A DNA stretch of 42,749 nucleotides from the IMG/VR virus record IMGVR_UViG_3300030328_002965, positions 1 through 42,749 of that record; one strand, 5' to 3'. Both the position numbers and the translations under genes were made by a program. The notes under the pieces were generated by a model. It was not told the origin of the DNA. It saw only the letters and a program-made list of their open reading frames with translations, and made no database searches. Of the stretch, positions 1-42,749 are shown in pieces (positions within the stretch are counted from its first letter, which is position 1; the number at the start of each line of letters is the position of its first letter). Origin of the DNA: a virus.

Positions 1-38
1 TTATATAAATCTTTGCAGTTCTCGCAGAAGGGAATCAT
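1..38 (-). CDS. 5' end of a small CxxC protein, cut by window edge
   Basis: The gene starts with ATG at 38 in an ATGA overlap with the stop of the preceding gene. The visible residues are MIPFCENCKDLY, after which it runs off the left edge. The Cys-x-x-Cys pair (residues 5 and 8) is typical of half of a small zinc ribbon or knuckle, but only 12 codons are visible and no second Cys pair can be checked. Function unknown. The start is supported only by the stop/start coupling seen throughout this operon. Confidence 0.4.
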   Translation of the reverse strand, partial: MIPFCENCKDLY

Positions 39-139
39 TTTTTACTCCTTTCATCTATCATGCGTCCCATGACAAATACCATGAAAGCGATAGCAATTAA
101 GGATAATAAAATTAGTCCTAATAAAATATTAGTTATCAT
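35..139 (-). CDS. 34-residue single-span membrane peptide
   Basis: Residues about 4-25 are a continuous hydrophobic stretch (rich in Leu, Ile, Ala, Val, Phe), followed by the charged tail GRMIDERSKK, so this should be a single-pass inner-membrane peptide. The ATG at 139 lies inside the 3' end of the preceding 57-residue gene, with an AGAGGAAA-type ribosome binding site just upstream. Its stop is coupled to the next start by ATGA. Function unknown. Such tiny membrane peptides are common in phage accessory regions. Confidence 0.5.
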   Translation of the reverse strand: MITNILLGLILLSLIAIAFMVFVMGRMIDERSKK

Positions 140-302
140 TATGTTTTCCTCTCAGTTTAAATAGTTTCTTTCTCAAGTCAATTAAGTCTTTGATTTTACT
201 ATCTAAAACATTATTGACTGCTTTTAATTCGTGTTCTTTTACAGCGAGCCGACCTTCTAAAAGGTCGACTTTCATAGTTAATTTTCTTTCTTCTCGGGTC
301 AT
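129..302 (-). CDS. 57-residue charged helical protein
   Basis: ATG at 302 forms an ATGA overlap with the stop of the upstream 115-residue gene. The product (MTREERKLTM... to ...RGKHNDN) is rich in Lys, Arg, Glu and Leu with heptad-like spacing (VDLLEGRL, VLDSKIKDLIDL), so it is predicted to be one long helix or short coiled coil. No catalytic motif is seen. A 6-bp hairpin at 251-266 lies within the coding sequence and is probably incidental. Not recognised beyond a hypothetical phage protein. Confidence 0.55.
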   Translation of the reverse strand: MTREERKLTMKVDLLEGRLAVKEHELKAVNNVLDSKIKDLIDLRKKLFKLRGKHNDN

Positions 303-646
303 ACCGATAAGTGGTCTCCCTTAAAGTTTTCTACAACAACAGGACCGCAAATACCTAACGTACCCTCAGCGATTTTTTCTTCACCATAATGATAAGAGTG
401 ATAGTATTTACTTGCTTTAAGATTAGGTCTCATGCGATATCTTAAAGCTTCTTCGTGAGCCCAACCTTGATATGATTTACCTTGGATTTTAAGTTTTACA
501 CTCTCGATGTATCCCTTAGGAGTATCGCCTTGAACACTCTTTTGAAGTTTATCTAAATCCCACTTTTTCTTAAAGGGAACAGCTTCGTGCGTAACACCCC
601 CAGATTCGTGGATAATAAGATACCTTCTCATTTTTTCTTCTGCCAT
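299..646 (-). CDS. Conserved phage protein, DUF3846-like
   Basis: 115 residues. The start ATG at 646 has a good upstream site (AAAGGAAAAACATT). The C-terminal half has the pattern of small DUF3846-like phage proteins: WAHEEALRYRMRPNLKAS, where a residue set that normally reads 'N..A' precedes the terminal strand motif GICGPVVV. The family has no established activity and is found in many phages and phage-like elements. It heads a run of three tiny coupled genes that continues off the left edge. A candidate promoter lies just upstream. The family assignment is from pattern memory only. Confidence 0.55.
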   Translation of the reverse strand: MAEEKMRRYLIIHESGGVTHEAVPFKKKWDLDKLQKSVQGDTPKGYIESVKLKIQGKSYQGWAHEEALRYRMRPNLKASKYYHSYHYGEEKIAEGTLGICGPVVVENFKGDHLSV

Positions 647-677
647 AATGTTTTTCCTTTCTTTATGGTTATTTCTT

Positions 678-705
678 ATAATAAACTTTTTTAAAACACG
701 TTAAA
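678..705 (-). promoter_or_regulatory. Candidate sigma70-like promoter for 646-to-left genes
   Basis: In the 63-base gap between two minus-strand genes, the minus strand reads TTTAAC (705-700), 16 bases, then TATTAT (683-678), about 32 bases before the ATG at 646. The spacing and the A/T-rich -10 are acceptable, but the whole genome is AT-rich, so chance matches are common. A related TATTATAA string occurs upstream of the gene starting at 16877. Confidence 0.3.
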
Positions 706-709
706 CAAA

Positions 710-988
710 TTAGTTAATTAAATTGTTCGGTATTTTCATTGACTGAAGCTTCGCTGAATTATCTTCATCTAAGTAGAAAACGCAAAATTTACCCTTATCG
801 TTCAATAAAAACTGGTAAACTCTATGATTATCATCTTTTCTACTTTTATCAACTTTAGATACAGGATACATAACATCTTCATCTAAATCTTCAAATTCTT
901 TATCAGAGTAACCGTGATTAAAGTTATCCCTATTATATTTATTGTAACTCTGTAATAATTCTTTATTCGCATAAAATATATTGCTCAT
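710..988 (-). CDS. Hypothetical protein, 92 residues
   Basis: Start ATG at 988 is preceded by GGAGAAAAATAG, a clear ribosome binding site. The protein is polar and acidic in the middle (EFEDLDEDVMYPVSKVDKSRKDD split by Tyr/Pro), with a final beta-like section (RVYQFLLNDKGKFCVFYLDED). No transmembrane segment or recognised motif. It sits in a run of small unknown genes at the end of the replication operon, where host-takeover proteins are often found. That role is inference only. Confidence 0.6.
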   Translation of the reverse strand: MSNIFYANKELLQSYNKYNRDNFNHGYSDKEFEDLDEDVMYPVSKVDKSRKDDNHRVYQFLLNDKGKFCVFYLDEDNSAKLQSMKIPNNLIN

Positions 989-999
989 CTATTTTTCTC

Positions 1000-1236
1000 C
1001 TAATGTATTGTGGGACTCCCATCTAACTCATTAAATGGGTGGTCTTTGACTTTCTTACTAATATCGGGAACGATATTAATATCCATGATGTACTTAACAT
1101 CTTCGATAAGATTAACAATATAAGAGATACGAGGGTACAATAAAGGACTATCGTATTCTTCAAAACTATATGTTTTTACTTTATCTCTAAAATCCGTGTA
1201 AGTAACTTTCACTTTGTGAGCGACTAAAAACGACAT
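1000..1236 (-). CDS. Hypothetical protein, 78 residues
   Basis: The open frame extends to a GTG at 1239, but the ATG immediately after it (1236) is the more likely start. The product begins MSFLVAHKVKVTYTDFRDK and looks like a small beta-rich domain followed by a helix (PRISYIVNLIEDVKYI). It is soluble and has no known motif. The gap to its upstream neighbour is 22 bases and contains an AT-rich TATTATAG string and a weak GTGAG site. Function unknown. Confidence 0.55.
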   Translation of the reverse strand: MSFLVAHKVKVTYTDFRDKVKTYSFEEYDSPLLYPRISYIVNLIEDVKYIMDINIVPDISKKVKDHPFNELDGSPTIH

Positions 1237-1258
1237 CACTCACTATAATATAAACTTA

Positions 1259-1963
1259 CTATGAAGTATATATTGTTTTCCAACTTTTTGGACTTGGAAT
1301 ACAGTGCTCTGTGCTAACCCCCTCTTTCATTGTTAAAAGAATATCCGCTGAAATACTTATTCTAGCATCATTCTTATTATTAGTTTCAGTGTGATGAAGC
1401 AAGTTACTTGGGAATATAATAAAATCCCCTGTCTTTACTTCAAATTTATAACTTGCAAAATTAAAATGATTCCACTCTTTTATATAAGCTTCTGTGGGCG
1501 GAATAAATAATCCTGTTTGTGCTGCAAGTTCTTCTTCAAATTTGATATTTCCCATATCTTCATTATGCACATAATATACACAACTATAATGGGACGCCGT
1601 ATGTTTATGCGAAGGGATATTCTGTCCCTTACTCGTATAAGTTGCCCATGCTTTAGTAATGTTTATATCAAATTTCTCATCATCGTATTGTTTAGCTGCC
1701 ATAAATCCTTTTATATCAAAAGATAATGCATCAAATAATTCTGCATACTCCTTTTGTAAATGTAAATTATCTACAGCATTATCTAAATCAGTAAAATTAG
1801 TATTACCCTCTACATCTGTAGTTGCAGCTACACTTCCAGGTTTTTGTTTTACAAACCTTTCAATGAGAGGTCCAACTTTCCCATTTAAATATTGATGATC
1901 CTTGATCGATGTTTTATAAATAGTTTTGCCGAATACATTACCTATTATCGCTTCTTTCTCCAT
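1259..1963 (-). CDS. 2OG-Fe(II) oxygenase-like protein
   Basis: 234 residues. The C-terminal half fits the double-stranded beta-helix 2-oxoglutarate/Fe(II) oxygenases of the putative 2OG-Fe(II) oxygenase (PF13759-like) group common in marine phages. It shows a W-A-x-Y opening, then HKH at 119-121 followed by the SCVYYVH strand, then KTGDFIIFPSNLLHHT with His190/His191 as the distal metal ligand, and RISIS with Arg201 positioned to bind 2-oxoglutarate. The substrate is unknown; relatives are suggested to hydroxylate proteins or small molecules. The start ATG at 1963 has AGAGG six bases upstream and overlaps the previous gene by 26 bases. It does not look like a TET/JBP nucleic-acid oxygenase, but that cannot be excluded by eye. 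Confidence 0.75.
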   Translation of the reverse strand: MEKEAIIGNVFGKTIYKTSIKDHQYLNGKVGPLIERFVKQKPGSVAATTDVEGNTNFTDLDNAVDNLHLQKEYAELFDALSFDIKGFMAAKQYDDEKFDINITKAWATYTSKGQNIPSHKHTASHYSCVYYVHNEDMGNIKFEEELAAQTGLFIPPTEAYIKEWNHFNFASYKFEVKTGDFIIFPSNLLHHTETNNKNDARISISADILLTMKEGVSTEHCIPSPKSWKTIYTS

Positions 1964-2201
1964 ATGATACCTCTAAATATTCTATTTTTGTTACCCAACC
2001 TTTAGGGATAGCAATAGCCCCACCGCCTGAGATTTCTTCTTTATCCTTACTATAAGAACGCATGATAACTACTTTATCTGAAGTGTTAGTAACCATCCAT
2101 CCAACTTCTTGACATACCGCTAATGGTGCTTCAATAACTTCTTTTATATCAAGCCACCCGGTTTCAGTATCACGTGCATCTAACCACGTGATACGAACCA
2201 T
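1938..2201 (-). CDS. Conserved small phage protein, 87 residues
   Basis: The product opens MVRITWLDARDTETGWLDI and has an all-beta look, with VCQEVGWMVTNTSDKVVIM and an IAIPKGWVTKIEYL ending. This pattern recurs in small uncharacterised phage proteins that lie next to replication genes. No catalytic residues can be assigned. Its 3' end overlaps the oxygenase start by 26 bases, so the two are translated from the same message. Confidence 0.6.
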   Translation of the reverse strand: MVRITWLDARDTETGWLDIKEVIEAPLAVCQEVGWMVTNTSDKVVIMRSYSKDKEEISGGGAIAIPKGWVTKIEYLEVSYGERSDNR

Positions 2202-2218
2202 CGGTGTCTTATTTATGT

Positions 2219-2983
2219 CTAATTGCCTAGAAGATGTCGTGACGCCCTCCCTCCGGTTATTTGCCCACTTAGATTAACATTATTACCGTCACGCTTACCA
2301 TTATTGTAAGCTGCGCCAGCAGTTATACTTGAGCCACTTCTTCTTGAAGATAACCTTATTCCATCTTTCTTTAATCTATCTTCACAGAGTTCTAATTCTG
2401 TTCGATAAAGAGCAGGAAGATTTTTATTTTGATTCTCTATCTTATCAGAGGGATCATGACGAACACTAGCTTCCCAGAGTTCTATAATACGCTCACGCAA
2501 TCGGTGAGCGACACCTAATTCATAATTTCGTTTTATTTTATTTAACTGTCTACCATCGCCCGGAATAGGAGCGATATGATCTTTTCCCATTCGTTTTATA
2601 GTTTCAACGAAATAAGCTACCATACTTTTAGTAATCTCAATATTATGATCTCTACCAACTATATGGTGAACGACTTTAGTGGATTCTTTATACAAATTAT
2701 CTACTACTCTTTTAGTACCATAAAAATATTTACAAAAATATAATTTGGAAGTAGCGGTATATAAAGTTTTAATCCATTCATCTCGCATGGCTTCTATTAA
2801 CTTTTCATGTAGAATTTCGTCAGCATTAACTTGTTTAATATCTGATAAATCTAAATTGTAAGTTGACAGAAGTTCGTGAGCTTTCTTAAATGCAAAAGCA
2901 GCTTCAGCTTCACTCGCACCTTCGTCACGAGATAAAGCTAATAGCTTTTGTATCTTGCTTTTTATAGACTCTTTATTATCCAT
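2219..2983 (-). CDS. DUF2786-domain protein
   Basis: 254 residues. Residues about 5-48 match the DUF2786 signature (KIQKLLALSRDEGASEAEAA, then HELLSTYNLDL), a short helical domain found in many phage and bacterial proteins. The middle is helical and basic with aromatic residues (LYFCKYFYGTK, VGRDHNI). The C-terminus is Gly/Ser/Arg rich (RLSSRRSGSSITAGAAYNNG), which suggests nucleic-acid contact. The biochemical role is unknown. ATG at 2983 follows AGAAAGGAAAAATTT. A 57-base gap separates it from the upstream nuclease gene. Confidence 0.75.
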   Translation of the reverse strand: MDNKESIKSKIQKLLALSRDEGASEAEAAFAFKKAHELLSTYNLDLSDIKQVNADEILHEKLIEAMRDEWIKTLYTATSKLYFCKYFYGTKRVVDNLYKESTKVVHHIVGRDHNIEITKSMVAYFVETIKRMGKDHIAPIPGDGRQLNKIKRNYELGVAHRLRERIIELWEASVRHDPSDKIENQNKNLPALYRTELELCEDRLKKDGIRLSSRRSGSSITAGAAYNNGKRDGNNVNLSGQITGGRASRHLLGN

Positions 2984-3040
2984 AAATTTTTCCTTTCTGT
3001 TACTTTAATATATTAATTATTTTTAAGAACAAAAAAACAG

Positions 3041-3439
3041 TTAATTATTCTTTTTTATCAAATATTCTTTAATATCTTCCCACCCTTCAGCTAAAGCTAA
3101 TTCTCTTAATTTAGTATAAACAACGCCGGAATTTAGCTTCTCTGCTTCGTCCGTGTCGAATAAATAAACTTCTCTCGATACTTTTACTAGTAGAAATACC
3201 GCACCTTTATTTCGTTTAAAGGATCTGTGCCAAGCTATCTGTTCTACTGATACTTTCGTCCGACATTTACTGGTTTCATGAACTGGCTTATCAATATACT
3301 TACCTTCGACCCAACCCATGACGCCATCGTGGCAATAAAACAAATCAGGGATTCCTCTTTCAACTGCAGTTTCTATTCGTTGAAGAAATATGTCAGGCCA
3401 TTTCTTTCGACATGCAGTCCAAAGATTTTTCTCACTCAC
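3041..3439 (-). CDS. PD-(D/E)XK nuclease (VRR-NUC / resolvase-like)
   Basis: 132 residues. RGIPDLFYC (Asp32) followed by GWVEGKY (Glu45, Lys47) is the D...ExK active site of PD-(D/E)XK nucleases, in the layout used by VRR-NUC and phage resolvase-like enzymes. SVEQIAWHRSF and the FLLVKV strand complete the fold. It probably processes branched or host DNA during replication. The start is GTG at 3439, overlapping the polymerase stop as GTGA, with GGGGAGAG upstream; no ATG is available at this position. Its position directly after DNA polymerase supports a DNA-metabolism role. Confidence 0.75.
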   Translation of the reverse strand: MSEKNLWTACRKKWPDIFLQRIETAVERGIPDLFYCHDGVMGWVEGKYIDKPVHETSKCRTKVSVEQIAWHRSFKRNKGAVFLLVKVSREVYLFDTDEAEKLNSGVVYTKLRELALAEGWEDIKEYLIKKNN

Positions 3440-5307
3440 TTAATCTCTCCCCAACTTGCTCCTCTCTCAACGTCTACCTCTAAGGGAACATTTAACTCAA
3501 CTGCGTTCTTCATAAGATGAACTACTTCATTAAGTTTTTCTTCGCCCTCTTTCGTGCGAGGTACTGAGAAGTCTAACTCATCATGTATCGTTAATCCTAT
3601 ATCCATAATATTACTATCCCATACTTTTAACATCGCTGCTTTTGTAACATCAGCGGCTGATCCTTGGATCAAGCAATTTAAAGCTTTATGCGTTTGTGCT
3701 CTTTTCAATATCATTCCTTTATATATTTCTTTCGCTTTCTCAATCGGATATGCCGGCTTCCCAAAGTTATCCCAACCAGTCGGTTCGAATAAATTAAAAT
3801 GTCTGCGCCTTCCTAATAAAGTTTTAATATAACCTTTAGTCGAAGCAAATGCGATAGCTTGATTGTTCAATGCTTGAACGAAAGGAACGTTGCGATGATA
3901 CTTCTCAAAGAGAGATTCTGCATCTTCAAAACTTAATCCTAATTCTGCTGCTAATTTCTTTTTTCCCATACCATAAGTTAAGCCTAAATTAATAGTTTTT
4001 GCTTGTTTTCTCTTGATTCCTGCCATCTCTGCAACCATTTTATGAAAGTCAGTTTGTGTATCAGTTTTGTACTGATTTTGTGCCAATTTTGCTGATTCAT
4101 TATTCGTCTTACTTGCGAAGTGAACAAGTAATCGTGGCTCTTGTTGTGCGTAATCTACACATACCCAATCGTGTTCTTCTTCAGGAATAAATAAACCTCT
4201 CACTAGTGGTGCTAACTCAGGATCATGCGCAGGTACTTGTTGAAGATTAGGATGTGACGAACTAAATCTACCTGTCACTGTTCCTGTAGAATGTAATTGA
4301 CAATGTAATCTTCCATTAACTGATTTCTCAATGATCATGTTTTCGATAAATGTACTTCTCAATTTATATAATTTTCTGACTCGTAAAATTAAAGGACTAA
4401 GATTATCTTGTGCGCTACTCAACCACTCTTGTGTAAATGATGGTGATCCTTTGGCCGTGCGCATAAAAGAAATGTTTTCTTTTTCATAAGCTTTCGCAAT
4501 ACTTGCATTAGCCCATACATTTACTTCTGATCCTATTATCGTATCTAATTCTTTTTGCGTTTCATTTTGTTTTAAGTAAATCGTATCCTTTAGCTTCGAT
4601 GCTTTCTCAATGTCAACTCGAACACCTTTCTTTCTCATCGATAACAATAGAGGAATCATACGAGATTCCATATCAAGAACAGGAAGTAATTCTTCTTGCT
4701 TTAATAAAGGGTGTTGTTTTTTAAAAACTTCCATAGTCAGCTCAGCATCTTTTTCTGCATAAGGACCAACGTATGAAGAATGTAATCTCCATAAATTACC
4801 TTTAACATTTACTCTTCCCGAGAAATGTGAACGAACAGCATCTTCTAAAAGTGATTCGTCTTTCTGCTCACCTAAATAATCCGCTGATATATTATCTAAA
4901 GAGAATGACCTTCGATTCTCATTCAGTAAAGTTTCTGCAACTTGAACGTCATATATTTTTCCTTGAGTATTTATCCCTAAAGTAGATAACCACTCTAAAT
5001 CGTATAATGCATTAGCGAAAATCTTCGTTTTAGGCGTCTCCAGTGCGTTTTTTAAATACGATACGATTAGTTCCTTAGGAAGATTACCGCCATCTTGGTG
5101 CGCTATTGGTAAATAACATTTTCTTCCTCCCTCATCGCAGAGAGAAATACCAACGACAAATCCATCGTTACGAAATCCACCAGGTCCATTCTTTTTTAAA
5201 TTAGGATCATACGTTTCAGTGTCAATAGCTAAAGCTTTTGAGTCGCTGTAATTAATTAAAACCTCGGGAGGTTTCCAATTACTGACGGGTTTGAATAGGT
5301 CGTTCAT
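3436..5307 (-). CDS. Family A DNA polymerase with 3'-5' exonuclease
   Basis: 623 residues. The N-terminal DEDD exonuclease starts at IDTETYDP (Asp29, Glu31), with YAEKDAELT as a later exonuclease motif. The polymerase domain shows TGRFSSSHPNLQQVP, motif A VDYAQQEPRLL, the O-helix/motif B region KRKQAKTINLGLTYGMG and motif C IHDELD (His575-Asp576-Glu577). It lacks a 5'-3' exonuclease domain, as is usual for phage replicative PolA enzymes. It overlaps the dCMP deaminase gene by 29 bases and the nuclease gene by 4. If the nucleotide-modification pathway at 5715-8528 is real, this enzyme must accept modified dCTP. Confidence 0.95.
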   Translation of the reverse strand: MNDLFKPVSNWKPPEVLINYSDSKALAIDTETYDPNLKKNGPGGFRNDGFVVGISLCDEGGRKCYLPIAHQDGGNLPKELIVSYLKNALETPKTKIFANALYDLEWLSTLGINTQGKIYDVQVAETLLNENRRSFSLDNISADYLGEQKDESLLEDAVRSHFSGRVNVKGNLWRLHSSYVGPYAEKDAELTMEVFKKQHPLLKQEELLPVLDMESRMIPLLLSMRKKGVRVDIEKASKLKDTIYLKQNETQKELDTIIGSEVNVWANASIAKAYEKENISFMRTAKGSPSFTQEWLSSAQDNLSPLILRVRKLYKLRSTFIENMIIEKSVNGRLHCQLHSTGTVTGRFSSSHPNLQQVPAHDPELAPLVRGLFIPEEEHDWVCVDYAQQEPRLLVHFASKTNNESAKLAQNQYKTDTQTDFHKMVAEMAGIKRKQAKTINLGLTYGMGKKKLAAELGLSFEDAESLFEKYHRNVPFVQALNNQAIAFASTKGYIKTLLGRRRHFNLFEPTGWDNFGKPAYPIEKAKEIYKGMILKRAQTHKALNCLIQGSAADVTKAAMLKVWDSNIMDIGLTIHDELDFSVPRTKEGEEKLNEVVHLMKNAVELNVPLEVDVERGASWGEIK

Positions 5308-5740
5308 AAATAATATACTCTCTTTCTGATTTTTTCCAAAGTTCTAATGGTTCTGTATCTGTATATAAAGTAGGAAAAATTAAAATACTACAAGAAGTGT
5401 TTAATAATAATTTTACACACGTCATACACGGACTTACTGTAGTATAACATTTTTCAATATCATAAATATCTTTACATTGAAGTAATGCATTTTGCTCTGC
5501 GTGAATCGCTTCGCAAGAATCTAATCCTTCTCCTGATGGAAACTCTGCTCCACTACAAGGTAAATCTAAACAGTGAACTGCTTTTGCAGGAACTCCATTA
5601 TACCCAGTAGCGAGAATATGATTTTTAGAATTAACTAACACACATCCAACATTTCGTCGGATGCATGTTGCTTGTGCCGAGACAGTCTGAGCAATATCTA
5701 AAAAAGTTTCGTGCTTACTCGGCCTTGTTGAAAAGTTCAT
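5279..5740 (-). CDS. dCMP deaminase
   Basis: About 153 residues from ATG at 5740; the frame also has a TTG two codons earlier. The zinc site is complete: HAEQNALLQC supplies the His-Ala-Glu, and TVSPCMTCVKLL supplies the PCxxC cysteines. VGCVLVNSKN and GYNGVPA are the conserved substrate-binding strands. The reaction is dCMP to dUMP, feeding dTTP synthesis and relieving the dCMP pool. The gene overlaps the thymidylate-synthase-fold gene upstream and polymerase downstream. A dCMP deaminase next to a putative dCMP hydroxymethylase means that both enzymes compete for dCMP, as in T4. Confidence 0.92.
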   Translation of the reverse strand: MNFSTRPSKHETFLDIAQTVSAQATCIRRNVGCVLVNSKNHILATGYNGVPAKAVHCLDLPCSGAEFPSGEGLDSCEAIHAEQNALLQCKDIYDIEKCYTTVSPCMTCVKLLLNTSCSILIFPTLYTDTEPLELWKKSEREYIIYERPIQTRQ

Positions 5741-6515
5741 GTCCAAACCCGGTATAAGAAGGTGCTTCTACATTTTCTAAATGTTCTAAGAAATCTTCTG
5801 CACTGTTAAAATCCTTTAAATTCAATGGTTTATAGTTCACATAATCTTCATAATTAGAACGAGTACACATATCTGCTGACTCAAAATTTGGTTTATATAA
5901 ATGACGTGAACCTGCATTAATAGTCGTTATTCCTAATCCTACTTCTATCTTATAAATATCATATAATAATAAAGCAACGTATGCGCCGAGCATTGAGAAA
6001 TTAAAATTATCATAAGGCCAACCTAACCATAAATCATTTGAGCGCATATTAGCTATGACATGTAATTTATCTTGACGAATTAAAAATTGAAACGATACAG
6101 TACAAGGTATATCGTTAGTATCATAAGGACTTTCTCTCCAAATATTTATAACTGCTTGTCTTGTATTTTTATCTTCTTTTAATGATTTGCATATGTATTG
6201 AAGTTGGTCTATAATCTTAGGGCCATATGCACCTCTAAAGAAATAGTTATCATCACTAAATTTACTAATCATTTGAGAATAAGAATCAATACTACTTAAT
6301 CTATTATCACCTCTCAATATCCATGTAGCTTCTGCTACCATAAATTTATATCCTAATAATCTTCTTTTATTAGTTACAATAGGATATCTCATATCACACA
6401 TCGTAGTATGATTTATTTTTTCTCGTGTTATTAAACCACGAGGTGCGGATTCTATTCCACCTTGAATATCTAAAATAGCATCATTCCAAACATTATCTGC
6501 TGCTAAACCGTCCAT
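5715..6515 (-). CDS. Thymidylate-synthase-fold enzyme, probable dCMP hydroxymethylase
   Basis: 266 residues of thymidylate synthase fold: EATWILRGD (Glu62), catalytic Cys138 in IPCTVSFQF, NMRSNDLWLG (156-165) and the sugar-binding HLY at 205-207. The residue matching E. coli ThyA Asn177 (LGLPFN) is Asp169 here (LGWPYD). Asn at this site selects dUMP. Asp is the hallmark of T4-type dCMP hydroxymethylase, which also shares the local string NMRSND. The likely reaction is therefore dCMP plus methylene-THF to 5-hydroxymethyl-dCMP (inference from family knowledge). Start ATG at 6515 has GAGAGGAG seven bases upstream. The dNMP kinase lies immediately upstream. An ordinary ThyA or dUMP hydroxymethylase role remains possible. 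Confidence 0.8.
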   Translation of the reverse strand: MDGLAADNVWNDAILDIQGGIESAPRGLITREKINHTTMCDMRYPIVTNKRRLLGYKFMVAEATWILRGDNRLSSIDSYSQMISKFSDDNYFFRGAYGPKIIDQLQYICKSLKEDKNTRQAVINIWRESPYDTNDIPCTVSFQFLIRQDKLHVIANMRSNDLWLGWPYDNFNFSMLGAYVALLLYDIYKIEVGLGITTINAGSRHLYKPNFESADMCTRSNYEDYVNYKPLNLKDFNSAEDFLEHLENVEAPSYTGFGHELFNKAE

Positions 6516-7108
6516 ACTGCTTCTCCTCTCAAATATCTTAGTCGATTAATTATATCATAAGATTTCTCATCAATCTTATGACCTTCTTTAAAAACATCAT
6601 ATCGTATGAAGTTTTTTCGCCATCTTAATTCTCCTAGAGATTTAAGAAAATTATCATGTTCATAATTTAAACCATACCATGAACGTTTGTATCTATCGAC
6701 AATTCGAGTAATATCACTATATTCTTCATGTCGTTCTTCTTTCTTTTTCTTATGTATTTTTATAACTCTAGCACTATCTTCAGGTGCACACCATACATAT
6801 AAAGTATTTGCTTTCTTTAATTTTTTATATAACTTCGTAGGATTATACTCAGGACCATCTGCTCTTTCATAAGAATAAACTTCTTCTGATGGCCAATGTC
6901 TATCAATTACAACTAACTCATCTTTAGCTAATCTTATTGCTCTACGAACAGTTGCTCTATGCCATATTTCCATTTTTTTATGTATTCGTAAATGCATATA
7001 ACGTGCTTTAAATTTCTTTCTCAATAAATCTGTTAAAGTAGTTTTACCAGTACAGTCTGCGCCTTCTACTATAATTATACCTTTAATTATATTTTTCATG
7101 TCTTTCAT
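6503..7108 (-). CDS. P-loop (deoxy)nucleoside monophosphate kinase
   Basis: 201 residues. The P-loop GADCTGKTTL (about 16-25) follows the IIIVE strand, and the DRHWPSEEVYS stretch (69-79) matches the DR-x-x-x-S substrate motif of thymidylate kinase-like enzymes. The lid is Lys/Arg rich (KIHKKKKEERH). It should phosphorylate a dNMP to the diphosphate. Placed between a dCMP hydroxymethylase-like enzyme and a glycosyltransferase, it is the natural counterpart of T4 gp1, which accepts hydroxymethyl-dCMP. It joins its upstream gene by ATGA (7105-7108) and overlaps the next by 13 bases. Confidence 0.8.
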   Translation of the reverse strand: MKDMKNIIKGIIIVEGADCTGKTTLTDLLRKKFKARYMHLRIHKKMEIWHRATVRRAIRLAKDELVVIDRHWPSEEVYSYERADGPEYNPTKLYKKLKKANTLYVWCAPEDSARVIKIHKKKKEERHEEYSDITRIVDRYKRSWYGLNYEHDNFLKSLGELRWRKNFIRYDVFKEGHKIDEKSYDIINRLRYLRGEAVWTV

Positions 7109-8151
7109 AAAAAGTAATCTCCGATAAAAGTATTTAATCTATTTTTATTCCATACTGTAGAATTAAAATCTTCTTTTTGTGCTTTAGCTAAATCATCTAA
7201 TTCATTATCATTCATTTTCTCTATATCACTATGATGAATTCTATATGCATCGCCAAAAAGTTTAGTTTCTTCTTGTTCTCCATAAGCAATACAACCTGCG
7301 TCTGCTATCATGCCATAACGAACTCTCCACCAACCACTACCTTTTATCGTATGATAATGAGGAGGTATTAATATTCCCCTTACTCGTAAGTACTCATTAT
7401 ATAATTCTGGTTCAGTTAATCTTTCTTGACCTAAATTAGGATTACCATAACATGTTACTTTCCACTCAAAAAGTTGACGTTTAAACCAACTCTGTTTTTG
7501 AATTAAAGAAGCCATTATCCATTCTTTACTTTTAGGACCATCATGTGAATCTATTCGTGAAAACAAAGATTGATTATATTTACTTCCCCCTTTATAACTA
7601 TCAGTAACAGGAGTAGGATCCCAAGGTATAATTTGTTCGGAATCTATTCCTAGTTGAGATACGTCTCCACCCTTATAAACTGGCGCTAGAACTCTATATG
7701 GCCACTTTTCAAAAGCTAGTTGTGTAATTAAATCTTCCATTTCTTTTTTATATGGCTGTGCTTCATTAAAGAATTTTTTACCAACAGAGTTACCTGCTTT
7801 ACTTACTCTTTTCCATAATCGCCAATGTCCATCACGTGCGAAAGTACCACACCCTTGTTTTATATCTTTAGTTTGCCAATCGTCTAATGCTATGTATGCG
7901 TCAGGTCTTTTCAATAAAGTATAAAGACCTCCATATAAATAAGATGACGGTAAAGAATTAGGAGCAAAAGCAAATACAACTACTTTATCATATTCTGATA
8001 TATCTTCCCCAGGTATAACCGGTTTATGATCAACTTCTATTCCACACTCTCTTAATGCTCTTGGTAAACAATTAGCTGCTGTTGCAATCTCTAATACATT
8101 TTTACCACTGCCTATACCTTTTGCAGTAAATCCTGTTACTAATACTTTCAT
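7105..8151 (-). CDS. GT-B glycosyltransferase, T4 beta-glucosyltransferase-like
   Basis: 348 residues from ATG at 8151, chosen because it forms an ATGA overlap with the upstream stop and has GGAG nine bases before it. An in-frame ATG at 8166 lies upstream of that site. The N-terminal Rossmann half reads KVLVTGFTAKG, YDKVVVFAF and DAYIALDDWQ; the C-terminal half reads WKVTCYGNP, RGILIPPH, then WWRVRYGMIADAGCIAY (274-290). The last segment lines up with the donor-site stretch RVWETMASDAVMLI of T4 BGT as I recall it, with the ribose-binding Glu replaced by Tyr279. The length (BGT is 351) and operon context suggest a DNA hydroxymethylcytosine glycosyltransferase. A non-DNA glycosyltransferase is possible. 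Confidence 0.65.
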   Translation of the reverse strand: MKVLVTGFTAKGIGSGKNVLEIATAANCLPRALRECGIEVDHKPVIPGEDISEYDKVVVFAFAPNSLPSSYLYGGLYTLLKRPDAYIALDDWQTKDIKQGCGTFARDGHWRLWKRVSKAGNSVGKKFFNEAQPYKKEMEDLITQLAFEKWPYRVLAPVYKGGDVSQLGIDSEQIIPWDPTPVTDSYKGGSKYNQSLFSRIDSHDGPKSKEWIMASLIQKQSWFKRQLFEWKVTCYGNPNLGQERLTEPELYNEYLRVRGILIPPHYHTIKGSGWWRVRYGMIADAGCIAYGEQEETKLFGDAYRIHHSDIEKMNDNELDDLAKAQKEDFNSTVWNKNRLNTFIGDYFL

Positions 8152-8528
8152 GACCATGCGCTCCATTTTTTAAATGTGTGAAGAACTTGTTCTATATCTG
8201 GTGCTTTCCAACCTTTCGGTTTAGTTACATCAAATTTAGAACGTTCACTTTCTTTTCTTACTTTTGCCATATTTGCTTTCTGTACTTCTGTCCATGCAAC
8301 CCAGAAAGGATAATCAAATAGATAAGCCGTTCCTAAAGCTACATAAGTTAAATCAACTAAAGCATCTAATGCTTTCGCATCATCTTCTTCTTTAATTGCT
8401 TCTTTAAATTCGTTTAATTCTTCTTCTAAGAATTTAATCCGAAAGTCTACCAAATCTTTATTATTTTTGATACCTTGTCGTTTTTTAAATCCAAATTTCT
8501 TATGAAATTTTTCAATATCTTTAAGCAT
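8148..8528 (-). CDS. MazG-like all-alpha NTP pyrophosphohydrolase
   Basis: 126 residues from ATG at 8528, which has AGGAG nine bases upstream; the open frame extends further but without a good site. The fold signature is EEELNEF (35-41) followed by ALDALVDLTYVALG (54-67), the metal-binding E-E-x-x-E plus D-x-x-x-D arrangement of MazG/PRA-PH proteins, with WTEVQKANMAKV afterwards. Enzymes of this fold cleave (d)NTPs to (d)NMP plus PPi; T4 dCTPase is a member. Beside a dCMP hydroxymethylase-like gene, a dCTPase role that removes unmodified dCTP is attractive but unproven. It overlaps the methyltransferase gene by 8 bases. Confidence 0.8.
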   Translation of the reverse strand: MLKDIEKFHKKFGFKKRQGIKNNKDLVDFRIKFLEEELNEFKEAIKEEDDAKALDALVDLTYVALGTAYLFDYPFWVAWTEVQKANMAKVRKESERSKFDVTKPKGWKAPDIEQVLHTFKKWSAWS

Positions 8529-9585
8529 TAAATAAATCTCCTGTTGTTGGTTTACGATAATCAATAACTTTATGATTAACTTCGAAAGATTGATTTGACT
8601 CAATCATTGTTTTTACATTTCTAGCTAACCACTCTCCTACAGGTGGCATTACTCCTCGTGCTAATAAACTAGGCCAACCTGATTTTGCTCCTGCAAATTT
8701 ATAATCAACTGGATAACCCGAAAAAGCACATAGTTCTTTTATACCTAAAAGCCTATCTTCTTCTGGATGTATAGAAAAACTTCCTGCGATAACTCCCATA
8801 GTTTGCTCTCTAGTTAATCTCCATTTCATAAATTGAGGTCTACCTATAACTCCTTTTCTTCCTTTAGTTGACCTTTTCCAAGTTTCTGGTGGATTTAAAC
8901 TTTCCCATATATTTCTTAATGATTCTCCAGGTTTAGCCATTTTCGTTAATTTCATTTCATTTTCACTTAACGTAGCAGTATGTCCTGCATCAATTCCATC
9001 TGCTTTTAATTCATCTAATACTTCTCCGACATTTGGCGCAGGATTCCAGTTAGGCGCAGGAGGATTAAAGTTTCCTTTATGCGCTAAAAAGAAAAATCTT
9101 TTTCTCGTATGAGGTAACCCTGTATACTGTCCATCAACTAATAAATGAGTAACAGCATAGCCTTCTTCATTAGCTTTTCTTGTAAAATCCATTATCATTG
9201 GTCTACCCCCTGTTTCTGAATAAACACGAGGAACTGACTCAATAGCTAAAGCTTTTGGCTTTAATGTATATATTAAAGAAAATACATCGTTCCAACAACT
9301 AATACGAGGATCAGTTTTCCAACCATCTGCTCCTTTACTTCCCGAACCTAATGTACTCCATGGAGCACAAGGAGGATTACCATACACAAAATCTACGTTT
9401 TGATATTCGTGAAATGACGTAGGCCAATTCTCTGGTCCAGAATACACTGGAATATCTGGATAATTTAAATTAAAAGTATCAGCACCATATGCGCCATCAC
9501 CTTCTAAATGTGCTAACACATCAAAATGTTTTTTAACGCCGATAGTAAATCCTCCGGCGAATATATAACTTCCTATTGCTTTCAT
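8521..9585 (-). CDS. DNA cytosine-C5 methyltransferase
   Basis: 354 residues with the C5-methyltransferase order: motif I YIFAGGFTIG (7-16), motif IV YGNPPCAPWS with nucleophile Cys73, motif VI IESVPR (Glu116), motif VIII QYTGLPHTRKRFFFLA and motif X RGVMPPVGEWLARNV. The target-recognition region lies between about 175 and 300. It transfers methyl from SAM to cytosine C5 in a specific sequence, for protection or regulation. Motif VI has ESV rather than the usual ENV. ATGA overlap with the upstream methyltransferase and AAGGAGA support the start. It lies inside the putative hydroxymethylcytosine module, which is odd if cytosine is fully replaced. Confidence 0.9.
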   Translation of the reverse strand: MKAIGSYIFAGGFTIGVKKHFDVLAHLEGDGAYGADTFNLNYPDIPVYSGPENWPTSFHEYQNVDFVYGNPPCAPWSTLGSGSKGADGWKTDPRISCWNDVFSLIYTLKPKALAIESVPRVYSETGGRPMIMDFTRKANEEGYAVTHLLVDGQYTGLPHTRKRFFFLAHKGNFNPPAPNWNPAPNVGEVLDELKADGIDAGHTATLSENEMKLTKMAKPGESLRNIWESLNPPETWKRSTKGRKGVIGRPQFMKWRLTREQTMGVIAGSFSIHPEEDRLLGIKELCAFSGYPVDYKFAGAKSGWPSLLARGVMPPVGEWLARNVKTMIESNQSFEVNHKVIDYRKPTTGDLFNA

Positions 9586-10250
9586 AGTTCTCCTTTCATA
9601 AAGTTTAATTCAACTGTTTTAGTTAAATAGAAAGCCCACCATTGCTCTGGATAAGGATTTCCATCTTGAAATTCTGGATTTTTTATACTTAAATCAATAT
9701 CTTGTACTTTATTTATATCGAATCCACAACGTAAAATTAAAGATACCCAATTTCTTTTCGTTAACATAGAGTAATGATTTGCATTATTTTCATGTTTAAC
9801 ATATCCTTCAGCTTCAGGAACTTCTATATAAGCATGACCATCCATTTTAACTAAACGATTAAATTCATGTAAAGTTAAATAAGGATACGGACTATGCTCT
9901 AATACATGTCTACACCATAAAGCATCAAAATTTTCTTTTATTCCTGTAAAAGTCATATCAGTTTTTCGGATATCTTGTAATCCATAATTACTGCAATTTT
10001 TTATATCTTCGTCAGTTTTATTGACTCCAACTAAATTTTTAAATCCTGCTTCCTGTAAGAGTGATAAAAAATATCCATCTCCACAACCTATATCTATAAC
10101 TGATTTATCTTCCTTAATTCCAAAAGTATCTAAAAATTTTTGAGCTTGAGGTTTTATTACACTATAATGTAATTGAGATTTAGGTTCGCTATAAATATCA
10201 TTATCTATTTTCTTTTCAAAATTATTTAAATATTTTAATTTTATATCCAT
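9582..10250 (-). CDS. Class I SAM-dependent methyltransferase
   Basis: 222 residues. The SAM-binding motif VIDIGCGDGYFL (about 49-60) is followed by the strand and acid LVGVNKTDED, then FDALWCRHVLEHSP and HEFNRLVKMDGHAYIEVPE, the usual Methyltransf_11/23 layout. The substrate is not evident; such enzymes methylate small molecules, sugars or lipids. Set between a DNA methyltransferase and a helicase in a block holding sugar-nucleotide and glycosyltransferase genes, it could decorate the transferred sugar, but this is speculation. ATG at 10250 follows AGGATATAAT. Confidence 0.85.
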   Translation of the reverse strand: MDIKLKYLNNFEKKIDNDIYSEPKSQLHYSVIKPQAQKFLDTFGIKEDKSVIDIGCGDGYFLSLLQEAGFKNLVGVNKTDEDIKNCSNYGLQDIRKTDMTFTGIKENFDALWCRHVLEHSPYPYLTLHEFNRLVKMDGHAYIEVPEAEGYVKHENNANHYSMLTKRNWVSLILRCGFDINKVQDIDLSIKNPEFQDGNPYPEQWWAFYLTKTVELNFMKGEL

Positions 10251-10251
10251 A

Positions 10252-11766
10252 TTATATCCTGTAGCTATATTCAGTTTGAGGATTTACAATAAATAAATTA
10301 TTTTTTACTCTTGTAATTCCAACATAAAAAACACGATGCTCATCATCGTCATCTTTAACTAAGTTCTTCCAAGTTTTATAAGAAACATCTGTCATTAAAA
10401 CTACGTTATCAGCTTCTGCTCCTTTACTACCATGTATAGTACTCAATCTAATTCTAGGATTATCTTCATCAATATCCCCTGTTTTTTCAAGTGCTTCATA
10501 ATAATATTTATCTTCTTCTGGAATCATCTCTAATGCTTTTTGCCAAGTACCATTAGCTTTTAAACCATGATGCATGACCAATGTTTCTAATTCATATTCT
10601 TCTTTTTCGTCAATAGTTTTTAAATTTTTAAATCCTCTTTCTATCCCACTTCCTGTTCGTAAGCAAGAATATAATTTCTTAATTTCATCATAACAAATCT
10701 TTTCTCCTGCATGTAATTTCTTCCATGCTCTAATTCCTTGAACATGTTTATTAGCTTTAAACCCTCCATACTTATTTTCAAACACAAATCCTTGAGTTTT
10801 TAGAAACTTTTGTATAGAATATAATTGATAATTATATCGAGAGAGGATGAGCCATGATCCTTCTTTCATGTCTATATATTCTACTGCAGATACATAATTA
10901 ACCGTGCCTTCTTCTTTTCTGCTTTTCCACTCTTTTGCAAATCTGTTTTTTATACGTGAGCTAATCTCGATTGCTAAATCATAAACCTTAGAAGGTAATC
11001 TATAACTATAAGGAAGAACTTCAATATTACCTTGAAGATTTAAGAATGTATCAATATCAGCTCCTGCCCATTTATAAATAGTTTGATCATCATCTCCTGC
11101 AATATATAATCTCTCGCATTTCTCAACTAACTTACTTACTACTTTCCATTGTAGTATAGTTAAATCCTGTGCTTCGTCAACGAATAAAACTTTTAATGGA
11201 GGTGCTTCACCTTCTTTTAAGAAAGTTATTAACATATCAGTAAAATCAGAAAGACCTCTTTTTTCTTTAAATTTTCTAAATGTATTGGAAAATAATTCTT
11301 GTTCTTTCCAAGAATATTCACAATCTAAACTTCTCCAAGTATCTCTTAAAGGTTTCATCATTGCTCTAGCTAATTGATCGCAAAATAGCATCTTATCACC
11401 TATTTTAATTCCTGATGTAACTATTTCATCTTCTTCTATTCCACCTGACATATCTATTTTTAAAAGTTTTTTAAACTCAGTAACATGACTTCCCTTAAAT
11501 ATTTGTTCTCCATTTAACCCTAGAGAACGAAAACAAATACTATGAAGTGTTCTAAAATAATCTAAATCTGTTTCTTCATTTATATCAAATCGAGTAATAG
11601 TTCTTTCTCTTGATTCTTTAATTGCTCTACGAGTAAAACTAACGAAACCAATAGTGCGAGGTTTAACTCCCGCCTCTATTTCTGCTTCAAGTTTATTTAA
11701 TAATGAAGTAGTTTTACCAGTTCCCGGTGGACCTAATATTACGTTTGTGTTTGATTTATTAAACAT
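10252..11766 (-). CDS. UvrD/Rep-like superfamily 1 DNA helicase
   Basis: 504 residues. Motif I GPPGTGKTT (12-20), Ia GFVSFTRRA, motif II LFVDEAQDLT, motif III AGDDDQTIYKWAGAD, motif IV SYRLP, motif V STIHGSKGAEADNVVLM and motif VI VFYVGITRVKNNLFIV are all present and intact. It is shorter than host UvrD and closer in size to phage Dda-type helicases. It probably unwinds DNA or strips proteins during phage replication or recombination. Its 5' end overlaps the decarboxylase gene by 28 bases. Confidence 0.93.
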   Translation of the reverse strand: MFNKSNTNVILGPPGTGKTTSLLNKLEAEIEAGVKPRTIGFVSFTRRAIKESRERTITRFDINEETDLDYFRTLHSICFRSLGLNGEQIFKGSHVTEFKKLLKIDMSGGIEEDEIVTSGIKIGDKMLFCDQLARAMMKPLRDTWRSLDCEYSWKEQELFSNTFRKFKEKRGLSDFTDMLITFLKEGEAPPLKVLFVDEAQDLTILQWKVVSKLVEKCERLYIAGDDDQTIYKWAGADIDTFLNLQGNIEVLPYSYRLPSKVYDLAIEISSRIKNRFAKEWKSRKEEGTVNYVSAVEYIDMKEGSWLILSRYNYQLYSIQKFLKTQGFVFENKYGGFKANKHVQGIRAWKKLHAGEKICYDEIKKLYSCLRTGSGIERGFKNLKTIDEKEEYELETLVMHHGLKANGTWQKALEMIPEEDKYYYEALEKTGDIDEDNPRIRLSTIHGSKGAEADNVVLMTDVSYKTWKNLVKDDDDEHRVFYVGITRVKNNLFIVNPQTEYSYRI

Positions 11767-12689
11767 TCTCTAAAATACTCTATGGTTTTCTCTAGTCCTT
11801 CTGATAATGTTACTTTAGGGTGCCAACCTATTAACATATTAATTCTTTCTATATCCGGACATCGTTGTAATGGGTCGTCTTTTTTATGCGCTACTGTCAT
11901 TATCCCTGATTTAGAACTAGTCATTCTTATAATTAATTCTGCTATATTGTATATTTTTTTCTCATCAGGATTCCCAATATTAACTGGTTTATTTAATTTA
12001 GTAGTATCTGCTAAATCTAATAATGCATGTATTGTATCAGAGATATAACAAAAAGAACGAGATTGCATTCCATTTCCATAAAGTAATAATTCTTTATCTT
12101 GTAATGCAGCACATATAAAATTAGATATAACACGTCCATCATTAACAGACATGCGAGGACCGTAAGTATTAAATAGCCTTGCTATTTTAACATCTAATTT
12201 ATATAATCTTATGTACTCATAAATTAATGCTTCTGCTACTCTCTTTCCCTCATCATAACATGCTCGTGGTCCAAAAGAATTTACACTTCCATGATAATCT
12301 TCTTCTTGAGGTGTATGATCAGGGTTACCATATACTTCTGATGTAGAAGTATGAATAACTATTGAGTTATGTTTTTTAGCTAACTCTAAAATATTTTTAG
12401 TTCCCATATAACAAGTATCTAAAGTTTTTATAGAATGTTTTATATAATGATCAGGACTTGCAGGACAAGCTAGATTATAAATTAAATCAATAGGACCTCC
12501 CATATCTATCTTATTTATATCAGAAGAATGAGATATATCTCCTGCAATAAATCTATGAATATTACCTATATTTTTTTCTTGTCCTGTTAATAAATTATCT
12601 ATACCATAAACAGTATGCCCTCTATTAACTAAATGTTCTGTAAGATGTGATCCTACAAAACCTGCGCAACCTGTTACTAAGACGTTCAT
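11739..12689 (-). CDS. UDP-glucuronate decarboxylase (UDP-xylose synthase)
   Basis: 316 residues of extended SDR fold: VTGCAGFVGSHL (5-16) binds NAD; TSTSEVYG (114-121) and YDEGK (145-149) form the active site. Features typical of UDP-glucuronate decarboxylases rather than 4-epimerases are YNLACPASPDHYI (71-83), EVYGNPD with Glu118, SFGPRACYDEGKR and RMSVNDGRVISNFI. The reaction is UDP-glucuronate to UDP-xylose plus CO2. The length equals bacterial UXS. It shares ATGA with the exonuclease gene. It may supply a pentose donor for the glycosyltransferase at 7105-8151; a role in cell-surface sugar change is the alternative. Confidence 0.88.
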   Translation of the reverse strand: MNVLVTGCAGFVGSHLTEHLVNRGHTVYGIDNLLTGQEKNIGNIHRFIAGDISHSSDINKIDMGGPIDLIYNLACPASPDHYIKHSIKTLDTCYMGTKNILELAKKHNSIVIHTSTSEVYGNPDHTPQEEDYHGSVNSFGPRACYDEGKRVAEALIYEYIRLYKLDVKIARLFNTYGPRMSVNDGRVISNFICAALQDKELLLYGNGMQSRSFCYISDTIHALLDLADTTKLNKPVNIGNPDEKKIYNIAELIIRMTSSKSGIMTVAHKKDDPLQRCPDIERINMLIGWHPKVTLSEGLEKTIEYFRECLINQTQT

Positions 12690-13474
12690 TTGTCTTTCAT
12701 CTTTCTTAAAATATTCATTTGTTTATCACTCATAAGTATTTTTTCTTTATATTTCTCGTGTCTTTCTTTTTGATCGTTAAAAAAACCTTTTTCCCAATCA
12801 TTTAAATTATCTTCGTTAATAGATTCTATAAGATTTAAAAACTCTTTGTATATTTTTTCGTCAAGATTTTTAATCAATGCCTTAGGCATCGCACGTGGTT
12901 TTTCCATTTTTATTCCTTTCGCTTTCATGTGGAAATAAATTATTCGACATATTATTATATCAGTTAAAGCATCATGCCAATTATGATAACCCCCTGATCC
13001 TAAAAAATGTTTATATGTTTCTTCTAGTTTAGGAAACTTATAATCATCAAAATCACTTTCTAATTTTAAAATATCTTTAGCAGTCATCATCGTACAGTGC
13101 TGTTCTTTAGGAATTCTAAAACTTTTTCCTATCGCATTAAATTCTCTCAATACCATCTGTAAATCAAATGATGTATTGTGAGCCACTAATACGTCAGCTT
13201 GTGCTGATAAAGAATTAAACATAGCTAATACATTTATCAGAGGAACGCCATGTTGCAAAGCTATATTATCAGTTATTTTATGAATGTCTGAAGCTTCTTT
13301 AGGTATAGTCCACTTATCTGGTTGAACTATACAAGCTAATTGTGCATGAACTTTATCGTCTTCACTTGCTAACTGAGCAGCTATCTGTACTATTTTAGGT
13401 TGTTTAGAATCAGTCGGTTCTAAATCTCTCCTCCATAATCCAGTTGTTTCTACATCAAAAAATAAATATTTCAT
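12686..13474 (-). CDS. DnaQ-like DEDDh 3'-5' exonuclease
   Basis: 262 residues from ATG at 13474 (ATGA overlap with the upstream stop, GGAG six bases before); an earlier TTG is less likely. FFDVETTGL supplies Asp7 and Glu9 of ExoI, VAHNTSFD the ExoII Asp, and HDALTD the ExoIII His and Asp of the DEDDh class. The C-terminal third is Lys/Glu-rich helix. It could proofread, trim recombination ends or degrade host DNA. DNA polymerase already has its own exonuclease domain, so this is an additional activity. Confidence 0.88.
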   Translation of the reverse strand: MKYLFFDVETTGLWRRDLEPTDSKQPKIVQIAAQLASEDDKVHAQLACIVQPDKWTIPKEASDIHKITDNIALQHGVPLINVLAMFNSLSAQADVLVAHNTSFDLQMVLREFNAIGKSFRIPKEQHCTMMTAKDILKLESDFDDYKFPKLEETYKHFLGSGGYHNWHDALTDIIICRIIYFHMKAKGIKMEKPRAMPKALIKNLDEKIYKEFLNLIESINEDNLNDWEKGFFNDQKERHEKYKEKILMSDKQMNILRKMKDK

Positions 13475-13620
13475 ATTTGGCTCCAATGATTTTTCTTTCT
13501 TTTAAATTGACCTTTTGCTTTTCTGTGTTTAGTATACATAGGATTATGTCTTCCCATGTGTAGACTCTTTTTCCTCGGTACTGTCTTTCTTATCATCGCT
13601 TGTGTTAACGTGCTCACCAT
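13471..13620 (-). CDS. 49-residue very basic protein
   Basis: Start chosen at ATG 13620, four bases after AAGGAG; a TTG at 13653 extends the frame without a site. The product (MVSTLTQAMIRKTVPRKKSL onward, ending NHWSQI) is rich in Lys, Arg and His and lacks acidic residues, so it should bind nucleic acid or an acidic partner. It overlaps the acidic 52-residue gene by 77 bases in a different frame and is coupled by ATGA to the exonuclease. Function unknown. Confidence 0.55.
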   Translation of the reverse strand: MVSTLTQAMIRKTVPRKKSLHMGRHNPMYTKHRKAKGQFKRKKNHWSQI

Positions 13621-13702
13621 CTTTCTCCTTTGGTTTAGATTTATTTTCTCCAAATAGTGAAATTCCTTTGACTTTCACTACTACATCTTTTCTTTCAGTC
13701 AT
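13544..13702 (-). CDS. 52-residue charged, acidic-tailed protein
   Basis: ATG at 13702 shares TAATG with the primase stop and has a perfect AGGAGG seven bases upstream, one of the best ribosome binding sites in the window. The product starts MTERKDVVVKVKGISLFGEN and ends in a disordered stretch of Asp, Glu, Ser, Thr and Lys (DGEHVNTSDDKKDSTEEKES). No known motif. The basic 49-residue gene overlaps its 3' half in another frame. The strong site makes it a real gene despite its size. Confidence 0.6.
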   Translation of the reverse strand: MTERKDVVVKVKGISLFGENKSKPKEKDGEHVNTSDDKKDSTEEKESTHGKT

Positions 13703-15201
13703 TAAAATACCTCCTCAATGTTTGGCTCCGTAAAATCTTCTTGTTGTTTTTCGAACTCTGGAATAATCCATATATTAACATGTTTACCTTTTACTTTCTT
13801 AGCTTCATGTTTGGCTCCTCGTTCTTTTAAATGTGCAGTAACTTCATGCAATTTAAATTCTTTAAATCGGTGTTTCTCAAGAAATTCCATAAAATCATTA
13901 ATTCTAAATAATGTTTTATTATCTATCGTAACAGCTTGACCTCTTAATATATCTTCCATAGCATCTGATGAACTTGATCCTGTACAAAATCTTTCACATA
14001 ATTCCCATAATCTACCTTTATTAGAAGAATCAGCAGTTGCTTCAACTATCTCTACTTTAGCGATTAAATCGTTCATCATTTCAATCCATAGATGAGGAGA
14101 AACTAAAGGAATAGCTTTATCTATATGCTCAAATACCACACGTTGGAAGTTTTTCTGATTAAGAATATCTATTGATTCTAATGGACCAATTCTTAAATCA
14201 TCTACAGTTAAAAAATAAGTAGGAGGCTCTGTTACTATTTTAGTTATCCCAGTTATTCTAGGCATAGTACCATTCTCTGATATTCCAAACTTACAAGATA
14301 CACATAGCGACCTATTACAGAAAGGTTGAATAGGTGGTTCGCTACACATATAATTGTAAGACCTTTTATTTAAGGAACTTATAACAGTTTGTACTTCTCT
14401 TGATTTTAATGGAGGATCCAAAAAGTCTAAATTATAATCTTCTACTTTTTCTTCCCAATCATTTGCATAAGCTTTTTTAGCATATACTCCTAAATTATAT
14501 AATGCATTATTTCTTGACCCTGCTGGTATCCCTGTTTTAACTAAATACTGTAAACATGGAGGACCATCAGGTAGTAGCTCACTATTTTCTTTTTTAAAGT
14601 TAGGAATCTTAATTTCGCTAACATTACTCAATCTTTTTTCTTTTGCTGTCTTTATAAATTCTTCTAAAGTTAATCTTTTACCATCATAAAAAGCATATCT
14701 GGTAGAATATTCTCCACCAAAATAAGGCATATTTATCCAATTACCAACATCTCCTCTTTCAGATATTATTTTAATTTGTTTAGGAAATATCTCTGCACTA
14801 GCATGTCCTAATAATGTAGCTATTTCTCTTAATTTAGGAACTACACTTTTAGCTAATATTGCTTCTTTAAAGAAAACATATAAATGTAATCCTCCACTTT
14901 TAGTCCTACATGGTATAATTGGTGATGAGCCTAGGCTCTTGCTAAATTCTTCTAAATCTAAATCATATATGTCAATGTCTATTGCTCCCCAATAAACTTT
15001 ATTATCATCACGAATTGGTATAACGCCAAGACCTCTTTCGCCTTTTAAGTGTAAATCCCATTCGTGTAATGTAATTGTTTCTTGAACTGTACGTGCAGTT
15101 CCCCCTTGCTTCTGGCCGTCTTGATTTTCTGTTGATAAATCGTAACGGCCATGAGCACGCTCAAGACCTTTGAATAAGTCAAAGAACTCTTGAGATAACA
15201 T
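13702..15201 (-). CDS. Archaeo-eukaryotic-type primase (AEP-TOTE-like)
   Basis: 499 residues. The catalytic Asp pair is in WGAIDIDIYD (Asp75, Asp77); KSGGLHLYVFF carries His106; AEIFPKQ and GNWINMPYFGG follow, the order seen in the archaeo-eukaryotic primases labelled AEP-TOTE. A PriCT-like helical section (AGSRNNALYNLGVYAKKAY) comes next, then a Cys cluster with spacing C-x8-C-x4-C-x2-C (from YMCSEPP to SCKFGI), probably a zinc site. It should synthesise primers for the family A polymerase. No fused helicase domain is visible. Start ATG at 15201 directly abuts the candidate SSB gene. Confidence 0.82.
   Translation of the reverse strand: MLSQEFFDLFKGLERAHGRYDLSTENQDGQKQGGTARTVQETITLHEWDLHLKGERGLGVIPIRDDNKVYWGAIDIDIYDLDLEEFSKSLGSSPIIPCRTKSGGLHLYVFFKEAILAKSVVPKLREIATLLGHASAEIFPKQIKIISERGDVGNWINMPYFGGEYSTRYAFYDGKRLTLEEFIKTAKEKRLSNVSEIKIPNFKKENSELLPDGPPCLQYLVKTGIPAGSRNNALYNLGVYAKKAYANDWEEKVEDYNLDFLDPPLKSREVQTVISSLNKRSYNYMCSEPPIQPFCNRSLCVSCKFGISENGTMPRITGITKIVTEPPTYFLTVDDLRIGPLESIDILNQKNFQRVVFEHIDKAIPLVSPHLWIEMMNDLIAKVEIVEATADSSNKGRLWELCERFCTGSSSSDAMEDILRGQAVTIDNKTLFRINDFMEFLEKHRFKEFKLHEVTAHLKERGAKHEAKKVKGKHVNIWIIPEFEKQQEDFTEPNIEEVF
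13710..13715 (-). promoter_or_regulatory. Consensus ribosome binding site AGGAGG
   Basis: The minus strand reads AGGAGG seven bases before the ATG at 13702, inside the last codons of the primase gene. It decides the start of the 52-residue gene and supports it as translated. Confidence 0.7.
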
Positions 15202-15960
15202 TTAAAATTGTATATTATCGTTATCAGAACTTACATCAGCAGTAGCTGTTCCTTTTCTAACTGAGTCAGAAAGACTTTTAGCTGCTTGATATAAATCGAC
15301 ATCTCCTACCGGTTCGGGGTTTCCTATTTTATAAATAAACCACGAGCCATCTGAGTTTGTTTTCTCAATGGTAGTTACTGGCCACTTATAATAAAAAGTA
15401 GGTGGCTCGATTAACTTTCCATTAACATTCTCTCGTTGTAACTTCATTCTAGTTACCCAATTACGAGATACTGTTAATAAAGAAGATGACATTGACATTA
15501 CTGCTGGCTCATATGAACCATCTTTACCTATTACCATAACGTAATGTTGAGCAGTATCGACTAATTGATTACCATTTTCTAGTAAAAAACGTCTGCCATT
15601 TTCTTCTTTTTTTGCCTGCGGTTTATTAGAGGCGTTATATATTGTCACTAAACCACCTCCACTTTCTCGTGGTACCCATTCGATAAATAATTTCTCAAAT
15701 TCGCACGGTACTACATAGAAAGTATCTTTATATAGAGTATTTGAAACAGTATTAAATACCATTCCTTCATCTGCGTTCTCTATATATTTATCGTCTTTCT
15801 TTTTTCGTTGAGGACTACCACTTTGTATGATAGCTAACCTCGGTATCGTCATATCGTCAGAATGAACTTTCTCAAGTCCTCTTCCAACGTCAGCGAGTAA
15901 ATCCTCTGCAGGAATACTAAGTGCTGAGTTTGCTTTCTTCGCTACTTGTGTATCAGCCAT
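15202..15960 (-). CDS. Candidate phage ssDNA-binding protein
   Basis: 252 residues. A beta-rich core (TFYVVPCEFEKLFIEWVPRE, HYVMVIG, FYYKWPVTTI) contains many aromatic and basic residues, and the protein ends in a flexible acidic tail finishing ...SSDNDNIQF. An acidic tail ending in Phe is characteristic of phage SSBs such as T7 gp2.5 (established). The gene lies immediately upstream of the primase in the same message. There is no sequence match I can name, so the SSB role is an inference from tail, size and position. ATG at 15960 has AAAGGAGAATAAA upstream. Confidence 0.55.
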   Translation of the reverse strand: MADTQVAKKANSALSIPAEDLLADVGRGLEKVHSDDMTIPRLAIIQSGSPQRKKKDDKYIENADEGMVFNTVSNTLYKDTFYVVPCEFEKLFIEWVPRESGGGLVTIYNASNKPQAKKEENGRRFLLENGNQLVDTAQHYVMVIGKDGSYEPAVMSMSSSLLTVSRNWVTRMKLQRENVNGKLIEPPTFYYKWPVTTIEKTNSDGSWFIYKIGNPEPVGDVDLYQAAKSLSDSVRKGTATADVSSDNDNIQF

Positions 15961-15961
15961 T

Positions 15962-16543
15962 TTATTCTCCTTTCGGTATTTTCACATTAGCAATCTTAGC
16001 CTCATATACATTAAAAAGATTATCAGGTAAAGTCTGTCCGGTATTAACCATTTCTTTAACTGTCGCTTTTAATGTTTGAGGATGGACTGTCGACTTCTCA
16101 TCTAACTCTTGTTTAAATGATTTGTCAAACATTTCTTTAAATTTCTCAGCATCTTCATGTTCTCCACGATTAAAAGATATAGAGATTTTATGTTTAATAA
16201 TATCTCCTAATCCATTATCGTCTAGCCATTGTAATGCTTCGACATTTTTATCAGCTTTAATTGAAGCAAATACGTCATCTTTAACTGAGATAACTGTACC
16301 ATCTGTCAATTTAAACTGATCCATATTTAAAGAATTCATCATATCAGGAAGGTCATTCTCCCTAATCTGTTTATAACTCTCTTTTAACTTACTTACGTTT
16401 TCTTCTGCTACAGAAATATCGTTTTTTGTATCAACTAAACTTTTCGCAAGAGTATTGAGTTGTTTAAACTTCTCGTCATTAGGAATTTCCTTTTGACGTT
16501 TAGCATCTTCTTCTAGTGATTGAAAAATATCTACATCAGCCAT
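15962..16543 (-). CDS. Coiled-coil phage protein, 193 residues
   Basis: The N-terminal half is a long predicted coiled coil (LAKSLVDTKNDISVAEENVS, then KLKESYKQIRENDLP). Next comes a small domain with FKLTDGTVISVKDDVFASI and WLDDNGLGDIIKHKISISF, which resembles proteins found beside SSB or recombination genes in many marine phages. Function unknown. It ends one base before the SSB-like gene and overlaps its upstream neighbour by 8 bases, so it is part of the replication operon. Confidence 0.6.
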   Translation of the reverse strand: MADVDIFQSLEEDAKRQKEIPNDEKFKQLNTLAKSLVDTKNDISVAEENVSKLKESYKQIRENDLPDMMNSLNMDQFKLTDGTVISVKDDVFASIKADKNVEALQWLDDNGLGDIIKHKISISFNRGEHEDAEKFKEMFDKSFKQELDEKSTVHPQTLKATVKEMVNTGQTLPDNLFNVYEAKIANVKIPKGE

Positions 16544-16877
16544 TTTTCTCTTTCTCCTTTCGACCTAACATGTCAATTGTTACAGGATAATATATCTTTT
16601 CTCGTTTATCCCATTTAAGCATATTTACTACACCTCTATTTACTTCAGCACCTACCATACATGCAATAGCTATTGCAGTAGGGTCGCCGATAGCAACTAG
16701 ATAATCATTATCAGAAAAATCTTTTAACTTTTTTCTAATCACGTGTAATGTAGGCGCTACGCTTAAAACAACTTGAGAGCCAAAAGGAAGTAGAACACTT
16801 AATTCTCCATATTGCCCAGCAGTAAGAACACTAAACTTTGGATTCTCTTGAACAATATATACTTTACCTTTTTTCAT
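16536..16877 (-). CDS. Conserved phage protein, 113 residues
   Basis: First gene of the long leftward replication operon. The product starts MKKGKVYIVQENPKFSVLTA and contains AIGDPTAIAIACMVGAEVN and VVNMLKWDKREKIYYPVTID. I recognise this pattern from small conserved proteins in marine podoviruses, but know of no function. It is beta-rich with one short hydrophobic helix that is too brief to be a clear membrane span. ATG at 16877 follows GAAAGGAAAGAA. A divergent promoter region lies directly upstream. Confidence 0.65.
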   Translation of the reverse strand: MKKGKVYIVQENPKFSVLTAGQYGELSVLLPFGSQVVLSVAPTLHVIRKKLKDFSDNDYLVAIGDPTAIAIACMVGAEVNRGVVNMLKWDKREKIYYPVTIDMLGRKEKEKNG

Positions 16878-16954
16878 TTCTTTCCTTTCTATTAAAATTT
16901 TACTTTATAATAATAATTCTTTATATATAAATAAATTTTTAAAGAAAGTAAAAA
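16878..16954. promoter_or_regulatory. Divergent promoter region
   Basis: This 77-base gap separates the leftward replication operon from the rightward helicase gene and is nearly pure A/T. Plus strand: TATAAT at 16906-16911 could be a -10 for the helicase. Minus strand: TATTATAAAG, related to the string upstream of the gene ending at 299, could serve the leftward operon. No convincing -35 or operator repeat is seen. It is the only place in the window where transcription must diverge. Confidence 0.5.
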
Positions 16955-18424
16955 ATGAAAATCATATTTAGTGACGATAAAGTTAAGGACTTTAAATTTA
17001 AAACTGAACCTTTTAAACATCAACTTGATGCTTTTAATATTAGTAGGGATAAAGAATATTATGCGTTGTTTATGGAACAAGGTACTGGTAAATCTAAAGT
17101 AATAGTAGATAATATAGCTTATTTATATAGAAAAGGCGAAATTAATGCAGCAGTTATTATAGCTCCTAAAGGTGTATATAGAAACTGGGAACAGTCAGAA
17201 ATACCAATTCATATGCCAGATGATGTAATAGAATATTCTCATATTGAACTTTGGAAACCAGTTGAAACTAAATCCAATATAAAAAGATTGAAAGATTTTT
17301 TAAAAGAAGATACTCATAAATTAAAAATATTTATTATTAATGTAGAAGCTTTTAGTACAATGAAAGGATTGAATTATACTCAACGTTTTCTTAATGTACA
17401 TAAATCATTAGTTGTAGTTGATGAGTCAAGTACCATTAAACATAGAACTGCGAGAAGAACTAAAAATATTTTAAAATTATCAAAGCAATCTAAATTTAGG
17501 AGAGTACTAACAGGAACTCCAATAACGCAAAGTCCTATTGATATTTATACTCAAATGACTTTTTTATCAGAGTATGTTTTAAATTGTAGCTTCTATGGTT
17601 TTAGGAATAGATATTGTGTATTACGAAGAAGAACTATTAATATGAAAACATTTCACGAAGTAGTTGATTATCAAAATTTAGATGAACTTCAACAATCTAT
17701 CAAAGCGCATATGTTTAGAGTAACGAAAGATGATTGTTTAGATTTACCAGATAAATTATATCAAAAGAGAGAAATAGAGTTTTCTCCTGATCAAAAAAGA
17801 ATATATGAAACACTTCGTAAAAAAGCATATGTCGAATTATCTAAAGAAAAATCCATCACAGCACCTTTAGTTATAACAAGATTATTACGACTTCATCAAG
17901 TCTTATGCGGGTTTGTTAAACATGATGACGGTACTGAAGAAGCAATACCTGGAGTTAATCCTAGATTAAATGAACTAATTCAAGTACTAGAAGAAACTGA
18001 GGGTCAAGTAATAATATGGGCTAATTATAAAAGGTCTATAAAAGAAATACAATCTAAATTAATAGAACATTTTAAAATACCAGTAGCTACTTATTTTGGA
18101 GAAACTAAATCTGAAGATAGACAAAAAATTATTAATGAATTTCAAAATGGTACTTTTAAATATATCGTAGCTAATCCTCGTATGGGTGGTTATGGTATAA
18201 CTTTAACTGCAGCTAAAACTGTAATATACTATGCTAATACATACGACTTAGAAGCAAGATTACAATCAGAAGATAGACCGCATAGAATTGGTCAAAAAAA
18301 TAATGTAACATATATTGATTTTGTTACTCCTAAAACTATTGATGAAAAAATATTTAGTAGCTTAAAAAACAAACTTTCTTTAGCCAATTCAATAACTGGT
18401 GATAACTGGAAAGAATGGATTTAG
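16955..18424 (+). CDS. SNF2-type superfamily 2 helicase/ATPase
   Basis: 489 residues, the only confident plus-strand gene. KHQLDAFNIS is the Q-like motif, EQGTGKS (41-47) is Walker A, APKGVYRNWE motif Ia, VVVDESSTIKHRT motif II (DESS), LTGTPITQSP motif III, and MGGYGITLTAAKTVIYY plus RPHRIGQKNNVTYIDF are motifs V-VI typical of SNF2 translocases. It probably remodels or unwinds DNA-protein complexes during phage replication. Start ATG at 16955 follows AAAGAAAGTAAAAA, a weak site. It is followed by a candidate terminator and faces the membrane-protein cluster. Confidence 0.9.
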   Translation: MKIIFSDDKVKDFKFKTEPFKHQLDAFNISRDKEYYALFMEQGTGKSKVIVDNIAYLYRKGEINAAVIIAPKGVYRNWEQSEIPIHMPDDVIEYSHIELWKPVETKSNIKRLKDFLKEDTHKLKIFIINVEAFSTMKGLNYTQRFLNVHKSLVVVDESSTIKHRTARRTKNILKLSKQSKFRRVLTGTPITQSPIDIYTQMTFLSEYVLNCSFYGFRNRYCVLRRRTINMKTFHEVVDYQNLDELQQSIKAHMFRVTKDDCLDLPDKLYQKREIEFSPDQKRIYETLRKKAYVELSKEKSITAPLVITRLLRLHQVLCGFVKHDDGTEEAIPGVNPRLNELIQVLEETEGQVIIWANYKRSIKEIQSKLIEHFKIPVATYFGETKSEDRQKIINEFQNGTFKYIVANPRMGGYGITLTAAKTVIYYANTYDLEARLQSEDRPHRIGQKNNVTYIDFVTPKTIDEKIFSSLKNKLSLANSITGDNWKEWI

Positions 18425-18426
18425 GT

Positions 18427-18446
18427 CTATAACTTTTATAGTTTTT
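18427..18446 (+). terminator. Candidate Rho-independent terminator
   Basis: Three bases after the helicase stop, CTATAA-CTT-TTATAG forms a 6-bp perfect stem with a 3-base loop followed by five T. The stem is A/T-rich and therefore weak, but its position just after the only plus-strand gene and ahead of convergent minus-strand genes favours a real terminator. Confidence 0.5.
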
Positions 18447-18475
18447 ACTTTGTTGAGTATAATAATAAGCGAGTC

Positions 18476-18580
18476 CTAACACATCGCTCCCCATATTTGT
18501 GTATAATAAATAAACAAATGTCCAGATTCTATTGCTATAAGTAATGAAAATAATAATAAAAAAATAATTTTTATAATCAT
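18476..18580 (-). CDS. 34-residue membrane peptide
   Basis: ATG at 18580 overlaps the stop of the 23-residue ORF as ATGA. The product begins MIIKIIFLLLFSLLIAIESG, a strongly hydrophobic N-terminal segment that could be a signal anchor, followed by HLFIYYTQIWGAMC. It is the last gene of the leftward late cluster; beyond it lies the plus-strand helicase terminator. Function unknown; it may be lysis-related, as the rest of the cluster is. Its very small size keeps confidence moderate. Confidence 0.4.
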   Translation of the reverse strand: MIIKIIFLLLFSLLIAIESGHLFIYYTQIWGAMC

Positions 18581-18648
18581 AAATAAGTAATTGCTCCCAT
18601 CACCCATAATGTTCCAAAAATAATATAAGCTATACTCACTGGTTCCAT
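18577..18648 (-). CDS. 23-residue membrane peptide
   Basis: ATG at 18648 shares TAATG with the stop of the 103-residue gene and its own stop shares ATGA with the next ORF. The product MEPVSIAYIIFGTLWVMGAI plus TYL is one hydrophobic span. The coupling on both sides suggests a translated peptide, but chance cannot be excluded at this length. Confidence 0.3.
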   Translation of the reverse strand: MEPVSIAYIIFGTLWVMGAITYL

Positions 18649-18959
18649 TAATCTTTATTCCATTTCTCTTTAGCTCTTAAACTCCATCTCTCAAAAGCTG
18701 CAGCATCTATATCTTTTTTAACCAGTGTAGCACCGTCTGGTATTTCATTATATAAAGCAATTACTTCACCGTCTTTAATTTCTACTATACCTGGACCACA
18801 AAAAGCATCTTTATCATATCCAGTATTTTTCTTTTTCAGTAATCTCACTTCTTTCATACAAGAAGATAATGATTTCATAGGAATATACTGTGTCATTTGA
18901 GTTGCTTGGTCATTCATGTTACCAAAAACAAACATTAATATTACGCTAATGACTTCCAT
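18648..18959 (-). CDS. Small secreted or anchored protein, 103 residues
   Basis: The N-terminus MEVISVILMFVFGNMNDQAT is a short hydrophobic segment that may act as a signal peptide. The remainder is soluble, with two cysteines (SLSSCMKEVRL and KDAFCGPGIVEI) that could pair in the periplasm, and ends in KEKWNKD. It resembles small periplasmic phage proteins of unknown role. It overlaps the upstream TM protein by 14 bases within the lysis/membrane cluster. Confidence 0.5.
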   Translation of the reverse strand: MEVISVILMFVFGNMNDQATQMTQYIPMKSLSSCMKEVRLLKKKNTGYDKDAFCGPGIVEIKDGEVIALYNEIPDGATLVKKDIDAAAFERWSLRAKEKWNKD

Positions 18960-19338
18960 TTGCCCTCACTTTGTCTTCAAGTTTTTCTGTGTCCATAATT
19001 AATTTTTCTATATCTTGTTGTGCTCTTTTTATATTTACAGTATTACTCATCATGCCTTCCATTTCTTCTTGCATGGCTTCTATTTGTGTAGCCATAAATT
19101 CAATAAGCATATCTTGCTGACTATCGGCGGGCAAATTACCCATTTCGCCTCTAGGCCATTTAATTCTAAACTCTGTATTTTTTTCAACGTCAGCTAACAT
19201 TAACTTACCTTGTGTTTCTATATTATTTAATCGTTCAATCACACCAAAGTAAGCCCATACTCCAACTGCTGTAGCACCAAGAATGCTAAGCAAGTTTCTC
19301 ATAGGCATACTTACTGAAGTATTATCACTAACTTTCAT
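18946..19338 (-). CDS. TM plus coiled-coil protein, 130 residues
   Basis: A short polar start is followed by one transmembrane segment (LLSILGATAVGVWAYFGVI, about 16-34), then a long helical domain with FRIKWPRGEMGNLPADSQQD and coiled-coil stretches to the end. This topology, N-in with a periplasmic helix, resembles an inner-membrane spanin or a small virion-membrane protein. The KWPRGEMG/LPAD pattern recurs in marine podovirus hypothetical proteins as far as I recall. ATGA joins it to the upstream gene. Confidence 0.55.
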   Translation of the reverse strand: MKVSDNTSVSMPMRNLLSILGATAVGVWAYFGVIERLNNIETQGKLMLADVEKNTEFRIKWPRGEMGNLPADSQQDMLIEFMATQIEAMQEEMEGMMSNTVNIKRAQQDIEKLIMDTEKLEDKVRANGSH

Positions 19339-19754
19339 TCGACTTTATTTACTCCTTTACACATTTCTCTTACTGTAGCAAACTCTATTCCAAGTTCTAA
19401 TTCTTTATATTTACCACAGACAGATAATAACTCTAATTCTTGTCTTAATCTATCATTTTCTCGTAATAAATCTATGGTATCATTATTACAAGTAGATTGT
19501 AAAGGCCACGAAAAACGCAACCCGATAGTTCCATTAATATCATCATCATAGGTATTATAACTATTATTAGGATCATTATCGCCATCACGATACGAATATT
19601 TCCCATCTTCACCTCTCAATTCAGTGTATAGTTCTATTCGCCCTCTTTCACAGCTACTATTACTAGAGCCTAAATATTGATTAATACCATGCGCATCGCT
19701 AACGATAGCAGACATAATAAGTATAAAACTCAATATAAAAAAGAGCATTCTCAT
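19335..19754 (-). CDS. Exported protein with signal peptide, 139 residues
   Basis: MRMLFFILSFILIMSAIVSD is a clear Sec signal peptide with likely cleavage near DAHG. The mature part has beta-like sections (GRIELYTELRGEDG, NGTIGLRFSWPLQST), four cysteines and a short helix (LLRENDRLRQELELLS). The 'GLRFSWPL' strand ends like an outer-membrane beta hairpin. No lipobox Cys is found at the cleavage site, so it is not an obvious outer-membrane spanin lipoprotein. ATG at 19754 has GGAGG upstream and TAATG coupling to the coiled-coil gene. Confidence 0.55.
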   Translation of the reverse strand: MRMLFFILSFILIMSAIVSDAHGINQYLGSSNSSCERGRIELYTELRGEDGKYSYRDGDNDPNNSYNTYDDDINGTIGLRFSWPLQSTCNNDTIDLLRENDRLRQELELLSVCGKYKELELGIEFATVREMCKGVNKVE

Positions 19755-20200
19755 TAGTATCCTCCGGTCGCTTTTCTTTCTACTTCCTCCAAGTCATATT
19801 TATATTGTCTTATAGCATCTGCATTACTTCGTACAAGTTCTTCTAATGCTCGTAGTTCTGAATCTGCCGCCATTTTATAAGAAGCATCACGAAGTGCATT
19901 TACTACACCTTCAATACGTCCTACCCACGCACTAAAATTAGCCATTTCTTTTACAAGTTCTTCTCTTGCTTCTGTGTATGATTGACTATTTCTACCAGTT
20001 TTATCAGTAAAGATAGCATGAATATTATCCATATCTCCATAAACACGTTGTTCTAAATTTTCTACTTCTAATTGTAATAAAGCAATAGTATCTGAACTAT
20101 TATCAATTTGTGTTGTTAATTTATTGACGTAATTTAAAGTACCATAGGCACCAGCAATCACCGATAAAACTATCGGGATAGAAGCAAAATATTTAAGCAT
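19754..20200 (-). CDS. Membrane-anchored coiled coil, spanin-like
   Basis: 148 residues. An N-terminal anchor (FASIPIVLSVIAGAYGTLNYV) is followed by an almost entirely helical periplasmic part (IALLQLEVENLEQRVYG, ELRALEELVRSNADAIR, KYDLEEVERKA). This N-anchor plus long coiled coil directly after the lysozyme gene is the standard layout of an inner-membrane spanin (Rz). The following gene encodes an exported protein that could be its partner. No family match is claimed. Confidence 0.5.
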   Translation of the reverse strand: MLKYFASIPIVLSVIAGAYGTLNYVNKLTTQIDNSSDTIALLQLEVENLEQRVYGDMDNIHAIFTDKTGRNSQSYTEAREELVKEMANFSAWVGRIEGVVNALRDASYKMAADSELRALEELVRSNADAIRQYKYDLEEVERKATGGY

Positions 20201-20206
20201 TAATTT

Positions 20207-20632
20207 TTACTTTATACTTCTCATTATATCGCTTAATTCTTTTGCTCTATTAGGTGTTTGTTTATACCACCTAGAATCTAACATTTCATCTGCAGCTTTA
20301 TTATAATCTTTTTCTTCTAATCCTTTTAACATGTTTTTAAATTTAGAAACTCCTGTTTTTCCTAATTGGAAACACATTTCAATAAGTATTTCTTCAGCTC
20401 TTTCATCAATACCCATATGGCCGCAAAGACTATCAGCGCCAGAAATGGCCAAATCAAAATCAATGTCAAAATAATGTTGAAGAACACTTGTAGGATATTC
20501 AAGATCATCTTCCCATGTTTCATCTGTACGACAAAGATGTCCCCACCCTATTGTTCTTTTTCCAAGGGTATCTTTATACACCATATTTCTAAAACCTTCA
20601 TGATGTTTAATTCTTTCCTCTAAATCTTTCAT
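20207..20632 (-). CDS. T4-type lysozyme (GH24 endolysin)
   Basis: 141 residues. HHEGF gives the catalytic Glu12, VYKDT the Asp21 and TIGWGH the Thr27 of the T4-lysozyme Glu-Asp-Thr triad; the C-terminal lobe ends with DEMLDSRWYKQTPNRAKELS, the conserved WyxQtpnRa motif. It hydrolyses peptidoglycan for host lysis. It has no signal sequence, so it needs a holin for access. It shares ATGA with the upstream holin candidate. Confidence 0.93.
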   Translation of the reverse strand: MKDLEERIKHHEGFRNMVYKDTLGKRTIGWGHLCRTDETWEDDLEYPTSVLQHYFDIDFDLAISGADSLCGHMGIDERAEEILIEMCFQLGKTGVSKFKNMLKGLEEKDYNKAADEMLDSRWYKQTPNRAKELSDIMRSIK

Positions 20633-20856
20633 TGTTCTTTATTTTCAATTTTAACACTAGCGTGTTTAGTTCCTCCGACATATAAACCAAACCAAGCTGC
20701 TCCTGCTCCAACTACTACTGATACAAAAGCTGATTGAGCATTAGTAGGATCTGGTAAATTCATAAACCATTCAGTTGTTCTCCAAAATGAAATCCCATAA
20801 AGAGTAATTAATAATCGTGGAAATATTCTCCATGCTGATAATCTTTCTGGGGTCAT
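20629..20856 (-). CDS. Two-span membrane protein, holin candidate
   Basis: 75 residues. Two hydrophobic segments, about 11-27 (IFPRLLITLYGISFW) and 42-62 (AFVSVVVGAGAAWFGLYVG), flank the loop MNLPDPTNAQS, and the tail is charged (KIENKEQ). This matches small phage proteins of the MTPERLSAWR type found beside endolysins. A holin or antiholin role is inferred from size, topology and the ATGA links to both the lysozyme and the 130-residue holin-like gene. Confidence 0.55.
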   Translation of the reverse strand: MTPERLSAWRIFPRLLITLYGISFWRTTEWFMNLPDPTNAQSAFVSVVVGAGAAWFGLYVGGTKHASVKIENKEQ

Positions 20857-21245
20857 TTTTTCTTTAACATTTTCATTGCTCCTCCTACTCCTTTTATTCC
20901 AAAAGAAGCACTAATTGCAATATATAATAAGTGTTGATAAAAAGTTGGTAATGATTGTAAAGCAATAAATCCTTTTTCTACATGTTCTGTCATTCCCGGA
21001 ATAAACACCAAAATCGCAGGTACTAACAAAACAATGAGGGCTACCTCGTCTTTCCATGACCCTTTCATTTGGTTCACAGCTGATGCTTCCCAAGATACTT
21101 CTCCTGCTATCTGTTTATTTAATAACTCTGTCTCTGCTTTAATCTTTGTTATTTTCTGTACAGCTTTAGCTTTTTTTGTATCAACGACACCTTTAACGAC
21201 ATCGCCCGCAACACCTATTAATGGTTTTAGAAGTAGCCCTAACAT
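20853..21245 (-). CDS. Holin-like membrane protein (GTA holin 3TM type)
   Basis: 130 residues. An N-terminal hydrophobic stretch is followed by a charged helix (KIKAETELLNKQIAGEVSWE, ASAVNQMKGSWKDE) and two more spans (VALIVLLVPAILVFIPGM; LYIAISASFGIKGVGGAM). The 'KGSWKDE' step before a Leu/Val-rich span is what I recall of the 3TM holin family seen in gene transfer agents and marine phages. It would permeabilise the inner membrane to release the lysozyme. C-terminal KKK is positive-inside. Confidence 0.65.
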   Translation of the reverse strand: MLGLLLKPLIGVAGDVVKGVVDTKKAKAVQKITKIKAETELLNKQIAGEVSWEASAVNQMKGSWKDEVALIVLLVPAILVFIPGMTEHVEKGFIALQSLPTFYQHLLYIAISASFGIKGVGGAMKMLKKK

Positions 21246-21249
21246 AAAC

Positions 21250-21381
21250 TTATGCCCCTGTTGTCATTTTGCTTAAAACTATTATTATAATAATAGCTAC
21301 AATACCAGCTTTAATCCAATCTTTCATTTGCCAGTCATTCCACTCTTTGAGCCATGACCAAACGTCTGATAAAAGTTTCAC
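21250..21381 (-). CDS. 43-residue Trp-rich amphipathic membrane peptide, GTG start
   Basis: The frame extends upstream to 21453, but a perfect AGGAGG (21387-21392) stands five bases before GTG at 21381, which I take as the start. The product has a Trp-rich amphipathic helix (VWSWLKEWNDWQMKDW) followed by an Ile-rich span (IVAIIIIIVL). This resembles pore-forming or pinholin-like peptides. It sits between a nuclease and the holin-like gene. Function inferred only from composition and place. Confidence 0.55.
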   Translation of the reverse strand: MKLLSDVWSWLKEWNDWQMKDWIKAGIVAIIIIIVLSKMTTGA

Positions 21382-21386
21382 AGAAA

Positions 21387-21392
21387 CCTCCT
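21387..21392 (-). promoter_or_regulatory. Consensus ribosome binding site for a GTG start
   Basis: AGGAGG on the minus strand, five bases before GTG 21381, decides the start of the 43-residue membrane peptide over the upstream ATG codons. Confidence 0.65.
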
Positions 21393-21406
21393 TTGTTGTT
21401 GTTTGA

Positions 21407-21718
21407 TTATACACTATTTTCATTCCAATAACATAAATTATTGACCAAATCAACGTTTAAAATTCTAACTCCTAGCTCTTTTTGTCTTTCATTAGGAGAC
21501 CTAAATACTCTACGTTGAGAATCTAATAAATCTTTATTTTTTCTAAGACTTACTATTTTAACATCAATAGGAATTAATTTATCTTTTTCTAATATGACTA
21601 TATCTATTGGTCCAGTATTTACAACGTTATGAAATACTTGATGTCCTTGATTCAATAACCATTGAATCGCATAATGTTCCGCACTTATTCCTAATCTAAC
21701 TTTACTTATTTCGGCCAT
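21407..21718 (-). CDS. Small PD-(D/E)XK-type nuclease
   Basis: 103 residues. GISAEHYAIQWLLNQGHQVF provides the leading helix with Glu14. GPIDIVILEKDKLIPIDVKI supplies Asp39 and the D-x-K pair Asp52/Lys54 of the PD-(D/E)XK core, with Asp replacing the more usual Glu. SPNERQKELGVRI completes the helix/strand end. It is similar in plan to Holliday-junction-resolvase-like or PDDEXK family proteins. It lies oddly within the lysis cluster rather than with replication genes. It overlaps the gene above by 13 bases. Confidence 0.65.
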   Translation of the reverse strand: MAEISKVRLGISAEHYAIQWLLNQGHQVFHNVVNTGPIDIVILEKDKLIPIDVKIVSLRKNKDLLDSQRRVFRSPNERQKELGVRILNVDLVNNLCYWNENSV

Positions 21719-21930
21719 GACATGTTTGATATAGATATTAATATACCTACTATCAAACTGATTATACCTAAAGCTTTTAATGTACCTCTACTATTAGCAA
21801 TAGTCATGTTTAAACTATTAATAGCTTCGGTATTTTTCTCGACTAATTCCTCAAGTCTATCATTTATTTCGTTCTGGCGAGTCCATTTCTCGTCCTCTTT
21901 TGCTTCATGAATTTCTAATTTAGTTGCCAT
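21706..21930 (-). CDS. Coiled coil with C-terminal anchor, XhlA-like
   Basis: 74 residues. The first two thirds form a charged coiled coil (EKWTRQNEINDRLEELVEK), then a C-terminal span (ALGIISLIVGILISI). The layout resembles hemolysin XhlA-type proteins that assist holins, but short coiled-coil tail-anchored proteins are common in phages. TAATG coupling with the 1075-residue virion protein means it is translated right after the internal virion proteins. Confidence 0.5.
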   Translation of the reverse strand: MATKLEIHEAKEDEKWTRQNEINDRLEELVEKNTEAINSLNMTIANSRGTLKALGIISLIVGILISISNMSWPK

Positions 21931-24900
21931 TATTGACCTAGCCCTAAAATATCTGCGCCTACTTCTAATCCTTTATCTACTGCTCCTGCGCCAAGAGCTA
22001 CTGCTTGAATACCAGCATCTGCAGCAGTTCCTACAATCTCTTCTGAAAGTTCTTCATTAGCTCTTACATATCCCGCTGCTGAAGATTCTAATACTTGAGA
22101 TAAGTTCATTGCCCCTGTACTTAAATGTGCATTTTTATATGCTTTTTTGAAATTATCAAAACTATAAAAATTAGCAAATCTTCTATTATCTAAAATATTA
22201 AGACTAGATAAAAACCCTCTAATGATTGTTCTTTTTCTATCTAATTGTCCAAAGAAAACATTTTGTAATGCAGCTCGTACATTAGCATTACCAGATCCCA
22301 TCTGGTCTAACACAGGACTATAATACTGATCCATAAAGTCAGCCATTGCTTTTGCATTATCTAACCATTTTTTTCCATATAGATTTTCATAAAAAACAGA
22401 ATTATCTATTATTTCTTGTTTCATAGCTTTAGGATCAAAAAGAAAAATACCTTCTCCAGCTTGTTTTAAAGTTTTATTATTAAATTGCATTGCTGCATAT
22501 TTTTTGAAATTTAATAAAAGATTTTCGTCCATTAAATTCTTTTCTTGTGCTTCTTTAAAAAACTTTAACATCATATCTGGATTTTGTTGGAACTTACCAT
22601 AAATAGCTTGAGTATCCCAACCAGCTATTTTACCAACATATTTATTTAAAATTTCTACTGTTTGCGCTCTTTTATTCGTTAATCTTTTTAATTCGTCAAC
22701 TGCTTTTACTCCACCTTTACTAATTCGTTCCCATTCAGCTTTAGAGAAAAATTGTTCTGCAACTCCTGCATTATTAGTCATCCATGTTTTGTATAACTTA
22801 TTAATTTCTTTATAATTTTTATTTTCAAATGCTTCTTTTAATCCTTGCCCTGTAGGTCCATCTAATGTTCTTTGTAAACTTTCGAGTATAGATTCTTTAA
22901 ATATTTGTTTTTGACCTAATAAGTCAGGAACATTTTCAAATAGATAAGCTATTTGATTTAACTGTTTCATTCCATTTCTTGTTCCTACTAAACTTGAAAA
23001 TAAATTTGCCCCTTTTATACTTGATCCAATCTCATTTACATTTAAAGTTTTTCTTAATAAATCTCCAGTTCTCATATCACTTAAAGCTTTTAACTCTGAA
23101 CGAACATTTAACCATTGATTAAAATTTTTCTCTCCTACTTCTTTTCCATGTTTTTTAATAAATTGTTTTTTAATTCCTCCATACATATCTTCACGAAGTT
23201 TTTGAGCTAGTTGAACTACTTTTCCTTTTTTAGCTAAAGCTCCATAAAGATTTGGATTATCTATGATATCATTTAAATCATTTAAAAGTTGATCAACTTG
23301 GTTATAAGATAAATCTTTTATTTTACCTTTCCCTGGAGTTCCTTTTGTAAATATAGATACATCTTTAATAATTGCTTCAAGAGCTGCTTTTTGCCCGCCG
23401 TCCATATTTTTGAAAAAAGAATTTTCTAAAACTTTTTTAAGTTGATATGCTTGATTTCTATATTCATTAGGACGAATAAAAGGTGTATCTAATTTTAAGC
23501 CAGCTTCATTAAAAATACTTGCAATTTTAGTATTACCTTTTTGAATAGAAGTTGCAAGAAAATCATTAGCTTGCATAGCAACTAATTTAGGATCAAAACT
23601 TCCTTTATTAATCATAGTTAAAATAGATTGCAATTCATTAGCAACTGGTATAAATAAAGAAGAAGCATTATTAAGTTCTTTTTGAGTAATATTATTTGCA
23701 ATCATTTTCATTTCACTTCCAAATAACAATTTTGGATTAACAGTAAATGATGGAATTTCATCGACACCAACTCCCATCATTTTTGCATTTAGTAAGTTAA
23801 ATGCTTCACTCGTTTCTTTTATTAATTGTGCTTGAGCTAAATCTAATTCAGTTGCTGCAAATGAAGTCATTAATTTACCTTTAGCTTGTTTAGTTACAGG
23901 AAGTGCTCCTGCTTTAAAAGCTTGAAGAATACTTATATCAACTTGCGGAGCGTTATCTCCTATTTCATCTTTTAATATCTTATTAACTTTATTAACCATT
24001 GCTTCATTTACTTCTCCTCCAGCTTCTAAAAAAGTATCATAAGCTTTAATAACTTGTCCCGGAGGTAAATTCCCTGTTGCTCTTGAAGCTGCACGTTTAA
24101 TTAATCTAGCTAACCCGGGAATGGCTACACCAAAAGCACCTTCTAAACTAGCTACTATCCCTACATCTTTGGCTAAATTTGTCCAGTTTTCTCCCATAAA
24201 TTCTATTAATTTCTCTACATCAACTTCTCCCTCTGATGCTTGAAGCGAGTACGCATATCCAAAACCTTGAGTTACTATTTCAGCGATTGATGCTCCAGTT
24301 GCAGCACCACCAGCGGACCCTAATATTCCTCCAGGTGTTCCTACTACTCCTCCTATTATAGAAGCAGTTATTCCGGGTACTTCTCTTAAAAAAGCTGCAA
24401 TATCTTTCATATCTGCTCCTGGAACATTAACAGGTGTTACATCTCCTTTACCTATTCTATATGCAAGCATGTTTCCTTGTTTTCCCTTATATAAAGGAGA
24501 GAGTTCAGCAAACGTTCCTACTTGAATTAAAGAAGGATCAATATCGGGATTTGTATTCATTAATACAGATTTTAATAAATTCTTTTTAACTTCTATATCA
24601 GCATTAGGTCCTAACATTTCAACTATAAGTCGAGGAGCAATATTCATTGCGAAATCATCGTCAATCCCTCCAAGAAGCATTGCTTCTTTTCCAGTAGTTC
24701 CGTCCACTATATTTTGTTGATAATTAGCATATGCATTTTTAACGTTATTATCTCCTTGATTATATAATTGATCAACCATCATTTTACTTGCTTCTTTAAT
24801 CATGTCAGGATCAGCATATCCGGGAGTTGCAGTTTCTCCAAATTTTTGTTGAGTTAATTGAATAGCTTTATCATTAATTTGATCCATTAATAATTTATTA

Positions 24901-25157
24901 GGCTGAATAAAATTAGTGAATACATCTTCATAATAAGTATCCATACCTTCTTCCATTCTTTTATCTTGTAATTGAGCGCCTTCTTTAATAGCGTCTAAAC
25001 TTATTCCAAAATTATCACGAAGGTAAGTTTCATTTGATTCTTCTACTTGATCATCTTCAAGAACAGGTAAAGTATCTACTTCAACTTTAGCCTCGGGATT
25101 AACATCCTCTATTATGATATCTTGTATTTCAATAGGTAATACTGATGTATCAACCAT
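21930..25157 (-). CDS. Large internal virion / ejection protein candidate
   Basis: 1075 residues, the longest gene here. Acidic N-terminus, then alternating helical segments; a Gly/Ala-rich hydrophobic stretch at about 262-295 (GVVGTPGGILGSAGGAATG) could insert in membrane, and the far C-terminus repeats that character (AADAGIQAVALGAGAVDKGL). No lytic transglycosylase motif is visible. Size, position between tail and lysis genes, and the preceding 813- and 299-residue genes match the internal core/ejection proteins of podoviruses (T7 gp14-16 analogues). This is inferred from synteny. Confidence 0.6.
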   Translation of the reverse strand: MVDTSVLPIEIQDIIIEDVNPEAKVEVDTLPVLEDDQVEESNETYLRDNFGISLDAIKEGAQLQDKRMEEGMDTYYEDVFTNFIQPNKLLMDQINDKAIQLTQQKFGETATPGYADPDMIKEASKMMVDQLYNQGDNNVKNAYANYQQNIVDGTTGKEAMLLGGIDDDFAMNIAPRLIVEMLGPNADIEVKKNLLKSVLMNTNPDIDPSLIQVGTFAELSPLYKGKQGNMLAYRIGKGDVTPVNVPGADMKDIAAFLREVPGITASIIGGVVGTPGGILGSAGGAATGASIAEIVTQGFGYAYSLQASEGEVDVEKLIEFMGENWTNLAKDVGIVASLEGAFGVAIPGLARLIKRAASRATGNLPPGQVIKAYDTFLEAGGEVNEAMVNKVNKILKDEIGDNAPQVDISILQAFKAGALPVTKQAKGKLMTSFAATELDLAQAQLIKETSEAFNLLNAKMMGVGVDEIPSFTVNPKLLFGSEMKMIANNITQKELNNASSLFIPVANELQSILTMINKGSFDPKLVAMQANDFLATSIQKGNTKIASIFNEAGLKLDTPFIRPNEYRNQAYQLKKVLENSFFKNMDGGQKAALEAIIKDVSIFTKGTPGKGKIKDLSYNQVDQLLNDLNDIIDNPNLYGALAKKGKVVQLAQKLREDMYGGIKKQFIKKHGKEVGEKNFNQWLNVRSELKALSDMRTGDLLRKTLNVNEIGSSIKGANLFSSLVGTRNGMKQLNQIAYLFENVPDLLGQKQIFKESILESLQRTLDGPTGQGLKEAFENKNYKEINKLYKTWMTNNAGVAEQFFSKAEWERISKGGVKAVDELKRLTNKRAQTVEILNKYVGKIAGWDTQAIYGKFQQNPDMMLKFFKEAQEKNLMDENLLLNFKKYAAMQFNNKTLKQAGEGIFLFDPKAMKQEIIDNSVFYENLYGKKWLDNAKAMADFMDQYYSPVLDQMGSGNANVRAALQNVFFGQLDRKRTIIRGFLSSLNILDNRRFANFYSFDNFKKAYKNAHLSTGAMNLSQVLESSAAGYVRANEELSEEIVGTAADAGIQAVALGAGAVDKGLEVGADILGLGQ

Positions 25158-27598
25158 TACATTCCTAACCCTAAATCGTTATTTAATACCCAAATGTAAT
25201 CTGCATTTTCTTTATTTAAATCTATATTTCCCCAAGCTACATCTTTATAAGTTCTATTTTCGCCAGCGTATGTTATACCGTAAGTATCTTCAAATTCCTC
25301 TACTAAAATTTCCATACTCTTTTCAAGAGTATCATTATCTACATCCTCTCTTTTTAGTAAAGTTTTATAAATATTATTAATCTGAACTCTTTCTGACATA
25401 ATAAGTGTTGATAATTCTCTTGCTCTAGTAAGAGATTTTTCATCAGTTTTTTGACTAAAGATTGTAACAAGTTCTTTTCTATTTTTTTCTCCCATAGCTT
25501 TTTCTTGTCCTGTACGCTGTTCTTTTGTATCAGCGAAATTTAGAATAGCTAATTTAGAAGCAGACCTCATATCAGGGTCGTCTATACCATCATATCCAAA
25601 TGCACGTGCTGCTTCATCAATATCAGTAAGACTTTCTTTATCATCAGTTGATATTCTTGAAGCATACGTTTTATCAGCTTTATCTTCAGCCCATGCTCTC
25701 GCATAATCTAAAGCTGTCGTATAAGTTTTACCATTAAATTCAATTCCAGTTGTTGAAGAATACATTCCAACTTGTAAGCCCTGTTCTTCTAATTGATTGA
25801 GCCATACATTAATACCTTCTTTAGTTAATTCGTCATATCCATAAATTCCTTGATATAAAGAAGCTAATTTGAAAAATGATTTTGATGATAAGTTAGGTCG
25901 TGTTTGTTCTAAAAATTTAACGTCTTTATCAGAAACTGGATATAAAGCTTTAAGTTTAGGAAGAATATCATTCTTTACAAGTGCTCCTACTATTTCTCTC
26001 GTTTTAAATACATCTTGACCGCCTTGTAAAGCGTCTTGAATTCTTAACCCTAAAGCACTATCTCCAAATACTCTATCTGCGATGTTAGCAAAAGGCTGGA
26101 AGAAAGTTTGTAATATACCTAAAGAATCTGTTGGTTTTTCTAGGGTTCCTAATAAATTAACAGAATCAGCAAGAGTTTGAGATGACTCTTGTGATACTTT
26201 ATATGTTTCGTAAAATTCAGTAACATCATTTTTTGCTTGTACTGCAACATCAGTTTCATTTGGTTTTAAAGTTGAAGCTGAATCTTTTGTATCTGGAGCT
26301 AATGCTGCATCTAATGTGCCATAGATTTTTTTACCTGCTATTGATCCTACAAGTCCTTCTACTTTTATTCTATCCCCTTTTTTAAAGTTTTCATATCCAG
26401 CCTCTTTTAAAGCTTTATCTAAATCTTCATTTTCTCCATATATAGCAAAAAATTCTTCGTTATTATATTTTAATCCTTCTATTTCTATATTATCAATATC
26501 AAATAAACCAGTTGGTCCTACATTAGCTGTAATCTTATTCGTTCCACCATCAACATTATTTTTCTTTAATTTTTCTTTCATATCATCAGATAAAAGAGCA
26601 TCTAAATTTGGATTTGTTCCCACTGTATAATTTTCAAATACTTCGTCTGTATAAGTTTTATCATTAGGTTTAAGAACTGAATTAATACCTATTAAATTAT
26701 TATTACTATCATACTCTAAAGTAATTTTATTATATTTATTATCAAGTGCATTAGCTTGAAGATAATCATAATAAGATATTATTTTATCGCCTTCTTTACT
26801 ATACGCCATTAATTTAAGAACATTATCTATTCCTGTATTATTCCCGGGAAGATATAACATATCTACATATCTATTTTTACCTTTACTTCCAGATTTTGCT
26901 TCATTAGCCGCTGATAAATAAGTTGATGTGTCTATTAAAGCTTTTGACATTTTAGCAAAAGGAGAAGCGAAACTTGGTGTTCCCCCTGCTTGTATCATTC
27001 GTAATCCAGCTTGTGTTTGAGGAGATTGTAACCATGAAGCAAATTTATCTTCATTAGTAAGAGTTTCATATGTACTTCCTACTTTATTATACATTCCTGC
27101 AACAGCATCAAAAGGTATCCCTGCTATTTGTGAAACTACTTTACCAAAAGTTAAATCTCCTTTTGGATTAGGGGGTGGATCTTTTGGTTTTTTTTCTCCT
27201 TCTCCTTCTCCTTCTGTAGCAGAAGCTGCTATAACTTCTCCTCCAGTTCCTGATTGATCTACAAGAGCTTGCATTTGACCAACAGCATCGGTTTGATTAT
27301 TATAATAATCAGCCATCATATCATTTCCAGTACCACCGCCACTTTCTGCAATTAATCCAGCTATTTTTTCATTATAAGCTACATCGCTTTCTGGTAAAGC
27401 CCCCATTCCAGCTCCCGCACCAGCTGATTGTTCAGCTTGATATTGATCGTAAAGTTTATCTAAACTTCCATATTTACTAATAAGTTGTTCATTAACGACT
27501 GTTTCTAACTCTCCATTATTATCATCTGATAACATTTTTAACTGCATGATATCATCTGTAGCAGTTCCATTGGGGTTAAAAAAATTAGCTATTGCCAT
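25157..27598 (-). CDS. Internal virion protein candidate, 813 residues
   Basis: It begins MAIANFFNPNGTATDDIMQL and has a low-complexity Glu/Gly/Ala/Pro stretch near residues 125-145 (EGEGEGEKKPKDPPPNPKG), a likely flexible linker. The rest is soluble and mixed helical. No enzyme motif is seen. It is coupled by TAATG to the 1075-residue protein and follows the 299-residue virion protein, so it is most simply the middle member of a three-protein ejection set. Confidence 0.55.
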   Translation of the reverse strand: MAIANFFNPNGTATDDIMQLKMLSDDNNGELETVVNEQLISKYGSLDKLYDQYQAEQSAGAGAGMGALPESDVAYNEKIAGLIAESGGGTGNDMMADYYNNQTDAVGQMQALVDQSGTGGEVIAASATEGEGEGEKKPKDPPPNPKGDLTFGKVVSQIAGIPFDAVAGMYNKVGSTYETLTNEDKFASWLQSPQTQAGLRMIQAGGTPSFASPFAKMSKALIDTSTYLSAANEAKSGSKGKNRYVDMLYLPGNNTGIDNVLKLMAYSKEGDKIISYYDYLQANALDNKYNKITLEYDSNNNLIGINSVLKPNDKTYTDEVFENYTVGTNPNLDALLSDDMKEKLKKNNVDGGTNKITANVGPTGLFDIDNIEIEGLKYNNEEFFAIYGENEDLDKALKEAGYENFKKGDRIKVEGLVGSIAGKKIYGTLDAALAPDTKDSASTLKPNETDVAVQAKNDVTEFYETYKVSQESSQTLADSVNLLGTLEKPTDSLGILQTFFQPFANIADRVFGDSALGLRIQDALQGGQDVFKTREIVGALVKNDILPKLKALYPVSDKDVKFLEQTRPNLSSKSFFKLASLYQGIYGYDELTKEGINVWLNQLEEQGLQVGMYSSTTGIEFNGKTYTTALDYARAWAEDKADKTYASRISTDDKESLTDIDEAARAFGYDGIDDPDMRSASKLAILNFADTKEQRTGQEKAMGEKNRKELVTIFSQKTDEKSLTRARELSTLIMSERVQINNIYKTLLKREDVDNDTLEKSMEILVEEFEDTYGITYAGENRTYKDVAWGNIDLNKENADYIWVLNNDLGLGM

Positions 27599-27610
27599 AT
27601 TAATTTAAAT

Positions 27611-28510
27611 TTATAATTTCATTCCAGCCATCATTGCGCCAGCTATTTGAGCAAATGGTGAAGTTCCACCAATTACATTTTCTTGCATACCAGTAGATGA
27701 CTGTCCATAACTTCTTATAGGTGCAGCCCCTAAAATTTGAGATAAGAAACCAAGTTGACCTCTTCCAAATCCTTGCTTTTCTATAAAGTCTTTATATAAT
27801 TCATTTAAATTTGCTTGTTCTAAAGCTTGTTCTTGCCCGCCATATTGCATAGCAGCTTGTGCTTCATTCATCGCTGTTCCTTGTTTTTGTAATTGAAGAG
27901 CTGGTATTGCTTGTGCTAATGCACCAAGATTACCCATTCTTGTATTTCTATCTTGTTGAAATGCTCCTCTTCCTGATTCAAAACCAGAAGCCATTAATTG
28001 AGCAGTTAAATCTCCTGCTTGTTTCATCTCTCCTTGTTGTGCTAAAGCATTTTCAATTGCTGCTCTTGATCCACCATAAGATCCTCCAGATATTTGATTA
28101 GCTGCTCGTGCTCCTCTTTGTTGTCCTGCTATTTCTCCTAAACTTGCCATTGACCTATCAACTACATTTTGAATATATGGATTCATATATTGATCTACAG
28201 TTGATCCTTCAAATCTTTCTTCACCAACAGCTTTCATTTGATCAAGTATTCCTCTTGCTTCTTTAGTAGCTCCTGATTTTTCAAACGCTCCTAAATTACC
28301 ATAAGCAACTCCCATAGCATCTTTTTGACCTTTAGTAAAATCAGCTATTCTTTTTCCACTATATGATTCGTAAGGTCTTTGTGATTCAGCTTCAGCTCTT
28401 TTAAATAATGCTTCTTGTGCTTTTTTAAAATATTCTGGTATTTCGTATTTAGTTTCTCCCGAAGAATTTGACGGTACAACTGATGATTGTGGTTTAAATA
28501 TACTTCCCAT
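27611..28510 (-). CDS. Virion/DNA-transfer-like protein, 299 residues
   Basis: Helical and rich in Ala, Gln and Gly (GEIAGQQRGARAANQISGGS; AMNEAQAAMQYGGQEQALEQ), with the recurrent podovirus pattern YESYSGKRIADFTKGQ near residue 50 and MNPYIQNVVD near 107. Similar Ala/Gln-rich proteins in marine podoviruses are annotated as internal virion or DNA-transfer proteins. The C-terminus IAGAMMAGMKL is weakly hydrophobic. It is probably the smallest of three ejection proteins. Confidence 0.55.
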   Translation of the reverse strand: MGSIFKPQSSVVPSNSSGETKYEIPEYFKKAQEALFKRAEAESQRPYESYSGKRIADFTKGQKDAMGVAYGNLGAFEKSGATKEARGILDQMKAVGEERFEGSTVDQYMNPYIQNVVDRSMASLGEIAGQQRGARAANQISGGSYGGSRAAIENALAQQGEMKQAGDLTAQLMASGFESGRGAFQQDRNTRMGNLGALAQAIPALQLQKQGTAMNEAQAAMQYGGQEQALEQANLNELYKDFIEKQGFGRGQLGFLSQILGAAPIRSYGQSSTGMQENVIGGTSPFAQIAGAMMAGMKL

Positions 28511-28512
28511 TA

Positions 28513-28647
28513 TTACTTTTTCCTTATTCTTCTTTTATCTAATGCACCATATCTTATATTTTTCAAAGCTTGTTTTAAAAGGTCTAAATTAGGTAAATTT
28601 ATTAATTTAGGTTTTACTTTAGTTGTTATTTTTGATCTATCTGCCAT
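28513..28647 (-). CDS. 44-residue basic protein
   Basis: ATG at 28647 shares TAATG with the acetyltransferase stop and follows GAGGGAATAT, a usable ribosome binding site. The product begins MADRSKITTKVKPKLINLPN and ends DKRRIRKK; 14 of 44 residues are Lys or Arg. It ends two bases before the start of the 299-residue virion gene. It may be a small DNA-binding or virion accessory protein; no family is recognised. Confidence 0.55.
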   Translation of the reverse strand: MADRSKITTKVKPKLINLPNLDLLKQALKNIRYGALDKRRIRKK

Positions 28648-29090
28648 TATATTCCCTCTGAATAAGTTCCACCTAGATAATTAAGATTTTGGCGTGTAAC
28701 CCATTGATGTTTTCTCTCCATATCTTTTCCTTGCATAATCTCTAAAATCATTGGTGTATTTCTTCCTTTTGCATACTCTCTTGCAAAATCCAATAAACTT
28801 TTAGCGATATTAGGATTTCTTTTCGTTTCATCTACAAAAAACCATAACGTTCTATAAAAAGCTTTATCGGTATACCAAGTATCACAATTTGCCATTGCTA
28901 TACTTCCAATAATCTTATCGTCTTTCTCTGCTACTACCACAAAGTGTTGACGTATGTATTCTAATATATTTTCACTGGCTTTGCTATTGTTTGTTTGCCC
29001 AAAGTTAAGTTTTGTCTCAATTAACCATTTCTTTAAAAGTTCTCGTATTTGATGTGTATCGGTATCTTTAGCTATTCTTAATTTAATCAT
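28647..29090 (-). CDS. GNAT-family N-acetyltransferase
   Basis: 147 residues. The fold runs from IKLRIAKDTDTHQIRELLKK through VVVAEKDDKIIGSIAM (beta-strands of the GNAT core) to FFVDETKRNPNIAKSLLDFA, where the acetyl-CoA loop would lie; the usual R/Q-x-x-G-x-G/A is degenerate (KRNPNIAKSL). GNAT genes between tail and internal virion genes are common in marine podoviruses. The substrate is unknown. It overlaps the 84-residue gene by 8 bases. Confidence 0.75.
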   Translation of the reverse strand: MIKLRIAKDTDTHQIRELLKKWLIETKLNFGQTNNSKASENILEYIRQHFVVVAEKDDKIIGSIAMANCDTWYTDKAFYRTLWFFVDETKRNPNIAKSLLDFAREYAKGRNTPMILEIMQGKDMERKHQWVTRQNLNYLGGTYSEGI

Positions 29091-29337
29091 CTAATAATCC
29101 TTTAGTTTTTAATACATCTATTAGGGTTCCAAGTACATTAATAACGTCAGCTAAACTTGCTGTAGAGCCATTTAATGTCTTTGTTTCAGTAATATTCGAA
29201 GTTGAATATCCAATAGCTGCAGCTTGATTTATTTCAGTCAAATATCTTTCTAACGTACTACTTGTAACATTTATAGTCGTTACTAAATCTTGACCTTCTA
29301 TTGCGATAGGTAAACTCGGAGGTGGTTTAAAGCTCAT
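29083..29337 (-). CDS. Small structural-type protein, 84 residues
   Basis: The sequence starts MSFKPPPSLPIAIEGQDLVT, passes through a Thr/Ser-rich middle (NVTSSTLERYLTEINQAAAI) and ends with a helix (LADVINVLGTLIDVLKTKGL). No motif is known. It links by ATGA to the tail nozzle-like gene, so it is likely co-translated with it as a small virion or assembly protein. Confidence 0.55.
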   Translation of the reverse strand: MSFKPPPSLPIAIEGQDLVTTINVTSSTLERYLTEINQAAAIGYSTSNITETKTLNGSTASLADVINVLGTLIDVLKTKGLLDD

Positions 29338-31184
29338 CTTCTACCATCTTGTTTTGTATCCATTCGTAAAGTGCCAAATCTCCAGTTATCACTAGTAGAA
29401 GTATCGTTAAATATTTTAAGAGAAACTTGTCGTCCACGTGCTCTCATATTCACTAATCTAGTAGAAGAAGTAACTGATAAGTTACTCGTAGTCGTCTGAG
29501 AATCCGCAGGAAAATCACGAGATTGAACAACCATCTTTACAGTGCCAGATAAATTTTTAAAGTCAGGAATTATCCCTCTAATAAAAGTAAAAGTATCTCC
29601 ATCTGCAATATCAGCATCACCACTCGTTAAAGTTGATTCTAAAATAGCACCATCATCTGATGTCCCTGATTCATGGTCATAGAGATATGAACGTCCAGGG
29701 CTTGCGCCATAAACTACCGTCTGCGTTGCTGCAGTAGATGTAGAGTCATAATTTAACGCCATAGGTTGTTGAAAAACTGAATTATCTATCCATGCAGTTC
29801 TATTTAGATTACCTATATACCACACATTTTCTACATAATTATAAATAACATATCTATCTATATCGCTACTATTAGCAGAACAATAATACCAAACTACTTC
29901 ATTAAATTGATTATTTTCTCCCGCATATACTTGTGAGTATTGTGTTCTATTAATATCATTAAATACATATTGTTTTACACTACATGGTATTTCTTGTATT
30001 GCTCCCGAGTAAGTCATAAATCTACCATCGGCCATCCAATAAGCTTTATCATTAACTACTACCGCTGCGTTTAAAGCAACGAGTCCACAATCTGTTCCTA
30101 ATAATCTAAATCCAAAAGTATATGGAGGACCAATAAATTGCATTGAATGTAATGCAGTATCAGTCCATACTAATATTTCACCACGTGTAGATTGAGCTGC
30201 GATAATTCTACTTCCCTCTCCTAATCGTTGAGAGCCTGAAGTATTAGCAACTGCTGGAGTCCAATTAGTAAAATCTTCTTGACTTGACCAACGAATAAAC
30301 ATTTTATCTTGATCAGTAGTTCCAATTAAAGTAGTTCCAAAACAAATAGCGTGTCTATCAGGAGTAGAAATTAATCCTGTTACAGATTTAGTAGGAGCAT
30401 TCGTTACTATCGTTAAAGGTGTACTTACTCCTGTAGTAACATCCCATTTATATAATCCTCCATTTTTTTGCCATGCAAATAAATCTTCACCGGCATTATC
30501 AAAATGCCATATTCCTGCGTCAAGAATAACGTTAGAAGTTGAACGAGCTGTACCCCAAGTTGAAGTTCCCCAAGTATTAGTTCCCCAACCATATCCATAA
30601 GTTTGAGTTGCGGGCTCTACTTCTATTTGAAAAGCAAAAGTTGCAGTTCCATTTGCAGTTATACCAGCTGCTGTTTCTGTTGCAGGCATAGTAATATTAA
30701 AGTTATCTGAATCTATAACAGATTGTATTTCGAATTGATTTTCAAAATTAGTTACAGTAAAAGAAGTAGTACCAGCTAAACTTGATACTGCAGAAATTAT
30801 AACAACTTCTCCTGCTACTGATCCATGATTAACGACTGTACATTTAACTGTCGCTGATCCATTAGTACTTGTAAAACAATTAGTTTGACTTGCTTTAGTT
30901 GTTCTTATCGGCGTAATATCATAAAAGTTATCGCCTTCAAATAAATAAACTTTTCTATTAGTTCCTATTGCGGCATAACGAGTACCACTTAAATCAAACC
31001 AACTAAATAAACCTCTCGCTACTCCTAATAAAGCATAGGTAGAAGCTTTAACCCAACCCCCTATTTTTTGAGGAAGTCCATATCTAAAACGAATTTTATC
31101 ACCGTCAACCCATTGACCTTCAGCACCATACTCTGTCGTTTCTTTATTAATTCCTCCAATAAATTTTACATTAGTATATGCCAT
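29334..31184 (-). CDS. Tail hub/nozzle protein, P22 gp10-like stabilisation type
   Basis: 616 residues, beta-rich throughout. The N-terminus carries VKFIGGINKETTEYGAEGQW, IRFRYGLPQKIGGW and AIGTNRKVYLFEGDNFYDI, a pattern I associate with the phage stabilisation protein family (P22 gp10) in marine podoviruses. Repeating WD/kelch-like strands follow (HFDNAGEDLFAWQKNGGLYK; GLISTPDRHAICFG). It would close the portal and connect to fibres. Assignment by pattern memory; T7 gp12-like nozzle is the functional alternative. Confidence 0.65.
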   Translation of the reverse strand: MAYTNVKFIGGINKETTEYGAEGQWVDGDKIRFRYGLPQKIGGWVKASTYALLGVARGLFSWFDLSGTRYAAIGTNRKVYLFEGDNFYDITPIRTTKASQTNCFTSTNGSATVKCTVVNHGSVAGEVVIISAVSSLAGTTSFTVTNFENQFEIQSVIDSDNFNITMPATETAAGITANGTATFAFQIEVEPATQTYGYGWGTNTWGTSTWGTARSTSNVILDAGIWHFDNAGEDLFAWQKNGGLYKWDVTTGVSTPLTIVTNAPTKSVTGLISTPDRHAICFGTTLIGTTDQDKMFIRWSSQEDFTNWTPAVANTSGSQRLGEGSRIIAAQSTRGEILVWTDTALHSMQFIGPPYTFGFRLLGTDCGLVALNAAVVVNDKAYWMADGRFMTYSGAIQEIPCSVKQYVFNDINRTQYSQVYAGENNQFNEVVWYYCSANSSDIDRYVIYNYVENVWYIGNLNRTAWIDNSVFQQPMALNYDSTSTAATQTVVYGASPGRSYLYDHESGTSDDGAILESTLTSGDADIADGDTFTFIRGIIPDFKNLSGTVKMVVQSRDFPADSQTTTSNLSVTSSTRLVNMRARGRQVSLKIFNDTSTSDNWRFGTLRMDTKQDGRR

Positions 31185-32092
31185 TAAGTAATCCTCATAA
31201 ATCTATAATTAATTTCACCAGCACCACCAGTATTACCATTATTTTCTTTTCCACCGCCACCAGCACCTGCTCCTCTTAATCCCGCTGAACCTTGACCACC
31301 TGATCCGCCACCTGATCCGCCAGATACATTTCCATTATAAGAAGCACCACCAGTTGCACCACCAATACTACAGTTATCACTTCCACAATTAGGAGCAGTA
31401 CTTGCTCCTCCACTTGGTAATCCTTCTGCTCCAACACCTCCTTGATTAAATGCTCCAGCAGGACCACTATTTAAAGTTGTGATATTTATTCCATCAGTAG
31501 TAGTGCCTGTAGATAAAGAAGTTGAAATTGATGCAGTTCCAGCTGATCCAGAAGTTTGTGTAGCTAAAGGACCTTGAACATATCCACCAGAATATGATGA
31601 TCCTCCACCACCTCCTAAAGTAAATAAAGTTCCAGTAATTCCTCCAACAATTGAAGTATTTCCTCCATCACCCGCTGAAGCAGTATAATTAAAGCTAGAA
31701 TTAGACCCTGCGGATCCACCACTTCCTGTAGCAATCGTTAATGTTTCTCCACCAGTAAGACTAAATACTTTATCAGAAACATAACCACCAGAGCCACCTC
31801 CACGACCACCTTGTTCTCCACCACCTTTATCATAACCGAGACCATTCATTGATCCACCGCCACCACCTACAGCGTATTGTACATGAATAGCATTAGCTCC
31901 CGCAGGAACAGCTATACTTCCAGTAGCTGTAGAATAAGCTGTTGTGGTAAAAAGAGTAAAGACTTCTCTCCAAGTTCCACTGTCATTTATATAAACATTA
32001 TCAATAGTTTTATTAGTAAATGATGTTCCATCATGTACATATATATTATTTATTTCTCTCCAAGTTCCACTGTCATTAACGTATGTTGTCAT
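31184..32092 (-). CDS. Glycine-rich tail adhesin
   Basis: 302 residues. The N-terminus has a 30-residue repeat with the core NDSGTWRE (near residues 6 and 36). From about residue 75 onward the protein is a run of Gly-rich motifs (VGGGGGSMNG, KGGGEQGGRGGGSGGY, GGGGGSSYSGGYVQG, GGSGGGSGGQGSAG), as in polyglycine-sandwich adhesins such as phage S16 gp38 or glycine-rich fibre tips. Likely at the fibre tip, contacting the host surface. It ends next to the nozzle gene with TAATG. Confidence 0.65.
   Translation of the reverse strand: MTTYVNDSGTWREINNIYVHDGTSFTNKTIDNVYINDSGTWREVFTLFTTTAYSTATGSIAVPAGANAIHVQYAVGGGGGSMNGLGYDKGGGEQGGRGGGSGGYVSDKVFSLTGGETLTIATGSGGSAGSNSSFNYTASAGDGGNTSIVGGITGTLFTLGGGGGSSYSGGYVQGPLATQTSGSAGTASISTSLSTGTTTDGINITTLNSGPAGAFNQGGVGAEGLPSGGASTAPNCGSDNCSIGGATGGASYNGNVSGGSGGGSGGQGSAGLRGAGAGGGGKENNGNTGGAGEINYRFMRIT
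31964..32077. repeat. Two exact 24-base direct repeats, 90-base period
   Basis: The 24-base string TTCTCTCCAAGTTCCACTGT plus CATT occurs at 31964-31987 and again at 32054-32077 within the adhesin's 5' region, encoding the duplicated NDSGTWRE unit. The period of 90 bases equals 30 residues. This exactness in an otherwise diverged coding repeat suggests recent duplication or ongoing recombination. Confidence 0.85.
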
Positions 32093-32097
32093 AGTTA

Positions 32098-32880
32098 TTA
32101 AGAATATTTATACCAAATATCACCATTGCTTCCACCACTTGGACCAGAAGAACTTAATGTTCTTGTTCCAAATGCATTTTTACCCGCATTATCTACTTTA
32201 GCAAAAGCTATTTGATCATCATCTAAAGTTAAAGTTTTCCCTGATACATCAACATTTGAAGTCGTAGTATGAGCTGAAATATTTCCAGTAACATTAACAT
32301 TGGTAGTAACATTAGCATTTGCATTAAAAATAGCATCTTCAGTTACAGTAAGTTTTTTACTCACAGTTGCATTAGCTGACATAGCAACATTTCCTACTAA
32401 TGTAGATACTCCATCCACTTGTAAAGTTCCTTTAGATAATATTGAATTTGTTGCAGCAAATAAATCTTTTACTCTATCTCCATCTTGAACATAAGCAATA
32501 GTATGTGCTCCTTGAGTTAAAGTTATATTATTAGCAGCGTGCCCTGTTGGAGCTACTTGTAATGTATAAGCTCCTGAAGTATTATTAAATAATATATACT
32601 CTCTTTCTATTGCTGGTAAAAAAACATAAATATTACCTGATAATGCTCCATTCATATCAATAATTGCATTACCAGCTTCATTTGTTGTTTCTACATCAGG
32701 GTCTCTATTAGCTGTAGTTAAAGTAACATTAGCACTACCAGATACTGATTTACTTAAATAACCTCCTATTGATGCGTCTATTACTTTTAAATTATCGTTT
32801 GTGTTATTTCCCCAAGTACCAGAATTGGCACCGGCTTCCATAACTTCCATTTTTAGTCTTGCGGTGTATGTTGATGCCAT
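32098..32880 (-). CDS. Tail fibre protein
   Basis: 260 residues. The N-terminus MASTYTARLKMEVMEAGANS with GTWGNNTNDNLKVIDASIGG is the phage fibre attachment pattern found in many marine phages. The middle is a beta region with the Asn/Thr/Val-rich repeat zone (DAIFNANANVTTNVNVTGNI) typical of trimeric fibre shafts. The end SGGSNGDIWYKYS matches the GDIWYK tail-fibre terminus seen in many phages. Structural, probably trimeric. Confidence 0.75.
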   Translation of the reverse strand: MASTYTARLKMEVMEAGANSGTWGNNTNDNLKVIDASIGGYLSKSVSGSANVTLTTANRDPDVETTNEAGNAIIDMNGALSGNIYVFLPAIEREYILFNNTSGAYTLQVAPTGHAANNITLTQGAHTIAYVQDGDRVKDLFAATNSILSKGTLQVDGVSTLVGNVAMSANATVSKKLTVTEDAIFNANANVTTNVNVTGNISAHTTTSNVDVSGKTLTLDDDQIAFAKVDNAGKNAFGTRTLSSSGPSGGSNGDIWYKYS

Positions 32881-32891
32881 TTTATTTATCC

Positions 32892-33662
32892 TTAATTTAT
32901 TTTAGTCCAAGTATTTGTCGTTGCAGCGTTAACATTACTCCATGTATTACCGCTGTTTGCGTTCACATTCGTCCAAGTATTAGTTGCACCTGGTACAACT
33001 GGATCCCAGAAAATTAATGAACTAACTCGTATATTAGCAGAATTTCCAGAAATTGACAGTATTTGATCAGTATTTATTGAAACATTACCAGTTAAAGGTT
33101 CTATACTTTGACCTTCAGCGATAAGATACATACTAGTAGACATATCAACATCACCTACATTAATAGCAATATTTCTTCCTGTAGGAACAAGGGTTACTCC
33201 TCCTTTAACTCTTAATACTCCACCATTAGTAGTAGTTAATTGTTCTCCGGTAACTGGAATAAGAACTCCTATTCCCGCAGTTGCATCACCTTCATTAATA
33301 GTAATTGGTAAACTAGGACTAACTATTTTTTGATCAGTGTTTATTAAGAAAGTTTGAGAAGCAGATATATTCATGTTCTCTCCTTGAAGAACAATAGCAT
33401 GATCTGTATTTGCAGTTATATTACCTTCACTAATAGTTAATTCTTGACCATCAGGAATAATAAGTGCTCCGCCATTAACATAAGCGAGATTATTAGCTCT
33501 AATAGTTAATTCTTGACCATCAGCAGTTAATATAGTACCTGCTTTTGGAATAAGATTTCCATCACTTATAGTTAATTCTTGACCACCAACTAAAAATTCT
33601 ATTGACTGAGACCCTGTCGCTGAAAACGGTGCTTCAGCAAAAGCAGTAGAGCCAAATAACAT
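32892..33662 (-). CDS. Repeat-rich fibre protein, beta-solenoid-like
   Basis: 256 residues. About nine units of roughly 20-24 residues carry the core GQELTIS-x-GN (for example GGQELTISDGNL, DGQELTIRANNL, DGQELTISEGNI, QGENMNISASQT, EGQSIEPLTGNV), suggesting a beta-solenoid or beta-prism shaft. The C-terminus has three short repeats NTWTNVN, NTWSNVN and NTWTKIN. Not recognised as a named family. It lies between the tail fibre and the triplicated adhesin cassettes. Confidence 0.6.
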   Translation of the reverse strand: MLFGSTAFAEAPFSATGSQSIEFLVGGQELTISDGNLIPKAGTILTADGQELTIRANNLAYVNGGALIIPDGQELTISEGNITANTDHAIVLQGENMNISASQTFLINTDQKIVSPSLPITINEGDATAGIGVLIPVTGEQLTTTNGGVLRVKGGVTLVPTGRNIAINVGDVDMSTSMYLIAEGQSIEPLTGNVSINTDQILSISGNSANIRVSSLIFWDPVVPGATNTWTNVNANSGNTWSNVNAATTNTWTKIN

Positions 33663-33665
33663 ATT

Positions 33666-34760
33666 TTATCTTGCTGTTACTGGTACACCTGATGAAGAAA
33701 CAAAGGGATGTTCTGCCCAAGCCCAATATACAAAATCGTCACCATCTGTATTAGCTCCACCAGTATCTCTTACAGTAAAACCATTGGAACAAAAATCATA
33801 ACTATTTTGTGAAAATTCTACTGCGTTTTCATTTGCGTTTAAACCTAGATTAACTACATTTCTTGGATTTCTTTGGTTGTCATTCATTCTCCAGTTTCCT
33901 GAAGCACTAATATTTTTATTAAAAACAAAAGCAGGTTTAAATCCAGTGTAACAAAAAGGACCGTTTGCACTTCCATTACCAGTATATCTGCCAAAAGCCG
34001 AATATCCTTTTACTTCTGCCCAACAAAACATTAAATAAGCATTACCGTTACCATTTACTTGAGCGTCATTACCTAATGTAATTACACTAGAAGTTGGTTG
34101 TGTACTATTAAAAAAACCTGCATATTTACCATCATTATTACTAGCATCACTGTTTAATCTTAATGTGCTAGTAGAATCATGATGATGCCACACAGCCCAA
34201 TCATCTGCTGTATTTCTTACTTTTATAAATATAGCTGCAGGTTTTACGCCAAGACCATGGCCTATGGTTGCTCCTGCACTACCATTTCCTGTGTATAAAC
34301 CCATTGTAAACTTACTTGTTGAATTTGTAGATGCATTGATTGTTGTACTGCCATCAGTATTATTAGAAGTAGAGTTAGTTCCATTCCAAGTCCAACCCAC
34401 ATAATTATATGAAACTCCTTGGTTTACATAATTAGCACTACTTGAACCGGCAACAACAGAAAAACTTGTAGCAGTTGTACCACCAACATATCCATTAGCA
34501 GGTGTATTATGAGCACTTGTATCGCCTTCTTGAACGTTAGAGTTAGGAACTAATTCTTTATTACTTCCAAATCCTTCTGCTTCATTCCATAAATAATGTG
34601 ATCTGCCAGAAAAATTTCTTGCTTTAACCCAAACCATACCAGGTCTAAATGAAGTTGTAATATTTCTTGAAAAACCAGCGCCATCTGCAGGTACCCAATT
34701 ACCTGTCCATAATGCAGTTTCAAATTGTGATGATCCTTTATTAATTGTTGTATATGCCAT
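33666..34760 (-). CDS. Receptor-binding-type protein, DUF7483-like, cassette copy 1
   Basis: 364 residues. It starts MAYTTINKGSSQFETALWTG and repeats the family pattern twice: MVWVKARNF...HYLWNEAEGF, then TIGHGLGVKPAAIFIKVRN...WAVWHH, and finally FCYTGFKPAFVFNKNISASG...YWAWAEHPFVSS. The same order occurs in the paralogues at 36918-37982 and 40272-41324. Phage proteins of this type (I recall them as DUF7483) are beta-rich virion adhesins. This copy is the most diverged, with an extra section after ELVPNSN. Confidence 0.7.
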   Translation of the reverse strand: MAYTTINKGSSQFETALWTGNWVPADGAGFSRNITTSFRPGMVWVKARNFSGRSHYLWNEAEGFGSNKELVPNSNVQEGDTSAHNTPANGYVGGTTATSFSVVAGSSSANYVNQGVSYNYVGWTWNGTNSTSNNTDGSTTINASTNSTSKFTMGLYTGNGSAGATIGHGLGVKPAAIFIKVRNTADDWAVWHHHDSTSTLRLNSDASNNDGKYAGFFNSTQPTSSVITLGNDAQVNGNGNAYLMFCWAEVKGYSAFGRYTGNGSANGPFCYTGFKPAFVFNKNISASGNWRMNDNQRNPRNVVNLGLNANENAVEFSQNSYDFCSNGFTVRDTGGANTDGDDFVYWAWAEHPFVSSSGVPVTAR

Positions 34761-34766
34761 AATATT

Positions 34767-36089
34767 TTATCCGTATTGTCCTAAATTCTTACTACATAAC
34801 GCATAGTACCCTGTTGGTACAGTGTATTCGAAACTTCCATGACCATTAGCATCTGATTGAGCTGCGTCAGCAAGAGTAAAAGGAGGATTTCCAAAATTCC
34901 ATTCTCCAGTTCCTGCTTGTGAAGAAGAAGCATATGTACAAAAAACATAAGGATCATTTAATGTTTCAGTTAAATTTTGAGAAACAACTTCACTTCCATT
35001 TTTATAAAATTTTACATTTTTTGTGCCACTTGCTAAATCTAAAGCTATTCCTACAATATCATTTTGTGCTAAAGTAAAACCTTGGCTACCTGAATTACTT
35101 CCATTAACATAAAGATTACCTTCTCTATTTATTCCATAACTATCTGTAACTTGACCGGGATAATTATTAACATTACGTTGTGCTACATCAGTATAACCTT
35201 GCGCTATTCCTATCATTGGATTGTAAGTATTTGTATTTGTAATTTTCATTTCACAATACCATTTTCCATCATACACCCCAAATGAACTAACTGAATTGTA
35301 ATAACCACTAAAGACAAGTGCTCCTTTAGACATAGTGACACCTGTTCCTGCAACAGGATTCATAGTAGAAAAATTATTTGCAGGTCCATCTTTTGTATTA
35401 GCATTAGTTCCTAAATTAGTTGTGGCAAAATGATTAGTATTACCAGAACTATCTGCACCAAAACCACTCGCATCAGCAGAAGCTCCTGTTCCTATAAAGT
35501 CTAATTTAAAACCATTAGTTCCATATGTAACAGAAGGAGTAGAATTAGGTATCCAAATACCATCAGCATTTGTTGAACCAAACGTACTAGCTGCATATTG
35601 TGTTGCATTAGCAAAAATAAATTGAGATAAATAACCACCAAATCCTAAACTATTACCTGTTTTAGCTCCTATAACATGTTGTTGATCTTTACTAAATTGA
35701 GTATCTACGTTTTGATTCCATGCTCCAACTGTACTAGTTTGTAAAGTACCATTTACATAAATTTTTAATCCATTACTTCCAGAAGCTTCAGTTGTATCAC
35801 AAGCTACTACAATATGATACCAAGCAGACGGATCTCTAAAATACATAGAAGTGTAAACATTAAATCCATTATTAGCACTTGCACTGACGGCATTAAAACA
35901 TTGTAATACATAATCATCTCCACTTCCTCTTAAAGAAATTCCAGTTTGATTATCTGCATCAGTTTGTGCATGCATTATATATTGATCATTTCCTGTTACT
36001 ATGATTGATTTTTTTACCCAAAAAGAAACGGTCCATACATCTAAATTTCCACTTGAACCAAATGTTTTTGTTAAATAAGTCTGTGCCAT
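34767..36089 (-). CDS. LamG + SPRY adhesin, cassette copy 1
   Basis: 440 residues. The N-terminal LamG/concanavalin-like half shows WTVSFWVKKS, RDPSAWYHIVVACDTTE and LKIYVNGTLQ. A linker (SSGNTNHFATTNLGTNANTK, NNFSTMNP) leads to a SPRY-like half (GKWYCEMKITN, GINREGNLYVNGS, DIVGIALDLASGTKNVKFYK). The end SFEYTVPTGYYALCSKNL is shared with both paralogues. Such proteins bind carbohydrate or protein surfaces; here it is likely a fibre tip or decoration. TAATG joins it to the TIG gene above. Confidence 0.75.
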   Translation of the reverse strand: MAQTYLTKTFGSSGNLDVWTVSFWVKKSIIVTGNDQYIMHAQTDADNQTGISLRGSGDDYVLQCFNAVSASANNGFNVYTSMYFRDPSAWYHIVVACDTTEASGSNGLKIYVNGTLQTSTVGAWNQNVDTQFSKDQQHVIGAKTGNSLGFGGYLSQFIFANATQYAASTFGSTNADGIWIPNSTPSVTYGTNGFKLDFIGTGASADASGFGADSSGNTNHFATTNLGTNANTKDGPANNFSTMNPVAGTGVTMSKGALVFSGYYNSVSSFGVYDGKWYCEMKITNTNTYNPMIGIAQGYTDVAQRNVNNYPGQVTDSYGINREGNLYVNGSNSGSQGFTLAQNDIVGIALDLASGTKNVKFYKNGSEVVSQNLTETLNDPYVFCTYASSSQAGTGEWNFGNPPFTLADAAQSDANGHGSFEYTVPTGYYALCSKNLGQYG

Positions 36090-36916
36090 TATGTATCAAA
36101 CCTTCCTGAATTATCTAATTCATAACTAGATGTTAGTGTAAAGTTTCTATCGCTTGTTTGTCCTTGCGCATCTGTAGCTCTTAAAGTAAAACTATAAGTA
36201 GTTGCAGATGTAGCACTTCCACCAAAATCACTAGTAGTTATAACACCTGTAGATGAATTTAGCGAGCAATTTGCTTGTGATGCGTTAGTTAAAACATTAG
36301 TAGTTTCTGAATAAACAATAGTATCTCCAGTAGCAGCTACAGTAGCAACTGTTCCTGAGAAATTTCCTGCAATAGTTCCAAGTGACCCTGCGCCAGTAGT
36401 CCATGCAGGTGCGTCTGATACTGTAAGTAAAGCACTACTTGATCGTACTGCGTTACCATCATTATTTTCCACTCTAATATAATACGAGCCATCTACTGGT
36501 AAAGTGAAGTTAGCGGTAATTGATGTTGCGCTTGTAAAAGTAACTGAATTAGCTGGAGTGATTGCTCCAGTTGAAGATATAGCATCAACATAGGGAACTG
36601 ATATATAATTAGTTCCAGTAATAACTACATCGGCTGCTGTATTTTCAATAACAGTTGGTAAAATACTTGAAATAGTAGGTTTAGTTTCTGCGGGTAAATT
36701 AGTTAAATTAGCTCCTGATACAGCTGGTAAAGTAGCAGGGAATCGTGCGTCAGGAACAGTTCCTGATCCAAGATTTGTTGCGTTAAGCGCAGTTAAACTT
36801 GCGCCTGAACCCGATAATGTAGCACCAGCAGTTATAGTAATTGTATCACCGGATTCACCAATTGTAATTGTTGACCCTGTATATTTTTTTATCGTGTTTA
36901 CTTTTACTTCTGACAT
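36089..36916 (-). CDS. TIG/Ig-repeat fibre protein, cassette copy 1
   Basis: 275 residues. The N-terminal fibre segment (MSEVKVNTIKKYTGSTITIG; GTVPDARFPATLPAVSGANL) is shared with paralogue 2. Residues about 80-165 form an IPT/TIG-like domain (ETKPTISSILPTVIENTAAD; YYIRVENNDGNAVRSSSALL) and the C-terminal quarter a cadherin-like Ig repeat (TYSFTLRATDAQGQTSDRNF). It should be an elongated surface-binding virion protein. This copy has one PDARFPATLPA unit; paralogue 2 has two. Confidence 0.7.
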   Translation of the reverse strand: MSEVKVNTIKKYTGSTITIGESGDTITITAGATLSGSGASLTALNATNLGSGTVPDARFPATLPAVSGANLTNLPAETKPTISSILPTVIENTAADVVITGTNYISVPYVDAISSTGAITPANSVTFTSATSITANFTLPVDGSYYIRVENNDGNAVRSSSALLTVSDAPAWTTGAGSLGTIAGNFSGTVATVAATGDTIVYSETTNVLTNASQANCSLNSSTGVITTSDFGGSATSATTYSFTLRATDAQGQTSDRNFTLTSSYELDNSGRFDT

Positions 36917-36917
36917 T

Positions 36918-37982
36918 TTATTTTGTTCCTACCCTAGTTGTAGCGCAAACAGTGTTTGATGCTACAAGGGGTTGTTGAGCGAATGCTAGATAAATATAAT
37001 CCGAACCATCTCCACCACCAAAACCACCTGATGTGCTTCTTATTTTAAAACCAGTAGAAGTAATATCTAAAATATCAGCGTCAGTTCCTTCACCAGAATT
37101 TGTATTAGCTCTTAAATCTTGGTTGTTTGAATTATACCCTTCTCTTTTAATGTCAAATATTCCCCAGTTAGCACCCGAGTTATCTGATGATTTTTTCATC
37201 ATTATATATGCGGGTTTAAAACCACAATAAATAAAAGCCCCATCAGTAGCATCTCCAGTTCCTTTAAAAATTGAACATCTACTAAATCCTTTTATATTAG
37301 CAAAACAATAAGCTACCATAGTACCGCCATTTGTTTTAGAGTTTGTTCCTACAGAAAAAACACTAGATGTAGGAGAAGTATCTTGATACCAAGAACTTGC
37401 TGTATTAAAAGCATCTGTTAAATTTAAATACATACCTCCACTATTACCTAAAATAGAATGATAAGTAGTCCAGTTTGAAGTGTCTGTATAATTTTTAAAA
37501 AAAATACAATCAGGAGCCACACCTAAACCATGTCCAACAGTTGCATTTGATGTTGTTCCAGTCCATTTAACTATACTAAATCCAGGAGTTGTATTAGTTT
37601 GAACAGTAGAAGTAATAGACCCATCACTGTTAGACGCAGTAGTACCTCCATTACATTTCCATTGCCATGCAGCATACGTATTACCATTATCATTATAGTT
37701 TCCGTTATCTCCTAAAGAAAAACCATCTGAATTAAAAGCTGTGGATCCATTTGTATCATTATACTGAGTTGTATCTTCATTAGATTCGATAGTGTAAGTA
37801 ACTCCCCTCGTACTATCCGTTAGTTTATGATCTTCTCCTGCTCCTGTTCTACCTTTTACCCAAAGAAAGTCAGGCTGTAAATTTGAATTACCATCATTGG
37901 TAATGGATTGTGTACTCCCATTTCCTGTATAAAGAGCTGTTTGAAAATATGCTGAGGGATCGTTTATTGTTGTAAAGGCCAT
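36918..37982 (-). CDS. Receptor-binding-type protein, DUF7483-like, cassette copy 2
   Basis: 354 residues. Same plan as copies 1 and 3: MAFTTINDPSAYFQTALYTG, then DFLWVKGRTGAGEDHKLTD, AWQWKCNGGTTASNSDGSIT, VGHGLGVAPDCIFFKN, and FIYCGFKPAYIMMKKSSD...YIYLAFAQQPLVAS. It is closer to copy 3 (shared ANGGTTSSNSDGSVT-type segment) than to copy 1. Three bases separate it from the LamG+SPRY copy 2. Structural adhesin by analogy; not an enzyme. Confidence 0.7.
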   Translation of the reverse strand: MAFTTINDPSAYFQTALYTGNGSTQSITNDGNSNLQPDFLWVKGRTGAGEDHKLTDSTRGVTYTIESNEDTTQYNDTNGSTAFNSDGFSLGDNGNYNDNGNTYAAWQWKCNGGTTASNSDGSITSTVQTNTTPGFSIVKWTGTTSNATVGHGLGVAPDCIFFKNYTDTSNWTTYHSILGNSGGMYLNLTDAFNTASSWYQDTSPTSSVFSVGTNSKTNGGTMVAYCFANIKGFSRCSIFKGTGDATDGAFIYCGFKPAYIMMKKSSDNSGANWGIFDIKREGYNSNNQDLRANTNSGEGTDADILDITSTGFKIRSTSGGFGGGDGSDYIYLAFAQQPLVASNTVCATTRVGTK

Positions 37983-37985
37983 ATC

Positions 37986-39362
37986 TTATCCATAAGTGTT
38001 AATGTTTCTTGTGCAAATTGCATAATACCCTGATGGTACTGTATATTTAAATTTACCATATCCGTTAGCGTCTGCATAACCATTGCCGCTGTTTTCTGTA
38101 ATACTAACAATAGGATTTCCAAAATTCCAATCTGTTCTTCCAGATGTAGCTGTAGTATCATCAAAATGTATAGGAGAATAAAAATAATTGCTTAATAAAG
38201 GAGCGTGATTACCTGCATCACTCGGGCTCGTAGCTGGATTTGGTGTTGGATCTCCTTGCCATGTTCCATTTTTTCCAAAGTATGCTCTTTTATTATCCAT
38301 ATCTAAAGAACACATTATAGTATCTCCACTTGTATAACTATCTATTCCTGTAGTTTTAGTTACTTGTGATCCTTCTTTTCTCCATCTAATTTCTCCACTT
38401 GGAGTATATTGTATTATATTGTAAGGAGCCGCAGCAAAAGTAGCACTAATAGGATCATCTGTTGTAAGTAAACCCATACTTCCTGTATTAGCTTCTACTC
38501 TCATTTCAAAATACCATTTACCTTTCATAACTCCTAGACATCCTCTTGCTCTTTGTTCTGCATTTGTTGATGTACCTGCATCTACTCTAAGCCCACTTTT
38601 AGTTACTGTGACATTGTCTGTTCCAACATCAAGTCGGTTCATAGTAGAAAAATTATTACTTGGGGTATCCATAGCTTGAAAATTATTTCCAGGGGGATTT
38701 GTGATTGTAAAAGTATTAGTATTTCCGCTTGAATCAGTTCCCATAGCCCCTGCGTTTTCAAATTGTAAATAAGAACCATTATTGCCATATGTAAGACCAC
38801 TTATAGTTTTTGGTTTCCATATTCCTGTCGTAGAATCAGTTTCTCCAAAATCACTGGCTGCATATTGGGTTCCATCAATAAATACAAATTCAGCTAAATA
38901 CCCATTCATTCCTCCATACCATGAACCATTATTATCTGCTCCTGCCCATCTTTGTACTCCTCCTGATTCAGCCCAACCCCAATCTTCATTTAAGGAAGGT
39001 TCATCAGGGGTGGCATTAAATATCGTTTGAAGTTGTCCATTAAGATAGAATTTTATTCTATTATCAGCACTTGCTTGACTTGTATCAATTGCCATAACTA
39101 CATGTGTCCATGCAGCAGGATCTCTTATTTGTTCCGCTGCTCTAGCATCAACGGATCCAAACCAATTTGTATAACCAAAGCATCCATTTCCATTACGGCT
39201 GATTCCCATCCAATTACTATTACTAGGACTTCCTTTAAATCCATTCCAAAAATATCTAGTGCTACCATCTCCAGCGCCGGAATCTTTAACCCAAAAACTA
39301 ATTGTACATTTTTTTGTACTTGTTGGAGTACCGTTTGTTCTATCTATCTGTGTATCTGCCAT
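37986..39362 (-). CDS. LamG + SPRY adhesin, cassette copy 2
   Basis: 458 residues, the longest of the three. LamG half: CTISFWVKDSG, IRDPAAWTHVVMAIDTSQAS, IKFYLNGQLQTIF, YLAEFVFIDGTQYAASDFGE. SPRY half: GKWYFEMRVEANTGS, SGEIRWRKEGSQVTKTTGI, GDTIMCSLDMDNKRAYFGKN. The ending KFKYTVPSGYYAICTRNINT is the shared tail. It is the best intact reference for judging the damaged copy 3. TAATG coupling with TIG copy 2 shows the cassette is translated as a unit. Confidence 0.75.
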   Translation of the reverse strand: MADTQIDRTNGTPTSTKKCTISFWVKDSGAGDGSTRYFWNGFKGSPSNSNWMGISRNGNGCFGYTNWFGSVDARAAEQIRDPAAWTHVVMAIDTSQASADNRIKFYLNGQLQTIFNATPDEPSLNEDWGWAESGGVQRWAGADNNGSWYGGMNGYLAEFVFIDGTQYAASDFGETDSTTGIWKPKTISGLTYGNNGSYLQFENAGAMGTDSSGNTNTFTITNPPGNNFQAMDTPSNNFSTMNRLDVGTDNVTVTKSGLRVDAGTSTNAEQRARGCLGVMKGKWYFEMRVEANTGSMGLLTTDDPISATFAAAPYNIIQYTPSGEIRWRKEGSQVTKTTGIDSYTSGDTIMCSLDMDNKRAYFGKNGTWQGDPTPNPATSPSDAGNHAPLLSNYFYSPIHFDDTTATSGRTDWNFGNPIVSITENSGNGYADANGYGKFKYTVPSGYYAICTRNINTYG

Positions 39363-40270
39363 TACTGTTCTAACCTCGCTGAGTTGTTTATACCAAGAGT
39401 TATTGCTATTGAAAAGGCTCTATCTGCAGTTTGACCTTGAGCATCTGTTGCTGTTATCGTAAAGTTATAAGTTGTAGGTTGAGTAGCTCCTGATTCTGTT
39501 CCTGTAATAGTTGCATTTGTTGCTGCAGTGTTCAATGTTAAACCTCCTGGTAACGCTCCAGAAGTTCTAGCAAAAGATGTTGCGTCTGTACAGGTAATTG
39601 TAATAGTTCCAACACTAGCTCCCGCTTCAAAAGTTCCAAGACTACCTGCCCCTGTTACCCATGCAGGAACATCTGAAACTGTAAGAATAGCTGTTCCACT
39701 ACGAACTGCATTACCATCATTGTTTTCTACTCTAAGAAAATAAGTACCATCTACTGCTAATGTAAAAGTAGCTACAATAGAAGTAGCTCCTGAAAAAGCA
39801 ACTGAATCTGCTTGAATAATTGCTCCTGTGCTAGAATTAATAGCATCAACATAAGGAGTATTAACAAAATTAGTTCCTGTTATAGTAATTGCTGTTTGTG
39901 CATTTGTAACAACTGAAGGAGTAATACTACTAATTGTTGGTTTAGTTTCTGCTGGTAAATTAGTTAAATTAGCTCCTGAAATTGCAGGAAGTGTTGCTGG
40001 AAATCTAGCATCTGGTAATGTACCAGAAGTTAATTGAGTTGCATTAAGTGCAGTTAAATTAAGTCCCGATGCTGCAGGCAATGTAGCTGGAAAACGAGCA
40101 TCTGGAACTGTTCCCGAGGTAAGTTGTGTTGCATTAAGTGAAGTTAAACTTGCTCCTGATCCTGACCATGTAACTCCAGCTGAAATTGTAATAGTATCAC
40201 CTGAACTTCCAAAAGTAATGGTAGTCCCTGATTGAGGTTGAATAGAATTTACTTTAAGAATAGATGTCAT
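39362..40270 (-). CDS. TIG/Ig-repeat fibre protein, cassette copy 2
   Basis: 302 residues. After MTSILKVNSIQPQSGTTITF come two 30-residue repeats containing LNATQLTSGT-x-PDARFPAT. An IPT/TIG-like domain follows (ETKPTISSITPSVVTNAQTA; YFLRVENNDGNAVRSGTAIL), then a He_PIG-like Ig domain near the C-terminus (ALPGGLTLNTAATNATITGT; YNFTITATDAQGQTADRAFS). It likely forms a rod that presents the LamG+SPRY or DUF7483-like partner. The C-terminus agrees closely with the partial copy 3. Confidence 0.72.
   Translation of the reverse strand: MTSILKVNSIQPQSGTTITFGSSGDTITISAGVTWSGSGASLTSLNATQLTSGTVPDARFPATLPAASGLNLTALNATQLTSGTLPDARFPATLPAISGANLTNLPAETKPTISSITPSVVTNAQTAITITGTNFVNTPYVDAINSSTGAIIQADSVAFSGATSIVATFTLAVDGTYFLRVENNDGNAVRSGTAILTVSDVPAWVTGAGSLGTFEAGASVGTITITCTDATSFARTSGALPGGLTLNTAATNATITGTESGATQPTTYNFTITATDAQGQTADRAFSIAITLGINNSARLEQ
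39965..40144. repeat. Two 90-base coding repeats in TIG copy 2
   Basis: Residues 43-72 and 73-102 of the TIG copy 2 protein are a tandem duplication with the core LNATQLTSGT-(V/L)-PDARFPATLPA and only a few substitutions. Copy 1 carries a single unit. This is direct evidence of in-frame repeat expansion in the shaft region. Confidence 0.85.
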
Positions 40271-40271
40271 T

Positions 40272-41324
40272 TTATTTCGCCAATGCTATTACGTTATTTG
40301 TCGCTACTAGAGGATTCTCTGCGAAAGCTATGTAAACATATTTCTCGCCACTTGCATTATATGCTGTTCCACTTTGTCTAACTTTAAATCCATTACTTAC
40401 AAAATCAAAAGCATCTGAATCAGATGAAACATTATTTCCATTTGCTCGTAATCTTTTATTTACTACATTAGATGGGTTTCGAGCATTATCATTTAAATTC
40501 CAGTTTCCAGTTGCGTCTATTGGTTTTGTTAATATCCAAGCTGGTTTAAAACCAGTGTAAACAAAAGGGCCATCTGTATCAGCATTACCAGAGTAAACTC
40601 CTATTTTACTGTAACCTTTTATTGATCTAAAACAATAAGACACTAATGTTTCACCATTTGCATAGTTATTATTATCATCACCTCCACGGCCCATAGTCAT
40701 TACAGTTGAAGTAGGTGCAGGAGAAGGATACGAATTATTAGTTGTTAGTGCTGCAGTTCCATCTAATTGTAATGCCTTACCTGCTCCACCAACACTACCA
40801 GCAGACATATAAACTCTCCAATCGTAAGAAACACTTCTTGTTTTAGTTAAAATCATGTCAGGAGCTGCTCCTAAACCATGCCCTACTGTAATATCTCCAC
40901 TGCCTGTAGCTGTATATGTAACAATACTAAATCCCGCAGTTGTGTTAGCTTGTACGGTTGAAGTAACTGAACCATCGCTGTTTGAAGAAGTAGTGCCCCC
41001 ATTAGCTTTCCAACTCCAAGAAATCATATTATTATCTCCTTGACCACTTTCATTAATAGCTTGTCCGGTTGGTTCAAAACTTGTTGCATTAAAAGTAATG
41101 CTATTACCACTCGTGCTTTCAGCAGAATTACTATTAGATGCTATATATTTTGTGCCACCTCTTGTTGTATCAAAAAGAAGGTGATCATAAGTTTGAGTTC
41201 TACTTTTTAACCATAAAAAATCTGATTTAAAACCTACTGTTACTGTAGGCACACTAGCGTGAGTTCCTGTGTATAATACAGCTTTAAAATAATCTTCGGG
41301 TTTATTAATTGTTGTGTATGCCAT
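40272..41324 (-). CDS. Receptor-binding-type protein, DUF7483-like, cassette copy 3
   Basis: 350 residues. MAYTTINKPEDYFKAVLYTG, DFLWLKSRTQTYDHLLFDTT, WSWKANGGTTSSNSDGSVTS, DITVGHGLGAAPDMILTKTR, PFVYTGFKPAWILTKPIDAT and YVYIAFAENPLVATN follow the same order as copies 1 and 2. It lies one base from TIG copy 2 and three bases from the damaged LamG+SPRY copy 3. Intact reading frame. Structural adhesin by family resemblance. Confidence 0.72.
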   Translation of the reverse strand: MAYTTINKPEDYFKAVLYTGTHASVPTVTVGFKSDFLWLKSRTQTYDHLLFDTTRGGTKYIASNSNSAESTSGNSITFNATSFEPTGQAINESGQGDNNMISWSWKANGGTTSSNSDGSVTSTVQANTTAGFSIVTYTATGSGDITVGHGLGAAPDMILTKTRSVSYDWRVYMSAGSVGGAGKALQLDGTAALTTNNSYPSPAPTSTVMTMGRGGDDNNNYANGETLVSYCFRSIKGYSKIGVYSGNADTDGPFVYTGFKPAWILTKPIDATGNWNLNDNARNPSNVVNKRLRANGNNVSSDSDAFDFVSNGFKVRQSGTAYNASGEKYVYIAFAENPLVATNNVIALAK

Positions 41325-41327
41325 ATT

Positions 41328-42320
41328 CTATCCGTAAGTATTTAAGTTTTTAGTGCATAAAGCGTAGTACCCGGCTGGTACATCGTATTCAAAAATTCCA
41401 TAACCTGCGTCATCAGACTGTGGTGTAGAAATTGAATAAGTAGGATTACCAAAATTCATTTCAAAAACTGATCCTCCAGCATTATCCCAATCTCCTATTG
41501 CTGGAAAATAATTTCCTAAACCTGTAGTAGCAACATCAACTATTGTAAGAGCCCCAGTTCCTGTAGAACCTGATGTAGGTACTCCACTATTTTGCCATAC
41601 TCCATTTTTAGAAAAATATAATTTATTATTATCTAAATCCATTGCAACTCCAATAATATCTCCTGAAGTATAAGTAGATCCATAAGCAGTTCCAGATCCA
41701 GAAGTATATTTATTTCCATCTTCTGTGTAAGCCCAATCATTTGCAGATGCTCCTAACTCATAAGATTGTCCTGTAGATTGAGTAGAAGTTATACCAATCA
41801 TAAAAGGATCGGTTCCGCTTACAAAAGATATTGCTTTAACTTCCCAATACCATTTTCCTGTCGATACTCCTATTGTAGCAGCTCGATAAGAATAACCAAC
41901 AGCAACACTTGAAAATTTTAAACTTCCTTTTGTTATAGTTCCTTGAGCATAAGTAGCATTATCTACAGGATTAATAGTGGCAAAATTATTACTTGGAGTA
42001 TCTATAACTTGATCATTTGTTCCTGCACTATTAACAGTAAAAGTATTACTATTTCCGCTTGAGTCGGTTCCCATAGCACCTGCATTAGCAAATTTTAAAT
42101 AAAAACCATTTGTTCCATAACTTACCCCACTTACATTTTTTGGTTTCCATGATCCTGTAGTAGAGTCTGTTTGACCAAAAGTGGTTGGAGCGTAAGTTTG
42201 ATTTGCACACATGTGTATTTCCGCCATATAACATGAACCATCTCCATTAGCAGGTATCTCTTGGTTTGAGGTATTATTAATCCATCCAGAGTATTTAATT
42301 GTAAAACAAAATGATACCAT
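41328..42320 (-). CDS. LamG + SPRY adhesin copy 3, 3' part after a frameshift
   Basis: This frame continues the LamG protein: GWINNTSNQEIPANGDGSCY, AEIHMCANQTYAPTTFGQTD, then the SPRY half (TGKWYWEVKAISFVSG, GDIIGVAMDLDNNKLYFSKN) and the shared end FEYDVPAGYYALCTKNLNTY. The first residues (MVSFCFTIKYS) have no counterpart and arise only because the frame is open. The junction with the upstream part is near 42290-42300. It may be a broken gene, an assembly error at a repeat, or a separately made SPRY protein; no ribosome binding site supports the last. Confidence 0.6.
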   Translation of the reverse strand: MVSFCFTIKYSGWINNTSNQEIPANGDGSCYMAEIHMCANQTYAPTTFGQTDSTTGSWKPKNVSGVSYGTNGFYLKFANAGAMGTDSSGNSNTFTVNSAGTNDQVIDTPSNNFATINPVDNATYAQGTITKGSLKFSSVAVGYSYRAATIGVSTGKWYWEVKAISFVSGTDPFMIGITSTQSTGQSYELGASANDWAYTEDGNKYTSGSGTAYGSTYTSGDIIGVAMDLDNNKLYFSKNGVWQNSGVPTSGSTGTGALTIVDVATTGLGNYFPAIGDWDNAGGSVFEMNFGNPTYSISTPQSDDAGYGIFEYDVPAGYYALCTKNLNTYG

Positions 42321-42562
42321 GAAGTAGGATCTCTATAAACAGCAGTAGTTTCAAGCATAAAATCTTGTGGAGCATCAAATAATCTAAATCTAATTACTCC
42401 ACTTGTATTTATTCTTACATAAGTATTACTTGAACCTGATGCATATATAAAATGTTGTTCTGCTGAACCAGGTGTATTTCCAAATTTAAACCAACAACTG
42501 TAAGTAAATTTTCTTCTTTCAGCTGCTACTAATGTACTTGGTGTTCTGCTTAAATATGTCAT
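42131..42562 (-). CDS. LamG + SPRY adhesin copy 3, 5' part, truncated
   Basis: ATG at 42562 shares TAATG with the TIG gene above. MTYLSRTPSTLVAAERRKFT, YSCWFKFGN and YRDPTSWYHFVLQLNT match the LamG start of copies 1 and 2, but after about residue 90 the frame gives unrelated sequence (IPQTKRYLLMEMVHV) until its stop. Compared with copy 2, about 40 residues of the LamG domain are missing at the junction, and the frame changes by one base (-1 relative to this frame). No slippery heptamer is seen there. Confidence 0.6.
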   Translation of the reverse strand: MTYLSRTPSTLVAAERRKFTYSCWFKFGNTPGSAEQHFIYASGSSNTYVRINTSGVIRFRLFDAPQDFMLETTAVYRDPTSWYHFVLQLNTLDGLIIPQTKRYLLMEMVHVIWRKYTCVQIKLTLQPLLVKQTLLQDHGNQKM

Positions 42563-42749
42563 TACTCAAACCTCATTGCATTACCTATACCAAGAGTTAT
42601 GTCTATTGAAAAGGCTCTATCTGCTGTTTGAGCCTCAGCATCTGTCGCACGAATAGTAAAGTTATATGTTGTATCTCCAGTTGCTCCTGATTCGGTTCCT
42701 GTAATAGCTCCTGTAGAAGTATTTAAAGATAAACCGCCAGGTAAAGAAC
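42562..42749 (-). CDS. TIG/Ig-repeat fibre protein, cassette copy 3, C-terminal part only
   Basis: The reading frame enters from the right edge and ends at the TAA of TAATG. Its visible residues (SLPGGLSLNTSTGAITGTES, ATGDTTYNFTIRATDAEAQT, ADRAFSIDITLGIGNAMRFE) match the He_PIG-like C-terminus of copy 2. This shows that the three-gene cassette continues upstream of the window. Confidence 0.75.
   Translation of the reverse strand, partial: SLPGGLSLNTSTGAITGTESGATGDTTYNFTIRATDAEAQTADRAFSIDITLGIGNAMRFE

Follow-up and report, generated by a model that had tools for sequence, protein, structure and literature searches.

Organization of the gene cassette

The window analysed here, a stretch of 42,749 nt (positions 1 to 42,749 of IMG/VR virus record IMGVR_UViG_3300030328_002965) from an uncultured phage, includes a block of 10 open reading frames on the minus strand, running from a predicted UDP-glucuronate decarboxylase gene through a DNA polymerase gene. 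Neighbouring frames overlap or lie 1 base apart, and the block is mostly kept in relatives. Every gene named in the original prediction was found on this strand, overlapping or abutting its neighbours, and the family assignments (decarboxylase, SF1 helicase, SAM and C5 methyltransferases, MazG/PRA-PH, thymidylate synthase (TS) superfamily, dCMP deaminase and polymerase) largely hold. The features are listed below, with the basis for each in brackets.

11739–12689, minus strand: predicted UDP-glucuronate decarboxylase (UDP-xylose synthase, UXS) (phmmer to PDB, motifs)
10252–11766, minus strand: UvrD/Rep-type SF1 helicase (Pfam UvrD-helicase, 9.6e-30)
9582–10250, minus strand: predicted SAM methyltransferase (Pfam Methyltransf_23, 2.1e-17)
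8521–9585, minus strand: predicted C5-cytosine methyltransferase, cassette-associated subfamily (Pfam, 5.2e-25)
8148–8603, minus strand: MazG/PRA-PH-type nucleotide pyrophosphohydrolase, candidate dCTPase (Pfam, 4.5e-10; phrog_671, 1.6e-28)
7105–8166, minus strand: predicted BGT-fold DNA glycosyltransferase (structure model, T4 BGT best match)
6503–7108, minus strand: thymidylate-kinase-like dNMP kinase (Pfam AAA_28, 2.7e-7; phrog_761, 1.6e-12)
5715–6515, minus strand: putative TS-superfamily dCMP-type hydroxymethylase (diagnostic residues; model nearest MilA)
5279–5746, minus strand: dCMP deaminase (Pfam, 3.8e-18)
3436–5307, minus strand: family A (PolA) DNA polymerase with 3'-5' exonuclease (Pfam, 7.4e-70)

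The record is classed as linear, so the window may be a fragment. Contigs of 61,151 and 64,233 bases are found among its close relatives, and the description of the phage as a small, podovirus-like one found no support here. The real start of the MazG gene may lie downstream of the TTG. The SF1 helicase probably has a role in replication, not modification. No tblastn match to the dCMP deaminase was found in two relatives (G005 and G006), both of which retain the TS-fold gene.

The TS-fold enzyme of the window, used as a query, matched 1,669 of 50,697 whole phage records (1e-5) and 54 of 80 loci carrying the glycosyltransferase family, a set that includes near copies; several TS queries together matched 69 of these loci. 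The TS gene and the glycosyltransferase gene co-occur more often than expected by chance. The kinase gene lies within 500 bp of the glycosyltransferase gene in 37/37 of the 80 loci where it was found.

The glycosyltransferase

The glycosyltransferase had no Pfam match and falls in an unnamed PHROG family, and we know of no activity for any member of this family. Comparison of a structure model (pLDDT 87.9, pTM 0.88) with BGT, a check named beforehand, placed T4 BGT at ranks 1–4 both in Foldseek and in VIA-align (Z 17.5–18.3; next 16.0). A partial, N-terminal profile match to T4 BGT was in register over 40 columns (residues 33–72) with a probability of 79.6%, compared with 0.2% for the reversed control; blastp against T4 BGT was at chance level (E 8.7). 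The description of the enzyme as BGT-like was therefore right, on the basis of the model and the partial profile match. Residues D96, E252, R281 and R283 are kept in 36/36 cases. Judging by topology, D96 may pair with D100 of BGT, which is invariant in six BGT rows and, lying after the fourth strand, is presumably the catalytic Asp. In IMG/VR, 459 of 543 stretches matching a pattern were confirmed as relatives.

The hydroxymethylase-like enzyme and the UDP-xylose synthase

The TS-fold enzyme keeps the catalytic Cys146, E58 and R166-S-x-D169. The dCMP-specific Asp that had been predicted is present as residue 169 of the window enzyme, at the position of N177 in E. coli TS, and the H147 position is occupied by Thr. 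These two positions were tied to cytosine modification by MetaGPA, according to PMC8670742. Among the 69 TS-bearing loci of the 80, Asp was found at the first position in 67/67 readable cases and Thr at the second in 68/68, while the controls gave N/H (E. coli ThyA), N/N (Goe26 and Psa3) and D/T (T4 gp42). The structure model was closest to the CMP hydroxymethylase MilA (Z 26.1–26.4), with Z 23.0 for the flavin-dependent dCMP monooxygenase 9iqc and 22.8 and below for thymidylate synthases. Residues and model thus support the presence of a dCMP-type hydroxymethylase-like enzyme in the cassette. A signature for RB69-type 5-hydroxy-dCMP synthases (RSQN with V at G173), drawn from two sequences only (RB69 and Rgz1), was rejected for the window enzyme, which has RSND and G.

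The best phmmer matches of the decarboxylase in the PDB were four UXS1-named entries (E 6.5e-90 to 4.4e-89), called UDP-glucuronate or UDP-glucuronic acid decarboxylase 1; the next class was at 3.1e-33. TSEVYG, YDEGK and the R-loop, which we take to be the catalytic motif residues of UXS, are present in the window and in all six window-clade relatives checked. Judged by its sequence, the decarboxylase is a UXS.

Predicted pathway

We read the cassette as directing T4-logic synthesis of glycosylated 5-hydroxymethylcytosine DNA with a pentose donor, and give this reading a probability of about 0.62. The earlier proposal of a pentosyl modification stands because one conserved cassette combines UXS with a BGT-fold glycosyltransferase and a hydroxymethylase-like enzyme of the dCMP type; it is the best inference from sequence, model and co-occurrence, with the sugar and the hydroxymethyl product still predictions.

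From the observed gene content, conservation, diagnostic residues, model folds, linkage and fusions, we infer the enzymatic steps, their order and the sugar as follows. MazG would reduce the dCTP pool, and the TS-fold enzyme would convert dCMP and methylene-folate to 5-hydroxymethyl-dCMP. The phage kinase, presumably acting on this monophosphate, and host kinases would yield the triphosphate, which the phage polymerase would build into DNA. Once the DNA is replicated, its hydroxymethylcytosine would be glycosylated by the BGT-fold enzyme at the expense of a UDP-sugar. UXS would make UDP-xylose from host UDP-glucuronate, in which case the sugar on the DNA would be a pentose, probably xylose itself or else one formed from xylose.

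To call the pathway complete, as had been done, was too strong. UDP-glucose dehydrogenase, the source of UDP-glucuronate, was unmatched in the window, in G001–G007 (which may be fragments) and in seven second-clade UXS loci. For MazG, the candidate dCTPase, hhalign gave a weak link (probability 31%) to T4 gp56 and its RB69 homologue. The kinase is TMPK-like, with weak matches to P-loop kinases, and its likeness to gp1 is putative.

The sugar donor

The hydroxymethylcytosine might instead carry plain glucose or another host sugar, with UXS serving separately, for example in altering host surface glycans. UDP-glucose is the donor of T4 BGT, the closest match among solved structures, and of the 80 IMG/VR relatives of UXS that were kept, most lie apart from the cassette in the stretch covered (67 without the cassette C5-methyltransferase and 70 without the glycosyltransferase, some contigs being short), so phage UXS often has another use. 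In Aphanizomenon phage Yong-DA, UXS lies amid exopolysaccharide genes. However, we regard this explanation as rather unlikely. UXS is part of the cassette in 13 retrieved IMG/VR loci from two clades; where the contig reaches, these have the glycosyltransferase in 10/10 and the TS-fold gene in 9/9 cases, and in both clades UXS occupies the same position, adjoining the SF1 helicase gene. The donor enzyme also tracks the glycosyltransferase tree. The two UXS clades are grouped (98/95) beside a clade with a sugar dehydrogenase, and UDP-galactopyranose mutase is found farther out, within 500 bp of the glycosyltransferase gene in 23 of the 24 loci having one. Glycosyltransferase relatives with differing sugar-making enzymes suggest a swappable phage DNA disguise system. 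A UXS-derived pentose is the preferred donor sugar.

The modified base

RB69-type DNA carries arabinose on 5-hydroxycytosine, made via a different TS-superfamily enzyme, according to PMC13390438, a later work that replaces the arabinosyl-hydroxymethylcytosine cited for RB69 in the original prediction. In favour of a pentose on 5-hydroxycytosine in the window too, the RB69 and Rgz1 TS-like enzymes likewise have the dCMP Asp and Thr147. In Morganella phage Rgz1 a member of the same glycosyltransferase family is found beside a TS of RB69 type and an arabinose-5-phosphate isomerase, so the acceptor of this family need not be hydroxymethylcytosine in every case. For the window itself we consider this base improbable. 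D169 and G173 are shared with T4 gp42, where RB69 and Rgz1 (two sequences only) have N and V, and the TS-fold model is closer to MilA than to 9iqc, which we take to be the RB69-type enzyme, by 3.4 Z. The window glycosyltransferase showed no significant blastp similarity to RB69 ORF003c (E 9.4 at best), and 9iqz, the glycosyltransferase of phage HY126, scored far below T4 BGT (Z 13.6 vs 18.3).

A reading in which the TS-fold enzyme methylates dCMP, as the Xp12 enzyme does, and the C5-methyltransferase and glycosyltransferase have other targets is very improbable. N177D alone shifts TS towards dCMP methylation (literature quoted by PMC8670742), but the nearest fold is a hydroxymethylase, and the fusion of a BGT-fold enzyme with a DNA methyltransferase hints that the acceptor on DNA is a hydroxyl group. 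The window enzyme and its close relatives also show a gap where TS has W80, a weak argument because T4 gp42 and others retain W. Hydroxymethylcytosine remains the favoured base.

Comparison with known systems

Like the window, T4 (gp42, gp56, gp1, BGT/AGT) combines a dCMP-type TS-superfamily enzyme, a pyrophosphohydrolase, a kinase and a BGT-fold glycosyltransferase in one phage. Unlike T4, the window has its own UXS, a built-in C5-methyltransferase and a PolA-type polymerase, and since it carries UXS its donor is probably not UDP-glucose. RB69 and other Mosigvirus phages would share with it a pentose on DNA cytosine, a dCMP-acting TS-superfamily enzyme and phage genes thought to supply the sugar donor (PMC6024577, PMC13390438), but differ in the base, in the TS signature and in a donor route through an isomerase/NTP-transferase module. 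Queries for the isomerase and NTP-transferase genes, derived from Rgz1, gave zero matches in the window or G001–G007. In Shewanella phage Thanatos, cytosine is described as bearing a deoxypentose, putatively xylose, and a UDP-xylose-making enzyme was shown in vitro; Thanatos is T4-like, the enzyme is the pyrophosphorylase TH1_063 and not a UXS, and TH1_060 is an RB69 homologue (PMC12838424). The 5-carbamoyloxymethylcytosine phages of MetaGPA have a D177-type TS beside MazG-family (PRA-PH) and dCMP deaminase genes, but use a carbamoyltransferase for the final step where the window would use a glycosyltransferase (PMC8670742).

The methyltransferases and the glycosyltransferase family

In two other phages (L079 and L081) the C5-methyltransferase and glycosyltransferase are joined as one protein. 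The PPC Cys and motif VI Glu of the C5-methyltransferase are conserved in 40/40 alignment rows and FAGGF in 36/40, the window among them; here we take IV to be the PC motif, VI the Glu motif and I the SAM motif. UXS was present in 12 of the 13 C5-methyltransferase-seeded loci matching the SAM methyltransferase, the 13th being cut by the contig end. Two loci (L139 and L140) have UXS and no SAM methyltransferase, and L198 encodes its C5-methyltransferase as a fusion with a PF13489 domain, for which blastp to the window SAM methyltransferase reached only E 0.001. Both methyltransferases would be part of the modification system.

A more tentative and, in our estimate, doubtful extension is that the glycosyltransferase family consists of modular BGT-fold sugar-writers, the sugar being set by the donor enzyme of the cassette. 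UXS would then give a pentose, a UDP-glucose/GDP-mannose-family dehydrogenase a uronic acid and UDP-galactopyranose mutase a galactofuranose. The C5-methyltransferase homologue, in several lineages, would not simply methylate but would bind, flip or rework the modified cytosine in the service of the transferase, as the fusions hint.

To our knowledge, few sugars have been found on phage cytosines. If correct, the main reading would add a UXS-based path to pentosyl-hydroxymethylcytosine, identify a large uncharacterised family as DNA glycosyltransferases with clade-specific donors, make the type of sugar predictable from genome sequence and provide new labelling tools for hydroxymethylcytosine. 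It would also help to account for the evasion by phages of restriction and CRISPR systems, or their targeting by them.

The C5-methyltransferase looks catalytically intact, with no obvious substrate if all cytosines are already C5-substituted, and its fusions raise the question of action on bases that are already substituted.

Gene content and conservation of the cassette

The window spans an entire IMG/VR virus record (42,749 bases, classed linear, GC 33%) and includes the following block of ten genes:

12689 to 3436, minus strand: a UDP-glucuronate decarboxylase (UXS), an SF1 helicase, a SAM methyltransferase, a C5-cytosine methyltransferase and a MazG-type hydrolase
the same block continued, minus strand: a glycosyltransferase (no match in Pfam), a P-loop kinase, an enzyme of the thymidylate synthase (TS) superfamily, a dCMP deaminase and a family A polymerase

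The original prediction had described a gene block at 5715–12689 together with the deaminase and polymerase, and all of these genes were confirmed to be present on one strand. Neighbouring reading frames in the cassette overlap or are spaced by a single base, a packing that suggests a single transcription unit.

Conservation was examined in seven relatives recovered in the first IMG/VR scan (G001–G007). The TS, kinase, glycosyltransferase, MazG and polymerase genes were matched in all seven, as were those for the C5-methyltransferase (partial in G007) and the SAM methyltransferase (partial in G005). UXS and the SF1 helicase were matched in six, the contig of G005 stopping short of both, and the dCMP deaminase in five, with none found in G005 or G006. 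No tRNA genes or Rfam families were detected in the window.

The TS-fold enzyme

The closest solved sequence to the window TS was MilA, a CMP 5-hydroxymethylase (E 4e-19), with the best thymidylate synthases at about 1e-12. When the predicted structure (pLDDT 87.4, pTM 0.89) was ranked by VIA, MilA (Z 26.1–26.4) was placed ahead of the dCMP/FAD monooxygenase 9iqc (23.0) and of thymidylate synthases (22.8 or below). T4 dCMP hydroxymethylase was absent among the 50 VIA matches listed, which excludes nothing.

The dCMP-specific Asp that had been claimed for this enzyme was borne out, as Asp is found at the position of N177 in Escherichia coli ThyA, and Thr at that of H147. The MetaGPA study ties these two positions to cytosine modification (PMC8670742). 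Among the 69 TS genes found near glycosyltransferase family members, Asp was present in all 67 that were readable at the first position and Thr in all 68 readable at the second. Controls gave N/H for E. coli ThyA, N/N for both Bacillus phage Goe26 and Pseudomonas phage Psa3, and D/T for T4 gp42. D/T is shared by the TS-like enzymes of RB69 and Rgz1, but D169 and G173, both retained in the window enzyme, are replaced there. Glycosylated 5-hydroxycytosine is reportedly the subject of Mahler 2025 and Lee 2025. The RB69 kind of enzyme is now described as a maker of 5-hydroxy-dCMP (PMC13390438). The window enzyme very probably acts on dCMP, and it is likely that the reaction is a hydroxymethylation.

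In a TS tree of 83 rows thinned to 63, the deep branches were long and weakly supported. Two genes annotated as thymidylate synthases, in the cultured pelagiphages HTVC119P (L008:8493-9341) and HTVC200P (L009:8354-9172), encode D at N177 and T at H147, and because of this dCMP signature these phages may have modified cytosine. In Pseudomonas phage QdP_Psa3 (L044:2691-11540), UXS and UDP-glucose dehydrogenase genes accompany a TS-like gene with N at both 177 and 147, a possible pentosyl-hydroxymethyluracil counterpart.

The glycosyltransferase and its fold

Sequence searches with the glycosyltransferase recovered one unnamed PHROG family. At a threshold of 0.01, a match was present in 59 of 50,697 phage records, and no PDB entry was significantly similar. 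The original prediction had called the protein BGT-like and proposed a structure comparison, and T4 beta-type glucosyltransferase (BGT) proved to be the nearest structure to a model built from 36 sequences (pLDDT 87.9, pTM 0.88). T4 BGT accounted for the four best matches in Foldseek (E 5e-7 to 3.5e-6) and also in VIA (Z 17.5–18.3 over 280–295 residues), where a glycogen synthase came next at 16.0. Comparison of the family profile with six BGTs gave a short in-register N-terminal match of 40 columns with a probability of 79.6% (75.8% in a repeat run), and no such match was seen in the reversed control; T4 BGT used as a single sequence against the family profile reached 6.4%. D96, E252, R281 and R283 were invariant (36/36). 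RB69 ORF003c was rejected as a relative, its blastp similarity not being significant. Relatives in genome contigs were limited to four loci, all in MAGs.

UXS and the sugar donor

The claimed assignment of UXS as a UDP-glucuronate decarboxylase is supported by retained catalytic motifs and by PDB matches to four human sequences named UDP-glucuronate decarboxylase 1 (E approximately 1e-90 to 4e-89, with the next class at 3e-33). In the phage collection, a UXS-type match at 1e-40 was found in 10 of 50,697 records. Among the 80 UXS relatives listed of at least 588 in IMG/VR, a set without the known UXS contig L049/G004, 13 occur together with the cassette and belong to two clades (six loci with at least 68% identity, seven with 49–50%). 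The glycosyltransferase was found in 10 of these 13 and TS in nine, and contig ends account for the rest. The other 67 had no C5-methyltransferase of the cassette kind within the available stretch, and UXS alone therefore signals no DNA modification. Searches for UDP-glucose dehydrogenase, UDP-galactopyranose mutase (UGM), arabinose-5-phosphate isomerase and NTP-transferase at 1e-3 gave no match in the window and the seven relatives, whose contigs are possibly fragments. A comparison of MazG with T4 gp56 reached a probability of 31%.

Donor enzymes across the glycosyltransferase family

A motif scan yielded 543 stretches, 459 of them confirmed as glycosyltransferase relatives, and the best 80 of the 459 loci were analysed; the counts for these, as for the UXS and C5-methyltransferase loci, include near-identical contigs. 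In these best 80, tblastn (1e-5) detected TS in 69, dCMP deaminase in 47, MazG in 46, C5-methyltransferase in 38, kinase in 37 and UGM in 24; in 23 of the UGM loci, no more than 500 bp separate this gene from that of the glycosyltransferase. A dehydrogenase of the UDP-glucose/GDP-mannose family was present in 23, and UXS in 12, comprising six strong matches and six weak ones (21–26% identity, other SDRs).

A first tree relating glycosyltransferase to donor was built from 87 rows reduced to 43 at 90% identity, with the short row L077 dropped. The UXS and dehydrogenase clades were sisters, with joint support of 100/99, and UGM rows fell elsewhere. The donor labels fitted the tree with 11 changes, whereas shuffled labels needed 20.7 on average and none of 200 shuffles gave so low a value; clustering of the UXS label alone (three rows) was not strong, with 25 of 500 shuffles as low. 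A second tree of 33 rows, comprising 29 picked by hand and four from the second UXS clade, placed both UXS clades together (98/95) beside the dehydrogenase clade, and for the UXS label (seven rows) none of 500 shuffles was as low. Rows in which no donor was seen, which include contig fragments, numbered 14 of 43 and 9 of 33 in the two trees, and 30 of the 87 labelled rows had no donor enzyme of these kinds, partly because contigs end.

The sole sister-clade locus in which the dehydrogenase was checked (L057:12719-15957) has genes for a sugar dehydrogenase, an NAD synthase and another SDR after that for the polymerase. The dehydrogenase matches Pfam UDPG_MGDP_dh and was not separable into the UDP-glucose or the GDP-mannose type; its NAD might be supplied by the NAD synthase. 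In two loci checked, the sister-clade SDR was without the UXS motif.

UGM adjoins the glycosyltransferase gene in Aeromonas phiAS4, Erwinia FBB1 and DSL-LC01. The phiAS4 gene (ORF0025, L036:7895-8956), annotated as hypothetical, encodes a clear UGM (Pfam GLF, 5.9e-54) beside the glycosyltransferase family member. In Morganella Rgz1, an arabinose-5-phosphate isomerase occurs with a family member. Lactobacillus phage ATCCB (L126:1667-4722) repeats this design with TS, a relative of T4 BGT (31% identity) and UGM in a row, which suggests a galactofuranosyl modification made via a BGT-family enzyme. The simplest reading is that a single transferase scaffold is served by sugar-supply genes that can be exchanged.

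The methyltransferases

The C5-methyltransferase and glycosyltransferase are fused in one open frame in L079 (870 aa; L181 is the same contig) and in L081 (761 aa when counted from the first start codon, the contig end truncating the frame). The catalytic Cys and motif-VI Glu of the C5-methyltransferase were conserved in 40 of 40 rows. A scan seeded with this protein found 68 loci, 47 with the glycosyltransferase. Where at least 3.2 kb was available downstream, the glycosyltransferase was present in 40 of 50 loci, including 37 of 37 in which the methyltransferase was at least 50% identical to one of the queries; the ten loci that lacked it all have divergent C5-methyltransferases (31–43% identity to the window protein). 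Because of the fusions and this linkage, the C5- and SAM-methyltransferases are probably part of the system. The methylase would face a carbon that is predicted to be occupied already; candidate explanations are that only some cytosines are substituted, that the protein guides the transferase, or that it carries out an unusual reaction on hydroxymethylcytosine. A TET/JBP-like route combining the C5-methyltransferase with an oxygenase found no support, as the 2OG-Fe(II) protein at 1259–1963 belongs to PF13759, matches no TET/JBP model and lies outside the cassette.

In L198, the C5-methyltransferase shares its frame with a Methyltransf_23 domain. The window SAM methyltransferase falls in this Pfam class too, but is only weakly similar to that domain (E 0.001). 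The window SAM methyltransferase had no match at 0.01 to those of ct3Et, AXL3, DSL-LC01 and GodonK. In L182 (5809-8934), a C5-methyltransferase forms part of a 1042-aa frame whose C-terminal half is glycosyltransferase-like by eye only; the C-terminal parts of the long L182 and L198 frames did not match glycosyltransferase or BGT profiles.

Relation to known systems

The cassette would work like T4 hydroxymethylcytosine glucosylation and resembles the pentose decorations of RB69-type phages (PMC6024577, PMC13390438) and Thanatos (PMC12838424). It differs in its donor route, which is UXS, in its glycosyltransferase family and in having a built-in C5-methyltransferase. No report of a UXS-linked phage cytosine modification was found in searches of an open-access library. 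The proposed pathway to glycosylated hydroxymethylcytosine, with a pentose as the probable sugar, is upheld in part, by the gene content, the TS residues, the BGT-fold model and UXS.

Other features of the window

A GNAT acetyltransferase-like gene (28647–29090) lies amid virion structural genes. A tail-fibre-like gene cassette (phrog_24898/19943, phrog_27411 and phrog_34255) occurs in three tandem copies at 33666–42562, spaced by approximately 3.2–3.3 kb and accompanied by diverged DNA repeats, the last copy being cut or broken.

Follow-up and report, generated by a model that had tools for sequence, protein, structure and literature searches.

The window analyzed here, the whole of a 42,749-base IMG/VR record (classed as linear, GC 33%), carries three tandem copies of a three-gene cassette at its right end, and we consider it likely that this locus is a slot for exchangeable tail-fiber tips of a marine phage that probably infects SAR11. 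Each cassette consists of a TIG/Ig gene (T), a LamG+SPRY gene (L) and a DUF7483 gene (D), and would give rise to one receptor-binding tip. T would be the proximal adaptor, with a shared N-terminal docking module and two Ig domains, L a lectin-like middle piece and D the outermost cap; with its three repeats in one chain, D probably caps a trimeric fiber as a single pseudo-threefold molecule. Three position-specific T types would mark three distinct attachment sites. Phages would trade L and D with one another through homologous recombination at conserved patches, namely the T genes, the linker between LamG and SPRY, and the L/D junction, so that up to three tips, recombined semi-independently, could track changing host surfaces.

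All genes of the array are on the minus strand and are read from the right edge leftwards. The features are as follows.

42563–42749, minus strand: T_C, the 3' end (~62 codons) of the third TIG/Ig gene (match to the T HMM; read from the sequence)
41328–42562, minus strand: L_C, the third LamG+SPRY gene, broken (Laminin_G_3 and SPRY matches)
40272–41324, minus strand: D_C, DUF7483 protein of 350 aa with three tandem ~110-aa repeats (PF24299, E 1.5e-102)
39362–40270, minus strand: T_B, TIG/Ig protein of 302 aa (He_PIG, E 1.6e-9)
37986–39362, minus strand: L_B, LamG+SPRY protein of 458 aa (domain and PHROG matches)
36918–37982, minus strand: D_B, DUF7483 protein of 354 aa (PF24299, E 6.8e-101)
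36089–36916, minus strand: T_A, TIG/Ig protein of 275 aa (AF2 model, Foldseek matches to Ig/cadherin domains)
34767–36089, minus strand: L_A, 440-aa protein with SPRY and a LamG-like N-terminal half (SPRY, E 5.4e-8; phrog_27411, E 2.7e-67)
35355–35563, minus strand: island of conserved DNA within L, located between LamG and SPRY (79% to L270, a related locus)
34697–34904, minus strand: island of conserved DNA spanning the L/D junction (75.6% to L270)
33666–34760, minus strand: D_A, DUF7483 protein of 364 aa (PF24299, E 9.5e-79)
32892–33662, minus strand: X, the DUF6799-like downstream border gene

Gene order, together with matches to PF24299, phrog_27411 and Ig-type families, bears out the three same-order, same-orientation cassettes proposed in a preliminary description of this DNA. 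The repeats have a period of ~3.2–3.3 kb at the DNA level. Amino acid identity among the window copies is 41–46% for D and 37–44% for L, and the longest identical DNA run between cassettes is 26 nt. An assembly artifact, in which a single cassette had been multiplied, had been named as a possible refutation; it is ruled out by this divergence (37–46% identity), which marks the copies as old, and by the bounded three-cassette arrays in other contigs, of which 12 complete examples are described below. Neighboring genes in the window overlap by 1 base at the closest and are at most 6 bases apart, and the median gap in the 12 homologous complete arrays is ~1 base. Given these near-zero gaps, the T-L-D array is one operon. 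Promoter- or terminator-like sites inside the array are no commoner than in shuffled sequences. The X gene is internally repetitive; the repeats surround a 'GGQELTI / DGQELTI' motif.

Two genes at the right edge are incomplete. T_C is truncated by the contig end. L_C is split over two overlapping ORFs (42131–42562 and 41328–42320); in tblastn comparisons, homologous L proteins switch from frame +1 to frame +3 at about 42233–42299, and 17–52 residues are missing relative to the homologs, which amounts to a frameshift plus a deletion. The break lies 450–515 nt from the contig end; this close to the edge, L_C may be a pseudogene or may reflect a sequencing or assembly error.

The window appears to be roughly two thirds of a ~60-kb genome. 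A 64-kb sister contig, G002, is 93% identical to it over much of the core and has terminase-, portal- and capsid-like genes upstream of the slot (named from sequence and gene order alone), which are missing from the window. The host is probably SAR11, judging from the pelagiphage relatives and the GC content. Elsewhere in the window, positions 9582–12689 hold methyltransferase and GDP-mannose 4,6-dehydratase/epimerase genes with a helicase gene between them, which may reflect phage-encoded sugar modification, and a 2OG-Fe(II) oxygenase gene lies near the left end (1259–1963).

Profiles built from the window genes were used to annotate ~340 loci; the slot loci among them were detected because they resemble genes of the window itself and are mostly contig fragments with flanks of at most 10 kb. 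The cassettes sit between a conserved upstream gene U (~150 aa) and the downstream gene X. Exactly three T-L-D cassettes are present in each of 12 complete, non-redundant slots (L086, L124, L125, L155, L172, L178, L278, L282, L286, L296, L300 and L309). Two cassettes plus another unit or units were found in 5 complete slots (L113, L118, L121, L240 and L270), the extra units including C1q/TNF-like fibers or a 472-aa TIG protein and, in L118, a T fragment. No slot with four cassettes occurs among the annotated loci. Three cassettes per slot is thus a strong pattern in these sequences, short of proof. U is fused to T in L325 and L328, and phages with such a fusion have one T-L-D set each. A further locus, L298, shows three T-L-D cassettes with ORFs broken in many places, and is probably low-quality sequence.

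In L270, the closest relative whose slot is complete, two cassettes are found together with the 472-aa unit. Its third place is filled differently, so closely related phages differ in what this place contains. According to the preliminary description, the array continues past the right edge of the window. The third T gene is indeed cut there, but the complete slots of relatives predict that the array ends with the third cassette. A search of the viral contig collection with the exact 34-nt pattern of the right edge returned no overlapping contig that extends the array.

The three genes differ in how they relate to array position. On trees of the 12 complete arrays and the window, T changes position 6 times (shuffled mean 18.4, minimum 13), L 12 times (mean 18.5, minimum 14) and D 18 times (mean 18.9, 121 of 300 shuffles being as low), where the shuffles ignore relatedness among contigs and the trees were built by a quick method. 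T is bound to array position, L partly and D not detectably. D types are found at different array positions in different phages, which implies movement between positions over longer times.

A similar division is seen in sequence divergence. In 75 cassette pairs, T identity reaches 70% or more; the T median there is 78%, whereas L and D stand at only 43% and 44%. These two values are close to the medians of 37% and 44% for L and D in pairs whose T falls below 70%. Contig L004, the nearest relative, is 97% identical to the window in flanking DNA, and 95% and 85% identical at the amino acid level in T_A and T_B, respectively. The same comparison gives 39% for both L_A and D_A, and a range of 32–39% over L_A, D_A, L_B and D_B. 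In-place drift is not credible as a cause, and L and D must have been replaced. These comparisons indicate that the L and D alleles, lying among conserved T genes, are replaced wholesale between phages. At the DNA level, L270 resembles the window most in the T genes; shorter patches of similarity lie between LamG and SPRY and at the L/D junction, and most gene bodies around the junction island give no DNA alignment to L270. The T genes, the LamG/SPRY linker and the L/D junction are therefore plausible crossover sites.

Larger exchanges also occur. In G002 and in a second contig, G007, homology to the window is lost at ~33,095, inside X, and DUF7483 is absent; this break, along with the other fibers in G002, indicates exchange of the whole slot. 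Instead of the T-L-D array, the G002 slot (L089 14478–20000, L090 1–1539) has a series of short fiber genes (C1q-like and S74-chaperone) that alternate with genes for proteins of ~110 aa, which show matches to the tail assembly chaperone and XkdW families.

Exchange between copies within one genome is another matter. Paralogs from one contig resemble each other no more closely than cassettes taken from separate contigs do, which rules out a recent tandem duplication of L and D. Since the copies in one contig are not homogenized, recombination between them is unsupported on short time scales. The earlier proposal of host-range change by swapping thus holds up for exchange between phages, but not between the copies within one genome, where no gene-conversion signal was found. 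Switching by a DGR or a serine invertase was considered as well and rejected, as neither a reverse transcriptase (PF00078) nor a serine recombinase (PF00239) has a match in the 42.7-kb record, itself incomplete. No inverted repeats of at least 30 nt were found in window positions 28000–42749. In L110 (HTVC200P, MH598801.1), 58-nt inverted repeats (6434–6491 and 7967–8024, 95% complementary) each run from just upstream of a D gene into its beginning; a LamG gene lies between them, and one DUF7483 gene, gp036, is on the opposite strand. This looks like either an invertible segment that would change which D follows an L or a mis-assembly.

The T profile matches residues 597–830, the last 234, of the HTVC022P tail fiber gp40 (E 7.6e-85), whose N-terminus is a T7 tail fiber domain (PF03906, E 1.2e-30) and which is directly followed by gp41 (L) and gp42 (D). 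In many pelagiphages, the similarity to T falls in genes annotated as tail fiber. T thus corresponds to the C-terminal end of T7-type tail fibers, which supports its assignment to a receptor-binding fiber tip. T_A and T_B of the window are free proteins rather than part of a long tail fiber with a virion anchor. They match Ig-type families, with TIG/cadherin-like Ig domains. The AF2 model of T_A (pLDDT 87.0; AF2 input alignments were built without phage-collection rows) shows an extended, low-confidence N-terminal module of ~75 aa, shared among T proteins, and two Ig/cadherin-like domains, for which Foldseek returned Ig/cadherin matches. Among solved structures, only weak sequence matches to T were found, to collagenase domains. 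The N-terminal ~40 aa of T recur in the C1q-like fibers of the G002 slot (E 2.8e-11) and in 146-aa proteins of other slots, as expected of a common docking module.

The three L genes match phrog_27411 (E 2.7e-67, 8.1e-62 and 6.3e-57), and no solved structure is related to L by sequence. The C-terminus of L carries a conserved GYYALCTKN motif, and the N-terminus of D reads MAYTTIN. Proteins of cyanophages and roseophages combine the L and D domains in a single chain (phrog_19943, virion structural protein). Read recruitment in pelagiphage Skadi-1 delimited a hypervariable region at 13,646–15,713, comprising a lectin-domain gene and an uncharacterized gene (PMC10504331). By coordinates, this region is L (14,408–15,730) plus most of D (13,353–14,408), and the T-ended tail fiber starts at 15,783. 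The receptor-binding role put forward in the preliminary description is therefore well supported, by the homology of T to the C-terminus of T7-type fibers and by the correspondence of L and D to the hypervariable Skadi genes.

All three D proteins belong to PF24299 (DUF7483), scoring 265, 338 and 344 bits against a Pfam gathering cut-off of 27 bits and covering profile positions 1/2–330 of 330. D consists of three homologous ~110-aa repeats in one chain (hhalign E 1.2e-15, 5e-14 and 7.9e-11; controls >0.1). Because of these repeats, a pseudo-threefold single chain that would suit the capping of a trimeric fiber is probable. The AF2 model of D_C is all-beta (pLDDT 87.7, pTM 0.90). No solved structure is related to D by sequence, Foldseek gave no match to the model below E 0.001, and the best row of a comparison with solved structures (VIA-align) reached only Z 5.5 (81 residues aligned). 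A longer alignment, to the single-chain APRIL-BAFF-BAFF trimer 4zch, was rejected as evidence for the D fold, the match being too weak (Z 4.2, 222 residues, rmsd 5.2). Fusions of DUF7483 with LamG are found as well in long contigs assigned to Patescibacteria and other bacteria (L358, L362, L369 and others), with individual proteins reaching ~3,600 aa; one of these contigs is an 859-kb Kaiserbacteria chromosome. In view of these fusions, DUF7483 is not exclusively a phage tip.

Several other explanations of the locus can be envisaged. The three units might form a single branched complex similar to that of Ackermannviridae, in which T_C carries T_B and T_B carries T_A, making one receptor-binding organ. 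In its favor, T types tied to position, with their common N-terminal module, would suit defined contacts between partners, and three units do recur across slots. However, phages with a single T-L-D set work without partners. Moreover, T consists of an extended region of ~75 aa and two Ig domains, and no XD/gp10-like branching domain was seen in Pfam/PHROG scans or in the T model, although absence by profile is weak evidence. We regard this arrangement as unlikely. The recurrence of exactly three cassettes in 12 complete slots would also match the stoichiometry of a trimeric fiber, if the three paralogous T (and L) chains, one each, made up a single asymmetric trimer. Such an obligate heterotrimer is hard to reconcile with single-set phages, with slots in which two cassettes are accompanied by unrelated C1q-like or TIG-472 units, and with a D that already has three repeats in one chain, and we consider it highly improbable.

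We give similarly little credence to a reservoir, in which one cassette is used in the virion and the others are silent stores for within-genome gene conversion. The broken L_C of the window would agree with silent copies, but the cassettes are intact in 12 other arrays and form one operon with ~1-nt gaps, the copies within a contig are not homogenized, and no serine invertase or reverse transcriptase was found in the record. It is likewise very unlikely that L and D are fast-varying virion parts of another kind, such as decoration or assembly factors. The classification of phrog_19943 as a generic virion structural protein, in the head and packaging category, would favor it; the lectin-like and SPRY domains, the place directly behind fiber T segments and the hypervariability of exactly L and D in Skadi argue for adhesins. 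The evidence as a whole favors the slot for exchangeable fiber tips. A narrower version of this reading is possible, and we put it forward tentatively: the slot may hold a fixed set of three non-equivalent fiber positions, each defined by its T adaptor, with D as a universal, single-chain pseudo-trimeric cap suited to every position and a shared pool of L/D alleles. If true, the fixed capacity of the slot and the universal D would amount to a combinatorial display of three tips, put together by recombination from that pool.

SAR11 phages and other marine phages must follow the surfaces of their hosts, and their receptor-binding parts are mostly annotated as 'hypothetical protein' or DUF7483. 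Our comparison provides a likely proximal-to-distal order for three poorly described families and separates genes that are fixed from those that are traded. It predicts three tip types per virion, D proteins that are interchangeable between positions, and one D per trimer. A gene set labeled hypothetical in many isolate genomes thereby becomes a testable host-range module. The gene families and the T-L-D order are already known from isolate pelagiphages, as are two free cassettes in HTVC103P and HTVC104P. We found no description in the open-access literature of the bounded three-cassette slot, of a tip encoded by three separate genes, the adaptor being fixed and the outer parts interchangeable, or of the DUF7483 triple repeat; nor did we find, in the same literature, a paper naming the DUF7483 domain.

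Variable host-recognition genes are familiar from marine phages. In metaviromic islands of nearly identical marine phages, host-recognition genes (tail fiber, lectin-like and C1q-like) are the most frequent identifiable genes of the variable regions, according to the parts of that study considered here, in which T-L-D cassettes and position-specific T types are not described (PMC3909814). The TSP1-4 genes of Ackermannviridae are receptor-binding genes in tandem whose proximal parts are conserved and whose distal parts vary; recombination has been proposed to take place in the conserved parts (PMC11414711). The window shares with them tandem candidate receptor-binding genes and the conserved proximal and variable distal parts, but Ackermannviridae tailspikes are single chains with XD/TD domains, whereas the tip in the window would be split over three genes.

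The closest parallels in gene content come from pelagiphages. HTVC022P (gp40–42) and Skadi-1 (45–47) have the T, L and D families in the same order as the window, but only one set per genome and with T fused to a long fiber, whereas the window has a free T of ~275 aa and three sets. The Pelagibacter phage isolates HTVC103P and HTVC104P have two free T-L-D cassettes in the same orientation, with genes annotated as hypothetical; these cassettes are ~1.6 kb apart with two other genes between them, in contrast to the three contiguous ones of the window. The fused proteins of phrog_19943 (S-B68, C72C1 and CRP-406) join LamG-SPRY and DUF7483 in the order of the window, sometimes repeatedly, but in one chain and with no T gene detected before each unit. 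In T-even phages, a separate fast-changing adhesin, gp38, is encoded behind the fiber gene for gp37 and caps the trimeric fiber, with one copy of gp38 per phage. Without claiming any relation in sequence, we note that gp38 resembles the cap proposed here for D.
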